Notes under the pieces: model-generated
Told to the model about the DNA's origin: nothing
The model's database searches: none
What the model saw: the letters and a program-made list of their open reading frames with translations, nothing else
Source: Thiomonas sp.
Lineage (GTDB): Bacteria; Pseudomonadota; Gammaproteobacteria; Burkholderiales; Burkholderiaceae
Assembly (NCBI GenBank): GCA_027443745.1
Contig: DAIAZB010000395.1
Span: forward strand, 3,989-67,988
Direction: 5' to 3'
Length of the DNA: 64,000 nt
Part shown: positions 1-64,000 of the stretch, piece by piece
How positions within the stretch are numbered: the first letter of the stretch is position 1
How the letters are laid out: every line of letters begins with the position of its first letter
Position numbers and translations under genes: made by a program

Positions 1-554
1 TAGCAATGGGCTTCTTCACCGCACATCACACAGCCATCCCCTCGACTCAGAATCATGGCTCGATCTACGCTTGTGTTCGCCAGCCGCCCATTGACGAACT
101 CCGTGGGTAATTCGGTTGCCTTTGTCTTTGCCGCGTACCATCGGTTGAAACTTGCTAATGCGTCTGCGGTATTAAGAATCCCGTACAGTGTTTCAGCGTC
201 TTTCACTTTTCGCGTGCACTTGCAGTACTGCTCCGGAGATATGGCAGATTTACTTGGTTGAAAACGGTATGTTCTGATGTACCCACAATCAACCGTTGCT
301 GGAAACACGAGCACCCACTCCCTTTCACGTTCGAGTAAGTAAGCATCAAGACATTCAACCGAGAGCTCTTGCCAGAATCTAGGTTGATGCGTGCAGAGGT
401 CTAGCACAAAAGGGAGGCGTTTCTCGATGGAGTCAAAATTCTTAAATGCGAGCATCGATATCCTCGCCTCAATAATTTCCGCAGTTATTTCAGACGGGTT
501 TAAAGGAGAAAACGCAGAATCAATATTAAGCAAGGGTGGGGTGGACTTCATCAT
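1..554 (-). CDS. Partial protein with HNH-like C-terminal start
   Basis: This minus-strand reading frame is open from an ATG at 554 (a second ATG follows at 551) to the left edge, giving at least 184 residues without a stop. The last visible residues read GDGCVMCGEEAHC, a CxxC pair after a basic helix, which resembles the first zinc knuckle of an HNH endonuclease. The visible N-terminal 160 residues match nothing I recognise. There is no strong ribosome binding site. The codons are more AT-rich than the transfer genes to the right, which suggests accessory DNA. The HNH reading is inference from a short motif; the rest of the gene lies outside the window. Confidence 0.6.
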   Translation of the reverse strand, partial: MMKSTPPLLNIDSAFSPLNPSEITAEIIEARISMLAFKNFDSIEKRLPFVLDLCTHQPRFWQELSVECLDAYLLEREREWVLVFPATVDCGYIRTYRFQPSKSAISPEQYCKCTRKVKDAETLYGILNTADALASFNRWYAAKTKATELPTEFVNGRLANTSVDRAMILSRGDGCVMCGEEAHC

Positions 555-814
555 TATATTCAAACTGATTGAGTGACGCTTAACTTGTTTTCGAGTGATA
601 GTTCTACCACATAAACTCTGAATGCCAAATGAATTGCCCTGCAAGTTGCCGCTCATAATCAAGAACCAGCCACAAGTAAAAATAACAAGATGGAAAAATC
701 CGCAGCAGACGGCATATTGGGCTGATGCTATCCATGTGGCACCTAGGTGTAAAGGATACCGTCCCGTCCGAATGGCCACTATCGGGATCGGATGGCGGCC
801 GGCCGCTCTTAGCC
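555..814. other. Intergenic stretch, nothing recognised
   Basis: These bases lie between the 5' end of the left-edge gene and the IS256-family insertion. I see no convincing gene, RNA or strong dyad here; short frames on both strands lack ribosome binding sites and look random. Confidence 0.5.
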
Positions 815-822
815 GGCACGAG

Positions 823-2247
823 GGTAATGTCCCAGGAAGTGGTGTAAGTCTTTGAGAGCAAGGCAAGGCGCGGAGGGCGTAGCCCGAAGCGGCTTGCCTT
901 GCTTCGGTCGTCCCTGGTGTTGGGGGTGGCCATCGTGAAGTCCGGATAAGGTTGAGGTGCGACCCACCAATCCATATCTGAAGGAAACCACGATGACCAA
1001 CGCAACTATCGCACTGAACGCGCTCGCTGAGAAGGGAGCCGACATCGACGTGCTGCGCCAGATGGTGCAGTTCATGGCCCAGCGCCTCATGGAGATCGAC
1101 GTCGAGGGGCGCTGCGGCGCCGGCTATGACGAGAAGAGCGCCGCCCGTCTGAACAGCCGCAACGGCTACCGCGAGCGCACCTGGGACACGCGCGCGGGCA
1201 GTGTTGAGCTCAAGATCCCCAAGCTGCGTCAGGGCAGCTACTTCCCCGAGTTCCTGGAGCCGCGGCGAACCGCCGAGAAGGCGCTCACCGCCGTGATCCA
1301 GGATGCCTACGTGCAAGGGATCTCGACGCGCTCGGTGGACGACCTGGTCAAGGCCCTGGGCATGAGCGGCGTCTCCAAGAGCCAGGTCTCGCGCTGTGCT
1401 GCGAACTCGATGAGCAGGTCGGCGCCTTCCTGAATCGTCAGATCGAGGGCGACTGGCCGTATCTCTGGATCGATGCCACCTACGTCAAGACGCGGGAGGC
1501 CGGCCGTATCGTCAGCGTGGCCGTCATAATCGCTGTGGGCGTCAACACCGAAGGCCAGCGCGAGGTGTTGGGCATGAAGGTCGGTGCCTCGGAGGCCGAG
1601 CCGTTCTGGACGGAGTTCCTGCGCAGCCTCAACCGCCGCGGCCTGCGCGGCGTCAAGCTCGTCATCAGCGACAGCCACGAGGGCATCAAGGCCGCCGTCT
1701 CCAAGGTGCTCAAAGCGACCTGGCAGCGCTGCCGAGTGCACTTCATGCGCAACGCCCTGGCCCACGCCGGCAAGACGCAGCGCCGCATGGTGTCGGCTGC
1801 GATCGGCACCGTGTTCGTGCAGGACAGTGCCGACGCCGCTCGTGACCAGTGGCGCACAGTGGCCGACCAGTTGCGGGGCAAGTTCCCCAAGCTGGGAACC
1901 TTGATGGACGATGCCGAGCACGACGTGCTGGCGTTCATGACGTTCCCGAAGGCGCATTGGACCCAGATCTACTCGACCAATCCGCTGGAACGATTGAACG
2001 CCGAGATCAAGCGCCGCACCAACGTCGTGGGCATCTTCCCCAACGACGCATCGATTACCAGGCTGGTCGGCGCCATGATGCTCGAGCAGAACGACGAGTG
2101 GGCGCTCAACCGCCGTTACATGCAGCTTGAGGGCTTGCAAACCCTCTGCGATACTGTCCCAACTCGGCTGTCCGCTGTGGCACGCTGAGTCTCGTGTACC
2201 TCAGCCTGTCCGGGCTGTGGACCTACACCACGCGCTGGGACGCGACC
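823..2247 (+). mobile_element. IS256-family insertion sequence
   Basis: The element is 1425 bp. Its ends are imperfect inverted repeats: GGTaatGTCCCAG on the left matches GGTcgcGTCCCAG read inward from the right, followed by GTGGTGTA in both. It is flanked by a perfect 8-bp direct repeat GGCACGAG at 815-822 and 2248-2255, the duplication length expected for IS256-family insertions. The intact duplication suggests a simple, fairly recent insertion. Its single transposase gene is frameshifted, so this copy is not autonomous. Confidence 0.85.
993..2188 (+). pseudogene. IS256-family transposase, frameshifted
   Basis: The frame starts at ATG 993 behind an AAGGAAA ribosome binding site and encodes the usual IS256 N-terminus with [20 protein letters not shown]. 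At about 1395 the frame breaks: the [12 protein letters not shown] stretch is split by what looks like a one-base deletion, and the rest (DDE domain with WIDATYVK, SDSHEGI and STNPLERLNAEIKRR) continues in another frame to 2188. Joined, the product would be near the usual length of about 400 residues. The catalytic parts are otherwise intact, so the inactivation is probably recent. Confidence 0.85.
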
Positions 2248-2429
2248 GGCACGAGCCCTTCGGTGGCGCGGCGCCTCCAAGACAGATGATCGGACGCATG
2301 GCGTGCGGTGACAACCATCGACACCCCTGCCCAGGTAATCGAGCGGTGAGGCCCGTTCGGGCAGCAAGGCGCGACGAATCCTCCCGATGGCAATGCACCA
2401 TGGCCGAATCAATCACCCTGACACCAGCC

Positions 2430-3020
2430 TCAGTCGTGGTCAACCCGCCGAACATCGGCCCGTGCGACCACCCCCCAATATCGGCTATCGAAGCTCTGCG
2501 CGGCCAGCGCCGGCTGCGCACCGCCGCCATACACCCAGTACTCGCTTGACCCGAGCGTGAACACGCGCACTTGGTGCGGAAGCTGTAGCGTGGGCCAGGT
2601 CGCTGGCCGGGCAAGTTGGGCGCTGTAGGGGATCGGGCGTCCGTTGATCGAAACGCCATGCAGGGTGACGTCGACCCGATCACCGGGCACGCCGACCACT
2701 TGCTTGAACATCGGCATGCCGCCGCCCGTGCAGTCTCCCTTCATGTAGAAGGGAAATCGCGCCGGCGTGATGTTGGCTGGCGGGCAGAACTCGATGAGCG
2801 CGCCCCGCCGGATCACGGTCGATGGCTGGATCGCCGCGAGCCGATAGATGCCGAGAGGTTCGCTTTCCGTCAGGTTCATGCGCCAGCCGGACCCCCAGAT
2901 GGCGTCCGCTGCGCCCAGCAAACCCGCGACGGTGCCGATGGCAAACAGCATTCGCCGGCGCCATCGACGCGGGGCAACCGGCCGGGGCAGCGCGCGTTCG
3001 GACGTGTGGGCGAAGGACAT
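2430..3020 (-). CDS. traF: TraF-like conjugal pilin-processing peptidase
   Basis: This is a 196-residue S26 (signal peptidase I fold) protein of the TraF type. In IncP-type conjugation TraF matures the pilin at the inner membrane. A single membrane segment lies near residues 20-40 after an arginine-rich start. The serine motif sits in NLTESEPLGIYRL and the lysine partner is probably in the stretch PMFKQVVGVPGDRV. The start at 3020 was chosen because it lies just behind the traG stop at 3022; the frame could open further upstream only by overlapping traG. It is cotranscribed with traG. The gene ends about 180 bp from the IS256-family element. Confidence 0.85.
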   Translation of the reverse strand: MSFAHTSERALPRPVAPRRWRRRMLFAIGTVAGLLGAADAIWGSGWRMNLTESEPLGIYRLAAIQPSTVIRRGALIEFCPPANITPARFPFYMKGDCTGGGMPMFKQVVGVPGDRVDVTLHGVSINGRPIPYSAQLARPATWPTLQLPHQVRVFTLGSSEYWVYGGGAQPALAAQSFDSRYWGVVARADVRRVDHD

Positions 3021-3021
3021 G

Positions 3022-4956
3022 TCACACGCCTCGTCCGGTCGATGTGGCGCAACCCAGCTTGATGCGCTCCGCCAGCGCCGCGTCGGTGTAGTACTTGATC
3101 TTCCGGCAGTAGACCGGCGCGTGCCCAGCGACGAACACCAATTCGTCATCCGGCGGCAACCGCATGCACTCGTCGGCGGTGAGCAGCGGGCGTTGCACGA
3201 TCTGCTCGTTGGTATTGACGTGCTGCAGCACCACCGCCAGGCGGCTTCCGCTGTACTGGCGCTGGGTATGGCTCACGGTGGCCTGCCCGGCCATCTTCGA
3301 GAGCAACTCGGCGGTCTCGACCTTGTTGGGTGCATAGGCCACGCGGATGTGGCAGTTGCTGATGATGGATTCATCCTTGCCGTAGGCCGCGAAGAGCTGG
3401 CTCAGATCCTGCACGATCAGCAGCGCCTTGAGGCCGTAGCCTGCAACGAAGGCCAACGCTTCCTGAAAGATGTCGAGCTTGCCCAGCGACGGAAACTCGT
3501 CGAGCAGAAGTAGCAAGCGGTGCGGGTAGCGGCTCCTGCCGGCACCGCCTGCATCGAAGTCCATGCCCTCCGTGAGGCGCCGCACCACCTGGTTGATCAC
3601 CAGGCGCAGCAGCGGCTTGAGGCGATCCTTGTCGCTCGGGGGCACCACCAGATAGAACGCCGTCTTCTCCTTCGCTGGCTTGCCGTCGACATCGATGCCC
3701 CCCATGAGACTTTCCAGGGTGAAGTCCGACACGCGAGTGTTGTCGGCGACGATCGGGTCGCGGTAAAGCGAGAGGAATGACAGCGCGGTGGAGAGCACGC
3801 CTGAGGCTTCGTTCGGCGCCTTGTTGAGGAAGGACTGGCTGGCCTGCGCCACCGCCGACCAACCGGTGCGGGCGTGCGCGTCCTGTGTCGAGTCGACGCG
3901 CTCGAGGGCCACGTCGCGGATGTAGGTCATCACGGCCTGCGAGCCTTCAAGCGGGTCCGTGTCCTCGGCCTGGTTACGCGCCGCGGATTCCTGCGCGATA
4001 TCACGGATCGGCCCGCCGTCGGACAAAATGGCCTGCACGGTGTGCAGGCAGCGCAGCCGTGCATCGACGCCCCGCGGATCCCAGTACAGCAGCACGAATA
4101 GCACCACGCCGGTCATCAGATCGAAACCGGTCTTCGCCCAGTGATCGTTCAGCCCCTTGCCGTCCGGGTCGACGATCATCGTGGCGATGTTCTGCACATC
4201 CTTGACCAGATTGCCATCCATGCGAATCTCCTGCAGCGGGTTGAAGCGCGCAGAGTCCGGCGAGCTCGGATCGAACTTGATGGCGCGCTGTCCGAGCACC
4301 TTCTGGCGGAATCCGCTGGTCAGTGCCCAGTTCTCGCCCTTGATGTCGTGCACCAGGACCGATTGGTCCCAGTTCAGCAGGGTCGGAATGACGATGCCCA
4401 CGCCCTTGCCCGAACGGGTCGGCGCGAACACCATCATGTGCTCAGGCCCCTTGTGGCGCAGGTAGCGCACGACGCCCCTGTCTTCCAAGGCTCCGAACAG
4501 CACGCCGCCCTTGTTCCCGTCGTCGGGCAGGATGCCCGCGGCCGCGACCTCGGGCGCGCCGGCCCAATGCGCGGAGCCGTGAAGATCGTTGCGTTCGGCA
4601 TCGGCCTTACGGGTGCGGCGGTAGGCGATGGCGACGGGCAACACCAGGGAGAAGAAGCCCCCGACACCCATGATCAGGTGCGCCCGCTCAAAGATGGTCA
4701 TCACCGCCGTGCCGAATTCGATCCGGTTGAATTTCCACGTCCAGACCAGGATGTCGGTCGGGCTGTAGAGCAGTGGCCGGATCAGGGGCGTTCCAAGTGC
4801 CGGGCTGAAACCCAGCGCCCAGGCGGCGTACTCGGTCGCCGCCCAGGTCGACATCAGCACAATCAGGGCAAACAACCCCAAACCGGTCCAGACGAAGCGG
4901 GTGATGTCCTTCTGTGCTTTTGGGATGTGATAGAGGGCGTCAGACGGAGTGCTCAT
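3022..4956 (-). CDS. traG: TraG/VirD4-type coupling protein
   Basis: This is the type IV coupling ATPase that delivers the relaxase-DNA complex to the secretion channel. The product has 644 residues. Hydrophobic segments near residues 22-50 and 95-112 anchor it in the inner membrane. Walker A reads PTRSGKGV at about 179-186, and a Walker B-like LLLLDEFPSLGK lies in the second half. The start ATG at 4956 is preferred because the frame further upstream is low-complexity arginine-rich sequence antisense to nothing conserved. It lies directly upstream of traF and downstream of the ArdC-like gene in the same orientation. Confidence 0.92.
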   Translation of the reverse strand: MSTPSDALYHIPKAQKDITRFVWTGLGLFALIVLMSTWAATEYAAWALGFSPALGTPLIRPLLYSPTDILVWTWKFNRIEFGTAVMTIFERAHLIMGVGGFFSLVLPVAIAYRRTRKADAERNDLHGSAHWAGAPEVAAAGILPDDGNKGGVLFGALEDRGVVRYLRHKGPEHMMVFAPTRSGKGVGIVIPTLLNWDQSVLVHDIKGENWALTSGFRQKVLGQRAIKFDPSSPDSARFNPLQEIRMDGNLVKDVQNIATMIVDPDGKGLNDHWAKTGFDLMTGVVLFVLLYWDPRGVDARLRCLHTVQAILSDGGPIRDIAQESAARNQAEDTDPLEGSQAVMTYIRDVALERVDSTQDAHARTGWSAVAQASQSFLNKAPNEASGVLSTALSFLSLYRDPIVADNTRVSDFTLESLMGGIDVDGKPAKEKTAFYLVVPPSDKDRLKPLLRLVINQVVRRLTEGMDFDAGGAGRSRYPHRLLLLLDEFPSLGKLDIFQEALAFVAGYGLKALLIVQDLSQLFAAYGKDESIISNCHIRVAYAPNKVETAELLSKMAGQATVSHTQRQYSGSRLAVVLQHVNTNEQIVQRPLLTADECMRLPPDDELVFVAGHAPVYCRKIKYYTDAALAERIKLGCATSTGRGV

Positions 4957-5023
4957 GAGGTATGCCGCGGAGGTTGTGAGGAAACCCTGGCAAAGCAGGC
5001 GGACCGACCGGGGTACGGCGATG

Positions 5024-7093
5024 TCAGCGCTCCATGGCGGCCCTGCGCCCTGCCTGACGAGCGCGTGGCCGCGCCGCCGGCTTGGCGCCATGCTCGCCCG
5101 CAGGCGTCCTCTCCTGCCCGGAAACGGCGCGCTCCCGCCGCACTGGCGCCCCTGGATCCCGCCCCTCCCCTTCCGCCGGCATGTGACTCGCATCCTGAAC
5201 CGCCGACACGCCCAGGTGCTCGAAGGCAACTCCGAGCTTGTGTCTGGCTGATTCCTCGAGGCTGGACACGATCGCCTCGGGCTTCGCGGCCGTGATCGGC
5301 TCGACATGGAAATGACTCTCGGTACCGTGCTCCAGGCGTATGGTGCCAGGACGATCGAGATGCGCGAAGACCGGCGTCTCGAATTGGCGCTTGCCCTGCA
5401 TCACCACACCGCCACGAGCCGGATCCTTCTCCACGCGATAGAGCTTCTCCAGCGTGCCGGGCCGCTTCTCGGCCCACCCAAACCGGTCCTTCATGAGATC
5501 GACCACGGCTTGGCGCATCGCATCTCGCTGCTCCTGCATATTGGTGACCTCGCTACGGCCATCATGTGCGGGAACGACGAGGTTTCCCCGAGCCGCAACA
5601 CCTGCGGCATCCGCCTCGGGTATGCCGACGATCCGGGCATAGCCATGTCCTGACGGGTCGACCAGCAGGGTCTGCCGTTGCGCTGCGTTGAACTCGACCA
5701 CGTGCCGGACCTGCGATCCATCGGGCGATGACTCGATGCCCCCCTTCCCCTCGAGCCACGCATGATCGGCGAACAGATTCTCGGCGAAGGTGTCGTATTC
5801 GCCCGTGGAGATCTCACGCGACTCGATGATCTTCGCCTGCTGCGGCTTCTGCGCCGACAGCCTCTCCACAAGCCGCGCACCGTCGCCGGGCTTGTGCACG
5901 AACACCGCGGACACCAGACGCGCCTCCCCCTCGCCGCCCGGCAACCCGTTGTCCGACCGGTCGCTCAGTTCGCCTGGAGCCTTCATGGACTGCACGTGCT
6001 CTTGACTCAACTGCAGGCCTTGCTCCTTGCCGAGAACATAGTCCACCGCCTTGCTGGCCTCGGCTGCCGCGCGAAAGATCTCGTTCTTGTCCTTCTTCAG
6101 CGCCTCGGCCCACGACTGGATGTAGGCTGTGTGCCGCTGCGGGTCATGCGGAATTCCGCTCTCCGCGGCCATGAACATGCTGAACATCTCGGCGCGCAGC
6201 TCCTCGCGCGCGTAGCCCTCGGAGCCGAAGCGGTGATCCCCGGTGATGCCCTCGCGGTTCAGGCGCTTCTCGGCACCGGTGGCGTGGCCGACCTCGTGCA
6301 GCAGAGTGCCGTAGTAGCCCCTCTCATCGCTGAACTGACCGCGTGGCGGCAGACATACCGCATCCTGCCTGGGCGAGTAGAAGGCAAACTTGGGGTGTTC
6401 CGCGAACTTCAGCCCGTCGCGCTCCATCGCGGCTTTGATCTGTTCCCCGCGCTGCACGACGTCGAAGCGCGGCTTGGGCTTTGGTAGGGGCTCGACCCCG
6501 AGGTCCGTGCACTGCTCGACGTTGAACACGGTGAAGGTCCGCCCGACAACCGAGTCGAGGGCGCGCGCCTGCTTCCAGTCCAGGGGAAGGTTCTCGCCAT
6601 TCTTGTACTGAGCGATCTGCAGATCTGCGGTCCTGGCGCTGCGTGTGGGTGCCTTGTCTGTCGTCATGCCAATCTGCACGGTGCCATCGCGCTCGCCGAA
6701 CACCTTCACCCGCATGCCGTTGAGCCTGACGCTGACATCGCGACGCTCCCAGAATGGCTGCTCCTTCCAGAGTTCCGCCGGAGTACCGCGCTCGCCCTTC
6801 CTGACGCGGCCGCCGAGCGCATTGATCTGCTGCACGGTGCCGAAACGCGGATCAGCGAAACCCCGGTCAAGTTGCTCCATCATCAGCATCAGACGGTTGC
6901 CACCGCGGTACTCGCGGCCTGTGCTCATGTTGCGGGGCAGCCCGTGATCCAGCGACTGCCAGGGCTTGTCCCAGGGGATTTTCCCGGCGTCCAGAGCCTC
7001 GACCAGCTTTGCCGTGATCTCCTGGCGCAGATCGCGTTGAGCCTTGTGCTCCGGCGCCGCGACAGGCTGCTCAGGGGCGTGCTCGTCAGCCAT
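5024..7093 (-). CDS. ArdC-like antirestriction/zincin protein
   Basis: The product has 689 residues. Residues 20-130 match the ArdC N-terminal (DUF1738, ssDNA-binding) domain, with ITAKLVEALDAGKIPWDKPW and GREYRGGNRLML. A zincin-like metallopeptidase segment follows with HEVGH at about 266-270, in the setting YYGTLLHEVGHATGAEKRL. The family is known from plasmids, where ArdC protects incoming DNA from restriction. The C-terminal 300 residues are unassigned and make the protein longer than a minimal ArdC. The start ATG at 7093 overlaps the stop of a small upstream frame (7086-7088), suggesting coupling. It sits upstream of traG in the same orientation. Confidence 0.85.
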   Translation of the reverse strand: MADEHAPEQPVAAPEHKAQRDLRQEITAKLVEALDAGKIPWDKPWQSLDHGLPRNMSTGREYRGGNRLMLMMEQLDRGFADPRFGTVQQINALGGRVRKGERGTPAELWKEQPFWERRDVSVRLNGMRVKVFGERDGTVQIGMTTDKAPTRSARTADLQIAQYKNGENLPLDWKQARALDSVVGRTFTVFNVEQCTDLGVEPLPKPKPRFDVVQRGEQIKAAMERDGLKFAEHPKFAFYSPRQDAVCLPPRGQFSDERGYYGTLLHEVGHATGAEKRLNREGITGDHRFGSEGYAREELRAEMFSMFMAAESGIPHDPQRHTAYIQSWAEALKKDKNEIFRAAAEASKAVDYVLGKEQGLQLSQEHVQSMKAPGELSDRSDNGLPGGEGEARLVSAVFVHKPGDGARLVERLSAQKPQQAKIIESREISTGEYDTFAENLFADHAWLEGKGGIESSPDGSQVRHVVEFNAAQRQTLLVDPSGHGYARIVGIPEADAAGVAARGNLVVPAHDGRSEVTNMQEQRDAMRQAVVDLMKDRFGWAEKRPGTLEKLYRVEKDPARGGVVMQGKRQFETPVFAHLDRPGTIRLEHGTESHFHVEPITAAKPEAIVSSLEESARHKLGVAFEHLGVSAVQDASHMPAEGEGRDPGAPVRRERAVSGQERTPAGEHGAKPAARPRARQAGRRAAMER

Positions 7094-7259
7094 GCCTGGC
7101 CTCCGTCGCCTCATCATCGAAATCAGCACCGAGCTGGCGCTCGGCGGCCTTCCGGTCGGCCGCATCGACAGGAGCGAACTGCTCGTTCGGTTCGCCGTCG
7201 ACGCTGTGCTGCGCATCGGGATGCAATTGCATGGCGCGCTCCAGGTTGAGGCCCGCCAC
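7086..7259 (-). CDS. Small acidic hypothetical protein, probably 5'-truncated
   Basis: This frame ends in a TGA that overlaps the ATG of the ArdC-like gene. It encodes an acidic tail (QLGADFDDEATEARHG) and could start at GTG 7259 or ATG 7232; it stays open back to about 7340 without a good start. The codon pattern looks coding and the overlap suggests translational coupling. The upstream part may have been lost when the TetR/FabF-like pair was inserted next to it. I do not recognise the family. Confidence 0.4.
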   Translation of the reverse strand: MAGLNLERAMQLHPDAQHSVDGEPNEQFAPVDAADRKAAERQLGADFDDEATEARHG

Positions 7260-7458
7260 ATCGGGCCAATACCCAGCCTCTGCAAAGCGGGCCCGCTCAC
7301 CCGACCGACCAGTCCGATCAAGACTGGCGCTGAACCTGAGTCAGGTTCGGCGGCCACCTGCCGGCGCTCCCCTTGTCCTCAAGCGGACCCGCAAATGACC
7401 GGCTTCGGCCCCAGACCGTGCCCAGGCAAGACCGCTGCCGTCGGGTGGCGAACACCCG

Positions 7459-7482
7459 ATCAACGCCTCAGGTGGCGTTGAT
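7459..7482. terminator. Inverted repeat at the TetR 3' end
   Basis: A perfect 9-bp dyad, ATCAACGCC and GGCGTTGAT with a 6-base loop, spans the stop codon of the TetR gene. It could terminate or stabilise that transcript, but no T tract follows, so a terminator role is only a suggestion. Confidence 0.3.
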
Positions 7483-8052
7483 GCCATCCCGTACAGCGCG
7501 AAGAATCTGATCCGACAGCTCGGGATCGGCGCTCGCGGTCGCGCGTGCCAGGATGAGCCCGCCGACCATCGCCGCAAGCGATGCGATCGCCCGATCGCGC
7601 TGCGCCTCTTGAGCCTTCCGACTTGGCTGTCTCATCGGGAACAGCCGCGCAAATTGGTCAATGTAGTGGCGCATCCCCTTGGCCAACACCCCGGCCAGCG
7701 GTTGCCCTGAACGAGCAGCGTCCACCGCGAGCGCTGCAACAGGGCATCCAACTGCCGGGGCATCGCGATGCGCTGCACTCAGGTATTGGGCGATGCGCTC
7801 AGCCGCGCCATCTCCAGGGTCGGTGCCGCCGGCGACATCAGCAATCCGCCAGTTGAACGCAGCCTCGCAGGCCGCGAGAACCAGCGCCTCCTTGCTTTCG
7901 AAGTGCCGATAGAACGCACCATGGGTCAACCCCGCCGCGCGGCAAACGTCCGAGACTCCCGTGGCCTCGACGCCACGTTCTCGCAGCATGCGGGCCGCAG
8001 CCTGAATCAGCTCCTCCCGATGACGCCGCACCACCTCCTGCGTGACTCGCAT
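7468..8052 (-). CDS. TetR/AcrR-family regulator
   Basis: The product has 194 residues with a classical TetR N-terminal helix-turn-helix: ATGVSDVCRAAGLTHGAFYRHFESKEAL at residues about 29-56, given here in outline. The C-terminal ligand domain is typical of the AcrR type and includes the CPVAALA stretch seen in many of these repressors. The start was set at ATG 8052; an upstream in-frame ATG at 8103 would place the protein start across the operator-like dyads. It is divergently transcribed from the FabF-like gene at 8124, and probably represses that gene and itself. Confidence 0.88.
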   Translation of the reverse strand: MRVTQEVVRRHREELIQAAARMLRERGVEATGVSDVCRAAGLTHGAFYRHFESKEALVLAACEAAFNWRIADVAGGTDPGDGAAERIAQYLSAAHRDAPAVGCPVAALAVDAARSGQPLAGVLAKGMRHYIDQFARLFPMRQPSRKAQEAQRDRAIASLAAMVGGLILARATASADPELSDQILRAVRDGINAT

Positions 8053-8060
8053 CCCCACCC

Positions 8061-8104
8061 CGTTGATGATCAACGTCAGCATTGTATGTATGATGATGAA
8101 CATA
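8061..8104. promoter_or_regulatory. Operator-like dyads between TetR and FabF-like genes
   Basis: Two dyads lie in the short divergent intergenic region. The first, CGTTGA-TGA-TCAACG at 8061-8075, has perfect 6-bp arms. The second, TATGT with ACATA, spans 8085-8104. Either could bind the adjacent TetR regulator; the position is right for control of both divergent promoters. The assignment is inference. Confidence 0.5.
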
Positions 8105-8123
8105 ATCTTTATCGTGGGACGTC

Positions 8124-9398
8124 ATGCAACACTATCGAAGAATCGTCATCACCGGCATGGGCGTCGTCAGCCCGCTCGGTTGCGGCAGCGAATTGACCTG
8201 GCGCCGACTGCTCGCGGGGCATTCGGGCATTCGCACACTGCCGGAGGCGTGGACGCGCAAACTCCAGGTCAGGGTAGGCGGTCTGGTTCCCGATCTGGCG
8301 TCCGATCCCGAGGGCGGATGGGACCCCACACGCGTCACCGAGGCAAAGGATTTGCGCCGGATGGATCGCTTCATTCCATTTGCACTCGATGCCGCCGACC
8401 AGGCACTGCGCGAAGCAGCCTGGCCCGAGGGCGACGGTGCGCGCGCCGAGCGCTGCGCCACCGTGATTGCCTCTGGCATCGGTGGTTTCAGCGCCATCGC
8501 CGAAGCTGTCCGTACAACCGACGCGCGTGGCGCAGACCGGCTGTCGCCGTTCACCGTGCCGTCCTTCCTAATCAATCTCGCGGCCGGGCATGTATCGATC
8601 CGTCATAGGCTCAAGGGCCCGCTGGGAGCGCCTGTCACCGCATGCGCGGCTGGCGTTCAGGCCATCGGCGACGCCATGCGCCTGATCCGTGTCGGGGAGG
8701 CGGACGCCGCCGTTTGCGGCGGCAGCGAAGCTGCCATCCATCTTGTCAGTCTCGGCGCCTTCGAGAGTGCGCGAACGCTGTCGGGCGGCCACGCAGATGC
8801 GCCCGAGCGGGCTTCGCGTCCCTTCGATCGCGACCGCGACGGCTTCGTCATGAGCGAGGGTTCAGCCATACTCGTGCTCGAGGCACTGGACCATGCGCTC
8901 GAGCGCGGCGCACGCCCCCTGGCGGAAGTCGTTGGCTACGGAACGTCGGCTGATGCCTACCACATCACGGCAGGTCCGGAGGAGGGTGAAGGCGCACGAC
9001 GCGCCATGTCCCATGCCATTCGGGACGCAGGGTTGGAGGCGGCTGACATCGGCCTGATCAACGCTCATGCCACCTCGACACCGGTTGGCGACCGGAGCGA
9101 AATTGAGGCCATCAAATCGGTGTTCGGTGCGTCCAGATGCCCCGCCATCACGGGGACCAAGGCGGCCACCGGTCATCTGCTCGGCGCGGCGGGAAGTCTG
9201 GCCGCGGTTTTCGGCATTCACGCCCTGCGTGAACAGATCGCGCCGCCAATTCTCAACCTCGAACAGCCCGATCCGGCAGCCGTCGATCTCGACTTCGTGA
9301 CCCTTGCGCCGCGGCCGCTGTCGCTGGAGCACGTTCTGATCAACGGCTTTGGATTCGGAGGCGTCAACGCCTCACTCGTCCTGCGGCGTTGGGCATAA
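8124..9398 (+). CDS. Beta-ketoacyl-ACP synthase II (FabF-like)
   Basis: This 424-residue protein is a full-length KAS II. The Cys-His-His triad is intact: Cys174 in VTACAAG, His315 in NAHATST and His351 in GHLLGAAG. The C-terminal NGFGFGGVNASLVL is also canonical. It would condense malonyl-ACP with acyl-ACP in the cytosol. There is no acyl carrier protein, ketoreductase or thioesterase nearby, so it is not a full fatty-acid or polyketide locus. A single divergent TetR gene accompanies it. A second FabF on a mobile element could supply altered acyl chains or substitute for a drug-inhibited host enzyme; this is inference. Confidence 0.9.
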   Translation: MQHYRRIVITGMGVVSPLGCGSELTWRRLLAGHSGIRTLPEAWTRKLQVRVGGLVPDLASDPEGGWDPTRVTEAKDLRRMDRFIPFALDAADQALREAAWPEGDGARAERCATVIASGIGGFSAIAEAVRTTDARGADRLSPFTVPSFLINLAAGHVSIRHRLKGPLGAPVTACAAGVQAIGDAMRLIRVGEADAAVCGGSEAAIHLVSLGAFESARTLSGGHADAPERASRPFDRDRDGFVMSEGSAILVLEALDHALERGARPLAEVVGYGTSADAYHITAGPEEGEGARRAMSHAIRDAGLEAADIGLINAHATSTPVGDRSEIEAIKSVFGASRCPAITGTKAATGHLLGAAGSLAAVFGIHALREQIAPPILNLEQPDPAAVDLDFVTLAPRPLSLEHVLINGFGFGGVNASLVLRRWA

Positions 9399-9519
9399 GG
9401 ACCTCAAGGTCGAACCGAACCGCCTCCTGAGCAGCAGCGGCAATTCCTGGCGGATAGGAATCGATCTCTGTGGCGGGTTGAAATCAGAACCGTCCGGGCG
9501 CTTACCGGGAAGTGCTCTC

Positions 9520-12453
9520 TCAACCCAGCCCCATATCCTGCTCTGGGGCCCTTGAACGCCCCCGCATCGGAACCCGCTCAGGTGGCTCGATCCGGCGCTC
9601 CTCAACCGGCTCCTGCGCGTGCCCGGTCGACTGCTCTCGCTCGATTTCCACGGATGTCTCGCGCGCGTCTTGGTCGTGCTGGCGCTTTTCCATTGCTTCA
9701 TCGATGTTGCGGGTGCGCAGCTGCTGCTGCAGTTGCTCGCGCTCTCCCTCGATCTTCGCCAGCATGTGCTGACGGACCTGCGCGCCCAGTGGCGTGAGGC
9801 GATCGTTGTCGTCGATCAACGCCATATCGCCCGAGGTGAGTGCTGCGCGCTCGCTGGGCGTCAGCCCGCCGGGAGCGCCGGCACGCTCCAGTGCCTTCTG
9901 CGCTAACAGGTCCACCCTGGCCAGAATGGCCTCGCCAGCCATGTGTTCCTGGTCCACGGCATAGCGCCGACCTTCGCCATGCGCTTGCGTTGCCGCGGCG
10001 GGTTCGATCGCCCCAACCACGCCCCGTGCAGACAGACGCACGTCCTCGTCGGCCTCCGTGCTCTGCAGCGCCTGCAATCGGCCGAGTTGCCAGACCTGCC
10101 GCAGCTCGGGGTTCTGCACCTTCAGCCCCAGGTGACCGGCGAGCTCGGCTGCACGCTCCTGGAACTCGCGGCTTCCGGTGAGCTGCAGACCCTTGTCCAT
10201 GTCGTACTTCTGCTCAGCCAGACGCAGCGCCGCCTCGATCTCGCGGTCGTCCATCCTGTAGAGATCAACGCGTGCGCCCCGATCGCTCATCACTCGCTCC
10301 CCATCCCGGGCGTAATGGATGGCTTTCTCTGGCGCATTCTCGATCTCGTGCGTCAGGCCGTCCAGAGCCGCCGGGTCCAGCGGGGCGACACGTCGCCCCT
10401 GAATCGTGTCCGGGCAAGCGGGGCGACGGATTTCTTCCTCCAACATGCGCGACGCGATGGCATCGGCCCCGGCACGCTCCTCAAGAAAGTGGCGCAGCGT
10501 CGGCACCGGCGGAAGGTCCTTCTGCATCGCCTTCCGCTCAGCGCTCTGCCGCCGTTGCAGTTGCTCGATCTGCCTGGCGATCTCGAACGCAACGAGGTGC
10601 TCGCGGCGCTCGGGGTCGAGCGCGCCCAGCTCAGTCGCCTTGTCCGCCCGCATCTGGTCGAAGCCTACGAAGACCCGCTCGCGCTCGATCTGTTGAGTGC
10701 GGGCCAGTTCACTCAGCGCCTTGGCCCTCAGTTCCCGCGTCGGCGCCGCCAGGTCGCGCCACGCTTGCAGCAGACTTTCCTCGCTGGAACGTGGGGCTTC
10801 CCGATCATCCAGCATCCCCTCACCGGCCCCTTGCTGTGCCATGGGCGCTGGCGGGTGCTCGCGCTCGACAGCCTCCGCGGCCTGGTTCAACTCAGCGAAG
10901 GAATCGTCAGGCGTCGCAGCGTGCCCAGTTGAGTCCATGATGGTCGCAGGCGTCCCCGCCTTACCCTCCTGTCCGGTCGACAGCGTCGCAACGGCACCCT
11001 GATACTTCTCGACCAGATCGGGGTAATCGGCGAGCACGTCCGGTGGAGGCAGGGTGCTCTGGACGCCGTCGATCCGATGCCCAGGGGAGTTCAGGAACAG
11101 GGCGTTGTTGACCGCGGCCCTGTGCACGTCGTCGACCGCGCCTTCCGGCGATGGCGCATCCGAGAATGCGTGGTGGGTGCCCAGGCGAACCTCCCATTGC
11201 CGTCCGTGGTTCTGCAGGCCGACCACTTCCGCGCGTTTGCGGAATTCGTGAAGGGTCAGCTCGTGCGCGAGGCCCTGCGCTCGCTCGCCAGCCACGAGGC
11301 GCTTCTCGACGTCACGCTGAACCTGGGTTTGTTCCATCACTGCCTCCAGTTGACTTGTCTTTGCCCCCGCCGGGGGCGGAGGGGTATCTGGCTGCTCGCG
11401 TCGCTCCCTTGCTTCGATCCGCTGATTTGTCGGCTGCGGCCGATACCGCTCCGGGATACGTGACTCGAAGTCTGGCACTCGCATAGCGCCTTGCATGGCG
11501 TTGCACACGGCCGTCGCGCCACCATCGCGGAGCTGATCGCGCGCGTCGTAGCCAGGCGGGGTGATGCCGCCCGGCCTGGCTGGCAGCACGATCGACGTTC
11601 GGCCGGCGCCGAGAATCCTGGCGGCCTGAAGGGCAAAGCTTTGCCCCTTGTAGGCGGCGCGTTCGCCGTCGTTGTCGGCGTAGATCACGACGTGGCCATG
11701 CAGTTGCTCATGCAAGCTGCGCGCGACGTCGGGCAGGTTCTGGGCCGACAGCGCCGCTAGGACTGGTAGTCCCGTGGCTTGGTGGATGGCCAGCGCGGTG
11801 CCGATACCTTCGCAAATCACAACCTTTGGGGCCTGCCTTGCAGCCTCGTAAGCGCGCAGCGGCGCCTCAACGTCGGAGCCGTCGATGGGAATGGCTGCGA
11901 ACGCGCCACGAGTTGGCGTGCCGCTGACGAATCGCTTATCCGGAGATACGCCGGCCTCAGCCCAGGCAATGCGCTGCATGCCCACCCAGGATGGCTCGTT
12001 CGAGGCGTCGATCGCCAGCACGGGGACGAGCAGCTGCGCCCTGCCCTGCCGCAGACCAGCGGGGTCGAGCAGAGGGCGCTCGAGATAGGGAAACAACCGC
12101 GGTTCGTGCGCTTCCTCCCAACGCGCCAGAGCGTCCTGCAGAGCCTCGCGCTGACGTGTGGCCTGCGCCTCACGCCACGCCTGGCGGTCGGCTTGAAACC
12201 TGGCATGCTCCTCCGGGGTCAGTTCTCGGACCCGTTCAGGCCGGAAGTAGACCGGCCTGCCCTCAGCCTTGAAGTTCGTCACCCAGCCGGTGCCATTGGC
12301 GCGCAGCAAATAGGCCGCATCACCTCTGCCCGACGGCTGTTCGCCAACGTCGGCACGATGGATGCGCCCATCCACCTGCAGGCGCGTCGGATCGATCAGG
12401 ACGCCCTGGGTCCGAGGGAAATCGACGAAGCTTGGCAGATTCACGTCCGGCAT
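9520..12453 (-). CDS. Toprim (DUF3991-like) / LPD7 primase-like mobilisation protein
   Basis: The product has 977 residues. The N-terminal third carries a Toprim core: VVICEGIGTALAIHQATG and then VIYADNDGERAAYKG, the glutamate and DxD-type acidic motifs of primase/topoisomerase folds. A central domain follows, then an LPD7-like domain near residues 750-830 (GARVDLYRMDDREIEAALRL). Such proteins occur beside relaxases in plasmids and ICEs and are thought to act on transferred single strands, as TraC primase does in IncP. The same LPD7-type segment is found at the C-terminus of the relaxase at 42264-44273. The gene lies directly downstream of trbB in the same orientation. Confidence 0.82.
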   Translation of the reverse strand: MPDVNLPSFVDFPRTQGVLIDPTRLQVDGRIHRADVGEQPSGRGDAAYLLRANGTGWVTNFKAEGRPVYFRPERVRELTPEEHARFQADRQAWREAQATRQREALQDALARWEEAHEPRLFPYLERPLLDPAGLRQGRAQLLVPVLAIDASNEPSWVGMQRIAWAEAGVSPDKRFVSGTPTRGAFAAIPIDGSDVEAPLRAYEAARQAPKVVICEGIGTALAIHQATGLPVLAALSAQNLPDVARSLHEQLHGHVVIYADNDGERAAYKGQSFALQAARILGAGRTSIVLPARPGGITPPGYDARDQLRDGGATAVCNAMQGAMRVPDFESRIPERYRPQPTNQRIEARERREQPDTPPPPAGAKTSQLEAVMEQTQVQRDVEKRLVAGERAQGLAHELTLHEFRKRAEVVGLQNHGRQWEVRLGTHHAFSDAPSPEGAVDDVHRAAVNNALFLNSPGHRIDGVQSTLPPPDVLADYPDLVEKYQGAVATLSTGQEGKAGTPATIMDSTGHAATPDDSFAELNQAAEAVEREHPPAPMAQQGAGEGMLDDREAPRSSEESLLQAWRDLAAPTRELRAKALSELARTQQIERERVFVGFDQMRADKATELGALDPERREHLVAFEIARQIEQLQRRQSAERKAMQKDLPPVPTLRHFLEERAGADAIASRMLEEEIRRPACPDTIQGRRVAPLDPAALDGLTHEIENAPEKAIHYARDGERVMSDRGARVDLYRMDDREIEAALRLAEQKYDMDKGLQLTGSREFQERAAELAGHLGLKVQNPELRQVWQLGRLQALQSTEADEDVRLSARGVVGAIEPAAATQAHGEGRRYAVDQEHMAGEAILARVDLLAQKALERAGAPGGLTPSERAALTSGDMALIDDNDRLTPLGAQVRQHMLAKIEGEREQLQQQLRTRNIDEAMEKRQHDQDARETSVEIEREQSTGHAQEPVEERRIEPPERVPMRGRSRAPEQDMGLG

Positions 12454-12626
12454 GCCGCACCACCCAGATTTCCGTCATCCTCGTCAACGTCTGGCGCGCA
12501 TCCCAGTTCCTTGCGCATGTTTCGCTCCGGGTCGAGGCCCCGATGTCGGGCCGATTCCTCGACTCTGCGGTGCGGGCCCAGCGTCAGGCGGCGCGTTCGA
12601 CGTGAAAACCTCCACTGGGGGACCAC
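12441..12626 (-). CDS. Possible small protein between trbB and the primase-like gene
   Basis: A 61-residue frame opens at GTG 12626 inside the end of trbB and stops at 12441, overlapping the ATG of the Toprim gene at 12453. It fills what would otherwise be a 130-bp gap in a dense operon, and residues such as TLGPHRRVEESARHRGLDPE look protein-like. There is no clear ribosome binding site and no family match, so it may be a chance frame. Confidence 0.35.
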   Translation of the reverse strand: MVPQWRFSRRTRRLTLGPHRRVEESARHRGLDPERNMRKELGCAPDVDEDDGNLGGAACRT

Positions 12627-13537
12627 CCCCGTACCGAGACAACCTCCTCGACCCGACGCCCCTGCGCAGTTCGCTTGATCGACACCACGACATTCACCGC
12701 CTCTGCAATGAGTTCCGGATTGGGCGGAACGCCAGCTTCCTGAATAAGCTGGCCAACGCGGATCAGGGCCGCGCTGGCATCGTTCGCATGAACGGTGCCG
12801 ACACCACCCGGATGCCCGGTGTTCCAGGCCTTGAGCAGCGCGAGGGCGCTGCCATCGCGCACCTCGCCCACGACGATACGATCCGGCCGTAGGCGCATCG
12901 TGGCGCGCAGCAGGCGCGTCATGTCGGTGTTGTCGCTCGTGCGCAGGAACACGACGTTCTCGGCATTAACCTGCAATTCCCGGGTGTCCTCGATCACAAC
13001 GACCCGATGACCAGCATCGAGTTTCGCGACAGCATCGAGAACGGCATTGGCAAGCGTCGTCTTGCCTGTACCTGTGCCACCGCTCACCAGAATGTTCTGC
13101 CGAGCAGCGACGGCCTCCTGGATCGCCGCGCATTGCTCGGCAGTCATGATCGCCTTAGACACGTAGTCGTCGAGGGTAAAGACCAGGGTCGCCTTCTTGC
13201 GCAACGCGAAGCTGGCTCGTTCGACGAGCGGCGGAACCAGCGCCTCGAACCGACTTCCGTCCAGCGGCAGTTCGCATTCGAGGATCGGGCGCTCAGGGGT
13301 CACCACGGTGTCGAGCATCGCGGCGACGGTGTTGACGATCGTGAGCGCCCGCACGGAGTCGATCCGCCCAACGCACGCCATGCCGCTGCCGAGGCAATCG
13401 ACCCATAGCGTGCCGTCCGGATTGAGCATGATCTCGACGACCAGCGGGTCCGCCAGAAGCGTCAGGATTTCTGCGCCCATGGCACGCCGCAGCGCCTCCG
13501 ATTGGCGGGTGTGGGTTTGGTCGGCCGCCCTGATCAC
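12584..13537 (-). CDS. trbB: TrbB/VirB11-type traffic ATPase
   Basis: This hexameric ATPase powers type IV secretion and pilus assembly at the inner membrane. The 317-residue product has Walker A GGTGTGKT at about 153-160, the Asp box VIEDTRELQ, a Walker B region (MRLRPDRIVVGEVRDGSA) and the His box GHPGGVGTVHANDA. Length matches TrbB. The start is GTG 13537, which overlaps the stop of the upstream small gene by four bases (GTGA). No trbC-trbL genes follow, which is unusual because trbB normally heads that operon; the primase-like gene follows instead. Confidence 0.92.
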   Translation of the reverse strand: MIRAADQTHTRQSEALRRAMGAEILTLLADPLVVEIMLNPDGTLWVDCLGSGMACVGRIDSVRALTIVNTVAAMLDTVVTPERPILECELPLDGSRFEALVPPLVERASFALRKKATLVFTLDDYVSKAIMTAEQCAAIQEAVAARQNILVSGGTGTGKTTLANAVLDAVAKLDAGHRVVVIEDTRELQVNAENVVFLRTSDNTDMTRLLRATMRLRPDRIVVGEVRDGSALALLKAWNTGHPGGVGTVHANDASAALIRVGQLIQEAGVPPNPELIAEAVNVVVSIKRTAQGRRVEEVVSVRGWSPSGGFHVERAA

Positions 13538-13773
13538 TTCACGTAGTCCGCATCGGCGCCGCCGAGAGTCTTGGCCGCTGCGATGTCGATCCGGCGGTTA
13601 CAGCAGCTGTCGAGTACCAGGATATCGTCCTGGCTCATCGGCGGCATGCCAAACAAGAGTGACCTCGCAAGAGGCGGCATGAGTCTCTTCGCGGCACCGC
13701 GTCGTGTGCAGACGCTGATGCAGTGAACCCTATCGACGCGCTCCACGAAGAAGAGTCTGCCCGCGCTTGCCAT
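13534..13773 (-). CDS. Small hypothetical protein upstream of trbB
   Basis: This 79-residue frame starts at ATG 13773 and ends with a TGA that overlaps the GTG start of trbB by four bases, a strong sign of translational coupling. It contains three cysteines, including a DSCCN stretch. I do not recognise the family. The 265 bp upstream (13774-14038) hold no gene I can support and may include the promoter of this operon. Confidence 0.5.
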   Translation of the reverse strand: MASAGRLFFVERVDRVHCISVCTRRGAAKRLMPPLARSLLFGMPPMSQDDILVLDSCCNRRIDIAAAKTLGGADADYVK

Positions 13774-14038
13774 GTTTACTCCAGTTTGCGGCCAGTCGTG
13801 CTGGTTATGCCCGGACTCTGAGGGGTGGGCCCTCAGCAGTGACGGAGGCGACAAGGGCGCCGCGCGGCACCGCATGTCGGCCGCCACCAAGTGTCGTGAC
13901 GTGGCTCCCTGTGGCCAGCTCGCGGGACGGCTGGTCGTCCAAACGGCTTCGCGGCCGGCATTCTCGAGCCCCTTCGCGACGGCACGATGCAGCCGAGCCG
14001 CCCCTTGGATAGCAGGCTTCTAACTCTCGCCACCACAC

Positions 14039-14491
14039 CTAGCGGACGGGGGCAGCGCCTTGATTAAACGAGAGTCGGTAGTCCTTGGCTTCGATGCTGA
14101 ACTTGTCGCCGAGAAACAGCATGCGGCCGGCACCGAAGTTGGCCTCTGCTTCGATCATCTCGTGACAGTCCGGCGCGAGCGTGACATCGGTGTCACCGAG
14201 CAGGAACTCGCTGTGCCAAGGGATGAAGCTGTGACTGATCTCGTGCGTTTGGATCCAACGGTGCTTGATCTCTTGGACCTCTTTATCGATAAGGATCTTG
14301 CGGTCGTCGGGCAGCCATAGTCCGCTAAGTTTAGCCTTCTTGACCACTTCGAGAATCAGCGAGGGTTCCTCCGCTAGGCGTTTGCCCGCCACCTTGACGC
14401 GGTGTGCGAACTCAGCAAGAGGACCTACGTCGGTCGACGAGTAGTACTTGCGGTTAAGCCGCAGAAGTTCCTGAACCGCCCCGGGTAGGGT
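14039..14491 (-). pseudogene. ImmA/IrrE-type metallopeptidase fragment
   Basis: The minus-strand frame encodes an ImmA/IrrE (DUF955) peptidase core. The zinc motif HEISH occurs in RWIQTHEISHSFIPWH, and the downstream EAEANFGAGRMLF supplies the third ligand region. The frame stays open upstream of GTG 14392 to about 14491 and then runs into the left end of an IS3-family element, so the N-terminus is lost. The C-terminus at 14039 is also shorter than usual. ImmA proteins cleave phage/ICE repressors, so this may be the remains of an ICE de-repression gene. Confidence 0.7.
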
Positions 14492-14492
14492 T

Positions 14493-15207
14493 TGATGGAG
14501 GCTCCAACCTTTGAGAAGATGGAGACATGAACAAGTCGAACAAGTTTTCGCCCGAGGTCCAGCGCGCAGTGCGCATGGTGCAAGAGCACCGAGACGAGTA
14601 CCCGTCGCTGTGGGCGGCGGTGGAGTCGATTGCGCCTAAGATTGGCTGCGTGCCGCAGACGTTGCTCGAATGTGTCAAGCGCGATGAGGTCGATTCCGGA
14701 GCACGCCCGGGCGTGACCACGGCGGAAGCCCAGCAAGTCAAGGATCTGGAGCGCGAGGTGAAGGAGCTTCGCCGGGCCAACGAGATTCTGAAGCTGACCA
14801 GCGCGTTTTTCGCTGAAGGCGAGTTCGACCGCCGATTCAAGTCCTGAAGTCATTCGTTGACGAGCATCGTGATCGGTTCGGGGTCGAGCCGATCTGCAGC
14901 GTGCTGCAGATCGCTCCGTCCGGTTATCGGCGACGCGTTGCCCAGGCACGCAATCCGGCACTGCGCAGCGCTCGCGCCAAGCGTAATGCCGAGTTGGTGC
15001 CGCATGTCGAACAGGTCTGGCAAGCCAACATGCAGGTCTACGGCGCCGACAAGGTCCGGAAGCAGATGAACCGCGAAGGCGTTGTCGTCGCGCGTTGCAC
15101 GGTGGAGCGGCTGATGCGCCGGCTCGGGCCGCGCGGCGTGATGCGCGGCAAGATCCTGCGCACCACGATCAGCGACGCCAAGGCGCCGTGCCCGCTGGAC
15201 CGTGTCA
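14493..15207 (+). mobile_element. IS3-family element, right part missing
   Basis: The left end (TGATGGAGGCTCC at about 14493) is followed by a complete orfA and a truncated orfB. The element stops abruptly at about 15207 within the VNR motif of orfB, where the sequence switches to an IS21 fragment. Its insertion cut the ImmA/IrrE-type gene. Confidence 0.75.
14527..14847 (+). CDS. IS3-family transposase OrfA
   Basis: This 106-residue helix-turn-helix protein begins [18 protein letters not shown] and ends with a leucine-zipper-like coiled coil ([19 protein letters not shown]), as in IS3-family OrfA. OrfB lies in the -1 frame, consistent with the programmed frameshift these elements use to make the full transposase. 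OrfA is intact but cannot mobilise the element because orfB is truncated. Confidence 0.85.
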
Positions 15208-15212
15208 ATCGC
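14832..15212 (+). pseudogene. IS3-family transposase OrfB, truncated
   Basis: The frame continues from the orfA end in -1 register and encodes the N-terminal helix-turn-helix region of OrfB ([20 protein letters not shown]) up to the LDRVNR motif. The whole DDE catalytic domain is missing because an IS21 fragment replaces it. Confidence 0.8.
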
Positions 15213-15302
15213 CGACTATGGTCAGGTGCACCATGAGATGCGCCGCAAGGGCATGACGCTGAGTCTGCTGTGGAAGGAATACGTCGAAACTCACCCGGGC
15301 CA
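15208..15302 (+). pseudogene. IS21-family IstA fragment
   Basis: About 31 codons read ADYGQVHHEMRRKGMTLSLL followed by WKEYVETHPGH, which matches the conserved N-terminal segment of IS21 IstA transposases. Both sides are cut: IS3 sequence on the left, and the IS1634-family element on the right at 15303. It is a relic only. Confidence 0.7.
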
Positions 15303-17209
15303 CCCGAGTTCGACATATTTTTGCGTAAGCCGTTGATCTGCCTATGTTCGGGGAGTCGAAATTGGCACTACAAGGCGATGTCGAAGGGTTCTCGGGTCGG
15401 GGTGTCGAGTTGAAGGTGGTCGAACAAGGCGAGCTGCTCGGGGCTCAGGTCGGTCAGGCCGCTGGCGGCGCCTTGGCCTGCGATGCGCACCTGGTGCAGC
15501 TGGATGTGGCGGGCGATCTGCAGGGCGCGCTCCGGGGAGTAGGCGCTGCCGCTGGCCTTGAGTTGCATGCGCAGCACGCGGTACAGCACCAGTGCCATGA
15601 AGCAGATCAGGGCATGGGCGCGGATACGGTCCGGCAGGCGGTGGAAGACGGGGGCGATCTCGATTTCGGATTTGAGCACCCGGAAGCCTCGCTCGATGTC
15701 GGCCAGGCTCTTGTAGCGCGCGATCACCTCGCCCGGGTCGAGGTCCGTGGTGTTGGTCACCAGCAGCAGCTTGCCGTCGTTGAGCTCGGCGCGTTTGAGC
15801 GCGGTCTCGTCGGTTTCGTAGGCGAACCGGTCCGACTGCAGATCGACCTTGATGATCGAGCCCAGGTGCGCATCGCTGACCGCGCGGAACAGCCAAGCCT
15901 TGGCGCCGGAGTCGCTCAAGCGCCGGCCCTTGAAGCTCGAGCCGGCATCCTGGGCGTCGAGCTTGCCGGCGCGCCGCTCGGCCTGCTGCGTCAGCTCATC
16001 GATGGTCTGGCGCCTTGCGGCGCTTTGCTCGGCTGCCGCCTGCGGGTCGTGCGCCCAGACCAGGCGCAGCCCTTGCCAGGACGTCTCACCGATGACCTCG
16101 GCCTTGGCCTGCGCGCAGTGCCGGGCCTGTACGTCGCCGAGGATCTCGGCGAACTCGCCGTAGCGCCGCCCGGGTACGGCCAGGATGAACTCCAGTGGCT
16201 GCGCCGTCTGGCCGATGCGCACCGTCTGCAGCCACTCCAGGTTGTCCAGGCTGAGCAGGCCGCGGTCGGCCACCAGCACGACGCGCTTGACCGGATACAG
16301 GGCCAGGATCTCGTCGACCACCGCGTGCAGCGTCGGCGCCTCTGCCGTGTTGCCCTCCCAGACGCGGTGCGCGATGGGCAAGCCCTCGGCGGTCTGCACC
16401 ACGCCAAGCATGATCTGGCGACGAATGCCGCCGTCCTTGGACATGCCGAATTGGCGGATCTCGCCAGGCATCTCGCTGTGGCCTTCGATGCCGATGGTGG
16501 TCATGTCGTAGAACACGATCGACAGATCCTGGTCGACCAGCGGCCGCAGCACCGCCGCCAGGGCGCGCTGCATCGCCTCGCTGCGCTCGGCCAGCGTGTC
16601 CATGGTGCGCAGCAGCCGCTGGTGCGTGACCGCGGCGCTGTCGACTTCGGGAACTCGTGTGCCCTCAAGCCAGCGCAGCACGCCGAGCTTGGAGGTCGCG
16701 TCGCACAGGCGGTTGAACACCATCACCCGCAGCAGCCGCTCGGCATCGAACGCGCTGTGCGCGTTGCGCAGCACGCGGCGGAACGCCTCGTCCCAGCCCA
16801 GCTTGTGCCACAGCGCATGCAGCATCCATGTGTCGCCCACCGCCAGCGCCGGGGCAAAGCGCACCGACGGGGCCTTCGACTCCTCCCCGTCAATGACACG
16901 GTGCAGGCCGCGTACCAGCGCATCGGCGCCGCCACTGCGCACCTGCTCCAGGCGGCCAAGGGTTGCGATCACGCGCTGGCGCGCCGCACCCGCGTCATCG
17001 CGGTACGCCTCTACGAGCTTAACGTAGGTGCGTGGTCCGGAACGGGTGAGCTTGATGAACATGTCGCCACTATAGATCAGGAAAACAAGTCAAAGCCTAT
17101 GTTTCAAGAAATGACGTGTCACTACACCGTTCGAGTCGAAAACAGACCTAAGGTCCTGCTGTGAAACGACTTCTGGCCGAAATCGGCTCTCCCGGACGTC
17201 GAACTTGGG
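15303..17209 (-). mobile_element. IS1634-family insertion sequence, left copy
   Basis: The element is 1907 bp. Its ends are CCCGAGTTCGAC at 15303-15314 and the inverted CCCAAGTTCGAC at 17198-17209. A perfect 6-bp direct repeat GGGCCA flanks it (15297-15302 and 17210-17215). The transposase is intact. A second copy lies inverted at 19619-21523, with the radical SAM and LysE genes between them. Confidence 0.88.
15368..17062 (-). CDS. IS1634-family transposase, intact
   Basis: This 564-residue IS4-superfamily DDE transposase begins MFIKLTRSGPRTYVKLVEAY and carries the SIVFYDMTTIGIEGHSEM, LVADRGLLSLDNLEWL and FRVLKSEIEIAPVFHR regions expected for the catalytic residues. It fills most of the left copy. 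The long plus-strand frame over the same DNA is an antisense shadow. The gene is nearly identical to the broken copy at 19766-21458, so it could act on both elements in trans. Confidence 0.92.
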   Translation of the reverse strand: MFIKLTRSGPRTYVKLVEAYRDDAGAARQRVIATLGRLEQVRSGGADALVRGLHRVIDGEESKAPSVRFAPALAVGDTWMLHALWHKLGWDEAFRRVLRNAHSAFDAERLLRVMVFNRLCDATSKLGVLRWLEGTRVPEVDSAAVTHQRLLRTMDTLAERSEAMQRALAAVLRPLVDQDLSIVFYDMTTIGIEGHSEMPGEIRQFGMSKDGGIRRQIMLGVVQTAEGLPIAHRVWEGNTAEAPTLHAVVDEILALYPVKRVVLVADRGLLSLDNLEWLQTVRIGQTAQPLEFILAVPGRRYGEFAEILGDVQARHCAQAKAEVIGETSWQGLRLVWAHDPQAAAEQSAARRQTIDELTQQAERRAGKLDAQDAGSSFKGRRLSDSGAKAWLFRAVSDAHLGSIIKVDLQSDRFAYETDETALKRAELNDGKLLLVTNTTDLDPGEVIARYKSLADIERGFRVLKSEIEIAPVFHRLPDRIRAHALICFMALVLYRVLRMQLKASGSAYSPERALQIARHIQLHQVRIAGQGAASGLTDLSPEQLALFDHLQLDTPTREPFDIAL

Positions 17210-17221
17210 GGGCCACCAGCG

Positions 17222-17833
17222 CTAATCGCTGACGATCGCGATCACGCCCAGCACGACGAACAGCGTGCCGGCGAGAAACTGGCCGATCCGCAGCGCCTGG
17301 CCGCTCGGTGACACGCGGGAACGCAACGGATGGGCGAGCAGGATGCAGAACACGTCGGCGGCGGAGAACAGCAGGTTGGCGCAAGCGCCGAGCAGGAACA
17401 GTTGCCAGCCAAGCCCGAGCGACGCGTCCGGATCGGTGAATTGCAGCAGAAACGAAAAATAGAACAGCGCGGATTTCGGATTCGACGCCTCGATGAACGC
17501 GCTCGACGACACTACGTTGTTCGGCACGTCGATCGCCGCGTCCTGCCCTATGGGCGCGCGGATGCGCTGGATGCCGAGCCAGATCAGGTAGCCTCCACCG
17601 ACCACCTTGAGCATGTGATATAGCATCGGTGATGTATTCAGCACCGCGACCGCACCGAGCGCGACGATGCAGATCTGAAAAAGGGCGCCGAGGTGGATGC
17701 CGAGCGCGGACAGGAAGCCGACACGCCGCCCGTGCTGAAGCGTCAACGATACGGTCTGTAGCAGCGCGGGCCCCGGAATGAAACCGAAGCCGAGGCAGGT
17801 TAGGCCGAAGAACAACGCTTTTTCTGGCAACAT
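17222..17833 (-). CDS. LysE/RhtB-family amino-acid exporter
   Basis: The 203-residue product is an inner-membrane LysE-type translocator with about six hydrophobic segments. The family signature occurs early: FGFIPGPALLQTVSLTLQHG resembles the GPxxxx(V)xxxxxxxG motif, and ASNPKSALFYFSFLLQF matches the NPK region. The start ATG at 17833 shares its A with the stop codon of the radical SAM gene (TGATG), so the two are translationally coupled. It probably exports the product or a toxic amino acid intermediate of the pathway, which is inference. Confidence 0.85.
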   Translation of the reverse strand: MLPEKALFFGLTCLGFGFIPGPALLQTVSLTLQHGRRVGFLSALGIHLGALFQICIVALGAVAVLNTSPMLYHMLKVVGGGYLIWLGIQRIRAPIGQDAAIDVPNNVVSSSAFIEASNPKSALFYFSFLLQFTDPDASLGLGWQLFLLGACANLLFSAADVFCILLAHPLRSRVSPSGQALRIGQFLAGTLFVVLGVIAIVSD

Positions 17834-19431
17834 CAGAGATCGTCTCCGATCACGATGCCGAGTCGACCACATTCGCCGCGCACCTGATCGCGCGCGGTAG
17901 CGAGCCGCTCCTTAGACAGTTCGGGCATGAACACGCCGATATAGTCGTCAATGGCGGCCTCGCGATCGAAGATATCGACGTTCCGGTAGCGGTTGGCCAC
18001 ATTCTGCCGCAGTGCACGGCTTCCAATCGCTAGACCCAATCGAGCCGACATTGTTTCAGCCTCGTCCGGATCAGTCAGATAGCGAAAATCCTTCGAGCCC
18101 GGTTCCGGCGACAGCAATTCTATGTCGGCGCTGATGATCACATCCCGCCCGGCCTTGAGAAAGGCGATGTAGGTCTCGATGTTTTCCTCCAGCAACGCCT
18201 CGTTCATCCCCAAATGCCCCAGAACGAATCCCGCCTTGATCGCTACGCCATGCGTGCGTGCGTTGTGCAGAGCGCGCAGATTGGCGTCGGCCATCCGATG
18301 CGCTGCCGCCACCGGATCCTTGTTCCGCAGCGGCTTGTTGAGCGCCTGCAGAGAACGCGCGGCGCCTGCGTCGACGCCCACGAACAGAATGCGAAAACCG
18401 ATCTCGCGCATAGCTTTCAGTACTTGCTCCTTCTCCATACCGTCTGCGCGCGCGTAGCCAACTAAGACCGGGCGCTCGTCCACCGGCAACGCGCACCACC
18501 ATCGCGGCGGCGAGTCCGCCATGTCGAACATCAGCCGTGCGAACGTGAGCGGCAGCTCGTCGGCCGTAACGTACAGGTAATCGTAGCCCGCCTCCCATGC
18601 GCCTCGTACGGCGGACCATGCGTGGTCTGCTGGCAGTTCGTTCTTCCACATGTTGCCGTACTGAATCGAGCAGAATGAACAGGCGTCGTCGCCGCTGAAC
18701 TTGATGCAGCCGCGCCCGATTTCGACAGGCACTCCCTTGTGCACCTGCCGCCCAGTCAGCGCCAGGATCCGCCGGGCGAGACGTCGGGTGAAATTCTCGG
18801 TGTAGACGGCGGTATGCGGCAAGGTACGGTCGATCAAACCGTAGTCGATGACGCGGTTCACAGGCTCACGAATCGCCGGATCGGCAACGATCCTCCCGGA
18901 TTCCAGGCGAACCGAACCGGGATAGAAGCTGGCGGCTCGTGACTGCTGCCGATCCCTCAGGAAATCGACCAAGCCGCCATACACTTCGTTGCCGACAAAT
19001 CCGCAATCGATCAGCTCACCGTGGCGATCGAGAATCTCTCGGCTCAATGCCGTGAAATGATCGTTACCGATCACGATCGAGATATGCGGATCGATGGATT
19101 TGACTGCGCGGGCGATCCGGATCGCGGCTTCATAATTGGCCGTGATCGCACTGAGACAAACGGCGAGTGTGCGGCTGGCCCGCTCGCGAATAGCTGCAAG
19201 AATATGTTCGAGCGGATGAATCACGCCATCGACGTAACAGCCTTCGAAGCCCGGAAGCGCATCGACATAAGAAGCCAGTGACAGGATGCCGAGGTGCGGG
19301 AAATTGGCCCAGTCGGTATGTTGAATGCCCTTCGATACGACGATGTCGCTCGCTTCGCCCACGTCGTCAGCATCCAGATCATTGCTGTTCGGCGGATTGA
19401 CGAAGAATACGACTACCCTCGGCTCGCTCAT
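17833..19431 (-). CDS. B12-binding-type radical SAM protein
   Basis: The product has 532 residues. The N-terminal 160 residues have the cobalamin-binding-like fold of this class (VVVFFVNPPNSN, HLGILSLASYVDALP), and the radical SAM core follows. The cluster cysteines are Cys242, Cys251 and Cys254 in RGCIKFSGDDACSFCSIQYG, a CX8CX2C spacing rather than CX3CX2C. Such enzymes methylate or rearrange unactivated carbons; the substrate is unknown. The start at ATG 19431 was chosen because the upstream frame is non-conserved. A lux-box-like dyad at 19533-19552 lies about 100 bp upstream. It is coupled to the LysE gene. Confidence 0.82.
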   Translation of the reverse strand: MSEPRVVVFFVNPPNSNDLDADDVGEASDIVVSKGIQHTDWANFPHLGILSLASYVDALPGFEGCYVDGVIHPLEHILAAIRERASRTLAVCLSAITANYEAAIRIARAVKSIDPHISIVIGNDHFTALSREILDRHGELIDCGFVGNEVYGGLVDFLRDRQQSRAASFYPGSVRLESGRIVADPAIREPVNRVIDYGLIDRTLPHTAVYTENFTRRLARRILALTGRQVHKGVPVEIGRGCIKFSGDDACSFCSIQYGNMWKNELPADHAWSAVRGAWEAGYDYLYVTADELPLTFARLMFDMADSPPRWWCALPVDERPVLVGYARADGMEKEQVLKAMREIGFRILFVGVDAGAARSLQALNKPLRNKDPVAAAHRMADANLRALHNARTHGVAIKAGFVLGHLGMNEALLEENIETYIAFLKAGRDVIISADIELLSPEPGSKDFRYLTDPDEAETMSARLGLAIGSRALRQNVANRYRNVDIFDREAAIDDYIGVFMPELSKERLATARDQVRGECGRLGIVIGDDL

Positions 19432-19532
19432 GGCGCGATTCTCTCGATATTGTGGATATTCGGTCGGCGCACGCCTCAGCTCGCAGTGTCTCCCCCGATG
19501 TCGCAAATGTAAGAGAAAGTCCTTTAGCCGGA

Positions 19533-19552
19533 ACCTGTCAGCCATGACAGGC
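19533..19552 (-). promoter_or_regulatory. Lux-box-like operator upstream of radical SAM gene
   Basis: The 20-bp site ACCTGTCAGCCATGACAGGC has the CTGT-N8-ACAG dyad of lux boxes. It shares 12 of 16 core positions with the site at 31522-31541 before luxI. It lies 101 bp upstream of the radical SAM start, and GC-rich arms (CCGGA/TCCGG) extend the dyad. Binding by the LuxR at 32042 is inference. Confidence 0.65.
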
Positions 19553-19618
19553 TCCGGCAATACGCGTGCTGTTCTGATCGGAATACGGCGTTCCGCTGTA
19601 CCGCCAGTTCGCGGGCCA

Positions 19619-21523
19619 CCCAAGTTCGACGTTTCCTGGCGGCGATTTCGGTCAGAAGTCCAGTCATGGCAAGACTTTAGGTGTGTTTTTTCCTCTTACG
19701 CTGTAGTGACACGTCATTTCTTGGAACATTCGCTTTAGCGATCTTTCCTGCGATATAGTGGCGACATGTTCGTCAAGCTCACCCGCTCCGGATCGCGCAG
19801 CTACGTCAAGCTTGTGGAGGCGTACCGCGATGACCAGGGGGTCTCCCGCCAGCGCATCGTGGCCACGCTTGGCCGCCTGGAGCAGGTGCGCACCGGCGGG
19901 GCCGATGCCCTGATTCGGGGTCTGCACCGCGTCATCGACGGCGAGGAGCCGCAGGCGCCCTCGGTGCGCTTTGCCCCGGCGCTGGCGGTGGGCGACACCT
20001 GGATGCTGCACGCGCTGTGGCACAAGCTGGGCTGGGACGAGGCGTACCGCCGTGTCCTGCGCAATGCCCACGGCGCCTTCGACGCCGAGCGGCTGCTGCG
20101 GGTGATGGTGTTCAACCGCCTGTGCGACGCGACGTCCAAGCTCGGCGTGCTGCGCTGGCTGGAGGGCACGCGCGTGCCGGGGGTCGACAACGCCTCGGTC
20201 ACCCATCAGCGCCTGCTGCGCACCATGGACACCCTGGCCGAGCGCGGTGAGGCGATGCAACGCGCTCTGGCGGCGGTGTTGCGGCCGCTGGTCGATCAGG
20301 ATCTGTCGATCGTGTTCTACGACATGACCACCATCGGCGTCGAGGGGCACAGCGAGATGCCCGGCGAGATCCGCCAATTTGGCATGTCCAAGGACGGCGG
20401 CATCCGCCGGCAGGTCATGCTCGGCGTCGTGCAGACCGCTGAAGGCTTGCCCATCGCGCACCGCGTCTGGGAGGGCAACACGGCCGAGGCCCCGACGCTG
20501 CATGCGGTGGTCGACGAGATCCTGGCCCTGTACCCCGTTAAGCGCATCGTGCTGGTGGCCGACCGCGGCCTGCTCAGCCTGGACAACCTGGAATGGCTGC
20601 AGGCGGTGCGCATCGGCAAGACGGCCCAGCCCCTGGAGTTCATCCTGGCCGTGCCCGGTCGCCGCTACGGAGAGTTCACCGAAATCCTCAGCCCCTTGCA
20701 TGCCGAGCATTGCGCGCCAGCGAAGGACGAGGTCATCGGCGAAACCGCCTGGAAGGGTCTGCGCCTGGTCTGGGCTCACGACCCGCAGGCCGCAGCCCAG
20801 CAAAGCCGGACGCGGCGCGAGACCATCGAGACCGTCACGCGGCAGGCCGAGCAGCGTGCCGGCAAGCTCGACGCCCAGGACGCCGGATCGACCTTCAAGG
20901 GCCGGCGCCTGAGCGACTCGGGCGCCAAGGCGTGGCTGTACCGTGCCGTCAGCGATGCGCACCTGGGCTCGATCGTCAAGGTCGATCTGCAGTCGGATCT
21001 CTTCACCTACGTCATCGACGAGGCCGCTCTGACGCGGGCCGAACTCAACGATGGCAAGCTGCTGCTGGTGACGAACACCGCCGATCTCGATCCCGCCGAG
21101 GTGATCGCGCTACAAGTCGCTGGCCGACATCGAGCGGGGATTCCGGGTGCTCAAGTCCGAGATCGAGATCGCCCCGGTGTTCCATCGCCTGCCTGATCGC
21201 ATTCGGGCTCACGCGTTGATCTGCTTCATGGCGCTGGTGCTGTACCGCGTGCTGCGCATGCAACTCAAGGCCGCCGACAGCCCCTATTCCCCGGAACGAG
21301 CCCTCGAAATCGTTCGCCACATCCAGCTCCACCAGGTGCGCATCGCCGGCCAGGGCGCCGCCAGCGGCCTGACCGACCTGAGCCCCGAGCAGCTCGCCTT
21401 GTTCGGCCAACTTCAACTCGACACCCCCACCAAAGAGCCCTTCGACATCGCCCCGTAGTGCCAATTTCAATCGCCGGAACATCGGCGAATCAATGGCTTG
21501 CGCAAAAATATGTCGAACTCGGG
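19619..21523 (+). mobile_element. IS1634-family insertion sequence, right copy
   Basis: This 1905-bp copy has the same ends as the left one: CCCAAGTTCGAC at 19619-19630 and the inverted CCCGAGTTCGAC at 21512-21523. The flanks are GGGCCA (19613-19618) and GGGCCT (21524-21529), so a 5-bp duplication GGGCC is present. It is inverted relative to the left copy. Its transposase is frameshifted. Confidence 0.88.
19766..21458 (+). pseudogene. IS1634-family transposase, frameshifted
   Basis: The gene matches the intact copy at 15368-17062 almost throughout. At about 21110 the codons for VIARYKSLADIERGFRVLK are disrupted: a GCGCGC run is two bases shorter, so the first frame ends at 21196. The remaining third, starting with LKSEIEIAPVFHRLPDR, continues in another frame to 21458. 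The element could still be moved in trans by the intact copy. Confidence 0.88.
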
Positions 21524-21960
21524 GGGCCTGGGCGACATGGCCCGGCTTCCGGATCGCGTGAGCATCCTGCGCTTTCGGCACCTGTTGGAACAGCACGATC
21601 TGGCGCCGAAGATGCTCGAAGCCGTGAACGCCACGCTGGCGGCCAAGGGGCTGCTGCTCAAGGAAGGCACGGCGATCGATGCCACGCTGATCGCCGCGCC
21701 CAGCTCGACCAAGAACGGCACCGGCACGCGCGACCCGGAGATGCACCAGACCAAGAAGGGCAACCAGTGGCACTTCGGCATGAAGTGCCACATCGGCGTC
21801 GACGCCGACAGCGGCCTGGTGCACACGGTGGTGGGTACCGCGGCCAACGTCAACGACGTGACCCAGGCGCATGCGCTTGTCCATGGCGAGGAAGCCGATG
21901 TGTTCGACGATGCCGGCTACCAGGGCGTCGACAAGCGCGAGGACACGCAGGACCATCGGC
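21524..21960 (+). pseudogene. IS5-family transposase fragment
   Basis: The frame encodes the middle of an IS5-family transposase, including [20 protein letters not shown] and [19 protein letters not shown] and the FDDAGYQGV region. The N-terminus is cut by the IS1634-family copy and the C-terminus is lost after VDKREDTQ at about 21960. The next 220 bp to trpC contain no gene I can support and probably hold the end of this relic and the trpC 3' region. Confidence 0.78.
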
Positions 21961-22183
21961 CGCCACCAGACGCCCCTGATTGCGATCAGCCAGGACCATC
22001 GCGGTACCTTCCCTCCTTCAAGACTGCGCCGCAGAGAGTCTGGGGCTTGGCCTTAATCGGGAGGGCGGAAACGGGGGGATGCTCGTCCGGGATCAATCGC
22101 GCGTAAAAGTTTCGTCCGAAAGCGGCAATCAGAACTCCTGGTGACCACGGATTTAGTGCTCGAAGTCATGCTGCCTGGACGCA

Positions 22184-22975
22184 TCAGCGTGGAACAAGAA
22201 ATTCCCTAGTGATTTTTTCTATGTTGTCAACTTTGAGCAAACTCTCACCGATGAGAAATGCGTGAATGCCAGCATCTGCGAGCCGATGAACGTCGGAAGG
22301 GCCTGAAATCCCACTCTCACTTATCGCAAGCCGACCTGGCTCAAAAAGCGCAAAAAGCCGAATTGAAGTAGTCAGATCGGCCTCGAATGTCCCGAGGTCC
22401 CTGTTGTTGATTCCTATCAACTGGGATTTCATGCCCATCGCCCGAGCAAGCTCTCGCTCATCGTGAATTTCGATCAGGACGTGCAAGCCAAGTTCTATTG
22501 CTGCCGCCTCAAGCTCATGGGCCAGAACCTCATCGACCATTGCAAGGATAATCAGAATGCAATCGGCATGCATCGCACGCGATTCAACAACCTGGTACGG
22601 GTCGATAAGAAAGTCCTTGCGCAGGACAGGCAAATCCACTTCGCCCTTGGCCATCTGGACGAATTCGGGATCGCCTTGGAAGAACGTGCGGTCGGTCAGA
22701 ACCGACAGGCACGCTGCGCCGCCATCGCGGTAGGATTGAGCGATCCGACGGACGTCGAAATCCTTACGCAAAAGGCCCTTCGACGGGCTCGCCTTTTTCA
22801 TCTCTGCAATCAATGCAAGAGACCCTTCGAAATAGTGGTTGGCGATCGCCCTAGTGAAGTTTCGCGGCGGTGTCTGCCCGCGAACAGCGGCGTCGAGCGC
22901 GGCTCGAGGTCTTAGACGTTTGGCCTCGATGATCTCCTCTATCTTCTTCTCCCTGATCTTCTGCAAGATGTTCAT
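22184..22975 (-). CDS. trpC: Indole-3-glycerol phosphate synthase
   Basis: This 263-residue TIM barrel is a full-length IGPS, which closes CdRP to indole-3-glycerol phosphate. Key stretches are present: [13 protein letters not shown] (catalytic lysine), [24 protein letters not shown] and AISESGIS. It is the last gene of the operon; its ATG overlaps the trpD stop by four bases (ATGA). No other trp genes (trpE, trpG, trpF, trpAB) are nearby, so it is unlikely to serve tryptophan supply alone. The base composition is lower in GC than the backbone. Confidence 0.93.
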
Positions 22976-24018
22976 CTTTGTCCCACATCATTGTCGGCAG
23001 TGGGGTATCCATTGGAGACGCGAACGAGCCGCTCGAGACATGCGAGTGCACGGCCCCCGTCAAGCGAACTGCGCGCCGTTGTCATTGCCTCCTCCCAGTC
23101 TTGCGCCATCCCGCTTGCAATCAGCGCCGCAGCTGCGTTGAAAAGTGCTACGTCCCGATAGGCGCCGGGCTTTCCGCCCAGCACCTCTCGCAGAGCGGCC
23201 GCGTTGTGCTCGTTGTCGCTACCTTTAAGGTCTGCCAGTCGGGCTCGCGAAAGCCCCACATCCTCAGGCGAAATCTCGAATCTCCTGATCTCGCCGCCAG
23301 CGAGCATGGCGACCTGCGTAGGACCGGTTAGCGTAATCTCGTCCAAACCATCATCGCCATGTACTACAAGGCAGCGCTCCGACCCGAGGTCACGCAATGC
23401 CTCCGCCATCGGCACAAGCCAGTCGATGGAGTAGACTCCAACCAAGTGGCGAGTGACGCCCGCAGGATTGATAAGCGGTCCCAGCAGATTGAAAATTGTC
23501 GGCATGGCCAGTTCGATCCTTGCTGGCATGACGGCTTTGAGCGCTGGATGATGCGCCGGGGCGAACATGAAGCCCAGTCCGGCTTCCAGAATGCAGCGGG
23601 ACACACCTATTGGCGTTTGGTCGATCGCGACGCCAAGTGCGACGAGGACATCAGCTGCCCCCGACTTCGAGGACACAGCACGATTTCCATGCTTGGCAAC
23701 CCGCACATCTGCGCCAGCCACAATAAAGGCTGCCGTGGTCGAAATGTTGAAGGTTCCGACGCTATCTCCCCCGGTGCCAACAATATCAACCGCCCCTGCA
23801 GGTGCATCAACGCGAACCATCTTCGGGCGCATAGCCTGAACGGCGCCAACAATCTCTTCAACTGTTTCACCGCGCAGTCTAAGACCCATGAGAAGGGCGC
23901 CGATCTGCGGTCCTGTGGCCTCGCCAGAGGTCATATAATCAAAAATTGTACGGGCTTCTTCCCTGCTGAAGCGCTCACCGCTTGCCAAGCGATTGAGAGT
24001 ACGTTTCAAATCGAGCAT
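22972..24018 (-). CDS. trpD: Anthranilate phosphoribosyltransferase
   Basis: The product has 348 residues and joins anthranilate to PRPP. The PRPP loop reads [15 protein letters not shown], followed by [21 protein letters not shown] and the [17 protein letters not shown] motif, all as in true TrpD. The start at ATG 24018 lies one base beyond the stop of the upstream flavoprotein gene, so it is tightly coupled; a longer frame overlaps that gene. Sequence style is like alphaproteobacterial TrpD. It may supply a pathway precursor or act as an insensitive duplicate of the host enzyme. Confidence 0.93.
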
Positions 24019-24019
24019 T

Positions 24020-26173
24020 TCATTGCCCCAATTCGTTCCGTTCGAGCGGATGATTATGGTCGCATCCGCGAAAGACGCCAATATCTTCAGGGAATCTCTG
24101 GTCCCAATCTGGTTGAGTGCTTTCACGCCGAAACGGCGGGCTGTCAGTCAGGCGGTTATCGAGTGTCCGCGCGAAGAGATGTCCTGAATAAACCGCTGCC
24201 GCAATGGTCCCTGGGGCATAGCAGTCACCAATTCTGACCACGCGCGGCCCCATTGCCGCCCGTGCGAGAAGATCAAAGAATAGGTCGTCGCACGGCACTT
24301 GCGATGTTACAAGCACTATCGCGTCAGCCATGATTGTGCGCGGACGCCCAGTAAAAACGCACGCGAGGTCGGCCTCGCCCGCCCTGACCTCTATCAATTG
24401 GGTTGAAACATGTACGGCCGAGCATTTTTCGAGCATGCGTCTCTGGATTCTTGGCTGCTCGGCAGTATTCGTTGTGAACGAAGACACCAAACTGTCTGGC
24501 GTGACGAAGGTCACATCACAGCCGCGCTCCACCAAGTACTCCGCGATCACCCCGCCCATATAGTAGTGATCGTCGTCAAACAGGACAACGCGCCCCTCTG
24601 GAAGTCGCCCAGCTAGGATGTCTTCGGGGGTGAAGATAGCAGTCAACTCAACGCCACGAAGCGGTTGCGTGAGGCTTCGCCCAATCCCATCGCTGCGCCA
24701 CTCTGCGCCAGTTGCAAGTGCAATCAGGGTGAAATCAGCCTCCAGAATGATTCCAGCCGTCACATCATTGTTTGGAAGTAGTGTGACATGTCGGTCTTTC
24801 TTTAGTTGCTCAAGCCGCCAGTCCACCACCCGTTGCCAAGCGCGTAGTCCGGGAAGCCTCGCCTCACGGCGCACGCGCCCTCCAAACTCGGGCGAGCGAT
24901 CAATCAATGTCGTCTCATAGCCACGCCGACCTAGCCATACCGCAGCCTCAAGCCCAGCTGGACCGCCACCCACGATGAGAACCCGGTCGCCTGTATCTTT
25001 CGCAGCGATCCGCTCTGGATGCCAGCCGCGCCGCCATTCTTCTCCAATTGTCGGGTTCTGGGTGCAGCGCAACGGTACGCTCAACTTATCGGACGCAATG
25101 CAAATATTGCAGCCGATGCATTCCCGTATGTCGTCGTAGGCGCCGGTGCGAATCTTTTCTGGCAGGAAGGGATCTGCGATTGACGGTCTCGCCGCGCCAA
25201 TCAGATCAAGTACCCCGGTGGAAATAAGCCAGAGCATCCGATCTGGCGAAGTATAGCGCCCGACACCAACAACGGGTTTGCCAGTTACCTTTTTCACGAA
25301 CCGAATATATTCCTCTTGAAACCCCTCTTCGCTGAAGCGCGATGACTGCCCGTCGTTCTCAAAGGAACTGATGTTGACATCCCATAGATCGGGTAAATGC
25401 GCCAGCATTTGGACGACGTCGCGCCCCTCACCTACGCAACTCAACCCTTCTGACCCGATTAACTCGTCCACGCCAAACCTAAGCGCAATAGCGCAGCGGT
25501 CTCCAACTGCGTCCTTCGCATCCTCGACAAGCTCTCTTAACAGCCGAACGCGATTTTCAAGACTTCCGCCGTAGCAGTCCGTGCGACGGTTATGGCGCCG
25601 CGACAAAAAATGCGCTGGCAAGGTCATATCGTGACCTGCATAGATATAGACAATATCAAAGCCTGCGCGCTTTGCATTTATTGCCGCAAGGCGGTGCCAA
25701 TGCCTGACGTTGCGAATGTCCTGTAGATCCATCTCGCGTGCCATTACCGGTGCATTGCTTCGAGTCGGCGTCAGCGACGGCGCTATAGGAATGGCGCGGG
25801 TCTCAAGGTTATGGACATGAAATCCGTTGTGCGCCAGTTCGATCCCGGCAAGCGCGCCATGCTTATGGATCTCGTCCACGGCACGCGCCAAGATCGGAAG
25901 GTCGTGCTGGTCCCAAAGTCTGAGCTCGCGCGGGTGACATCCTGAGTAATGCACATCACACTGCTCGGTGCAGACAGCCCCCCAACCACCCTCGGCCTTG
26001 ATGCCTCGCATCTGTGCCATTGCGCTGGGATGCACTCTGTTCATTCCGTTACAGTGGGGAACTTGATAGAACCGATTGCGGATCGTAACTGGCCCAATCT
26101 TAAGGGGTGTGAATAGTGGGGCGAACATCGGATCCGCCGCGCTATAGCTTGGTCGCGGAGCGGGATATTTCAT
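24020..26173 (-). CDS. Trimethylamine dehydrogenase-like iron-sulfur flavoprotein
   Basis: This 717-residue protein has an Old Yellow Enzyme-like FMN barrel, a 4Fe-4S site and an NAD(P)/FAD-like Rossmann domain. Cys41 in RFYQVPHC lies where trimethylamine dehydrogenase binds FMN covalently. Cys352, Cys355, Cys358 and Cys370 (CIGCNIC) form the cluster site, and a GGGPAG loop starts at about 402. The family oxidatively removes methyl or amine groups from small amines, passing electrons to ETF. The natural substrate here is unknown. The ATG overlaps the YggS stop by four bases. Confidence 0.88.
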
Positions 26174-26856
26174 ATGGAAAGCGGCTTGCGAGCGCCGAAA
26201 ATCGCACTGCCAACACGAACATGAGTCGCACCATGGGAAATCGCCAGAGCGAAGTCTTGGCTCATACCCATCGACAGGACACTGAGCCCGTTCTGTTGGG
26301 CGATGCTTGCTAGTTTCCGAAAATCATCGACCGGTTCACCTTTGGCTGGAGGAATACACATTAGGCCTACGACATGAAGGCCCAACTGGTCCCGGCATTC
26401 TGAGATCAAGCCGTCGGCTTGCTCAGGTAGGACACCGCTCTTCTGTGGCTCATAGCTTGTGTTCACTTGAATACAGATTGCAGGCGAACGCCCCTGTCTA
26501 TCGCGCTCCTTCGCGATAGCCGCAGCGAGGCTCAAACGATCGACTGACTGAATGACGTCAAAAAGAGCCACGGCGTCCCGCGCCTTCTTCGACTGAAGTG
26601 GTCCGATCATGTGGAGCTTGATCCCAGGATTGGCCTGGAGTAGGGCAGGCCATTTCGACCGAGCTTCCTCCAGTCTGTTCTCGCCGAAGACCCGCTGGCC
26701 AAGATCAATTGCTGATTGCAGCCTATCCGGCTCAACCGTCTTCGAGGCAGCGACCAGCGTCACATCCTCTAGCCGACGTCCACACGCAGCCGCAGTCTCT
26801 TGGATAGCGTTGCGGATACTCGATAGAGCCACTTCCAAATCAACTTTTCTATCCAT
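26170..26856 (-). CDS. YggS-family PLP homeostasis protein
   Basis: The 228-residue protein has the alanine-racemase-like barrel of YggS/PLPBP. The PLP lysine is present in LVAASKTVEP, and the other signatures FGENRLEEARSKW, MIGPLQSKKA and LSMGMSQDF are intact. The GPLQ form resembles alphaproteobacterial members. YggS balances B6 vitamers and amino acids in the cytosol. Together with the PNPOx at 28713 it suggests that this operon needs, or disturbs, PLP metabolism. It lies 34 bp after the B3/B4 gene and overlaps the flavoprotein gene. Confidence 0.93.
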   Translation of the reverse strand: MDRKVDLEVALSSIRNAIQETAAACGRRLEDVTLVAASKTVEPDRLQSAIDLGQRVFGENRLEEARSKWPALLQANPGIKLHMIGPLQSKKARDAVALFDVIQSVDRLSLAAAIAKERDRQGRSPAICIQVNTSYEPQKSGVLPEQADGLISECRDQLGLHVVGLMCIPPAKGEPVDDFRKLASIAQQNGLSVLSMGMSQDFALAISHGATHVRVGSAIFGARKPLSI

Positions 26857-26890
26857 ATTGCTTTTGCTCCACTGCTTGGCTCAAAGACCC

Positions 26891-27565
26891 TCAGTTGGAC
26901 GGCGGGTTTTCCTGAACGTCACATCCAGCTAGTGTGAAAGCCGAAGCCAGTTCCGCTGTCATCGCGCCAAGATCATCGACAGCCTTCTCATGAAGCGCCT
27001 CAGTAACAAGAAGCGCACGTTTTGTCATGCTGGAAACGGCCGACCGCCCGCTTTGCCTATGGACCCAACGCCGCGCATGGGCCCAGCCAGCAGAATCAGC
27101 AAAGATTACTTCGCCCGGCTCGGGATGCTCTTCAGTGCCGGCAAAAGTCACATACCTCTCATCGCCAATGGCGTAGCGGACGGTCAGTGTCCCCACGACC
27201 TGGTCGAGGTCAAAGACAGCGAGAGGAATCGCCCAAGCCGCCGACACCGCGTTGCAGAAATCGACAACAGGGTTTACCGCTGGAAGGTTTCCTTCCGTCC
27301 GCAAGCGCCTCAGAAGCGATTCAGCGGCGCATCGGTATTGCGTAGGCTTCAGACCCATCTGCGAATATGCCCCGCGCCAAGCCCGAATCTGTGGCATCTC
27401 ACTTTCAGACCCGACCGCAAGTCGGCCAAGCGCAGTGCGCAAATGCTGTGCGGCATCGAGCTTTGAGGGATCGAGTCGATCAACGTTAGTGAGCAGGACG
27501 ATACCCACGCTCAATGTCGAAAAATCGGCACGAAGGGCAGTATCGTGCTGAAAAATTGGCGTCAT
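26891..27565 (-). CDS. Stand-alone B3/B4 (PheRS beta-like) domain protein
   Basis: The 224-residue product matches the B3/B4 domain found in the beta subunit of phenylalanyl-tRNA synthetase, where it hydrolyses mischarged tRNA. Typical parts are MPQIRAWRGAYSQMGLKPTQ, NPVVDFCNAVSAAWAIPLAVFD and FADSAGWAHARRW. Free-standing versions are widespread, but their roles are poorly known. The ATG start at 27565 overlaps the exporter stop (ATGA). In this setting it may deal with tRNA mischarged by a non-protein amino acid, which is inference. Confidence 0.85.
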   Translation of the reverse strand: MTPIFQHDTALRADFSTLSVGIVLLTNVDRLDPSKLDAAQHLRTALGRLAVGSESEMPQIRAWRGAYSQMGLKPTQYRCAAESLLRRLRTEGNLPAVNPVVDFCNAVSAAWAIPLAVFDLDQVVGTLTVRYAIGDERYVTFAGTEEHPEPGEVIFADSAGWAHARRWVHRQSGRSAVSSMTKRALLVTEALHEKAVDDLGAMTAELASAFTLAGCDVQENPPSN

Positions 27566-28458
27566 ATAGCTCCACTCCTTCTTCTGACTGGAAGACTTAG
27601 CACAAGAATTGCCGCGATCACAGTGACCATACCCAATAACTGGGACAGTCCTATGGACTCCCCTAGAAACACTGCAGCAAGGGCTACGGCGGTAAGTGGC
27701 GCAATCGCAGTGAACGTTGCAGCTTCGCCCCCGCTGACGCGCGCAGCGCCCGCGTACCAAAGGAGGAAGCCCCCGACGGTCGGGATAAGCGCGTACCAAG
27801 CAATAGCCGCCAAGGCGGATATGGACAGATTGATCCTCTCCCAACCAAATGCAACGAAGGGAAGTGAGAACAGAAGCCCGAACGCAGTCATTACCGTCGA
27901 CTGCAGTAGCGGCGGCAACAGCACATCCATTCGCTTGTTCAGAAGGATGAAGGCACTCTCACAAATCACCGCCCCCAACACAAGGACCATCCCGACCAAC
28001 GAGCCATGTTCACGGCCAGTCCATGCAACGGACATCACGCCTATTGTGGCGAGCGTGACGCTCGCCGCAATCCTATAGTCCGATCGCTCGCGCAACACGA
28101 GCACTGCGAACAACGCAGAAACGGCGGGAAGCGTTCCAATCACAACACCAGCGGTCGCGGCTGGAAGAAAATTTAGTCCTGAAATTAACAAGACCGTATA
28201 CCCTACGCTCCCAGCGGCAGCTTGCAGAGCTAAAAGTCCCCAATCCCGCCGCCTGAGGCTTGGCATTCGCACATGCGACATGACAACAATCGCCAATAAG
28301 ATCGGTAGGGCAAGTGCAAATCGCATGGCGACAGCTGCAAAAGGTGGAATATTACCAGCAATTATCTTCGAGGCAATGACCGTTGAACCAACCGTCATCA
28401 TTGCAAGTGCGAGCAGGAGGTATCCGAAAAGGTGATCGGCCATTTTAAGCTTAGTCAT
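27562..28458 (-). CDS. EamA/DMT-family exporter
   Basis: This 298-residue inner-membrane protein has about ten hydrophobic segments in two EamA repeats (GSTVIASKIIAGNIPPFAAV and later GAVICESAFILLNKRM). The family exports amino acids and metabolites. An AGGAAG site precedes ATG 28458. The 254 bp upstream to the PNPOx gene contain no gene I can support, so a promoter could lie there. It is coupled to the B3/B4 gene. Confidence 0.88.
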   Translation of the reverse strand: MTKLKMADHLFGYLLLALAMMTVGSTVIASKIIAGNIPPFAAVAMRFALALPILLAIVVMSHVRMPSLRRRDWGLLALQAAAGSVGYTVLLISGLNFLPAATAGVVIGTLPAVSALFAVLVLRERSDYRIAASVTLATIGVMSVAWTGREHGSLVGMVLVLGAVICESAFILLNKRMDVLLPPLLQSTVMTAFGLLFSLPFVAFGWERINLSISALAAIAWYALIPTVGGFLLWYAGAARVSGGEAATFTAIAPLTAVALAAVFLGESIGLSQLLGMVTVIAAILVLSLPVRRRSGAI

Positions 28459-28712
28459 CTTAAATTATCTTCCTGTGCCGTTTTCTCGCTGCAAATTTGG
28501 CCTTAACCCGATGCCATCGAAGTTTAACGTCTTTCACGCCGAGACTTATGGTAGCCTCCGGCTTACTCCACGGCGTCTATAACCACCACCACACACCCGC
28601 TTGGTCCATCCCGATCCAAACTGAAGTACGCGATTTTGGCTAATGGACAATCATCGCTCGCGAACAAAATATGCCAGTATAACCTCATCAAGTGAAGTCG
28701 AAATAGAACAAG

Positions 28713-29378
28713 TTATGGATAGTACCTTTGACTACTCCACGGAGCACCCTGTGAATTTCGCGTGAAGACAAGACGGTCATGTAGCCTATAAGGCTTATCC
28801 ATCCAAAATTCCATATAGGTTGGGACGATACGGAAGCCGGTCCAGTGGCGCGGTCGCGGGATGGCGCCAAGCGCATACTTGACGGCCTGAACGGCGACAG
28901 CCTTCCGCAACTCATGCCTGCCCGCAAGCGGACGTGACTGGCGACTAGCCCATGCGCCTATCCTGCTCGCCCGTGGGCGCGAAGCAAAATAGGCGTCGGC
29001 CTCATCCTCCGTCACTAGCATTACTTGCCCGCGGAGCCGCACCTGACGCCGAAGTGACTTCCAATGTAGAACCGCAGCGGCCTGCATGTTCGCCAAGAGC
29101 TCGACTCCTTTTTGGGATTCAGTATTCGTAAAGAACACGAAGCCATTAGAATCAAACCCTTTCAGCAATACCATCCGGACATTCGGTAACCCTACCGTAT
29201 CCGAGGTGGCGATCGCCATGGCATTGGCATCGTTAATTTCCTTGATGTGTGCAAGTGCAAGCCATTCCCCAAAGAGCGCGAACGGATCCTCACCGTTGAC
29301 CACATCTTCGTCGTTCTCGAATGCGACATCTGGGTTGAGTCCCACCAAATCCATTGCTTTCTCCTGGCCTTGGCCCAT
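28713..29378 (-). CDS. Pyridoxamine 5'-phosphate oxidase family protein (PdxH-like)
   Basis: The 221-residue flavoprotein follows PdxH closely: [34 protein letters not shown], the substrate loop ASRQSRPL and a C-terminal [15 protein letters not shown]. PdxH makes PLP from PNP or PMP, while the related PhzG acts in phenazine synthesis; the C-terminal match favours true PdxH. GAGGAGGT precedes ATG 29378, and the gene starts 13 bp after the upstream stop. It may raise PLP supply for this pathway. Confidence 0.88.
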
Positions 29379-29391
29379 ACCGCGTACCTCC

Positions 29392-30678
29392 TCATCCGAC
29401 TGGAATGGGCTGGTGTTCCGGCAGCAAATTCCGCCATTTGTCCAACGGGTGGCCGGGCTTGGTCACAAGGCGCATTGAGCCGTCAATATTCACAACGACT
29501 TCGCCGGCTGGCGGAACGTTCAAAAATTCCATGTGCTGCGTTGCACAATAGGCGCCAACATCAAAGATCAGAAGATAACCACCAGCTACGACAGAATTAG
29601 GGACTACAGCCTCACCCGGCAATATATAATCATTTCTGAGAAGACTTCGACCGCGAATCTTGCATGTTACAGCGTCTTCGCCGTGGAAAATTTCTCGAAA
29701 CGTATCATCTAGAAAAACGGTATTGTGTGATCGGTTGCGTAGCTGCGCCGAAGGCATCAGCATGCGCGATCCGTCGGTGACGACAATGTTGGCGTTGGAA
29801 TGTTTCACGATATCGCGTTTTACGCCAACTAAGAGTACGCCAGTGTCTGCCAGAATGTCCCGACCTGGCTCGATCAAGAAATTAACGTAATCTGGAATTC
29901 CCATCTCGGCCGCAAGCACACGAATGGCTTTGAAGTAGGTAAGCCAGTCAAAATGCTTTATCTGATCATCCCACCCTTCATATTTGAAGCCATGGCCGCC
30001 TGCAAAGTTGATCGATTTCGCAGTTGAAAAATGATCAAGAAACATACGGAAGATCTGGCGTGCTATATCAATCATGTCATCAAGCGAATTGCCGCTACCG
30101 CAGTACACCTCGAAGCATTCAAGTGTACGGTCATGGGCCTTAAGCATTTGTGCAAGGTCGGCTAATTGGTCGACCTTAATGCCGGGCTTGTCAGAGCCGA
30201 GGCTGTCGATCCGAACACTAATTGTCTTAGCCTTTTGCTGCAGAGCAAAGGTGATTTCGTCGAGACTCGCCAAGAAGGTTGGGTATCCATGCTGTCCCCA
30301 AAAACTGATCTCTTCGTTCGATACGTGCCCGGGTGAAACGATGAAGTTTGAATAGCCAAACTTTGTGACGATCTCGTGTTCGTTCGGCATCTGGAGAAGA
30401 ATACCAACACCTTCATCTCGCAGCGGCCTCAGAATGTGCGGGTTGGCGTTGGGGAAAAACGGGACAAAAATAGAAAGTCGATCCCCAAGGCCAGCCTCAA
30501 CTGCGGCAGCTTTCACTCGGCGGGCATTCTTCGTTAACTGCGCCGCGCTATAGATAAATACAGGTGTTCCAGCGTAGTTAACAATCATCTCAAGATTTAC
30601 CGATCCAATCCAATGCGTACCAAGCCGTGAAATGTGAGTTGAGGTCGGATGACTCTCTATATATTCGGTTGATTTCAT
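29392..30678 (-). CDS. PLP-decarboxylase-fold protein lacking the PLP lysine
   Basis: The 428-residue protein has the fold-type III barrel and C-terminal beta domain of LysA/ornithine decarboxylases, with EPGR at 270-273 and a [13 protein letters not shown] motif. The site of the PLP lysine reads [12 protein letters not shown] (residues 70-81) where families have a YxxKAN pattern, so the lysine is gone. The histidine of the HxGS motif is replaced (YCGSGN) and the catalytic cysteine of GPxCExxD is Leu346. It is probably not a normal decarboxylase; a binding or altered role is inference. It is first in the operon. GGGAG precedes ATG 30678. Confidence 0.82.
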
Positions 30679-30881
30679 TTGCTAAACTCCCTGATAGTGT
30701 TAAGCAATATTTAATTTGATGGATAACGAATCGGTTTATTTTTTGCCGGGCGCTGGGCATGTAAAAAACGAGGAGCTTCTTGGCAGTCCAGCAATTTGCA
30801 CGAAGCAGTTTCAATATTTGCAGGCCCATTCTTTAACTGGATGTGAAAACTAATTGTTATTAGTCATCCATTAATTGCAAA

Positions 30882-31460
30882 TCAAAAATTGATCGGCTCT
30901 GCATTTTCTGTCCAAAATACCCAGCAAGCAAAAATCGGATGCCCATCAATAATCATTGGCGGCCCCGCACGGTGCGCATGGAAGCCAGCCCTCCGTAATA
31001 ACCTCTCCACCCCGATATTCGTCACCATAATGAGCCGCTTAGCCCCTTGCTCGGCCGCACAGGAAATGGATGCGCGCATCAATGCGATCGCCGCCTCTGA
31101 GGACATCTTCCCCAGTGCTGACGTAGCTTGGCTGTTGAAATCCGTGGCCGCAAAGCGCGACAACTCCCAGACATCCGGGGAAGCCGGTGGGGCGAGGCCG
31201 TTCAAGAGTTGTGGGAAAACCTCGCCCAGGAGGTAGGGCTTGGTGGTGGGCAGTAGCCGTGCACAGCCGCAGACACGCCCCTGACCATCCTGGCCAACAA
31301 CATAGACGGTATCCGGGCGATCGAACTGGTCCGCCTCAATGCCATCCTGGGAGGGCACATCCCATTCCAGCTTCTCGACAAACACCCGATGGCGATAGCG
31401 CCCGACGCTGTTGTGCAAGCTCTGCGGGAGCTGCGCCGAGGATCCTGTCACGATGTGCAT
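30882..31460 (-). CDS. luxI: LuxI-family acyl-homoserine lactone synthase
   Basis: The 192-residue enzyme couples an acyl-ACP with SAM to make an AHL signal. Conserved residues are visible in RYRHRVFVEKLEWDV, EADQFDRPDTVYVV, GCARLLPTTKPYLL and WELSRFA. The start was placed at ATG 31460 because GGAGGT lies six bases upstream; the longer ATG at 31478 lacks this. A lux-box-like dyad 61 bp upstream suggests positive autoinduction. The acyl chain cannot be deduced. A stretch of about 200 bp separates it from the downstream operon. Confidence 0.93.
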   Translation of the reverse strand: MHIVTGSSAQLPQSLHNSVGRYRHRVFVEKLEWDVPSQDGIEADQFDRPDTVYVVGQDGQGRVCGCARLLPTTKPYLLGEVFPQLLNGLAPPASPDVWELSRFAATDFNSQATSALGKMSSEAAIALMRASISCAAEQGAKRLIMVTNIGVERLLRRAGFHAHRAGPPMIIDGHPIFACWVFWTENAEPINF

Positions 31461-31521
31461 ACCACCTCCAATTGGCATTGAGCCTTGGAGGTGTATTCCA
31501 CCTGCGCCAACTCGGGCGCGT

Positions 31522-31541
31522 AACTGTTAGATCTGACAGGT
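31522..31541 (-). promoter_or_regulatory. Lux-box-like operator upstream of luxI
   Basis: The site AACTGTTAGATCTGACAGGT is a 20-bp lux-box-like dyad with a CTGT-N8-ACAG core. It lies between the RsaM-like stop (31544) and the luxI start at 31460. Control by the adjacent LuxR is inference from position and from the match to known lux boxes. Confidence 0.75.
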
Positions 31542-31543
31542 CA

Positions 31544-31981
31544 TCAGGCGTAACGTGAACGAATATGCTGTTCGACCGTTGCTTGCCAGGACCATGTTGA
31601 AATCAGCACGCCCAGCGCGGCATCGGTCCTGCATCTGCCCAGGTCGCGGTGCTGAGCATCCACGATCATCACATTGCTTCGGGGTTCGCCGATAGGGGTA
31701 TAGATGAGCGGCATCGCAGAGGCATCAAGCCACCAGTCCCACCCCAGGGTGATCACCGGGGATGTTGTGCTCACCCATTCGGTGTAACCGGATACGGGGT
31801 CCAGACTGGCGCCTTCAAAGGTGGGCGGAGATCCGACATGTTCATCCAAGCCGGACAGCAGATGGGCGAAGGGAATCGTCCTTAGGGTTTCAACGGTGAG
31901 ACGGATCAGACCGTCATCTGACAGGGTCATCATTGGCGCTCGGAATAATGCAAGGCCATCACCCGTGGTCGGGTACATCAT
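31544..31981 (-). CDS. RsaM-like (DUF4902) quorum-sensing modulator
   Basis: The 145-residue protein has the size and style of the RsaM family (DUF4902) encoded between luxI and luxR genes in Burkholderia and relatives: RLTVETLRTIPFAHLLSGLDEH, GYTEWVS and ITLGWDWWLD. RsaM dampens AHL production. GAGGA precedes ATG 31981, which is why this start was chosen over the 32029 frame. It sits between luxI and the divergent luxR. Confidence 0.78.
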   Translation of the reverse strand: MMYPTTGDGLALFRAPMMTLSDDGLIRLTVETLRTIPFAHLLSGLDEHVGSPPTFEGASLDPVSGYTEWVSTTSPVITLGWDWWLDASAMPLIYTPIGEPRSNVMIVDAQHRDLGRCRTDAALGVLISTWSWQATVEQHIRSRYA

Positions 31982-32041
31982 GTTTGTAGTCCTCGATGAA
32001 TTGCAGGGGGTCACGTTACATGAAGACACAATGCAGGAGTA

Positions 32042-32806
32042 GTGTCAAATATGACAGTCCGCCACAAGAACTGTCCGCAGGAGAAGGCCGTGAAGGGATG
32101 GCAAGAACACCAACTCCATGCGCTGCAAACGATCACGTGTGACGCGCAGTTGTTCGAGCTCGCCGCCTCGATCGTCCAATCCCTCGGATTCGACCATTGC
32201 TCCTATGGGCTACGTATGCCGCTGCCGGTCTCTCAGCCCAGGGTGGTGTTGCTGACCAATTATCCGCGTGCGTGGGAGGAACGGTACAAGGAGAGGGGAT
32301 ACGTTGCGGTTGACCCCACGGTCCGCCATGGCACGCACTCCCTGCAGCCCGTCGTATGGTCGGACGCGTTCTTCGCCTCGAGTCGCGATCTCTGGGAAGA
32401 AGCCCGCTCGTTCGGCTTGTGTGTTGGCTGGGCGCAATCCAGCCGGGACGTAAACAGCACCATGGGCCTGTTGTCGGTGTCGCGATCGGGGGAGCCGATC
32501 TCCGAGGTCGAACTGCGCGGCAAGGAGATCAAGCTGGCTTGGCTGACGCAGATGGTGCATCTTGGGATGTCGCGCATCCTCACGGCCAAGTTGATGCCTG
32601 AAGCGAAGGTAAAGCTTACCGACCGGGAGATCGAGGTGCTGCGATGGACTGCGGATGGCAAGACGGCGTCGGAGATCGCCGACATCCTCAACATCTCCGA
32701 GCGCACCGCGAATTTTCACATTGCCAACGTGATCACCAAGCTGAATGCACCGAACAAGACCGCTGCGGTCATTCGGGCGGGAATGCTGGGGATGCTGGGC
32801 TCGTAA
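32042..32806 (+). CDS. luxR: LuxR-family AHL receptor/transcription factor
   Basis: The product has 254 residues. The N-terminal autoinducer domain holds the usual conserved parts (LGFDHCSYGLRMPLP, NYPRAWEERYKERGYVAVDP, VVWSDAFF, GWAQSS). The C-terminal DNA-binding domain is the LuxR helix-turn-helix (LTDREIEVLRWTADGKTASE, ISERTANFHIANVITKLN). CAGGAG precedes GTG 32042; ATG 32051 is an alternative. It is divergent from the RsaM-like gene. It should activate luxI and perhaps the radical SAM gene. Confidence 0.93.
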   Translation: MSNMTVRHKNCPQEKAVKGWQEHQLHALQTITCDAQLFELAASIVQSLGFDHCSYGLRMPLPVSQPRVVLLTNYPRAWEERYKERGYVAVDPTVRHGTHSLQPVVWSDAFFASSRDLWEEARSFGLCVGWAQSSRDVNSTMGLLSVSRSGEPISEVELRGKEIKLAWLTQMVHLGMSRILTAKLMPEAKVKLTDREIEVLRWTADGKTASEIADILNISERTANFHIANVITKLNAPNKTAAVIRAGMLGMLGS

Positions 32807-32867
32807 GCTCCCCCACTGAGTAGACAGTCTGAAAATATTGACTTCCGCATCTTCAAGGAAGAGAGCG

Positions 32868-33134
32868 ATGAGGAAGTCGAGATTCACGGAGGCCCAGATC
32901 ATGTCGATCCTGGCCGAAGGCGAAGCTGGCCTGCTGGTGACGGAGGTCTGCCGCAAGCACGGCATCAGCACGGTGGCGTACTACCAATGGAAGAGCAAGT
33001 ACGCTGACATGTTGGTCAGCGAGCTCAAGCGGACTAAGGAACTCGAGGCCGAGAACGCGCGGCTCAAGCGCATGTACGCCGAGCTGGCCCTGGAGAACGC
33101 CGCAATCAAGGACGTGCTGTCCCGAAAGTTGTGA
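32868..33134 (+). CDS. IS3-family (IS51-like) transposase OrfA
   Basis: This 88-residue protein begins MRKSRFTEAQIMSILAEGEA and carries a helix-turn-helix and a C-terminal coiled coil (KELEAENARLKRMYAELALE), as in IS3-family OrfA of the IS51 type. OrfB follows in overlapping register at 33131, but only its first 20 or so codons survive. The element is a remnant that marks the right border of the quorum-sensing locus. Confidence 0.85.
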   Translation: MRKSRFTEAQIMSILAEGEAGLLVTEVCRKHGISTVAYYQWKSKYADMLVSELKRTKELEAENARLKRMYAELALENAAIKDVLSRKL

Positions 33135-33360
33135 CGCCGGCTGCCAAGCGCGCCGCGGTGCAGGGCATGGTCGAACACCGGCTCGGCTTCAGCTATGAGG
33201 GCACGTTTCGCCAAGCCACCGTGGTCAAGGGCCGCAACCGCGACACCGCCAGGTTCAGCATCATCGACGGCGAATGGCCGGCCCTGCAATCGGTCATCGA
33301 GGACTGGCTCGATCCCGGCAATTTCACCCCGGATGGGCGACAGCGCAGCGCCCTCGCGGA
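33131..33360 (+). pseudogene. Chimeric frame: IS3 OrfB start fused to GNAT acetyltransferase end
   Basis: The frame starts as OrfB (TPAAKRAAVQGMVEHRLGFS) and at about 33192 switches in frame to a GNAT acetyltransferase C-terminus (YEGTFRQATVVKGRNRDTAR, WPALQSVIEDWLDPGNF). Both partners are incomplete. It is a deletion scar between the IS remnant and the GC-rich gene group to the right. Confidence 0.7.
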
Positions 33361-33438
33361 CAGGACCGCGGCGAAACCCTCCACGACGAAGATCGACGCT
33401 GGCAGCCCGCGCAACGCCGCCGACTCCGATGACGTCCG

Positions 33439-33732
33439 CTACGGCTGTTCGGCAAGAAACGCCAAATCCGGGCTCGTCGTCGTCGCGGCGATGTCGATCA
33501 CCTCGTAGTCGGCCACGTCAGCCGTCTTGAACGCATCGCCGGCCAAGATCGCGTCGAGCTTCGCGCGCGCCATCGCCGCGGCCAGGATGAAGCCGCCGAC
33601 GCGCGGGCGCTGCGCCCCCGAGAGCAGGAAGTGCCCGTCGGCATAGTGCTCGCGCAGCCAGGCGCGGTGCGTGTCGACATGCCGGTCGACCTCGTGCAGC
33701 GGAGCCTTGTAGCGAAGAATGATGGCGTACAT
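33439..33732 (-). CDS. YciI-family protein
   Basis: The 97-residue protein matches the YciI fold: MYAIILRYKAPLHEVDRHVDTH, FLLSGAQRPRVGGFILA and a late DPF-like AGDAFKTADVADYEV. Members are small dimeric proteins sometimes linked to oxidative or chlorinated-compound chemistry; the histidine in the HxxxH-type region is kept. The start is ATG 33732. It is followed upstream by the LysR gene in the same orientation, 33 bp away. Confidence 0.85.
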   Translation of the reverse strand: MYAIILRYKAPLHEVDRHVDTHRAWLREHYADGHFLLSGAQRPRVGGFILAAAMARAKLDAILAGDAFKTADVADYEVIDIAATTTSPDLAFLAEQP

Positions 33733-33764
33733 GAATGCATCGTCCTGTTGAAAACAGGACAAGC

Positions 33765-34664
33765 TTATCCGGTGCCAGCCATGGCGGCACGGTTCTCGTG
33801 GATGAGGTCCGTCAGCAGATCCGCGATCACGCGCACCCGGGGTGAATCCCGCAGACCCTGCTGGATCACCAGCCAGATGTCCTGAGACACGCACCGCGAT
33901 GGCGCCAGGCGGCGCTCCAGCAGCGGGCTGGTGTCCGCGATGTAGCAAGGCAGGACGGCTAGGCCCAGGCCCCGTTCCGCAGCGTGCAACTGGCTGAAGA
34001 GGCTGTTGGCGGTCAGCGCGATCGTGGCGTGCGGGAAGCGTTCGCGCTGCCAGCGGGCCTGCACGAGATGCTGCACCGAGAGGTCCCATCCGATCCACGG
34101 CAGCCTGGCAAGATCCTCCCGTCCTCGCTTGCCCGCGGCCGGCGCCAGGCCTTTGCGCGCGTAGACAGCGTAGGCCTGCGTGCCCAGGCGGCGCACGACC
34201 AGTCCGCCCGACTCGGGACGCACCAGGCGCAGGGCAAGATCGGCATCGCGGCGGTAGAGGTCCTGCACCGCGGAGCCGGTGACCAGTTCCAGCACGAGAT
34301 CGGGGTAGCGTGGCGCCATCTCGGCCCAGCGCGGCAGGATCAACAGGTTCGCCAGCGCCTCGTTGGTGGCCAGCCGGACATGGCCGCGCGGCGTCGAGCC
34401 CAGGTCCGCGGCGTGCCCGCGCAGTTGCACGACCGCATCCTCGACGCGACGCGCCTCGTCCAGCAGACCGGAGCCGTCTTCGGTCAGCCGGTAGCCGCTG
34501 GCATGGCGCACGAACAGCGACACGCCGAGCGCATGTTCCAGCTGCGCCACGCGCCGGCCGACCGTCGACGGACTCACGCCCAGTTGCACGGCGGCGCCCG
34601 ACAGGCTGTGGGTGCGTGCGACCAGCAGAAACAGGCGCAGGTCGTCCCAGCTCAGGTTTTCCAT
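33765..34664 (-). CDS. LysR-family regulator
   Basis: This 299-residue protein has the N-terminal winged helix-turn-helix (LFLLVARTHSLSGAAVQLGV, STVGRRVAQLEHALGVSLF) and a substrate-binding C-terminal domain. ATG 34664 is preceded by AAGGTGG; an in-frame ATG at 34685 is possible. It is divergent from the aldo/keto reductase gene at 34768, so it likely regulates that gene. Confidence 0.88.
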   Translation of the reverse strand: MENLSWDDLRLFLLVARTHSLSGAAVQLGVSPSTVGRRVAQLEHALGVSLFVRHASGYRLTEDGSGLLDEARRVEDAVVQLRGHAADLGSTPRGHVRLATNEALANLLILPRWAEMAPRYPDLVLELVTGSAVQDLYRRDADLALRLVRPESGGLVVRRLGTQAYAVYARKGLAPAAGKRGREDLARLPWIGWDLSVQHLVQARWQRERFPHATIALTANSLFSQLHAAERGLGLAVLPCYIADTSPLLERRLAPSRCVSQDIWLVIQQGLRDSPRVRVIADLLTDLIHENRAAMAGTG

Positions 34665-34767
34665 GGATGCAAAACCACCTTGCATGGATTTCTCTTCACG
34701 AGCATAGCAGCGCTGCGAATAATCATCGGTGTTGCGGCGCCTTGCCGCCCTCCTCACGAGACCTTTC

Positions 34768-35757
34768 ATGAATACACGACGCCTGGGCCGTGACGGCCCC
34801 GAAGTCTCTGCCCTTGGGCTTGGCTGCATGGGTATGAGCGACTTCTACGGAAGCCATGACGACGCGACATCCGAGGCGCTGATCGGCGCCGCGCTGGACC
34901 GAGGCGTGAACTTCCTCGACACCGCCGACGCGTATGGACCGTTCAGCAACGAGGAACTGATCGGCCGAGTGATCCGTGGGCGCCGTGGCGAGGTCTTTCT
35001 GGCCACCAAGTTCGGCATCGAGCGCGACCCCGCCGACCCGAAGGGGCGGCGCATCAACGGCAGGCCCGACTACGTGCGCCGGGCCTGCGACGCCAGCCTG
35101 CGACGGCTTGGCGTCGATCACATCGATCTGTACTACCAGCACCGGGTCGATCGCAACGTGCCGATCGAAGAGACCGTGGGCACGATGGCCGACCTGGTGC
35201 GCGCCGGCAAGGTGCGCCACCTGGGCTTGTCCGAGGTCGCTCCGGGGACGTTGCGACGAGCGCATGCGGTCCACCCGATCACAGCGGTGCAGAGCGAATA
35301 CTCGCTGTGGACCCGCGATCCCGAAGATGACGTGCTCGACACCTGCGCCGAGCTGGGCGTGGGCTTCGTCGCCTACAGCCCCTTGGGGCGCGGATTCCTC
35401 ACCGGTGCCATCCGCAGTCCCGCGGACTTCGAACCCGACGACTATCGCCGCAGCAGCCCGCGCTTCCAGGGCGAGCACTTCGAAAAAAACCTCGCGCTGG
35501 TCGCAACCGTGCGCGAGCTCGCGACCGCGAAGGGGTGCACGCCCGCCCAGCTGGCGCTGGCCTGGGTTCTCGGGCGCGGCCCGCACATCGTGCCGATTCC
35601 GGGAACACGCCGGCTGGCGCGGCTGGAGGAAAACCTGGGCGCCCTGCAGGTGACTCTCGCCGTCGAGGAACGCAAACACATCGACGCGCTGTTCCCGCCG
35701 GACGCGGCCAGCGGCACGCGGTATGCCGAGAACATGATGGGCCTGGTGCGCGGCTGA
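34768..35757 (+). CDS. Aldo/keto reductase
   Basis: This 329-residue NADPH-dependent reductase has the AKR tetrad region: [19 protein letters not shown] (Asp, Tyr), EVFLATKFG (Lys) and [10 protein letters not shown] (His). The family reduces aldehydes and ketones in the cytosol. It lies divergent to a LysR gene and 41 bp upstream of an MFS transporter in the same direction, an arrangement common for electrophile detoxification genes. Confidence 0.9.
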
Positions 35758-35798
35758 TCCCACGCGAACGATCGCCAGCTCCCTCCTGCACCACCATC

Positions 35799-36974
35799 AT
35801 GGAACACCGTGCCACACAGCGTGACGCCACTGCACGCTTCACCGTGCTGATGGCGGCGGCCTGCGGCGTTTCGGTGGCGAACCTCTACTATGCGCAACCG
35901 CTGTTGCAGCAGTTCGCCGGAACCTTCCACGTCACGATCGCCAGGATCGGTATCGTGCCTTCGGCCGTGCAAATCGGCTACGCGGCCGGGCTGATCCTCA
36001 TCGGTCCGCTGGGCGATCGCCACGCCCGCCATCGCATCATCCTCTGGCTGTCCGCGCTGCTTGTTCCGGTGACCCTGTCGGCCGCACTGGCCCCTTCGGT
36101 GGCCTGGCTGGCCACGGCTGCATTCTCCATTGGGGTGTTGTCATCGATCGCGCAGCAGATCATTCCACTGGTCGCGCACCTTGCCCGGCCGGAGGAACGC
36201 GGCCGATCGATCGGGACCGTGATGAGCGGACTGATGATCGGCATTCTCGGCGGACGCGTGCTCGCCGGCGCGGTGGCGCAGTGGAGCAGTTGGCGCATGG
36301 TGTTCATCGTCGGCGCAGCACTCAACGCGGCCATGTTCGCGATGCTCTGGAGGGAACTGCCTCGGCAGCCTGCGCCGGCACACGCCGGGCAACGCTATCT
36401 CGCGCTCATCACGTCCACGTTCGCCCAATTCGGAAAATTTCCCGAACTGCGCACGGCAGCGTTGACCGGCGCGCTGTTCTTCGGCAGCTTCAGCGTGTTC
36501 TGGGTCGGCTTGACTCCACTGCTGCAGAGCACGGACTACGGCTACGGTCCTGCAGTCGTGGGCTCCTTCGGGCTGCTGGGAATCGCCGGCGCGAGCGCAG
36601 CGGCACTCTCCGGGCGCTGGTCGGACCGTGCCCGGGGCCCTCGGCGCATTCGCGGCGCGGCCCTGCTTGTCGTCCTGTCGTCGTGGGGCGCGGCAAGCTT
36701 CGGCGAGCACTCCCTCTGGGGGCTCGTGGTCGGTATCGTCGCCGTGGACGCTGGCTGTCAGGCGGCGCATATCGCCAACCAGGCGTCGATCCACGCGCTG
36801 CCGAGCGAGGTACGCAACCGCGTCAACGCCCTGTACATGACCTACTACTTCGGCGGCGGCGCGCTTGGGTCCCTGCTGGCGAGCCACGCCTGGAGCCTGG
36901 GCGGGTGGCCCGCCGTGGTCTCAGTGGGTGCCGGTTTCGCCGTGCTATCGCTGGTCGTGCACGCGCTGGGTTGA
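35799..36974 (+). CDS. MFS transporter
   Basis: This 391-residue membrane protein has about twelve hydrophobic segments and the MFS motif GPLGDRHARHRI between the second and third. It resembles drug/metabolite efflux members of the AraJ/YnfM type (SVANLYYAQPLLQQFAGTFH). The start ATG 35799 follows the reductase by 41 bp, so they are likely cotranscribed. It is convergent with the DUF2867 gene. The substrate is unknown. Confidence 0.88.
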   Translation: MEHRATQRDATARFTVLMAAACGVSVANLYYAQPLLQQFAGTFHVTIARIGIVPSAVQIGYAAGLILIGPLGDRHARHRIILWLSALLVPVTLSAALAPSVAWLATAAFSIGVLSSIAQQIIPLVAHLARPEERGRSIGTVMSGLMIGILGGRVLAGAVAQWSSWRMVFIVGAALNAAMFAMLWRELPRQPAPAHAGQRYLALITSTFAQFGKFPELRTAALTGALFFGSFSVFWVGLTPLLQSTDYGYGPAVVGSFGLLGIAGASAAALSGRWSDRARGPRRIRGAALLVVLSSWGAASFGEHSLWGLVVGIVAVDAGCQAAHIANQASIHALPSEVRNRVNALYMTYYFGGGALGSLLASHAWSLGGWPAVVSVGAGFAVLSLVVHALG

Positions 36975-36999
36975 AGTCCTACAACTGTGGGGGTGCTGG

Positions 37000-37515
37000 C
37001 TAACGTGCGAGCGATGCCAACACCGCGGGCGCGATTCGCCTGTGCAACGGTCTGACCGGGATCATGTACAGGTGCCCGAGCAGGTTGTGGACCCGGACCA
37101 CCGTCGTGACGGTCACGAGAACACGGCCAGTACCGCATGCCCGCCGATGCACGGAAAGGACGACGTCCAGGTGCTTGTCCCTGTCGCCCAGCAGGGTCTC
37201 GGCGAATGTGTTCTGAACCAAGGTGAAGATGCCAACGCGGTCGCCGGGCCGATAGGCCGATTCGGCTCCGGCCGGGTCGACGGCGCTCAAGGGGCCAAGA
37301 TCCTTCAGCCCGACGAGAACCGCTGCGCGGTTGCGCAATGCCATGCATCGCTCGACCCATGCCGGCGTCGCGGCGAGCGACTGCATGAACAGGCGGAGCG
37401 CTGACCGCCCATCATCGACCAAGTCGATGCTCCATGCGTCGTAAAAGTTCGCGCCAGGCAGATGGTCTGCGATCAAGCTGCCTGGCGGTACCTGGGTCGC
37501 CTTCGGTCTTTCCAT
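37000..37515 (-). CDS. DUF2867 family protein
   Basis: The 171-residue product matches the DUF2867 family: LPGANFYDAWSIDL, GDRVGIFTLVQNTFAETLLGDRDKHLDV and HNLLGHLYMIPVRPLHR. The function is unknown; fold members bind small hydrophobic ligands. The start ATG 37515 was chosen because the frame upstream overlaps the TetR gene region. It follows that TetR gene in the same orientation after about 110 bp. Confidence 0.78.
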   Translation of the reverse strand: MERPKATQVPPGSLIADHLPGANFYDAWSIDLVDDGRSALRLFMQSLAATPAWVERCMALRNRAAVLVGLKDLGPLSAVDPAGAESAYRPGDRVGIFTLVQNTFAETLLGDRDKHLDVVLSVHRRACGTGRVLVTVTTVVRVHNLLGHLYMIPVRPLHRRIAPAVLASLAR

Positions 37516-37627
37516 GGCTCGCGTCGCGTGAGATGTCTGGGAAATGCCCGTGGCGAAGGGGCGATCGTTCGGACGCCGAATGAGAACAACGTTGCGGCTA
37601 ACAGCCAGCCGGGCGAGGCAATCCGCT

Positions 37628-38281
37628 TCACTCTTGCGCATTCCATCCCATTCGGGCAACGCCATGCAGAAACAGGTCGAGCATCTGCTCGAAATAGGGA
37701 ATGACGGAGACATCGCCGCTGCCGAGCCAGCGCATCAACGTCCCGATCCGTAGGAAGACAAAGTGCTCGGTCAGGGCGGCGACCGATGGGTGGGTGCGGA
37801 TCTCTCCATCGATGCACCCCTGCTCCAGCAAGCCACGGACGATCTCCTCGAAAACCGTCCGCTCCACTGCTGCCTTGTTCGATCCCACCGTCGCCAGGCG
37901 ATGCTGAAGATAGGGACCGACGTAGACCCGCATGCACTCTGCATACTCGCCGTCGAGACGCAACAGCTCCCGCAAACGGGCGGCCGTGCTGCGCCGTCGA
38001 TAGCAGTGTGCAAGGCTGGACTCGCGCCGCTCGACGGCATCGCGGTAGAAGCGCTCCTGGATGAACGCCTCCTTGGTCGCGAAGTACTTGTAAAGGGTTC
38101 CCCTGGCCACGTCCGCCGCCGCTGCGATCGAGTCCATGGTGACAGCCTCGTAGTTGCCGGCATCGAACAGCGACCATGCCACGGCGTAGATCTGCTCTCG
38201 AAGCGCATGCTCCTTGCGAACTCGTCGCCCATCACGCAATGGAGCGCGATGCGGACCGCCTGATGCATGTACAGTGTTCAT
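37628..38281 (-). CDS. TetR-family regulator
   Basis: This 217-residue protein has the TetR helix-turn-helix at about residues 45-75 (VTMDSIAAAADVARGTLYKY, FATKEAFI). The start ATG 38281 lies inside a 30-bp near-perfect palindrome (38268-38297), so the protein likely represses its own transcription from a start very close to, or at, the codon. DUF2867 follows in the same direction and may be its target. Confidence 0.87.
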   Translation of the reverse strand: MNTVHASGGPHRAPLRDGRRVRKEHALREQIYAVAWSLFDAGNYEAVTMDSIAAAADVARGTLYKYFATKEAFIQERFYRDAVERRESSLAHCYRRRSTAARLRELLRLDGEYAECMRVYVGPYLQHRLATVGSNKAAVERTVFEEIVRGLLEQGCIDGEIRTHPSVAALTEHFVFLRIGTLMRWLGSGDVSVIPYFEQMLDLFLHGVARMGWNAQE

Positions 38282-38297
38282 TAATAAACAATGTACA
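38268..38297. promoter_or_regulatory. Palindromic operator over the TetR start
   Basis: A 30-bp dyad with outer arms TGTACA/TGTACA and inner ATTAAT is palindromic at 26 of 30 positions. It covers the ATG of the TetR gene. It is the most likely autoregulatory operator and implies a short or absent leader on the transcript. Confidence 0.7.
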
Positions 38298-38329
38298 TTA
38301 TTTTCAGACCACCCCCGATATGGTCGGCG

Positions 38330-38815
38330 CTACAAGGCGAAACTCGCCAGGATTCCAACCGAGAACGCAAGAGAAATGGTCTTCGCCAGCGTCATAATGC
38401 CTGCAGATCGCGCCATTCGCGACCTTCGAGAAGGGTAGGAGCCCAAGACACTCAGCAGCAATAGGTTTTCGAGCTCATCGAATCCTGCCGCTGCGAAGCC
38501 CGTGACCTGGGCGACCATGGCTGTCTGCCTATGCATTGCACCGTGCTCGGCTGCGAGCATCCAGATGGTCGCGGCATAAAGGAGCGGAAACACCAAATCC
38601 GCTTGCAGCATGCGCCCAAACCAGCGTCGACCGCTGCTCCCATACGCATCGAGCAAGGCATAGAGAGTTCGGCTCCCATAGGCGGGCCGTAGGTCAGCCT
38701 GCAAGGCCCCGCCAGCGAGGCGGCGCAGGTCCAATACGCCTCCAGGAAGCAGCCAGAACCCCGTCAATGCCAATCCGGTCAACGTGAGCAGCAATGTGCC
38801 ACCTGAGATCGCCAT
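38330..38815 (-). CDS. Membrane protein of unknown function
   Basis: The 161-residue product has three or four hydrophobic segments (LLLTLTGLALTGFWLLPGG, FPLLYAATIWMLAAEH and a C-terminal AKTISLAFSVGILASFAL). I do not recognise a family. Its ATG shares one base with the stop of the upstream NAD(P)-binding gene (TGATG), so they form an operon. Confidence 0.7.
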   Translation of the reverse strand: MAISGGTLLLTLTGLALTGFWLLPGGVLDLRRLAGGALQADLRPAYGSRTLYALLDAYGSSGRRWFGRMLQADLVFPLLYAATIWMLAAEHGAMHRQTAMVAQVTGFAAAGFDELENLLLLSVLGSYPSRRSRMARSAGIMTLAKTISLAFSVGILASFAL

Positions 38816-39780
38816 CAATGTTCTCCTGGCGCCGGGAAGACAGCGAGCGTGGCGCGCATCGCCTCGACCAGTGGTGTCGACGGGACGATGCCGACGATCC
38901 GTTCCATCCCCGCACCGTCGATGCGGTGCGAGATCTGCCACAGATATCGCATGCGCCAGATCTCGCGCAGCATCGGGTTGACGAAACGTGCCACACCGAT
39001 CGCGCCCCAGGGCAATGCGCGCACGCGGGTCGGCGCTGAGGAGTCGATGACGCCGACTGCCCGCGCCGCCTCGGTGATCGCAGCCGCCAGCTGTGCGCCG
39101 GTCAGCGTGTGCCCAGAGAACAGGACCGTCGCATGACCGGGCAACCGCTCTTGGCCTTGCGCCAGAAGCACGAAGGCGCGCGCGAGGTCGGGAAGGTAGG
39201 CCCAGGCGTGGTCCCGGTCGAGCGGACCGGGATAGGTGATACGGCCACGGCGGATGTCCTTCGCAATGACCTGATCCATCCACGATCCGCTACCGGGGCC
39301 GCCGAAGAAGTCGCCGGCGCGCACGACGATGCTGCGCGCACAGCCGGCCCGCATGCGCGCCTCCATCCGGCAGCGGATCTCGCCCTTGCGCGTGCTCGGC
39401 CGCTCCGGCGTCGCGTCGGTGATGACGGGCGGCATCTCGCGGCCGTAGTTGTACACGTTGCCCGGCAGCATCAGCGTGGCGTCGAGGCCGCGCGCCACCG
39501 TCACCGCCGCTTCGTTCAGCGCCAGCGCCTCCTGCTCCCAGCGGGTGTAGATCGGGTTGAGCGCATTGACCACGATCGCAGCACCGCGGGCCGCGTCGAT
39601 GATGGCCCCCGGCTGCGCGGCGTCGAGCGCGACATGCCGGACACGCGCATTACCCGGGTCGCGTAGCGCTCCGCGCGCCTGGGCGATGACCGCCCAGCCG
39701 GCGTCGGCGAAGGCGCGTTGGGCAACGCGGCCGAAGCGGCCGTTGGCGCCGAGGATGAGGACGGTCTGTGGGGTGGACAT
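38815..39780 (-). CDS. NAD(P)-dependent epimerase/dehydratase-like protein
   Basis: The 321-residue protein has an N-terminal Rossmann loop LILGANGRFGRVAQRAFADA. A PGNVYNYGREMPP stretch and a C-terminal extension follow, as in atypical short-chain dehydrogenases of the NmrA/YeeZ group. The substrate is unknown. The start ATG 39780 was picked because the frame upstream overlaps the divergent promoter. It is divergent from the LysR gene at 39869. Confidence 0.82.
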   Translation of the reverse strand: MSTPQTVLILGANGRFGRVAQRAFADAGWAVIAQARGALRDPGNARVRHVALDAAQPGAIIDAARGAAIVVNALNPIYTRWEQEALALNEAAVTVARGLDATLMLPGNVYNYGREMPPVITDATPERPSTRKGEIRCRMEARMRAGCARSIVVRAGDFFGGPGSGSWMDQVIAKDIRRGRITYPGPLDRDHAWAYLPDLARAFVLLAQGQERLPGHATVLFSGHTLTGAQLAAAITEAARAVGVIDSSAPTRVRALPWGAIGVARFVNPMLREIWRMRYLWQISHRIDGAGMERIVGIVPSTPLVEAMRATLAVFPAPGEH

Positions 39781-39868
39781 TGCGGAGGCTCCGTTGCGCG
39801 ACCGGCACATTGTTGCCGGCGCCGCCATCCTCCACAATTGCACAAAGATGTCTGGGAGACATGCAAAA

Positions 39869-40768
39869 ATGAATGGAACCAGCCTGCCGACCGGCTTTGA
39901 CTGGACGCTGATCCGGTCCTTCCTCGCCGTGCTCGATGCCGGCAGCCTGAGCGGTGCGGCGCGCCAACTCGGCGGCAGCCAGCCGACGATCGGACGGCAC
40001 GTCGCCCAACTCGAGCACCAGCTCGGCGCGACGCTGTTCGAGCGCGGTGGGCGCGGGTTGGTCCCGACGGCAGCGGCACTGTCGATCTCCGATCAGGCGC
40101 GGTCCATGGACGACAGCGCGCAGGCGATCGCGCGCAAGCTGACCGGGCTGGGCAGCGACATGCAAGGATCGGTGCGTGTCAGCGCCAGCCAGATCGTCGC
40201 GGTGCACCTGCTGCCGGGGTTGCTCGGCGCGCTGCGCCAGCAACTGCCCGGCGTGACGGTGGACATCGTCGCGTCCAACCGCATGAGCAACCTGCTGCGA
40301 CGCGAGGCCGACATCGCGATCCGCATGGCGCGGCCGCAGCAAGCCTCGCTACTCGCCAGGCGCATCGGCCGTGTCGACATTGGCGTCTACGCCAGCGCTG
40401 AGTACCTGCGCCGCCACCCCGCGCCGCGGACGGCGCCGGATCTTCTGCGTCACGAGCTGATCGGCTTCGACCAGGACGAGCAAATCATCCGAGGCCTGCA
40501 GGGCGTCGGCGTTGCGCTGACGCGAGAGTCGTTCCAGGTGCGCAGCGACGACCACCTGGTGCACTGGCAATGCCTGGTTACTGGACTGGGCGTCGGCTTC
40601 GCGGCGACCTGGCTGGCCGAGCGCGAGCCGGGGCTGCGCCGGCTGCTGCCCGACCTGCCGATCCCGCCGCTGCCGGTGTGGCTGGCCGTGCATCGGGAAA
40701 TCCGCAGCAACGCACGCGTCAGGGCGGTGTTCGACTTTCTCGCCTCGGCAGTTGCCCAGGCGCTGTGA
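39869..40768 (+). CDS. LysR-family regulator
   Basis: The 299-residue protein has the LysR winged helix (LIRSFLAVLDAGSLSGAARQ, QPTIGRHVAQLEHQLGATLF) and a periplasmic-binding-like effector domain. It lies 88 bp from the divergent NAD(P)-binding gene, which it probably controls. The ATG at 39869 is supported by a nearby GGGAG; 39848 is an alternative start. Confidence 0.88.
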   Translation: MNGTSLPTGFDWTLIRSFLAVLDAGSLSGAARQLGGSQPTIGRHVAQLEHQLGATLFERGGRGLVPTAAALSISDQARSMDDSAQAIARKLTGLGSDMQGSVRVSASQIVAVHLLPGLLGALRQQLPGVTVDIVASNRMSNLLRREADIAIRMARPQQASLLARRIGRVDIGVYASAEYLRRHPAPRTAPDLLRHELIGFDQDEQIIRGLQGVGVALTRESFQVRSDDHLVHWQCLVTGLGVGFAATWLAEREPGLRRLLPDLPIPPLPVWLAVHREIRSNARVRAVFDFLASAVAQAL

Positions 40769-40877
40769 TGCCCATATCGCACCACCGGGTTCCACCGCCA
40801 CGGATGTGCCGATGTCCCGCCGGAACAATCAACCAAAGCCATTGGACGCGCGCCGTGCCCTGCCCCCGGCAAGTCCT

Positions 40878-41345
40878 TCACAACCCTAGATCGGACAACC
40901 CCGGGTGGTCGTCCGGGCGACGCCCGAGAGGCCAGAAATACTTGCGCTCAGCGTCCTTGATTGGTAGGTCGTTGATGCTCGCGAAGCGCGACGTCATCAA
41001 GCCTTGGGCGTTGAATTCCCAGTTCTCGTTGCCGTAGCTGCGATACCACTGGCCGGCGTCGTCGTGCCATTCATAAGCAAACCGCACCGCGATCCGCTCG
41101 GCGCCGAAGAGCCAGAGTTCCTTGATGAGACGGTAGTCGAGCTCCCGAGCCCACTTGCGCACAAGAAAAGCCTGTGCCTGCTCGCGGCCCACTGGGAACT
41201 CGGCGCGGTTGCGCCACCTGGTGTCGGGGCTATAGGCGAGAACCACGCGCGAAGGGTCGCGCGAGTTCCATGCATCTTCCGCCAGACGGACTTTCTGGAT
41301 CGCTGTTTCCCGCGTGAACGGTGGAAGCGGTGGACGACTTTCCAT
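40878..41345 (-). CDS. SnoaL-like (DUF1348) nuclear transport factor 2-fold protein
   Basis: This 155-residue protein matches DUF1348: [58 protein letters not shown] and WEFNAQGLM. The fold is a small cone-shaped dimer that binds hydrophobic ligands; no reaction is established. The start ATG 41345 sits 25 bp from the first of two TetR-type operators, and the gene is divergent from the TetR gene at 41436. Confidence 0.87.
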
Positions 41346-41370
41346 GATGGTTTCCCCAAAGGTCAACAGC

Positions 41371-41426
41371 GTAGACAGAGTTGTCTACTTGCAAACAGCC
41401 TAAATGAAGTAGACAGGGCTGTCTAC
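41371..41426. promoter_or_regulatory. Twin 18-bp operators in a divergent promoter
   Basis: Two near-identical palindromes, GTAGACAGAGTTGTCTAC (41371-41388) and GTAGACAGGGCTGTCTAC (41409-41426), occupy the space between the SnoaL-like and TetR genes. GTAGACA and TGTCTAC arms are perfect in both. They almost certainly bind the TetR product and control both genes. Confidence 0.85.
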
Positions 41427-41435
41427 AATGTCGGT

Positions 41436-42020
41436 ATGCAAACCACCGCATCTCCATCGAAGGAATCTTCGGCACGGGACCGCATTCTTTTGACCGCGCA
41501 TGCGCTGTTCTACCGCGATGGTGTGCGGGCAACGGGCATTGACCGCGTGATCGCTCAGGCCAAGGTCACCAAGGTCACCTTCTATCGGCATTACCCGAGC
41601 AAGGATGACCTCGTCCGTGCCTATCTGGCGTACCGGCACGACCAATGGATGGCCTGGCTGCGCACGACGCTGGCGCGGCAGGTCGCCTCGCAGCCAACGC
41701 CATTGGCGGCACTCCTGGCGACCTTCGAGGACTGGTGGAGCAGTCCCGACTATCGCGGTTGCGCGTTCATCAACGCGGCGACCGAATTGGGAAGCGCCTC
41801 TCCGGATATCCTCGAAACCGTCAGAAGGCACAAGGTCGACATGACATCAGCCTTGGAATCCCTTCTGCCCAGCGGCCCTGGCCGTGCCGGCAGGGCCCGG
41901 GCTCTCGCTCTGGCCATCGATGGAGCCATCGTCCACGCACAACTCGGCATGTCCCAAGAGCCGCTGTTGCAGTCGCTCACGATGATCCTGCGGCCTCTGT
42001 TTGCGCCTGACATGGTTTGA
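41436..42020 (+). CDS. TetR-family regulator
   Basis: The 194-residue protein carries a TetR helix-turn-helix (VRATGIDRVIAQAKVTKVTF, YRHYPSKDDLVRAYL) and a C-terminal domain with the FINAATELG segment typical of one AcrR-like subgroup. ATG 41436 lies ten bases after the second operator. The gene is divergent from the SnoaL-like gene and is the last cargo gene before the relaxase. Confidence 0.9.
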   Translation: MQTTASPSKESSARDRILLTAHALFYRDGVRATGIDRVIAQAKVTKVTFYRHYPSKDDLVRAYLAYRHDQWMAWLRTTLARQVASQPTPLAALLATFEDWWSSPDYRGCAFINAATELGSASPDILETVRRHKVDMTSALESLLPSGPGRAGRARALALAIDGAIVHAQLGMSQEPLLQSLTMILRPLFAPDMV

Positions 42021-42088
42021 TGGAACTGTGGTTTGCCGCAGATATTCACCCTCCAGCCAGATCGCGCAGGTGGGTCGAGGCCCCTCCC

Positions 42089-42108
42089 GAGTAGTACCGA
42101 GTAGTACC
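42089..42108. repeat. Short tandem repeat, 2 x 10 bp
   Basis: The unit GAGTAGTACC occurs twice in direct tandem in the 243-bp gap between the TetR gene and the relaxase 3' end. The rest of the gap shows no gene. It may mark the cargo/backbone junction, but nothing else supports that. Confidence 0.4.
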
Positions 42109-42263
42109 GCCGACCCCACCAACGTCGTCACCGCTGGCGCCCTCGCCCCTCCTGTTTCATCAAGGCGTCGTAGCCGCTGCCTAGCTAGCCGTGTGCGCGT
42201 GCACTGGCTGACCCTTGCGATGGTTTCGCCTCCCTGCGCCCATCCCCGACCGCGCCCATGCAG

Positions 42264-44273
42264 TCAGAGCCCATTCGCCATCTGGGAACGCGAGTTACGC
42301 TCCAACTGATCTGCCTTCGCCGCAGGCAACCCAGAGGCCACATGGGGTTTCAAGGGCTTACCCGCCCCCCGCCCTGATTCGCCCACAGATTCTGTGGATA
42401 ACCTCGTCTGATCTGCGCGCATACTCGCCTGTTCATCCGCCACGATGGCCGCCAGGTCGGCATCGACTACCCGGATGCCCAGGCGCACAGCCTGGCGGGT
42501 CGCCCTCTCCCGAAACGCGGCGCTTCCGGTAATTTCCACCCGGCCGCCGAACTTCTGCGCCGCGATGCGAAGCGCGGCCTCCACGCTGCCCGCACTCCTG
42601 TCGTGCAACTCGATGCGCCGCCCGGTGTCGGTAAACATCTCCCGACCGCGGGAGTCTCGGTAGCGCACCTGCTGCCGCCGCTGGTCGATCTGGGCATCCA
42701 GTCCTGCCAGCACCAGCTTGCGCAGCGGCTCGACTTCATCGCCCTCGATGCCATCGCGTTGGTGCCTGGCTTCCCCTCGCTCACGGTAGCAAATGCCGCG
42801 CAGCGCGGCCTGCGCCGCTTCGTCGCCCTGCTCGGCCTGACGCTCAAGCCACTTGCGCCAGACCTCACTGCGCGGCTGCCTGACAGAAAGCGCCTTGCGC
42901 TCTTCGGCCTGGCGCTTTTGCAGTGCTTCGCGCTCCCGCGCCGACATCCAGGCCCAGAGAGACTGTGCGACGGCAAACGGCAGGCCATCCCGGCGCGCGG
43001 CGGCGTAGGCCAGTGCCCTCGCCTCCCTCTGCTCGGCCTGCAGGGCGGCCCGCTCGCTCCGGTGTCGCTCGCGCATCTCGGCACGCTGCCGAGGTTTGTC
43101 TCGGCGCAGAACGTCCTGTTCGGTCTTGAACCGATCGGCCAGCGCTGCGCGCGCTTCGGCGCGCTTTTGCCTGCGCAACGCGCGTTCATCGGGATCGCGA
43201 CGGGTGCCTGAGAAGGAAGAAGCGTTCTCCCGGTCTTCCAGGCGTCCCCTTGACGGCTGCGTAGGCTGAACCTGCCGGCGTGCAGCCTCGATGTGCAGGG
43301 CATAGACAGCGGGCAATTCGGGAGTGCATCCTATAGGGACGAACGCACCCAGGCGCTCCTCCAGTTCGGCCTTGCTTGCCCAGCGGCCGAGCTGCGAAGC
43401 CTTCCCGGCGAGGACCCTGCCATCGGGCAGGCGTGTGGTCACGACCAGCCCGGAGCCCTTGGCCTGCATGGTGACGCCATGTCTGGCCAACGCCTCGTGA
43501 ACGTGGGCCCAGGTCGATCCCGGGGAGCCGAGAGCCTGGCGCAGGTCCCGAGCAGGAGCACCGGCGACCCAGGTTTGAAAGGACGCGTCCCCAAGTCGAT
43601 GTTCCGCTGCGGCCGCGCCGCGCGTGAGCCGGGGCTTTCCATGTTCCTTCAGCAACCCGCGTTCGCGTCGCTCCGCACGGCTCATGCGCACGATCTGCGG
43701 ACCGGCGTCTGAGTCCAGCGTGATGAAAGGACCGTTCGCACGTTGGTGGCCGAACTCGAGCTCCAACTCCCGCATGCAGCGGTCGAGGATCAAATAATCC
43801 TTCTTGAACGGCGGGCTGACGGCCCGGAGCCTTTCCGGGTGCACCCGGTTGATGACCAGATGCACGTGGTCATTGTCGGTGTCGCGATGGATGGCCCACG
43901 CGGCCTGGTGATCGCCGTAGCCCAGTGACTGCATCACATGGCGACACGCGCGCTCGGCCTGACTGGCCGTGGGGCGTTCGCCTTCCTGCCAGTTGATGGC
44001 GACGTGGTAGACCGGGTTGCCGTGGAATCGCCCCCTGAGGCGGCAAGCGTCGGCCGTGCGATCGAGGACACCGGCGACATCTTCGGCATAGGCGAGGCGG
44101 TTTTCATGGAGCGCCCAGAACAGCGCCTCGTCAGGGATGTTGATGTGTCCGCCTTCAAGCATGTGACCGTCGGGCAATGCGCTGTCCGGGGCGGCGCGCA
44201 TGATGTAGCGCATGACCGGCGCGAACCCGTTGCCGGCTGTGGAGTGCTTCAGGGTGATGACCTTGGCGAGCAT
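42264..44273 (-). CDS. traI: MOBP-type relaxase (TraI-like) with LPD7 tail
   Basis: The 669-residue relaxase nicks oriT and pilots the strand. The metal-binding HUH-type motif HRDTDNDHVHLVINRVHP starts at His129, and Tyr23 in VMRYIMR is a candidate nucleophile. The middle is a long charged coiled coil. The C-terminus holds an LPD7-type domain (GRRIELHDRSAGSVEAALRI) also found in the Toprim protein at 9520-12453. It overlaps the upstream traJ-like gene by 25 bp; oriT should lie just beyond that gene. Confidence 0.92.
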   Translation of the reverse strand: MLAKVITLKHSTAGNGFAPVMRYIMRAAPDSALPDGHMLEGGHINIPDEALFWALHENRLAYAEDVAGVLDRTADACRLRGRFHGNPVYHVAINWQEGERPTASQAERACRHVMQSLGYGDHQAAWAIHRDTDNDHVHLVINRVHPERLRAVSPPFKKDYLILDRCMRELELEFGHQRANGPFITLDSDAGPQIVRMSRAERRERGLLKEHGKPRLTRGAAAAEHRLGDASFQTWVAGAPARDLRQALGSPGSTWAHVHEALARHGVTMQAKGSGLVVTTRLPDGRVLAGKASQLGRWASKAELEERLGAFVPIGCTPELPAVYALHIEAARRQVQPTQPSRGRLEDRENASSFSGTRRDPDERALRRQKRAEARAALADRFKTEQDVLRRDKPRQRAEMRERHRSERAALQAEQREARALAYAAARRDGLPFAVAQSLWAWMSAREREALQKRQAEERKALSVRQPRSEVWRKWLERQAEQGDEAAQAALRGICYRERGEARHQRDGIEGDEVEPLRKLVLAGLDAQIDQRRQQVRYRDSRGREMFTDTGRRIELHDRSAGSVEAALRIAAQKFGGRVEITGSAAFRERATRQAVRLGIRVVDADLAAIVADEQASMRADQTRLSTESVGESGRGAGKPLKPHVASGLPAAKADQLERNSRSQMANGL

Positions 44274-44584
44274 GGCGCCCTCCGGCGCAAAACCTGGGCG
44301 GTACGCTGCAAGTCTTCAAGGACACGCCAGAATCTCCGGCGCTCTTCGGGACTGGCCCAGCCCTTGTCCTTCGGGTAGAGGTGCTTGATCAAGCGGCCGA
44401 GCTGATCGATGCGCCCGGCGGTGTTCCCATCGGCGCGGCTGATGACGGGCCGATGGAGAACGCGGCGCCGGATCAGTTCCGAGCGCGACATACCGGCCTG
44501 GCTGGCCTGCGCCGACAAATCCTGCAGATCCGTCTCGGTGAAGCGGACGGACACCCAGTGGGTCCGGGAAGCGTTCTGGTTCAT
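44249..44584 (-). CDS. traJ: TraJ/MobC-like relaxosome accessory protein
   Basis: The 111-residue protein begins MNQNASRTHWVSVRFTETDL and reads like a ribbon-helix-helix relaxosome protein (SAQASQAGMSRSELIRRRVL, GRLIKHLYPKDKG). Such proteins bind oriT and recruit the relaxase. The start at 44584 was chosen because the long frame upstream is antisense to traK. It overlaps traI, as in IncP-type modules. Confidence 0.85.
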   Translation of the reverse strand: MNQNASRTHWVSVRFTETDLQDLSAQASQAGMSRSELIRRRVLHRPVISRADGNTAGRIDQLGRLIKHLYPKDKGWASPEERRRFWRVLEDLQRTAQVLRRRAPCSPRSSP

Positions 44585-44739
44585 ACCCAGGCTCTGCCGG
44601 CCGAGCCCCACACCGTTCCGTTGACGGCCTGCGCCGAGTCGCTGCCACCCGGTTCGAAGCCGATGCCGGTGGTGTGCACGAGACGCGTGCAAGGTAAGGC
44701 GACGTGTCACGTTTTCCGCTGCGCTCGCAAACGCGTCCC

Positions 44740-44780
44740 ATCGCCACTTGGTCAGGCTCCGCCCGACACCCGGAGGGCAC
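44740..44780 (-). other. Putative oriT nick region
   Basis: The 343-bp gap between traJ and traK (44585-44927) is where IncP-type elements hold oriT. Read on the minus strand, it contains CGGGTGTCGGGCGGAGCCTG at about 44754-44773, close to the GGGTGTCGGGGCGCAGCC motif of the ColE1/pBR322-like mobilisation region. The match and position support an oriT core; the exact nick is not identifiable. The rest of the gap holds no gene. Confidence 0.55.
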
Positions 44781-44927
44781 AGCCGTGCGGCATGGCCACA
44801 CCACGTCGCCACGGCCTTGCCGGCGGCGATGCTCCGCGGTTCCCTTGTCGCACCCGCCAGATCTGTGGGCCCACCCCGCAGAGTCCGGCTATCGGCCCAG
44901 CCCTGCGGGCCGCAACCGAGAGAGTCT

Positions 44928-45503
44928 ATGGACGGCAATGACGACAAGGTCGACTCGCCATTCGATGCCCAGGCGGCGGCCGCGCAGGTTCCCGCCGCAG
45001 CGGCTGCGCTGCTTGCTGCGCTCAAGGCCAAGCGAGCCGCCAAAGCAGCGGCGACGGCCCGCGAATTTGCGCTCAAGAGCGTTCGCGGACTGGAACCCGT
45101 GATCGTCGATCTCTTCGACTCCGGCGCCACGCTGGGCGAAGTGTTCAACATCCTGCAGCAGGCCCTGCCCGCGGTGGCGCCAGCGGAAATGCGCTACGCG
45201 CTTGCCCAGACGCGGGAGCGCTATCGACTGAACGCCCCGCCTGCGAGGCAGCCGTCCAGCGGCAAGGCTTCCGCGCCAGCAACGAGTCGCCGCGCTCCAC
45301 GCCATGCCCGTGCAGCACGGTCTCCTACCCAGGACGCTCCGGCGATTCGTGCGTCGTGCGCACCCGGTATTGCGGACCTCCCCAACTGGGCCGACGGATC
45401 GGATCGCCGCCCGGACGAATCCGATGCCGATTACGCCTTGCGCAAGAACCTCGAGGGCCCACCTGAGGCCAGGCGCAAGTTCATTGACGACCACAACATC
45501 TGA
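44928..45503 (+). CDS. traK: TraK-like oriT-binding protein
   Basis: The 191-residue protein lies on the far side of the putative oriT from traJ and heads a traK-traL-traM set. It is alanine-rich at the start, has a small conserved block (GLEPVIVDLFDSGATLGEVF, ILQQALPAVAPAEMRYAL) and a basic, low-complexity middle. Recognition as TraK rests mostly on position and the DNA-binding-like block. The start ATG 44928 was chosen by the block and lack of conservation upstream. Confidence 0.7.
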   Translation: MDGNDDKVDSPFDAQAAAAQVPAAAAALLAALKAKRAAKAAATAREFALKSVRGLEPVIVDLFDSGATLGEVFNILQQALPAVAPAEMRYALAQTRERYRLNAPPARQPSSGKASAPATSRRAPRHARAARSPTQDAPAIRASCAPGIADLPNWADGSDRRPDESDADYALRKNLEGPPEARRKFIDDHNI

Positions 45504-45529
45504 ACCCCCTCACGGCAAAGGATTCGATC

Positions 45530-46291
45530 ATGCTCAAGACCTTCATCATCGACGGTGACAAAGGCGGCGTCGGGAAAAGCCTCGCAGCACGCGCCCTGGT
45601 GCACCACTACCTGTCTCTCCCTGACAGCCAGCGTCCACGCCTGGTGGTCTATGACGCCGACATGTCCAATCCGGATGTCTGCGGCGACGGCGGACTGAAG
45701 GCCGGTGGGGGAATCATCGGCACCGCGATGCTCGACCTTTCCACCGAGAGCGGGTGGATCGACCTGGGCACCCGGGTCGCGATGACTGCTACTGCGGCGG
45801 CCGACACGGAGTACCGCATCATCGTCAACATGCCCGCGCAGATCGGCACGCGCGCCTTCGACGGCTCGATCCATATCGTCAGCGAAGTGCTGCGCGAGGC
45901 CAACGCGGTCCCGGTCTGGATGCTCAGCCGCACCCAGGAGAGCATCCGCGCGCTGCAGTACCGGCTGCGCCACATGCCGGCACAGTATGAGATCGGCCTG
46001 ATCGTGAAGAACCTGTTCTTTGGCGCTTCGGACAAGTTCGCCCTGTGGGATGGCGACGACCTGTGCAAACTACTGGTCGAGGAACGAACCTGGGCCGAGA
46101 CCGAGCTGCCCGAACTCAACGACCAGCTCACGGTGATGATCGGGCGACGGCCGTTCCACGAGGTACTCGCCACCGGCATCGACGGCAGGCCCCTGCAATT
46201 CGGCTACCGGCTGGCCCTGACCTCCTGGCTGCAGCGTGCCGGAGCGGCGATGGCGCAGGTCGAGTCACTCGATTCCCTGGGCGTCGCGTGA
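45530..46291 (+). CDS. traL: TraL-like ParA/MinD-type ATPase
   Basis: The 253-residue protein starts LKTFIIDGDKGGVGKSLAAR, a deviant Walker A of the ParA/MinD type, and has VVYDADMSNPDVCG for the switch region. In IncP-like modules TraL is the NTP-binding product of the gene after traK. It shares one base with the traM ATG (TGATG), so translation is coupled. Confidence 0.85.
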   Translation: MLKTFIIDGDKGGVGKSLAARALVHHYLSLPDSQRPRLVVYDADMSNPDVCGDGGLKAGGGIIGTAMLDLSTESGWIDLGTRVAMTATAAADTEYRIIVNMPAQIGTRAFDGSIHIVSEVLREANAVPVWMLSRTQESIRALQYRLRHMPAQYEIGLIVKNLFFGASDKFALWDGDDLCKLLVEERTWAETELPELNDQLTVMIGRRPFHEVLATGIDGRPLQFGYRLALTSWLQRAGAAMAQVESLDSLGVA

Positions 46292-46803
46292 TGGCCTACA
46301 GCAACTCGGAGCAGATTTTCATCGACGCCGTGGGTGCCCTGCCGACGGAGGATCAATGGAAGGACATCCGGTCCCTGCTCGGCATCCTCAGCAAGGCTGG
46401 CTTCGAGGTCGACGATCCCTCGAATGCGCCGCACGTCACCCTGTTCGCCTGGGGCTGGGCGCGGTCGACCGGCCGGGCCGATGTGCTCGCAGCGGTCAAG
46501 GCCGCAGTCCTGGAGAGCGCGGGTAGTCAGGCGCCCTCAACGCTGCCCGCCGACTTCGTGCCTGTGTTGGAGGCACTGACCGCCTTGCGCGCGGCGCACG
46601 CGGCCCCGGTCAGGATCGATCTTGGCGTGCTGCGTGACGCATTGCGCGAGTCGATCAGCACGATCTGGCTGCTGGCTGGAGGGCTGCTTCTGGCTTTCGC
46701 CTTCTGGGCCGGCATGCTGTGGGGGCAGCACGAGATGCGGCCCTTGCTCGCCGCCAAGCAGCAGACCATCGACCAGCTGAGCGCCCGGTGGCATGCGCGC
46801 TGA
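46291..46803 (+). CDS. traM: TraM-like transfer protein
   Basis: The 170-residue protein follows traL and has one hydrophobic segment at about residues 128-146 (TIWLLAGGLLLAFAFWAGML), with a short C-terminal tail. The assignment follows the traK-traL-traM order and the single membrane anchor. It overlaps traB by 11 bp. Confidence 0.75.
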   Translation: MAYSNSEQIFIDAVGALPTEDQWKDIRSLLGILSKAGFEVDDPSNAPHVTLFAWGWARSTGRADVLAAVKAAVLESAGSQAPSTLPADFVPVLEALTALRAAHAAPVRIDLGVLRDALRESISTIWLLAGGLLLAFAFWAGMLWGQHEMRPLLAAKQQTIDQLSARWHAR

Positions 46804-47947
46804 GGATGCCCGAAAGGCCGGCCTGATCAGCGCAGCGGCATTATCGGGGAGCGCCTGGCTATGGGGTGGCGCCAGCCTCGCCGGCCCGGCGTTGTCGATC
46901 ACCCTGCTGCTGTGGATCGCGATAGGGCAGTCGGTAACAGAGCGTCATCTGGTCGCAGCGGCCTACTACCTGAGCGGCAGTTGGCCGATCGTCGGGGCCG
47001 TGCTCGGTTACTGGGGTCCCCACCACATTGCCGCCGCGGTCGGCGCCTGGTTCGGGACATCGCTCCTGCTCGCCTCTCCGTGGGGGATTCCACCGCGTCG
47101 GGGAGGACTGCTCGCCGCACTGGTGTCGACGGCGGTTCCGCCGCTGGGCGTGATCGGGTGGTTGTCGCCCCTGACCGCCGCCGGCACCCTGTTCCCGGCA
47201 ACGGGATGGCTCGGCATCATCTGCCTGATGATGATGACCGTGGCCCTTCCGGGCGCATTGCACGGCAACACTGCGGCGAGATGGCTGCTGGCGAGTTTGA
47301 TTGGCCTCGCGCTGGGTGCCAACAGCGCAGCCCGTCTGGCACCCGAGCCGCACTTGCCGTCTGGGTGGGTCGGAGTGCAGACTTGGATCAAACCGGGCGA
47401 CGGCAATGTGCTCGCCTCGATCCAGAACAATCAGGCAGTGATCAGCGCAGGCATCGAGCAAGGACTCGGCGCACGAGTGGTGGTGTTCCCGGAGGCCATC
47501 GTGCCGAACTGGTACGACGGCACACGTGCCCAGCTCAGCGCAGCCGTGCCACTGGGGCAGACATGGCTGCTCGGCGTGCAGGTCGAAAAACGCGATGCCA
47601 TTGTTCTTGCGAAAGCAAGCAACAGCAAGATGGACCCGCTCGTCGCAGCCGCTGGGTTACTGCTTGGTGGCGACTGGCAACCGTGGAGCTCCCGCTCACT
47701 GCGTCCTGCCTGGTGGCAACCGGTGTTTGAGGTCGATGGCCAGCGCGTGTGGGCCGCCGTCTGCGTCGAGCAAGTGCTGCCCTGGACATGGCTCGAGGCG
47801 ATGGCACAGCGGCCTGATGTGATCCTGGCGCAGACAAATGCTTGGTGGGCTGGCCAGGACCGGGAAGCGCCGGAGATTCAAGAAGCCAGTACCAACGCAT
47901 GGGCCCGGCTCATGAGCCAGCCGGTCCTATCGGCTGTGAACTGGTAA
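46793..47947 (+). CDS. traB: TraB-like nitrilase-fold transfer protein, 3' end probably cut
   Basis: The 384-residue protein has a membrane N-terminus of several segments and a C-terminal nitrilase/Lnt-like domain (VVVFPEAIVPNWYDGTRAQL and AVCVEQVLPWTW, giving Glu and Cys). IncP TraB acts in transfer, but its reaction is unclear. The protein stops right after RLMSQPVLSAVNW, where related proteins run on for a short tail; the next DNA belongs to the integron cassette block. The truncation is inferred. Confidence 0.8.
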   Translation: MRAEDARKAGLISAAALSGSAWLWGGASLAGPALSITLLLWIAIGQSVTERHLVAAAYYLSGSWPIVGAVLGYWGPHHIAAAVGAWFGTSLLLASPWGIPPRRGGLLAALVSTAVPPLGVIGWLSPLTAAGTLFPATGWLGIICLMMMTVALPGALHGNTAARWLLASLIGLALGANSAARLAPEPHLPSGWVGVQTWIKPGDGNVLASIQNNQAVISAGIEQGLGARVVVFPEAIVPNWYDGTRAQLSAAVPLGQTWLLGVQVEKRDAIVLAKASNSKMDPLVAAAGLLLGGDWQPWSSRSLRPAWWQPVFEVDGQRVWAAVCVEQVLPWTWLEAMAQRPDVILAQTNAWWAGQDREAPEIQEASTNAWARLMSQPVLSAVNW

Positions 47948-48090
47948 TTGGCGGCTAAGTTCATGTCGACGTTGCGCGGGCCGATCCGCTCGAAGGGAGA
48001 CAGGTCCTCGGCCTGAACGGACGCTCGCCGGATTCGACCTAGTGGCCGGTCCCGACCCGTTGCCGCCGTTGCGCTTCGAGGAAAGCTGTC

Positions 48091-48159
48091 GTTCAACGCT
48101 TGAATTCACCGACCTTGCGCGGCTTTATGCGCAAGGTCCGGTGGAATGATGAGTTAGCC
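48091..48159 (-). repeat. attC recombination site A
   Basis: On the minus strand the outer cores read GGCTAAC (48159-48153) and GTTGAAC (48097-48091), fitting attC R'' and R' boxes. Inside is a strong imperfect hairpin (ACCTTGCGC paired with GCGCAAGGT) with central loop, the folded-site shape used by integron integrases. The stop TAA of the upstream cassette gene lies in the R'' core, as in typical cassettes. No integrase is visible. Confidence 0.75.
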
Positions 48160-48393
48160 AGCTTTCCCTGAGCCCCCGCAACAACCACAGGGCGCACCCG
48201 ATGGGAGGGCGGAGATTGTATTGGCACGTGCCTCAAGCGAAAGGCTCTCTGTTACCAGACCTCGCCGGGTACGCTCGATTGTGACGGTGATAATTTCATC
48301 CGCGTTTCCCGCCACAGAGAAGGACTTCTTGAATCTTTGGTCGCCACTCTTTGCAAACTCACGAACAGTTTGGACTACGGTTTTTTCATTCAT
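48154..48393 (-). CDS. Hypothetical integron-cassette protein
   Basis: The 79-residue protein starts at ATG 48393 behind AGGAAA and ends on the TAA inside attC site A. It is basic and soluble, with a cysteine-rich tail (APCGCCGGSGKAG). I do not recognise it. It is the second gene of the same cassette as 48409-48861, 15 bp downstream, and may be cotranslated. AT-richer codons than the tra genes point to foreign origin. Confidence 0.65.
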   Translation of the reverse strand: MNEKTVVQTVREFAKSGDQRFKKSFSVAGNADEIITVTIERTRRGLVTESLSLEARANTISALPSGAPCGCCGGSGKAG

Positions 48394-48408
48394 ATGATTT
48401 CCTATTTG

Positions 48409-48861
48409 TTAAGCACGTTGAACACGATCCTGCGACAGCCTTTCATTCTCAAGAGAGTTGTAAAACTCAGTGGCAGCCTTGTTTTGTTTGAGCAACCCCT
48501 CACCATCAACTGAAAGGCTAGGAAGTGAGCGGCATCTCTTGACATCGTCGTAGTGCATGATGAATTGATCTTTGAATGTTCGTCGTATAATTTTTTCATC
48601 AATAATTCCTCCCTCGCAGCAAAGAGCCACTAACTCAAGCGTATTTACGACCTTGATTACATCCGGAGTAATTGGTTTGTTTGAGTCAATTTTGCTTAAC
48701 GTTGCCATGTAGTCCCACAAAGGAAGGAGTAGTTGCCGTTGAGAAAGCAATTTCTGGTTTTGGTGCACTTTGTAGGCAACGATAATCGCTATTGTCGTAG
48801 CAACGCCAGATAAAACAGCCCCCGCGGCCGCTGAAATTGCAGTGATCAAATTGACATCCAT
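48409..48861 (-). CDS. Small membrane protein, DUF4760-like, in an integron cassette
   Basis: The 150-residue protein has one N-terminal membrane segment (SAAAGAVLSGVATTIAIIVA) and a soluble helical C-terminus (VVNTLELVALCCEGGIIDEK) that resembles DUF4760 proteins; that match is tentative. Start ATG 48861 has AAGGAA upstream. It is the first gene of cassette two, directly after the R' core of attC site B. Function unknown; small membrane proteins of this kind often serve in defence or signalling modules. Confidence 0.65.
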   Translation of the reverse strand: MDVNLITAISAAAGAVLSGVATTIAIIVAYKVHQNQKLLSQRQLLLPLWDYMATLSKIDSNKPITPDVIKVVNTLELVALCCEGGIIDEKIIRRTFKDQFIMHYDDVKRCRSLPSLSVDGEGLLKQNKAATEFYNSLENERLSQDRVQRA

Positions 48862-48877
48862 AGGCGATTCCTTTGCT

Positions 48878-48938
48878 GGTCAACGCTCAGCTTGAGCGGC
48901 GCGGCGAATGCCGCATCCGCTTGAAGCGCTAGTTATAA
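48878..48938 (-). repeat. attC recombination site B
   Basis: On the minus strand the cores are TTATAAC (48938-48932) and GTTGACC (48884-48878). Between them a palindromic arm (GCTTCAAGCGGATGCGGC with GCCGCGCCGCTCAAGC) forms the folded attC shape. The stop TAA of the upstream cassette gene overlaps the first core. With site A it defines a complete cassette at about 48091-48884. Confidence 0.72.
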
Positions 48939-49277
48939 ATCATACGTGTCCATCGACTGATCAATTGCGGACATGGAAATTATCGTGTCGTTGCCGTACA
49001 CACTGCGCATTTTCCCGGCAATGAACTCCTCTTCGCCGCCGGAGCTTGCAGCACGCGTGCATGACGCTCTATGAAGCTTCTGAAGCTCCTCTTTGAACGT
49101 TGCCAGCCTGATCGAAGGAATCGCTTGAGCCCGTCGCCCGGATGGCCACGACAATTCATAGAAGTCCAGCCCGTAATTAAGCATATTTGAATCAAGCGGG
49201 TAACTGATGCAAATGAGGTACGTATTACCTGCCGATGTGGCGATCTTGACGCGATATGCCTTATTATTTGGGTCCAC
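48933..49277 (-). CDS. Hypothetical integron-cassette protein
   Basis: The 114-residue soluble protein starts at GTG 49277, chosen because AGGAGA lies eight bases upstream. It ends on the TAA within attC site B. Parts such as NTYLICISYPLDSNMLNYGL look globular; no family is recognised. Codon use is AT-rich compared with the tra genes. It belongs to the outermost visible cassette; its own upstream border is not clear. Confidence 0.6.
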   Translation of the reverse strand: MDPNNKAYRVKIATSAGNTYLICISYPLDSNMLNYGLDFYELSWPSGRRAQAIPSIRLATFKEELQKLHRASCTRAASSGGEEEFIAGKMRSVYGNDTIISMSAIDQSMDTYDL

Positions 49278-49841
49278 TGCGCTCTCCTGATAATTTCTAG
49301 CGTAATTTGTCCAGCAGATCATTCTGAATAATCGGGACGGTGCGGAATATTCTGGTCACGCGAGTCCTCAGAAAGCGCAAGTGCATCATGGGCTTGCTGG
49401 CTTGTGCCTCGTCTGAATGCCAAGATAAAAAACCATAAAACCCGGTGCCCCTTCTTGTCACGCCACAAGCCCCGGCATCAAGAGTAGGTACGCAACCCGT
49501 ACCCGAGCCATGGCTTTCGGATTGAAGGCTCCGCGTCGATCGTTGCCTAGATTGTGAACCAGAATGCCTGTGTTTGGTGTGAGCGATTCGGAGGCTGAGG
49601 TCGGAAGCCTCCACCAGGTCGAAGGTGCCGGTTCGACGGCGCTGAAAGCGGCAGATCGCTAGGCCGACGGTGTCGGCGACTGCGGACCACACCATTGCCG
49701 TCGCAGCCACAGGCCGCGGCCGGTGCCCGCTTTGGCCGAGGACCAGTCCTCCGGGGTCTTGGGTGGGAATCAGGCTTGCCTCCCGACCACCGACAGAGGG
49801 ACGAGAGTCCGAGCAGCGGGCCCACCGAACTGAGTCCCAGC
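49278..49841. other. Stretch without a recognised gene
   Basis: These 564 bases separate the cassettes from the transglycosylase gene. Long frames on the minus strand (for example 49297-49848) are arginine- and serine-rich with no family match or start signal and look like GC-driven noise. I see no attI, attC or integrase remnant. Confidence 0.5.
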
Positions 49842-50417
49842 ATGGCACCGACCTCGCCGATCCTGATGCTCGAGCAGTGCGCGCCCGCCATCGCTCAAGT
49901 CACGATGGCCGCCATCGTGCAACAAGAGAGCGCTGGCAACCCGCTGGCCTTGCATGACAACACGACCGGTCGGGGCTACCGCCCGGCAAGCGTGGCGGGC
50001 GCGGCCCGAATTGCGCGTGAGCTCATTGCGCAGGGTCACTCGGTGGACGTCGGCCTGGCGCAGATCAACAGCAGGAATCTGTCCAGGCTGGGGCTCGACG
50101 TGGATCAAGCGCTCGATCCTTGCGAGAACCTCCATGCGGCTCAGACCGTGCTTCTGGACAGCTGGGGCCGAGCCGGCACGCTCATGGGCATGCTATCCGC
50201 GTACAACACCGGGCAGGTGGCGAGCACCAGGGGCGCGGACTACGGCGCCGGCGTTTTCGCGCAGGCCGGGACCATCGTGCCGTCGATTCCCGATGGACGG
50301 ATGGCTCGCTGGGCGCTGGCCTCGTCCTCTCTGCCTCCGGTGCAACCCACCATCACCTGGGCCCCACAGGCCAGCCCCCTCGCACCGAAATCGGGAGATC
50401 TGCACCCGCGGTCGTGA
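49842..50417 (+). CDS. VirB1/TrbN-type lytic transglycosylase
   Basis: The 191-residue protein belongs to the SLT-like family that opens the peptidoglycan for the conjugation channel. Motifs include IVQQESAGNPLALHDN (catalytic Glu), VGLAQINSRN and LSAYNTGQ. I place the start at ATG 49842. A classical signal peptide is not obvious. It is one of only two T4SS-type genes in the window with trbB. Confidence 0.82.
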   Translation: MAPTSPILMLEQCAPAIAQVTMAAIVQQESAGNPLALHDNTTGRGYRPASVAGAARIARELIAQGHSVDVGLAQINSRNLSRLGLDVDQALDPCENLHAAQTVLLDSWGRAGTLMGMLSAYNTGQVASTRGADYGAGVFAQAGTIVPSIPDGRMARWALASSSLPPVQPTITWAPQASPLAPKSGDLHPRS

Positions 50418-50457
50418 GGTCCGTTCACCAAGCGACACGCGCGCGACGACGCGTCGC

Positions 50458-51369
50458 TCAATGCATGTCGCTCGGTCCTGACGGCTTGCCGGAGAACTCC
50501 ATCGGATCCCGCTCGAGCTCGCTGATCGCCTCGTCCAGCGCCTCCTGGTCGGAGGCGAAGTGATCGTCCCAGACATAGGACGCGCCCTGACGGTCGACCA
50601 CTTCGAGGATCCAAGCATCCTCGCCATCGCCGTAGATCTCCACCGCGACGGTAATCCCCTGCCGCGTGATGCGCTGACTCAACGGCGATTTCACGAAGGG
50701 CGGCTCGTCCTCCATCGACGTGGGGCGCCTCCTCGCAGGGCTCATGGACATCGCCTCGAGATGCCCCGCCCTCGCCCGCTTGCACGACTGGATGATCTTG
50801 TTGATCAGGTCATCGGCGATGCGCGTCATCTCCTGGGTGTTGCGGGCAAACTCGGCCAGTGCCTGGGGCGAGGCAGGCTTGGCGTCATCGATCGGCATGG
50901 CGGCGGCAGCGTCGAACATCTGCCGGACTTCCTCCAGGCGCGTGAGCGCCCGGTGCGCCTTCTCCGGGAAGTTCAACTGTTCGGCACCGCCAAACAGGCC
51001 GTCCATGAATCCGTCAAGTTCCTGGGCCCGCATCGCTGCCAGCGCGGCCAGGCCTGCGCGCGTGGCCGCAACCAACTCACGGGTGAGCCGGAATGGCTCG
51101 CGACTGTCCTGGTGCCGTGCCAGCCGATTCCATAGCCCGGACATGAGCGTGTTGACCAGGACCTCGACGTCGTCAACGGAGTCAAACTGCGGCAGCTCGC
51201 CGTTCCAAAGAGCTGCAACCACGCCCATCGGCGAAACGTCGATCGCCGGCGACGCGATCGCGCCCATGAACAGCGTCCTGGCCGCGACAAAGGGCGTCGG
51301 GCAATGGTGTCGGTCGAGCAGAGCCCGAACGGACTGCTCGCTGACGTCGGAAGTGCGTGGGATTTTCAT
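50458..51369 (-). CDS. UPF0149-like protein of an ICE
   Basis: The 303-residue protein has an N-terminal UPF0149/YecA-like portion (ALLDRHHCPTPFVAARTLFM, GVVAALWNGELPQFDSVDDV), a helical middle and a C-terminal compact domain (VAVEIYGDGEDAWILEVVD). The family link is tentative. The start at ATG 51369 was set by the N-terminal match; the gene is followed by a convergent stretch. It lies in the same direction as the ParB group. Confidence 0.6.
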   Translation of the reverse strand: MKIPRTSDVSEQSVRALLDRHHCPTPFVAARTLFMGAIASPAIDVSPMGVVAALWNGELPQFDSVDDVEVLVNTLMSGLWNRLARHQDSREPFRLTRELVAATRAGLAALAAMRAQELDGFMDGLFGGAEQLNFPEKAHRALTRLEEVRQMFDAAAAMPIDDAKPASPQALAEFARNTQEMTRIADDLINKIIQSCKRARAGHLEAMSMSPARRRPTSMEDEPPFVKSPLSQRITRQGITVAVEIYGDGEDAWILEVVDRQGASYVWDDHFASDQEALDEAISELERDPMEFSGKPSGPSDMH

Positions 51370-51412
51370 CGGAGCAGCAGGAAACCGAATCGGTCGTAGC
51401 GCGCGTGGCGGT

Positions 51413-51970
51413 TCATGAACAAGGATTATCCGTCTGCGCCGCCAGCCTTTGCTTGCGCAGCGCCCTCCATCGCTGCCGCATGCGTCCACTGTCACTTCCG
51501 CACAGGCGCGTGGCTTCGCGCTCCGAGACGGCGCCCACGCAGATCAATGCGACCACGGACGGCAGGTGGCGCATCGCCTCGCTCTCCTGCCGGTCGCCTT
51601 CCAGGCGGACGGCCTCCATGACACGCCGCTGCTCCACCTCGATGAGCTCATCCTCGACAGACAAGCTGTGCAGAGCGGACGGAACGGGGCGGCGACCGCC
51701 CTCGTCCGCTTCTTCCTCGTCCTGCAAGGAAACCTCGCGGCCGCGCCACCGCTCAACCATCCCCCACATGCGGCCCAACACATAAGTCCGCGGGTCTCCG
51801 AGCAGTGGGTCGTATTTGTCCACGCCGGCGGCGCGCTCCAGGCACATGGTGTAGAGACTCTGGCACGCGTCCTCGAGAGTCAGCGTGCTGACCGCTGCGA
51901 ATCGACACGCCTCTGCCTCGACGCTGCGATACAGCAGCTCAGCCCGCTCCAAGACCTCGGTGTCATCCAT
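51413..51970 (-). CDS. Sigma-70-like or related regulatory protein
   Basis: The 185-residue protein has two parts that resemble region 2 and region 4 of sigma factors: CQSLYTMCLERAAGVDKYDP and LGRMWGMVERW near the start, and a C-terminal helix-turn-helix-like ICVGAVSEREATRLCGSDSG followed by basic residues. The similarity is weak. The start ATG 51970 overlaps the ParB stop by eight bases, so they are coupled. It could direct transcription of element genes; unproven. Confidence 0.5.
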   Translation of the reverse strand: MDDTEVLERAELLYRSVEAEACRFAAVSTLTLEDACQSLYTMCLERAAGVDKYDPLLGDPRTYVLGRMWGMVERWRGREVSLQDEEEADEGGRRPVPSALHSLSVEDELIEVEQRRVMEAVRLEGDRQESEAMRHLPSVVALICVGAVSEREATRLCGSDSGRMRQRWRALRKQRLAAQTDNPCS

Positions 51971-52922
51971 GGTGAGCCTCCAGGAGGGCGCGCACGCGCG
52001 CCAGCAGCGCGTGTTGCAGGTCGGCCTCGAACTCATGCAGCGCCTCCCCAGCATATCCGTGGGGGTTGCTCCGTGCCATGCAGCGATCCAGCGTCGCGGC
52101 GTGGTCAGGGGCGAGGAGCCGGCACAGCTCTTCAGGGATCCGCAAGGAAAAGAAGGCTCCTGCGGATCCCCCCGGGGCCTGCGATGTTGAGGAGTCTCTG
52201 GAAATCATCGCCGACAATCCCTGCACGTCGTTCCGTTCCCGCTGCGCCGGCGCGGCGACAACCGGCTTGCGTCTTCTTGCCGCAGGCGCTTGGGCGGCCT
52301 GCTCCTGCGCAAGCGCGCAGCGGTCGCCCGTGATGGGCTCCGTGGATTCGAGCACGATCCTGCGAGCGGCGGCATCGAGTGCGCGGAATCGCTCCCAGGC
52401 ATCGACGCTGTAGAGGCGCCCGGTGTCGATCAGCCCGCGGGCCACCGGATCGCGGGCGATGCGCAGCATCATGCCAGCCCAGGCCTCCTGCTGCCCAAGG
52501 GTGCGGGCGACCGCTGCCGCTGGCATGCCGGCATCGACCAGGCGCAGCACCGTTGTGGCGTATTCGCCCAGGGTCAGCTCGTCACGGTGCATGTTCTCGG
52601 TCGCCTGCAGGACCAGAGTCGCGGCGCCGAGAGGCGGGTGGATCTTGGCCAGCAGGCTGGACCAACCCAGAAGCTTCGCCGCGCGCCAACGGCGCTCCCC
52701 GTACACGATGACCCATTGCGCGCCGGCTTCACACACGCCGATGGGCTGGAGTTGACCCACCACCGCCATGCTCCGGGCCAGGGCGTCGAGTGATGCGGGG
52801 TCAAAGTGCCGCCGCGGCTGATCGACGTCTGGACGCAGGCGGCTCAGCGGAACATCCATGAGGCGCTGACTTTGCAGCGCGTCGGCGTCGAGATCAAAGG
52901 GTTGGGTGTGCGAACTGGACAT
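51963..52922 (-). CDS. parB: ParB-family partition/regulator protein
   Basis: The 319-residue protein has the ParB nuclease-like N-terminus (DVPLSRLRPDVDQPRRHFDP, YGERRWRAAKLLG, ATENMHRDELTLGEY) and a helix-turn-helix (AAVARTLGQQEAWAGMML). ParB on ICEs aids stable maintenance of the excised circle or regulates genes. A dedicated ParA is not adjacent; the TraL ATPase is about 6 kb away. Start ATG 52922. Confidence 0.88.
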   Translation of the reverse strand: MSSSHTQPFDLDADALQSQRLMDVPLSRLRPDVDQPRRHFDPASLDALARSMAVVGQLQPIGVCEAGAQWVIVYGERRWRAAKLLGWSSLLAKIHPPLGAATLVLQATENMHRDELTLGEYATTVLRLVDAGMPAAAVARTLGQQEAWAGMMLRIARDPVARGLIDTGRLYSVDAWERFRALDAAARRIVLESTEPITGDRCALAQEQAAQAPAARRRKPVVAAPAQRERNDVQGLSAMISRDSSTSQAPGGSAGAFFSLRIPEELCRLLAPDHAATLDRCMARSNPHGYAGEALHEFEADLQHALLARVRALLEAHHG

Positions 52923-52957
52923 GGACGAATTCCCGTGAAGTGCAATTGATCAAGGCG

Positions 52958-54136
52958 TCAACCGCCCGCGGCGCGAGGTGGCGTGACGCGCAACTTCTGC
53001 GCAAGACTCTCCAGGGCGGCTTGCACCGCCTCGCTCGGACGAGCCGGCGGCGCTCCGGATCTGAACTCGGGCGGGCAAACAGGAGCCGCACGCTGTCCGG
53101 CTCGCTTCTGCGTGGCCATCCATTCGGCGCGCAGCTTCTGGACGTCACCCAGCAGGGTGCCGACGTCATGCCCCTTGCGCACGTACCAGTCGTGGTTGCT
53201 GCGGACGTAGTGGGTCGCAACGTCAGGCGCCTGCACACCCAGACGGCGAACCAACTCGGCAACCTGATGACGCGCCCGGCTGTCACGCAGCGGCGGAGCG
53301 TCGTAGCGACTCTGGTAGGCGGCGCCGTACTGCGCCCACACCGCGTCACACAGTTGCTGCTCATCTGGCGTGAGGCGCAGCTTGCCGGCTTTGGGTTGGC
53401 ATATGCCTGAAGAACCGGGGGGCGGCAAAGGCGCGTCAGCGCCTGCAGGAGCGGGCATCGCGGCGAGCACGGGTAGGTGACGCTGTGACGGCGCGGCGAG
53501 CGTCACAGGCTGTGCGCCATCTCCACCTTCTCCTTCCTCTTTTCCTTTGGCAGGGTGCTGGGGAGGAGGCGTCACATGTGACGTGGCATCCGTCACCAAA
53601 GTGGCGTCACCGCGCGTCACGTCCGGCGTCACATGTGCGGCGTCAACAGCCGCCACCGCCGGCGGCGCCGCCGGATCTGGCGCGACCGGTCCGCCCGGCT
53701 CCATCGCCTTGCGCCGCGCGCGCAGCCGGCGCATGCGCTCGGCGCTACTGCTCGCGCGCCGAGTGGGTTGTTCATCGCGCTGCAGGTGCTGAACACGTTC
53801 CCAGGCATCCAGCGCGAGTTCCGCAATCAGTGGGTGGTACATGCGCCCGTCGCTGCAGGTGATCCATCCGCGCAGGGCCACATCTCTGACCTTGCGCCAG
53901 CGCATCAGCGTCAGGCCCCCGGCGAGAAACGCCAGCACGCGATCATCGTCGGGAAGGCTGGCTGCGGGCACCTGGAGCCAGGATTTCGCCCACAGCGCCA
54001 CCGCAGCCTTGAACTCCACCGGGGTGGATAAGGCGAAGAAGTCGGAGTCCATCAGCCGCGTCACGTCGAGTGGCATGAACGGCATGCTGCGCAGGTCGCA
54101 CGCGGGCGGGGTCAGCGGCGCGGTGTCCGGGCGCAT
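52958..54136 (-). CDS. DUF1376 (YdaU-like) replication-type protein
   Basis: The N-terminal 110 residues match DUF1376 (PFMPLDVTRLMDSDFFALST, LPDDDRVLAFLAGGL, GRMYHPLIAELALDAWE), a domain of phage and ICE replication proteins. A long proline/threonine-rich linker follows, then a conserved C-terminal block (LCDAVWAQYGAAYQSRYDAP, NHDWYVRKGHDVGTLL). The product has 392 residues. ATG 54136 overlaps the end of the XRE gene by 25 bp, so the two are coupled; a later ATG at 54085 is possible. Confidence 0.8.
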   Translation of the reverse strand: MRPDTAPLTPPACDLRSMPFMPLDVTRLMDSDFFALSTPVEFKAAVALWAKSWLQVPAASLPDDDRVLAFLAGGLTLMRWRKVRDVALRGWITCSDGRMYHPLIAELALDAWERVQHLQRDEQPTRRASSSAERMRRLRARRKAMEPGGPVAPDPAAPPAVAAVDAAHVTPDVTRGDATLVTDATSHVTPPPQHPAKGKEEGEGGDGAQPVTLAAPSQRHLPVLAAMPAPAGADAPLPPPGSSGICQPKAGKLRLTPDEQQLCDAVWAQYGAAYQSRYDAPPLRDSRARHQVAELVRRLGVQAPDVATHYVRSNHDWYVRKGHDVGTLLGDVQKLRAEWMATQKRAGQRAAPVCPPEFRSGAPPARPSEAVQAALESLAQKLRVTPPRAAGG

Positions 54137-54336
54137 CGGGTAACTTCTTGGGAGGCGGCGCCGAGGCGCTCACAGTGCAGCCGAGCCGGAACAAGCGCGG
54201 CGCTTCCGTTCGGAGCCTTGGTGCGCCCGTGTTTGATGTCGCTCACGGCCGACAGCGATAGGCCGATCCGGCGCGCGATCTGCGTCAGGCTCATGCCCGA
54301 TCGCTCGATGTTGGAGATGCATCTTGCCCAGTCCAT
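54112..54336 (-). CDS. XRE/Cro-like regulator
   Basis: The 74-residue protein is a compact helix-turn-helix (MSLTQIARRIGLSLSAVSDI, KHGRTKAP). ATG 54336 was used; the longer frame starts with TTG 54342. It is divergent from the second XRE gene at 54409, with three ACGG-N4-CCGT operators between. It probably represses one or both promoters, like a phage Cro/CI pair. Confidence 0.82.
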   Translation of the reverse strand: MDWARCISNIERSGMSLTQIARRIGLSLSAVSDIKHGRTKAPNGSAALVPARLHCERLGAASQEVTRCARTPRR

Positions 54337-54347
54337 GCGCAAAGTCT

Positions 54348-54395
54348 ACGGTAAGCCGTATATCCATGCAACGGCATACCGTCACGGTATTCCGT
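54348..54395. promoter_or_regulatory. Three ACGG-N4-CCGT operators
   Basis: The 12-bp dyads ACGGTAAGCCGT (54348-54359), ACGGCATACCGT (54371-54382) and ACGGTATTCCGT (54384-54395) lie between the two divergent XRE genes. The first two are spaced 23 bp start to start, as are the two copies at 56564 and 56587. Binding by one of the XRE products is inference. Confidence 0.8.
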
Positions 54396-54408
54396 AATAA
54401 TTCAGCCC

Positions 54409-54906
54409 ATGACAACGCCCGGCGACATCATCAAGAAGCGCAGGGATGCGCTCGGCCTGACCCAGACGGCTCTATCGAAGCAGGCCAAGGTGCATCTCAA
54501 CACCCTTCGCGACATCGAGGCGAAGGGTGGAGCGAAATCGAGCTTTCTTCCGCAGCTCGCACGCGCGCTCTGCATCGACATCTACGCGCTGGTCAATGGC
54601 GAGCTGTCCACGATCGAAGATCGGCCATCGAACCCTGAATCTGGCGCCGCCAGTCCCAGCGGGAAGCTGGAGGCGGGGCGTGCAATGTCTCTGGTCGACG
54701 AGATCATCGGCCAGATCGCTCCAGTGTTGCAGAGCGCGGCACGCGAGGAGTTCCAGCGCTGGCTCAGCGGCGAGCACACCAGGGAACAGGCCAGCGCCAT
54801 CCTGGACGCTCTGCTCAACGCCTCGAAGTCTCTGCCCGCTTCTCCACCGGGCCTACTCGAGTCGCCACGGGTACCTGCCAAGGCCACGAAAAAGAACGTC
54901 ACATGA
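54409..54906 (+). CDS. XRE-family regulator (HipB-like)
   Basis: The 165-residue protein has an N-terminal helix-turn-helix (IIKKRRDALGLTQTALSKQA, VHLNTLRDIEAKGG) and a longer C-terminal helical part. Its stop overlaps the kinase ATG by four bases (ATGA). As the first gene of a regulator-kinase pair it fits the antitoxin/repressor place of a HipBA-like system. Confidence 0.85.
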   Translation: MTTPGDIIKKRRDALGLTQTALSKQAKVHLNTLRDIEAKGGAKSSFLPQLARALCIDIYALVNGELSTIEDRPSNPESGAASPSGKLEAGRAMSLVDEIIGQIAPVLQSAAREEFQRWLSGEHTREQASAILDALLNASKSLPASPPGLLESPRVPAKATKKNVT

Positions 54907-55631
54907 GATTGCGCACTGGCACGCTCATCCCCGGAACCGAAACCCCGGTCGGCACCGGCCTGAATGCCCCGGTGCGCGCGACCATCCGCGTCGAAAGCGC
55001 TCTGCACCTTGCCATCGTCAAGCGCCTGCCGCGGGAGAAGGTCCTGGCGGAATGCTTCTGCGCGATGCTGTTTCGGGGCTGGGGCCTTCCCACGCCCGAG
55101 CCCATCATCATCCAAGAGCATGGAAGCCTGATCTTCGGCAGCCTGGACACCGGTTACCCGAACCTGGCGCAGCGTCTGGGGTTCTCGGAGGAACTTCCGA
55201 TCGAGCACAAGAAGCAACTCGAACTCGCTGGGTCGCACATCGTCTGCTCCTGGGACGACGCGCCCAAGGCGACGGCGGTGGATGAAGCCATCGCAAACGC
55301 CGATCGCAACCTCGGCAACGTCCTGTGGGACGGCACCGACCATGCGTACATCGATCATGACCGCACGCTTGGGCTGATCGCCCAGCAATACAACCTCTTG
55401 GCGGAGATGGCCAAGATCGTCGGGAAGGCCCGCGAGATCGAACAGGGCGCGGTCGCGGCAGCCCTCTCCCTGGACTCGACCCTTCCGTCCCGATTCGACG
55501 TGCCGGACGGTGTGGATTTTTCGCAGTTCGTACACTACACCCAGCAGCGATTGAGTGGATTGGGTGTGCGCCTCCTGAATCGTTTTCCCAAGCCTGATGA
55601 CCTCCTGACCGACCTCGAGCCCGCTCCATGA
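54903..55631 (+). CDS. HipA-like kinase family protein
   Basis: The 242-residue protein resembles the short HipA-like (HipA_2) kinases: LAIVKRLPREKVLAECFCAM gives the ATP lysine region, and DEAIANADRNLGNVLWDG with AYIDHDRTLGL gives the catalytic Asp/Asn and metal Asp. It lacks the full HipA N-terminal subdomain. HipA kinases phosphorylate tRNA synthetases; the target here is unknown. It overlaps both neighbours by four bases. Confidence 0.8.
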   Translation: MRLRTGTLIPGTETPVGTGLNAPVRATIRVESALHLAIVKRLPREKVLAECFCAMLFRGWGLPTPEPIIIQEHGSLIFGSLDTGYPNLAQRLGFSEELPIEHKKQLELAGSHIVCSWDDAPKATAVDEAIANADRNLGNVLWDGTDHAYIDHDRTLGLIAQQYNLLAEMAKIVGKAREIEQGAVAAALSLDSTLPSRFDVPDGVDFSQFVHYTQQRLSGLGVRLLNRFPKPDDLLTDLEPAP

Positions 55632-56467
55632 TCGCCGAAGCACCCGAACCCAACGCTCACTGGCGACCCGTTTTCTGGGAGCCGGTGGCAGGCACCGGCG
55701 AGCGGCTCATGGTCGGCGTCCTCGTGCAATGGAACGACCAGTTCACGGCGCACCGGTTCATTCGCGACGACGTGCTCGATTGCCTGTACGGGAAGGCCGC
55801 CAAAGGGGCACGGACCCTGATCGAGACAGCCCTCCAGAATCTGCGGGACATCGCAGCCGGCGGGGCCCTGTATGTCGACACCATGCCCGCGCTGTATGGC
55901 GTGCACCCGGGTCAGTTGCGACATACCCATGCCGAGAGTCTGGCGGAGGTGTTACGCACTGCGGCGCTGCTGTACTCCAGTCTCACCAACCTGGACAAGC
56001 TCGACGAACTCGAGGAAGTCGACGCTCCCTCGCAGGAGGAAGGCAACAGGCGCTTCACCACGGAGGTTCGCGACCGGGTGATCGCGGCGCGCCCGCAGCT
56101 GACCCAGTACTTTGGACGCACGGCCCCCCTCATCGACGGCGGCGAGCTCACCAGATTCGGGTTCGTGAGCCCACGCGTCATCCTTCATTTCGGCGTGCTC
56201 TCGGCGGTCAGGCAACCGACCGGCCTGCGTGACGCCAGAGCCCGATTGTGGGAACTGTTCCGCGCCCGCGAGCTCTCCGGCATCAATCTCGCCGCCCTGA
56301 TCTTCGGCACGCCGAGCGCAGAAGATCCGACCCTGTCACCGCGCCAGGTCGATGCCATGCGACGCAACCTGGACGAGATCGAGCGAGAAGCTGACAGCTA
56401 CGAGATGCGATTTTTCGCGGTCGCGTCCGTGCAGGCCGGCGCTGACCGCGTGCTCGAGCTGGCCTAG
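55628..56467 (+). CDS. Unknown protein, third gene of the HipA-like operon
   Basis: The 279-residue protein starts four bases inside the kinase gene. The N-terminus (HWRPVFWEPVAGTGERLMVG, VLVQWNDQFTAHRFI) is reminiscent of DUF3037-type partners of HipA-like kinases, which often begin with a similar strand-rich GV(V)L unit; this is weak. The rest is helical with no match. A terminator follows, so the operon is regulator-kinase-unknown. Confidence 0.7.
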   Translation: MIAEAPEPNAHWRPVFWEPVAGTGERLMVGVLVQWNDQFTAHRFIRDDVLDCLYGKAAKGARTLIETALQNLRDIAAGGALYVDTMPALYGVHPGQLRHTHAESLAEVLRTAALLYSSLTNLDKLDELEEVDAPSQEEGNRRFTTEVRDRVIAARPQLTQYFGRTAPLIDGGELTRFGFVSPRVILHFGVLSAVRQPTGLRDARARLWELFRARELSGINLAALIFGTPSAEDPTLSPRQVDAMRRNLDEIEREADSYEMRFFAVASVQAGADRVLELA

Positions 56468-56490
56468 TCTCCGCCCTCCCTCCATGCAGG

Positions 56491-56511
56491 CCGCCATCCG
56501 GCGGTTTTTTT
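56491..56511 (+). terminator. Rho-independent terminator
   Basis: A CCGCC-ATC-CGGCGG-type hairpin is followed by seven T residues, 24 bp after the stop of the kinase operon. It should end that transcript before the next promoter region at 56564. Confidence 0.8.
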
Positions 56512-56563
56512 GCGTCTTGCGGGAAGCGGTAGGCACAGGGGACATCCCCTTCGCAAATGAACT

Positions 56564-56598
56564 ACGGCATGCCGTTGTGTTTTGGTACGGTTTGCCGT
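56564..56598. promoter_or_regulatory. Two ACGG-N4-CCGT operators
   Basis: Dyads ACGGCATGCCGT (56564-56575) and ACGGTTTGCCGT (56587-56598) lie just before the gene run 56639-58906. They match the three sites between the XRE genes and share the 23-bp spacing, so the same repressor likely controls both promoters. Confidence 0.8.
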
Positions 56599-56638
56599 AT
56601 CTTCTGGGTTCATCGCAATCCGGAACCGGTCCCAGTCC

Positions 56639-56857
56639 ATGTTCTTCCTCCGCTCCTCCGTGAACTATGCCTTGGTCGGCGAGCGTGATGGCTGCGCGGG
56701 CCGGGAGCCGGCGCCACGCCTGTGGCGCAGGACGGACTATCGATCGGGTTATGCCTGTGGCCTGCTCGAACGCGCGCAGCGCATCGCCGGCGCCGAACGG
56801 CAAGCGGATTGCTCGCTCGGGCAGCCACCGGAGGACGATCATGCTGACGTCAGCTGA
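56639..56857 (+). CDS. Small hypothetical protein
   Basis: The 72-residue frame (ATG 56639) begins MFFLRSSVNYALVGERDGCA and includes DYRSGYACGLLERAQRIAGA. It is the first gene after the paired operators and overlaps the next gene by 17 bp. No family recognised; coding status rests on position and codon pattern. Confidence 0.5.
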   Translation: MFFLRSSVNYALVGERDGCAGREPAPRLWRRTDYRSGYACGLLERAQRIAGAERQADCSLGQPPEDDHADVS

Positions 56858-57104
56858 AACCTGGGAAGTCGGCAGCCATCGCAGCGTCGAACGGGTGTTA
56901 CCCGATGGCCAGCGATTCACTCTCTGCGAGATCTATAGCGGCGCGCTCGACAGCCTGGAGCAGGCAGACGCCGCGCAGCACCTGGTCGCCGCAGCACCCC
57001 AGCTGATGCGTGCCCTGCGCCTGATGCTTGCGCAGGGCACATCGGACGGAGCCCGGGCGATAGCCACCAGCGCCCTGAACATGGCGCTGGGAGTGCGTCG
57101 ATGA
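56841..57104 (+). CDS. Small hypothetical protein
   Basis: The 87-residue protein starts at ATG 56841, behind a GGAGG site, and contains SHRSVERVLPDGQRFTLCEI and a helical C-terminus. Its stop overlaps the ATG of the HD-domain gene by four bases. No family recognised; it is part of the accessory gene run of the element. Confidence 0.65.
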   Translation: MLTSAETWEVGSHRSVERVLPDGQRFTLCEIYSGALDSLEQADAAQHLVAAAPQLMRALRLMLAQGTSDGARAIATSALNMALGVRR

Positions 57105-57724
57105 CCGCACTCCTGACGAACAGCGGCATCGACGTGTGCCCCGGCGAGCTCGATCCCTCGACCGTACGCATCGACGACATCGCGCACGCGCTGTCTCTGC
57201 GCTGCAGACTCCTCGGGCACACGAGAATCCACTACTCGGTCGCGCAGCACAGCCTGCTCGTGACCCGCATCCTCGAGGGCATGGGCGCCCCCCGGGACGC
57301 GATCCTCTGCGGCTTGATGCACGACGCGCACGAGGCCTACGTCGGAAACGTACCGACATCGATCAAGACATTGCTCGGCGCCGCTTGGGCGGACGTGGAG
57401 CGGCAGGCTGAGGCGGCCGTTCTCGTGGCAACCGGTCTGACGCACGCCATGATGGACTGGCGGGACTTGATCCGCCACGTCGACCGGATCGCACTGGCCA
57501 CGGAACGGCGCGACCTGATGCGCTTCGATGCCGACTCGAATCGCAGCTGGCCGGCGCTTGCCGGCGTCGAGCCATATCCCCACCCCGCCACGGAAGGCGG
57601 ATGGTCACCGCGCTGGTGGGAAGAGCTGTTTCTCGACCGATTCAAGAAACTCGGCGGTGTACAGATCCACCCCGTGCACGCCGCGATGTTCCGGCCCACA
57701 CGCAGCGGCGTGACGGTTCTCTAA
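57101..57724 (+). CDS. HD-domain phosphohydrolase (YfbR-like)
   Basis: The 207-residue protein has the HD metal site spread over TRIHYSVAQHSLLV, LCGLMHDAHEAYVGN and RHVDRIAL. Closest style is YfbR-like 5'-nucleotidases found on phages and ICEs. The nucleotide substrate is unknown. It could adjust nucleotide pools during transfer or serve in defence; both are inference. Four-base overlap upstream. Confidence 0.83.
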   Translation: MTALLTNSGIDVCPGELDPSTVRIDDIAHALSLRCRLLGHTRIHYSVAQHSLLVTRILEGMGAPRDAILCGLMHDAHEAYVGNVPTSIKTLLGAAWADVERQAEAAVLVATGLTHAMMDWRDLIRHVDRIALATERRDLMRFDADSNRSWPALAGVEPYPHPATEGGWSPRWWEELFLDRFKKLGGVQIHPVHAAMFRPTRSGVTVL

Positions 57725-57745
57725 CGATATCCGAAGGAGTCGCTC

Positions 57746-58054
57746 ATGAAGCGTTCAATTCTCACTGTTGGCATGCTCCTCGCGGTCGGCTTGGCCGGGT
57801 GCGGCAGGCATGGCTCCGCGTCCGCACCCGGCCCGAGCCCCTTCTCTGGACACGACAAGGCGTGGTTCGATGCGCACATCAAGGAGCGCGCAGCTGAGGT
57901 CAAGTGGTGCAACGGCAACAGCGGCTATGTCAACCCGCTTCAGCCACCCCAGCGTGCCGACCAGGCCGCGACCTGGGATCCATCTTGCGACGCAGCCTCA
58001 GATTCGTGGAATGCCGGGTTGCGCAACGCCAGGACCGGCCCCGGAGCATTCTGA
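57746..58054 (+). CDS. EexN-like entry-exclusion lipoprotein
   Basis: The 102-residue protein has a lipoprotein signal with the lipobox LAGC at about residue 19. The mature part (GHDKAWFDAHIKERAAEVKW, CNGNS and a later C) has the pattern of EexN-family proteins, which block redundant conjugation into a cell that already has the element. GAAGGAG precedes ATG 57746. Confidence 0.78.
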   Translation: MKRSILTVGMLLAVGLAGCGRHGSASAPGPSPFSGHDKAWFDAHIKERAAEVKWCNGNSGYVNPLQPPQRADQAATWDPSCDAASDSWNAGLRNARTGPGAF

Positions 58055-58195
58055 ATCGGGCCATTCGCACTCATCGGCTGGACACCGGCGACGGTATAGA
58101 CCGTCCTCGGGGTCAGCCAGACAAGACCGACAGAAAGAACGTTAAGGAGGCGCTCGCGACGCGCGACGCTGACTGATCTCGGAAGACCGACCTCC

Positions 58196-58477
58196 ATGTA
58201 CAACGACCTCCTCGAGCTTCCCCAACGCGTGATCGCAACGGCCCGCATCGGCGTGCGCCCCGAATTGCGTGACATCGAGACCGCAAGCCGCCAACTGATT
58301 GCCGCTCGCACGGAGCTGCAGCAGCGTGGCCGCAGCGCTCTGGACCTGGAACCGGCGCGGGTCGCCATCGCGGTGCTGCGCCTCGGCCACATGCCGCATC
58401 GCAATGCCTGCATCGGCGCCGTGGCGGCGCTCGCCGACGTGATGACGGATCCGGAGCCCCTCAACGGGGATGTGTGA
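58196..58477 (+). CDS. Small hypothetical protein
   Basis: The 93-residue protein begins MYNDLLELPQRVIATARIGV and is helical. Its stop shares bases with the start of the next small gene (TGATG). No family recognised. The 141 bp upstream hold no gene I can support. Confidence 0.6.
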   Translation: MYNDLLELPQRVIATARIGVRPELRDIETASRQLIAARTELQQRGRSALDLEPARVAIAVLRLGHMPHRNACIGAVAALADVMTDPEPLNGDV

Positions 58478-58638
58478 TGGCTTTGGACGTGGGACACGTG
58501 GCAAACTCTGACGATCCTGGTGCTCGCTGCGGCACCGCCCTCGACACCCGTACCGCCGTGCTCCTGCGCGCCGACTTTGCAGAGCATCGTCGCCAGACCC
58601 GCGGCTTCGGGCCTGAACCGGAACTAACCCATGGCTGA
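58477..58638 (+). CDS. Very small coupled protein
   Basis: A 53-residue frame starts at ATG 58477, sharing one base with the upstream stop, and ends with a TGA that overlaps the AlpA ATG (58631). Residues such as TRTAVLLRADFAEHRRQTRG look coding. The tight overlaps on both sides suggest a real coupled gene, but no family is recognised. Confidence 0.45.
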   Translation: MALDVGHVANSDDPGARCGTALDTRTAVLLRADFAEHRRQTRGFGPEPELTHG

Positions 58639-58906
58639 CAAGATCCTTGTGACTGCCCTCGAGGGCGCCCGCATGCTCTCCATGGGTCGCTCGACGTTTT
58701 GGCGCGCCGTCAGCGCCGGCATGCTGCCGCAACCCGTGCGGATTGGCGGCGTTACGCGGTGGCGGGTGAGCGATCTGCTTCGCGCTGTCGATCCAGCCAG
58801 TCCGCCCACCACTGCATCAGCTCCCGGCGCTGATCCAGATACTGCGCCCGGTTGTACGCCGCCCGAACCGCATCAGTCTCCCGGTGCGCGAGCTGGCGCT
58901 CGATGA
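58631..58906 (+). CDS. AlpA-like excisionase/regulator
   Basis: The 91-residue protein has the AlpA helix-turn-helix (LEGARMLSMGRSTFWRAVSA, GGVTRWRVSDLLRAV). AlpA factors drive integrase expression or excision in P4-like elements. The C-terminal third runs antisense over the last 155 bp of the integrase gene, an unusual convergent overlap. Confidence 0.85.
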   Translation: MADKILVTALEGARMLSMGRSTFWRAVSAGMLPQPVRIGGVTRWRVSDLLRAVDPASPPTTASAPGADPDTAPGCTPPEPHQSPGARAGAR

Positions 58907-59930
58907 CGTCGTGCGCAAAACCCGATTGCTCATTGAGCACCGTGGAGGCCAGCGCCCGGAACCCGTGCGCGGTCATCCGGGTCCGGTATCCCAGCCGGTA
59001 GAGCGCGAACAGAAATGTGTTCTCGGACAGGGCATGTCCGGAGCGCCGCGGCGAGTCCAGCACGAGATCGCGATCGCCGGTGAGCAGCCGAAGCCGTTCG
59101 AGCACCGCCTGCGCCTGTCGTGACAGCGGCACGACGTGCGGCAAACCCGCCTTCATCCTGCTTTCAGGAACAACCCAGACCGCGTCCTCCTCGCGCAACT
59201 CGTCCCAACGCATGCTGCGCAATTCGCCGACGCGCACGAAGGTCAATGCAAGCAATTGCAGACCGAGGCGAGTGACCTGCTCGTCATAGCTGTCGATCGC
59301 CGCGAGCAAAGCGCCTGTCTCGGCGGGCGGAATACTGGCCATTGGCTTCTTCACCTTGCGCGGCTGCAGAACCCGCACCAGGCCGGCCGCGCCATGGCTC
59401 TCGATGTAACCGACGTCCTGGGCGTAGTCGAAAACGGCGGTGATGCGTCCGGCTACGCGATGCGCAGTCTCAACGCGCCCGCCGATCTGCACTGCCTGTA
59501 CCACCTCGACGAGCTTCGTGCGCCGGATCTGGTCGATCGGCAAGGATCCAATGACGGGGTAGGCGAAGCGCTCCAGCGTGCCGGCGACCTGGCCCTGATG
59601 TTTACCGTTGGAGAGGCCGGGAAGCTTGATCTTGAGCCATTGCTCGGCGACATCCTTGAACGTCGGCACCACCTTCGGCGCCGGCGTGGCGGCCTCTGCC
59701 TCGTTTGGAGCGCCCTTGGCCTGCACGTGGGCCACCCGGGCCTGCGCCAGGGTCATGACCGGGTAGCGCCCATAGGTCCGCGTGCGCTGCTTGCCATCCT
59801 GCGCATAATTCGCCCGCCAGCTCTTCAGTCCGGTCGGTGCCACAAAGAGATACAGCCCACCGCCGTCGGTGAGCTTGTAGGGCCGCTCCTGCGGCCTGGC
59901 CGCCTCGACGGCCTTCACGGTGAGACCCAT
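58752..59930 (-). CDS. int: P4-type tyrosine integrase
   Basis: The 392-residue recombinase has the DUF4102-like arm-binding start (MGLTVKAVEAARPQERPYKL) and the catalytic set Arg in FVRVGELRSM, His-x-x-Arg in HGFRALAS and Tyr in AAYNRAQYLDQRR. The start ATG 59930 is chosen from the family N-terminus; the longer frame adds a non-conserved leader. It is next to tRNA-Ser, with its start facing the tRNA, so the element likely sits in the tRNA 3' end. Confidence 0.92.
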   Translation of the reverse strand: MGLTVKAVEAARPQERPYKLTDGGGLYLFVAPTGLKSWRANYAQDGKQRTRTYGRYPVMTLAQARVAHVQAKGAPNEAEAATPAPKVVPTFKDVAEQWLKIKLPGLSNGKHQGQVAGTLERFAYPVIGSLPIDQIRRTKLVEVVQAVQIGGRVETAHRVAGRITAVFDYAQDVGYIESHGAAGLVRVLQPRKVKKPMASIPPAETGALLAAIDSYDEQVTRLGLQLLALTFVRVGELRSMRWDELREEDAVWVVPESRMKAGLPHVVPLSRQAQAVLERLRLLTGDRDLVLDSPRRSGHALSENTFLFALYRLGYRTRMTAHGFRALASTVLNEQSGFAHDVIERQLAHRETDAVRAAYNRAQYLDQRRELMQWWADWLDRQREADRSPATA

Positions 59931-60090
59931 GGTATCGCCCCTCTCGATGCCATGAACGATACCACGTTTGGAGGCTGGCTGGCGTGGTACCGCCACGAAC
60001 GCAAAAGGACGCCAAGGGACGCACCCCCCTCTGAAAAAGCCCCTTCGCAGAGATTGCGCGGGGCGTTCGGGGATCGCCTTGGATCAATTC

Positions 60091-60178
60091 TGGCGGAAGC
60101 GGTGAGATTCGAACTCACGAACGGTTGCCCGTTGCCGGTTTTCAAGACCGGTGCAATCGACCCCTCTGCCACGCTTCC
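60091..60178 (-). tRNA. tRNA-Ser: tRNA-Ser(TGA), probable integration site
   Basis: Read on the minus strand the 88-base gene starts GGAAGCG, pairs with CGCTTCC at the 3' side and ends with GCCA. The anticodon loop is CTTGAAA (anticodon TGA), and the long variable arm fits Ser. The 3' end lies toward the integrase, so this is the probable attachment site. No second copy of the 3' end was found in the window. Confidence 0.93.
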
Positions 60179-60219
60179 GAAGGGTCAGGATTGTAGGCGA
60201 GCCCCGGGATTGGGTTGCA

Positions 60220-61557
60220 TCAAGCCGTGGAGTCCGGTATAGGCTCTGCATCGCGTCGGCTATCTTCAGTGGGCGGCAGAAACAGGGTCAAGACCTCGTT
60301 GAGCAGTTCCCATCCTCTGGGCGTGGCGGCAATGCGCCTGGGTGTTTCAAGGAGCAATCCCAACTGCCCGGCATGGTCCAGCCCGGAGCGCAGGGTCGAC
60401 AACGGCAAGCCGGTGCGCTGGGTGTACAGCTCGGGGTTGAAACCTTCGCGCAGGCGCAAGGCGTTCAGCAGGAACTCGAATGGGAGTTCACGTCGCGTCA
60501 CCTCCTGCTCAGCTTGCATGGCCGTGCCCGACATCGCTTGCTGCATGTAGCGCTCGGGCTGGCGCCAGCGGGTCTGGCGGATGACGCGGTGGGCGAAACT
60601 CAGCTTGGAATGTGCGCCGGCGCCTAGCCCCAGGTAATCGCCAAATTCCCAGTAATTGCGGTTGTGCCGGCTGTAGTGCCCTGGGCGAGCGTAGGCCGAC
60701 ACCTCGTAGCGCTCCAAACCCGCACATTGCGCTGCGTCAGCCACGGCCAGTTGCATGTCGGCAGCCAGTTCGCCGTCAGGCAACTGCTTGGGTGGGCGCT
60801 TGGCAAACGGCGTTTGTGGCTCCAGGGTGAGTTGGTAGAGCGAGAGGTGGGGTGGCTCGTGGGCAAGCGCCTGCCGCACCTCGGCCACGACCTGCTCCAG
60901 GCTTTGACCGGGCAGCGCGAACATCAGGTCAATATTGAAGGTGGGAACGACACGGCTGGCTTCTTCGATGGCGGCTCGGGCTTGCCTTGCGTCGTGGATG
61001 CGGCCAAGAACGCGGAGTTTGGCGTCATCGAAGCTCTGCACGCCGATGGATAGACGATTGACACCGGCTTGGGCATAGGCTGCGAAGCGATCGCGTTCGA
61101 ACGTGCCGGGATTGGCTTCGAGAGTGATTTCCGCATCGGGCATCAAGGCGGCTCGTGCCCGCACCTGCGTCAACAGGGCATCGATGGCATCGGGAGAGAA
61201 AAGGCTGGGCGTGCCACCGCCGATGAAGACGCTCGCGATGCGGCGCCCCCAGATGAGTGGCAGCGCGACATCCAGATCTGCGATCAAGGCCTGCACATAG
61301 CGCTCTTCGGGAATGACGGATTCGGCACCGCGCCATTCATGGGAATTGAAGTCGCAGTATGGGCATTTGCGCAGGCACCAGGGCATGTGCAGGTACAAGG
61401 CCAGCGGTGGCAGAGCCCGGAGTTGCAGGGTGCCGGCGCGCATGTAGTGCGGGAGTTGCACGGTTGCATGCTGCAACGGCGGGACGCCGGTGGCCGTCAC
61501 ACTGGCCGTTGGCGCCAGCTCGACTTGCGGGTGAATCGGCACGACTCGACCGTTCAC
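60220..61557 (-). CDS. hemW: Radical SAM heme chaperone HemW
   Basis: The protein has about 445 residues with the CX3CX2C motif of HemW-type radical SAM (WCLRKCPYCDF) and GGGTPSLF and ANPGTFERDR. HemW binds heme and is thought to deliver it to targets such as nitrate reductase. The start is GTG 61557, which overlaps the rdgB stop by four bases (GTGA); the longer frame begins with TTG 61596. There are about 50 residues before the conserved core. Confidence 0.88.
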   Translation of the reverse strand: MNGRVVPIHPQVELAPTASVTATGVPPLQHATVQLPHYMRAGTLQLRALPPLALYLHMPWCLRKCPYCDFNSHEWRGAESVIPEERYVQALIADLDVALPLIWGRRIASVFIGGGTPSLFSPDAIDALLTQVRARAALMPDAEITLEANPGTFERDRFAAYAQAGVNRLSIGVQSFDDAKLRVLGRIHDARQARAAIEEASRVVPTFNIDLMFALPGQSLEQVVAEVRQALAHEPPHLSLYQLTLEPQTPFAKRPPKQLPDGELAADMQLAVADAAQCAGLERYEVSAYARPGHYSRHNRNYWEFGDYLGLGAGAHSKLSFAHRVIRQTRWRQPERYMQQAMSGTAMQAEQEVTRRELPFEFLLNALRLREGFNPELYTQRTGLPLSTLRSGLDHAGQLGLLLETPRRIAATPRGWELLNEVLTLFLPPTEDSRRDAEPIPDSTA

Positions 61558-62234
61558 GACGGGCTGCCAGGTGTCAGCCTGGAACGGATACGCCAAACAA
61601 CCTGCAGCAACTGCACCAGTTGCCGCGCTGCGCGGGCACGATGGCTGATGCTATTTTTCTGTTCAGCCGGGATTTGGGCCAGGGTCAGGTTCGCATCGGG
61701 CAGCAGGAACAGGGGGTCATAGCCGAAACCGCCCTCGCCCGCGGCGGCAAGCGCAATGGCACCGTGCAGCCAGCCGTGGGCGATGAGCGGCTCGGGGTCG
61801 CTCGCATGGCGCACGGCGGCAAGCACACAGGTGAAGTGGGCGCGACGCTCGGCCACCGCTTCCATCTCCCGCAGCAATTTGCCGTTGTTGGCCTGATCCT
61901 GCGCGGCGCGGCTGCGTTGGCCACTGTCGAATCCACCGTTTTCGTGCGCGTAACGGGCGGAATGCACCCCAGGGGCCCCGGCAAGCGCCTGGACGCACAG
62001 CCCAGAATCATCGGCCAGCGCCGGCAGGCCTGTCTGCGCCGAGGCATGCCGAGCCTTCGCAAGGGCATTTTCGATGAAGGTGGCGTGGGGCTCGGGGCAT
62101 GCACTGACGTTCCAGTCGGACTGCAAGGCCAGGTCGAGATCCAACCCCTGCAGCAACACCTGGAATTCACGCCATTTGCCCGCATTGCCCGTCGCCAGCA
62201 CGAGGCGCGGCTGATCGCCTGCAACCACCTTCAT
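61554..62234 (-). CDS. rdgB: RdgB/HAM1 non-canonical purine NTP pyrophosphatase
   Basis: The 226-residue enzyme removes XTP, ITP and dITP. The motifs [39 protein letters not shown] and ISHRARA are intact. It overlaps rph by four bases (ATGA) and hemW by four bases, forming a compact housekeeping operon typical of Burkholderiales. Confidence 0.94.
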
Positions 62235-62959
62235 GCCAAGCCAAGCGCCTGCCTCTGCGAACCGATGATCTGTCCGATACCGAGCTGCGCCATGTTCACC
62301 AACGCATCGAGTTGGCCACGCTGGAAAGGCTCGCCTTCGGCCGTGCCCTGCACTTCAACCAAACCGCCGGAGGCGGTGCCGACCACGTTCATGTCGCAAT
62401 CGCAGATGGAGTCCTCGTCGTACGCCAGATCGAGCAGGGTTTCGCTGCCGAGCAGGCCGACGGACACGGCTGCGACCAACTCGCGCATGGGGTTGCGCTC
62501 GACCTTGCCTTGGCGCAGCAACCATGAGCACGCGTCCCAAGCCGCCACGGCGGCACCGGTGATGGCAGCGGTACGGGTGCCACCATCGGCCTGCAGGACA
62601 TCGCAGTCGAGAAGGATCTGACGCTCGCCCAGGGCAGCGAAGTCGAACACGCTGCGCAGGCTGCGGCCAATCAGCCGCTGAATCTCCTCCGTGCGCCCCT
62701 GCGGACGGCCGCGCTTGACTTCGCGGTCGCTGCGTGTGTGGGTGGAGCGCGGCAGCATGCTGTATTCGGCCGTGACCCAGCCCTTGCCCGTGTTGCGGCG
62801 GTGCGGTGGAACGCGCTCTTCGACACTTGCCGTGCACAACACACGGGTTCGGCCGAACTCAACCAGCACCGAACCCTCGGCGTGACAGGTGAAATCACGG
62901 GTCAATCGCACTGGGCGCAGGGTATCGGCTGCGCGTGCGTCGGAGCGGGAATAGGGCAT
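62231..62959 (-). CDS. rph: RNase PH
   Basis: The 242-residue exoribonuclease trims tRNA 3' ends using phosphate. Conserved parts are [44 protein letters not shown] and [15 protein letters not shown]. Start ATG 62959 lies just behind the phosphatase stop (62965). It is cotranscribed with rdgB and hemW. Confidence 0.95.
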
Positions 62960-62964
62960 GGCGC

Positions 62965-63894
62965 TTATTTTTTCGCCGCAGCGCGACGGATGGCTTCGTT
63001 GATTTCGGCAATGGAACGCTCGATGGCGGCATCGTCAAGTTCGTCAATGTGCATATCGGGCAGGCCCGACTGGAACGTGGAGGCGAACACGCCAGGCCGG
63101 ATGCCCTCGGTGCTGACGCCCTGGGTGGTTTCGCGCTCGGCTTCCGCTTCCCACTCCATGGCCAGGGCGGTGACGTTGTCGGACTCGGCAGCGTTCTGCC
63201 GCAGCGCCAGCTCGACCATTTCGGGGACTGCATCCGACAACACGCGGTCGCTCAGCAGCCGCACGATGGTGGCCTCGGGCAACTGACTCCACAAACCGTC
63301 GGAGCACAGCATCACCATGTCGCCGGAACGCAAGGTTTGGGGAACGCCGATTTCGACGAAGGGCAACTGCGGCGAGCCCAGGCAGGTGTAAAGCACATTG
63401 CGATTGACCGGAGCGCCTTCCACAGTTGCATCGAGCACCTTGCTCTCGCGCACGGCGCGCAGCATGCGCTGCTCGGCATGGGAGTGGTCACGGGTACGGG
63501 TCAGCAGCGCACCATTGCGCAGGAAGTAAAGCCGTGAATCACCGACATGCGCCCATTGCGCCACACCGGCTTGCAAGACGCACAGCACCACGGTGGTCCG
63601 GGGGTAGTCGCTCAGACTGTGGGCTTTGGCGTAGCGTTGAATTTGCTCATGTGCAGCCAAAATCGCACGGCGCAGGAAGGCGCGAACATCGTCGAGGGCC
63701 GGCTTGGCCTCGCGCTGGAACATGGCTGCGATGGTCTGCAGGGCAAGTTGCGCTGCCATGTCGCCACGTGGATGGCCGCCCATGCCATCTGCCAGACCCA
63801 GCAAGACGCTGTCGTGCGTGTAGCAATAGCCCATGCGATCTTCATTGGCCATGCGGGCGCCACGACGACTGACCTGATAGACCGAGAATTTCAT
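62965..63894 (-). CDS. PP2C-type Ser/Thr phosphatase
   Basis: The 309-residue phosphatase has the metal motifs [35 protein letters not shown] and [10 protein letters not shown] of bacterial PP2C (Stp/PrpC type). It would reverse the action of a Ser/Thr kinase, whose gene seems to lie directly upstream. The ATG at 63894 overlaps that upstream stop by four bases. Confidence 0.92.
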
Positions 63895-64000
63895 GATTTG
63901 TCGCGCCCTACAGGCGTCCGCTCGCGCCCTCCGACCGCAGGGCCCATGCGGGTTGCCCCGCCCATGCGCGTGACCTGCTTGGCCTTGTCCACGCGCGCCT
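63891..64000 (-). CDS. Partial gene upstream of the phosphatase (C-terminal end)
   Basis: A minus-strand frame enters from the right edge and ends at 63891 with ATGA overlap to the phosphatase start. The last residues are basic ([12 protein letters not shown]). In this chromosomal setting a Ser/Thr protein kinase commonly precedes PP2C; the tail is too short to prove it. Confidence 0.55.
   Translation of the reverse strand, partial: ARVDKAKQVTRMGGATRMGPAVGGRERTPVGRDKS

What the first reader, a model, noticed from the sequence alone, without database searches (positions are those of the whole stretch)
17222..32806. Quorum-sensing-controlled biosynthetic locus of unknown product
A LuxI/RsaM-like/LuxR set sits beside a compact minus-strand operon (PLP-fold protein, PNPOx, EamA exporter, B3/B4 protein, YggS, TMADH-like flavoprotein, TrpD, TrpC). 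A radical SAM/LysE pair in the same orientation has its own lux-box-like site. I recognise each family but not this combination as any pathway I know. Two exporters and a tRNA-editing-like domain suggest an unusual amine or amino acid as product. Seen: gene order, overlaps and motifs; inferred: shared pathway.
Basis: partly seen in the sequence, partly recalled or inferred. Interest (0 to 1): 0.88.

Follow-up and report, generated by a model that had tools for sequence, protein, structure and literature searches.

The report
Mobile indole-type small-molecule gene cluster
A compact block of genes on what looks like a conjugative DNA element, sitting next to a cell-to-cell signalling switch, appears to build and export an unknown indole-like small molecule; the same seven-gene core recurs in distantly related bacteria, so it is very probably one real pathway whose product is still unknown.

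Summary
The main observation holds. LuxI, RsaM-like and LuxR genes adjoin a minus-strand operon at 22184-30678. Seven of its genes (DAPDC-like, PNPOx, B3/4, YggS, histamine-dehydrogenase-like flavoprotein, TrpD, TrpC) are linked in 16 of 31 loci found with the DAPDC-like protein, in Actinobacteria and Proteobacteria.

Corrections:
- The radical SAM/LysE pair is a bystander: transposase genes lie between, and the block shared with the two nearest relatives stops at 22006.
- LuxI/RsaM linkage is seen only in those two relatives and the window.
- Ralstonia encodes close homologues; this is probably the HrpG-controlled operon RSp0678-85, labelled "indole/auxin" with no operon mutant in the section read.

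Best explanation: a horizontally moving specialised-metabolite operon. TrpD, a host or cluster TrpF, and TrpC build an indole or indole-like skeleton; the flavoprotein and a B6-related trio modify it or supply a precursor; B3/4 protects translation; an exporter secretes the product. Key support: all 12 named Streptomyces clusters carry a TrpF, the only one in each genome. Product unknown.

The parts
22184..22975 (-). TrpC-like indole-3-glycerol-phosphate synthase; catalytic motifs intact
   Evidence: PF00218 279 bits; motifs intact in alignments
22972..24018 (-). TrpD-like anthranilate phosphoribosyltransferase; start taken at the ATG giving 348 aa
   Evidence: TIGR01245 387 bits against a cut-off of 199 for the longer ORF; L003 has a 348-aa ATG ORF; PRPP and anthranilate motifs present
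24020..26173 (-). Histamine-dehydrogenase-like flavoprotein with 4Fe-4S cysteines
   Evidence: best solved relative 3k30 histamine dehydrogenase; site residues
26170..26856 (-). YggS-family PLP-binding protein; PLP lysine motif (ASKT) kept (role recalled)
   Evidence: TIGR00044 166 bits against 106
26891..27565 (-). Standalone B3/4 editing-domain protein (probable aminoacyl-tRNA deacylase)
   Evidence: PF03483; solved relatives 9mkl and 9f7e CtdA
27562..28458 (-). EamA-family exporter; a LysE-family exporter stands in the other 14 complete clusters
   Evidence: PF00892; presence table
28713..29378 (-). Pyridoxamine/pyridoxine 5'-phosphate oxidase (PdxH-like); RLHDR motif kept
   Evidence: TIGR00558 237 bits against 180
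29392..30678 (-). Diaminopimelate-decarboxylase-fold protein without the PLP lysine and without the aligned catalytic cysteine
30882..31478 (-). LuxI-family acyl-homoserine-lactone synthase
   Evidence: PF00765 101.6 bits
31524..31539 (+). Lux-box-like dyad upstream of luxI, kept in L003 and L004
31544..32029 (-). RsaM-like protein (DUF4902)
   Evidence: PF16245 99 bits; the name RsaM is recalled
32042..32057 (+). Lux-box-like dyad between rsaM and luxR; identical in window, L003 and L004
32042..32806 (+). LuxR-family regulator; the listed GTG start overlaps the dyad, so the true start is probably downstream
   Evidence: PF03472 and PF00196

Best explanation
A compact, horizontally moving specialised-metabolite operon. 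TrpD attaches phosphoribose to anthranilate or an anthranilate-like amine, a TrpF (host copy in the Proteobacteria, cluster copy in most Streptomyces) isomerises it, and TrpC closes an indole or indole-like ring. The lysine-less decarboxylase-fold protein, the PNP/PMP oxidase and YggS form a B6-related trio, and the histamine-dehydrogenase-like flavoprotein oxidises an amine; together they make the side chain or a precursor. B3/4 clears tRNA mischarged with the product or an intermediate. EamA (LysE elsewhere) exports it. In this lineage LuxI/LuxR/RsaM probably set the timing by transcription running on from the luxI promoter. Shown: gene content, conserved linkage, motif states, PRAI co-occurrence, conserved dyads. 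Inferred: substrate, order of steps, B3/4 protection, quorum control, product class.
For: Seven-gene core complete in 16 of 31 loci, and in one further genome of the Streptomyces draw (G578). Flavoprotein co-occurs: 17 of 23 genomes searched. TrpD-TrpF-TrpC as one route: each of 17 genomes searched has exactly one PRAI. In all 12 Streptomyces it lies in the cluster, while 41 of 199 genomes drawn from the genus have any PRAI. In the four Proteobacteria it lies beside trpB. Cluster TrpD and PdxH are extra copies: two or three TrpD matches in each of those 17 genomes; a second PdxH above cut-off in 16 of 17. TrpC motifs intact. B3/4 resembles CtdA, which protects against a toxic amino acid and was noticed beside canavanine-use genes (PMC10018355, abstract and passages). 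Mobility: 22006-32799 matches L003 and L004 at 93.6 and 95.0% with no match in the flanks fetched; the window carries TraG, ArdC and a relaxase; distribution is patchy.
Against: No trpE, trpA or trpB lies at the cluster: every trpE and trpA match in 18 genomes and every strong trpB match in 17 lies on another contig or tens of kilobases or more away, so the route to a finished amino acid is not explained. G578 has the full cluster without a PRAI beside it, and Kineosporia's PRAI is on another contig. No lux-box-like site directly before the biosynthetic genes, and a chance-level promoter-like site at 30765-30738 could start them independently. Substrate and product are untested. The cluster TrpDs fall on one side of one branch with only 65/39 support.
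Confidence: 0.55

Rival explanations
1. Auxin / tryptophan supply operon. Extra TrpD and TrpC raise tryptophan, the decarboxylase-fold protein turns it into tryptamine, and the flavoprotein oxidises that to indole-3-acetaldehyde on the way to indole-3-acetic acid.
For: In R. solanacearum RSp0678-85 was called an indole/auxin operon, and Salkowski-measured auxin rose about 3-fold on hrpG overexpression (PMC1557829, section 8 and passages). trpC2/trpD2 (RSp0680/0681) were treated as redundant tryptophan enzymes (PMC5788922, passages). The flavoprotein belongs to an amine-oxidising family whose best solved relative is histamine dehydrogenase. The window's own TrpD keeps the anthranilate-site His.
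Against: No operon mutant is reported in the section and passages read; the assay is colorimetric. The would-be decarboxylase lacks the PLP lysine and the aligned cysteine. B3/4, PNPOx, YggS and an amino-acid-type exporter have no evident role in auxin synthesis. Pfam showed no classical auxin enzyme family among the operon proteins.
Confidence: 0.2
2. Scavenging or detoxification of a foreign amine or toxic amino acid, with B3/4 as protection and the exporter as a pump.
For: CtdA, the nearest characterised B3/4 relative found, serves organisms that meet and use canavanine; the flavoprotein family oxidises amines.
Against: TrpD, TrpF and TrpC are constructive, PRPP-consuming enzymes, and the PRAI inside 12 of 12 named Streptomyces clusters points to synthesis.
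Confidence: 0.08
3. One quorum-regulated pathway that includes the radical SAM/LysE pair.
For: Same strand; a perfect dyad at 19535-19550.
Against: Transposase genes lie between. With the correctly framed radical SAM protein, only L002 of 85 loci held gives a hit (78% identity); the window's LysE gives 72% there and under 30% in two other loci, L005 and L020. L002 is a Paraburkholderia sabiae plasmid stretch whose listed features show no core gene, none was found by tblastn, and the dyad is absent.
Confidence: 0.04

Closest known systems
Ralstonia solanacearum HrpG-controlled operon RSp0678-85 (trpC2 RSp0680, trpD2 RSp0681)
   Same: Close homologues of the DAPDC-like protein (72% identity) and the flavoprotein (73-74%) occur in Ralstonia; trpD2 and trpC2 are reported as horizontally acquired. 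The eight-gene order in Roseibium (LysE, B3/4, YggS, HDH, TrpD, TrpC, DAPDC-like, PNPOx) would put TrpD and TrpC at 0681 and 0680 if it runs 0685 to 0678.
   Different: Regulated by HrpG; no linked LuxI/LuxR is known to me. That it is the same operon is inferred: no Ralstonia DNA was fetched.
Histamine dehydrogenase (PDB 3k30, 6de6)
   Same: Best solved relatives; same Gln and Asp at the positions of TMADH Tyr60 and Trp355; 4Fe-4S cysteines kept.
   Different: The position of TMADH Trp264 is Phe in 14 and Met in 3 of 17 cluster proteins, so the substrate probably differs.
Diaminopimelate decarboxylase / BtrK, fold type III
   Different: PLP lysine replaced by Phe and the cysteine of the GPICE(S/T)GD motif replaced by Leu/Ile in the cluster family.
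CtdA canavanyl-tRNA deacylase (PDB 9f7e)
   Same: Standalone B3/4 protein, E 1.7e-19.
   Different: Here part of a biosynthetic-looking operon; no riboswitch reached Rfam's threshold in the window, whereas CtdA often has a guanidine riboswitch.

Membership tests
Diaminopimelate decarboxylase (LysA) | Fold type III barrel plus beta domain | tested here: met
Diaminopimelate decarboxylase (LysA) | Schiff-base lysine for PLP | tested here: not met
   Phe75 aligns with the lysine of 4xg1 and BtrK; Phe in all 24 rows of A1 and in the 30 of 31 loci that cover the position. One of the two search patterns contains this Phe, but seven of the loci lack that pattern and still have Phe, not Lys
Diaminopimelate decarboxylase (LysA) | Catalytic cysteine of the GPICE(S/T)GD motif (role recalled) | tested here: not met
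   Leu/Ile at the aligned position in the cluster family; several candidate-phylum and archaeal homologues have a Cys two residues earlier
Diaminopimelate decarboxylase (LysA) | Curated score cut-off TIGR01048 | tested here: not met
   79.6 bits against 297.9
Histamine dehydrogenase | Sequence relationship and 4Fe-4S cysteines | tested here: met
   717 bits to 3k30; all four cysteines in 16 of 17 rows, one replaced by Ser in L020
Histamine dehydrogenase | Gln/Asp/Trp amine pocket (roles recalled) | tested here: inconclusive
   Gln and Asp in 17 of 17; the Trp264 position is Phe/Met
Histamine dehydrogenase | Oxidation of histamine | not testable with these tools
   needs an enzyme assay
Anthranilate phosphoribosyltransferase (TrpD) | TIGR01245 cut-off and PRPP motif | tested here: met
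   387 against 199 bits; GTGGD kept
Anthranilate phosphoribosyltransferase (TrpD) | Anthranilate-site His of KHGNR (role recalled) | tested here: inconclusive
   kept in the window; Gln or Met in 8 of 18 cluster TrpDs, all Streptomyces; His in 23 of 23 non-cluster TrpD-type sequences compared, including one from each of those 8 genomes
Indole-3-glycerol-phosphate synthase (TrpC) | Catalytic Lys/Glu/Asn motifs (roles recalled) | tested here: met
PdxH | TIGR00558 cut-off and RLHDR motif (role recalled) | tested here: met
   237 against 180 bits; RLHDR in the window
Standalone B3/4 tRNA deacylase | B3/4 domain outside PheRS | tested here: met
   PF03483 87.8 bits against 29.3
Standalone B3/4 tRNA deacylase | Deacylation of a mischarged tRNA | not testable with these tools
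   needs an assay
LuxI/LuxR quorum-sensing locus | Synthase, receptor and lux-box sites | tested here: met
LuxI/LuxR quorum-sensing locus | Control of the adjoining operon | not tested
   no lux-box-like site in the luxI-DAPDC gap; expression not measurable here

The most novel reading that the evidence does not exclude
The lysine-less and cysteine-less decarboxylase-fold protein uses free PLP as a dissociable co-substrate, not a bound cofactor: decarboxylation-dependent transamination would release PMP and an aldehyde, PNPOx would re-oxidise PMP to PLP, and YggS would carry PLP. This trio would make a non-anthranilate aromatic amine acid, which TrpD-TrpF-TrpC turn into an indole analogue and finally a toxic tryptophan-like amino acid that B3/4 edits off tRNA and EamA/LysE exports. 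Hints: PDB 9cpz, a C387S decarboxylase variant holding PMP and an aldehyde (title only); the same trio in one unrelated locus with purine-type and GHMP-fold genes (L032); the changed anthranilate-site residue in 8 of 18 cluster TrpDs against 0 of 23 others; no trpE at the clusters.
Probability: 0.15. Interest if true: 0.87.

Novelty: new variant of a known kind. Interest (0 to 1): 0.62.

Why it matters
It gives an odd set of enzymes a testable identity as one pathway. It questions the auxin label on what is probably the same operon in a major plant pathogen. It exposes a widespread family of decarboxylase-fold proteins without the PLP lysine (bacteria, candidate phyla, archaea). It also shows clusters carrying their own TrpF in a genus where 158 of 199 sampled genomes have none. 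If a free-PLP cycle is real, it would be a new mode of B6 chemistry.

Tried and rejected
Radical SAM/LysE as part of the system: rejected. My first radical SAM query was cut out of frame, so those two calls say nothing on that gene; one search repeats the test with the right frame. 3-hydroxy-oxindole (hdf) genes of Ralstonia as the homologue: followed and dropped. hdfA is RSp0693, a dioxygenase, outside RSp0678-85, and RSp0678-85 is reported as HrpG- not HrpB-dependent; the primary hdf paper is not held. Cluster TrpD as a clearly separate clade: not supported (65/39). Known RNAs: only an ALIL pseudoknot and a tRNA at gathering thresholds in the window. Promoter- and terminator-like sites in 28300-32200: one of each, below the shuffled means; the promoter-like one lies in the luxI-DAPDC gap. 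Homologues of the DAPDC-like protein in phages: none; in plasmids: four records, all under 60% identity. Print: searches (0 papers; 0; 8 listed, listings only; 106 papers with at least 3 of 4 terms, 10 listed, listings only) showed me no paper on this gene combination; most subscription papers are not in the library.

Dropped rows and limits: one search confirmed 33 of 100 pattern-matched stretches (31 loci), so the sample may be incomplete, and one pattern favours the Phe motif; no locus title names Ralstonia. One search used 23 of the 31 genomes; the eight left out are candidate-phylum, archaeal or unnamed-bacterium loci. The hits, and four of the five, are genomes already known. L007 TrpD and PNPOx are split into two pieces each, and only the longer TrpD piece was used. 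L031 does not cover the lysine position; fragment or spurious rows L027:10875 and L032:13077 were ignored. L085 is a distant TrpD-type protein (31%).


Full report
Observation. Pfam and NCBIfam scans confirm each family at its coordinates. On the minus strand the order is rsaM, luxI, DAPDC-like, PNPOx, EamA, B3/4, YggS, flavoprotein, TrpD, TrpC, with luxR divergent. TrpD is best started at the ATG at 24018 (348 aa), B3/4 at 27565 and the radical SAM gene at 19431; the longer ORFs use alternative starts.

Boundaries. Against the two nearest relatives, MAG stretches L003 and L004, only 22006-32799 aligns, at 93.6 and 95.0% identity over 10.8 kb. Biosynthetic proteins are 92-99% identical, LuxI and LuxR 87-91%, RsaM 71-73%. 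West of the block lie transposase genes and then the radical SAM/LysE pair. Among 85 loci held, only the Paraburkholderia sabiae plasmid stretch L002 has that radical SAM protein (78%), and it shows no core gene. TraG, ArdC and a relaxase elsewhere in the window suggest a conjugative element.

Distribution. The DAPDC-like protein gave 31 loci. All seven core genes are in the fetched stretch of 16: L003, L004, twelve Streptomyces, Kineosporia and Roseibium. Aureimonas ureilytica has TrpC, DAPDC-like and PNPOx at a contig edge, and its flavoprotein and TrpD side by side on another contig. The other 14 loci hold the DAPDC-like gene in other settings. The flavoprotein at E 1e-100 is present in 17 of 23 genomes searched. 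The DAPDC-like gene is rare within groups: 2 of 399 (order of G002), 5 of 392 (genus of G008), 1 of 87 (family of G020); all but one of these hits were already known. Homologues of both DAPDC-like protein and flavoprotein are named from Ralstonia, Chromobacterium, Paraburkholderia and Aureimonas.

Ring-building enzymes. TrpC keeps its catalytic motifs and TrpD its PRPP motif. Each of the 17 genomes has two or three TrpD matches, so the cluster copy is extra. PRAI (TrpF) is the telling case: exactly one per genome in 17 of 17; inside the cluster in all 12 Streptomyces, beside trpB in the four Proteobacteria, on another contig in Kineosporia. Of 199 genomes drawn from the genus, 41 have a PRAI at all, G008 and G578 among them. 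G578, a thirteenth of that genus, has the full cluster plus LysE with no PRAI in the 19 kb fetched, but two elsewhere in its genome. The recalled reason is that Streptomyces normally use PriA. This fits TrpD, TrpF and TrpC acting in one route. No trpE, trpA or strong trpB match lies at the cluster (18, 18 and 17 genomes). In 8 of 18 cluster TrpDs the anthranilate-site His is Gln or Met, against 0 of 23 non-cluster TrpD-type sequences, one from each of those 8 genomes included; the window's own TrpD keeps His.

Flavoprotein. Solved relatives rank histamine dehydrogenase above trimethylamine dehydrogenase. Gln and Asp stand at TMADH Tyr60 and Trp355 in 17 of 17, as in histamine dehydrogenase, but the Trp264 position is Phe in 14 and Met in 3, so the substrate is probably neither.

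Protection and export. B3/4 is related to CtdA. EamA is seen only in the window, L003 and L004; a LysE-type exporter is present in the other 14 complete loci.

Regulation. Dyads before luxI and between rsaM and luxR are kept in L003 and L004. None lies in the luxI-DAPDC gap; that gap has no terminator-like site but one chance-level promoter-like site. Read-through from luxI is therefore a likely, unproven, link, and an independent promoter is not excluded. The other 14 full loci have no LuxI or RsaM hit; one partial LuxR-type hit each appears in L020 and L074.

Literature. PMC1557829 (section 8 and passages read) reports RSp0678-85 as HrpG-dependent and putatively indole-related, with a 3-fold rise of Salkowski-measured auxin on hrpG overexpression. 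PMC5788922 (passages read) reports trpC2 RSp0680 and trpD2 RSp0681 as probably horizontally acquired. The Roseibium order would fit the RSp numbering, which is inference.

Conclusion. The operon is very probably a real, conserved, mobile pathway with an unknown, probably indole-type, exported product. The quorum-sensing genes look like a lineage-specific addition. The radical SAM pair is a bystander.

Noticed in passing
17222-19550: Radical SAM (B12-binding)/LysE pair with a perfect 16-base dyad at 19535-19550; a homologous pair (78% and 72%) lies on a Paraburkholderia sabiae plasmid (L002).
   Followed up: partly
L001, L019, L021, L023, L027, L032: Lysine-less DAPDC-like gene near SAICAR synthetase, AICARFT/IMPCHase, GHMP-fold and PRAI-like genes (set varies by locus); perhaps a nucleoside-type cluster, one on a Mesorhizobium plasmid.
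   Followed up: partly
L024, L025, L026, L028, L033 (and L029, L030, L031 without the aminotransferase): In candidate phyla and archaea the same DAPDC-like family sits with a class IV aminotransferase and/or a methyltransferase (one member of each family scanned with Pfam).
   Followed up: partly
3022-7357 and 42264-44273: TraG-type coupling protein, ArdC-type antirestriction protein and a MobA/VirD2-like relaxase: the window looks like a conjugative plasmid or element.
   Followed up: no
28459-28712: The 254-base non-coding gap between PNPOx and EamA shows 96% mean column identity across window, L003 and L004 (alignment includes short gene ends), against 83% for the luxI-DAPDC gap.
   Followed up: no
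14802-14918: ALIL pseudoknot (Rfam RF01497), typical of IS3-type transposase frameshifting (typical role recalled).
   Followed up: no
8124-9398: A beta-ketoacyl synthase gene on the same element.
   Followed up: no
L013: Amycolatopsis anabasis: DAPDC-like gene near an asparagine-synthase-like gene and an IGPS, a third setting for the family.
   Followed up: no
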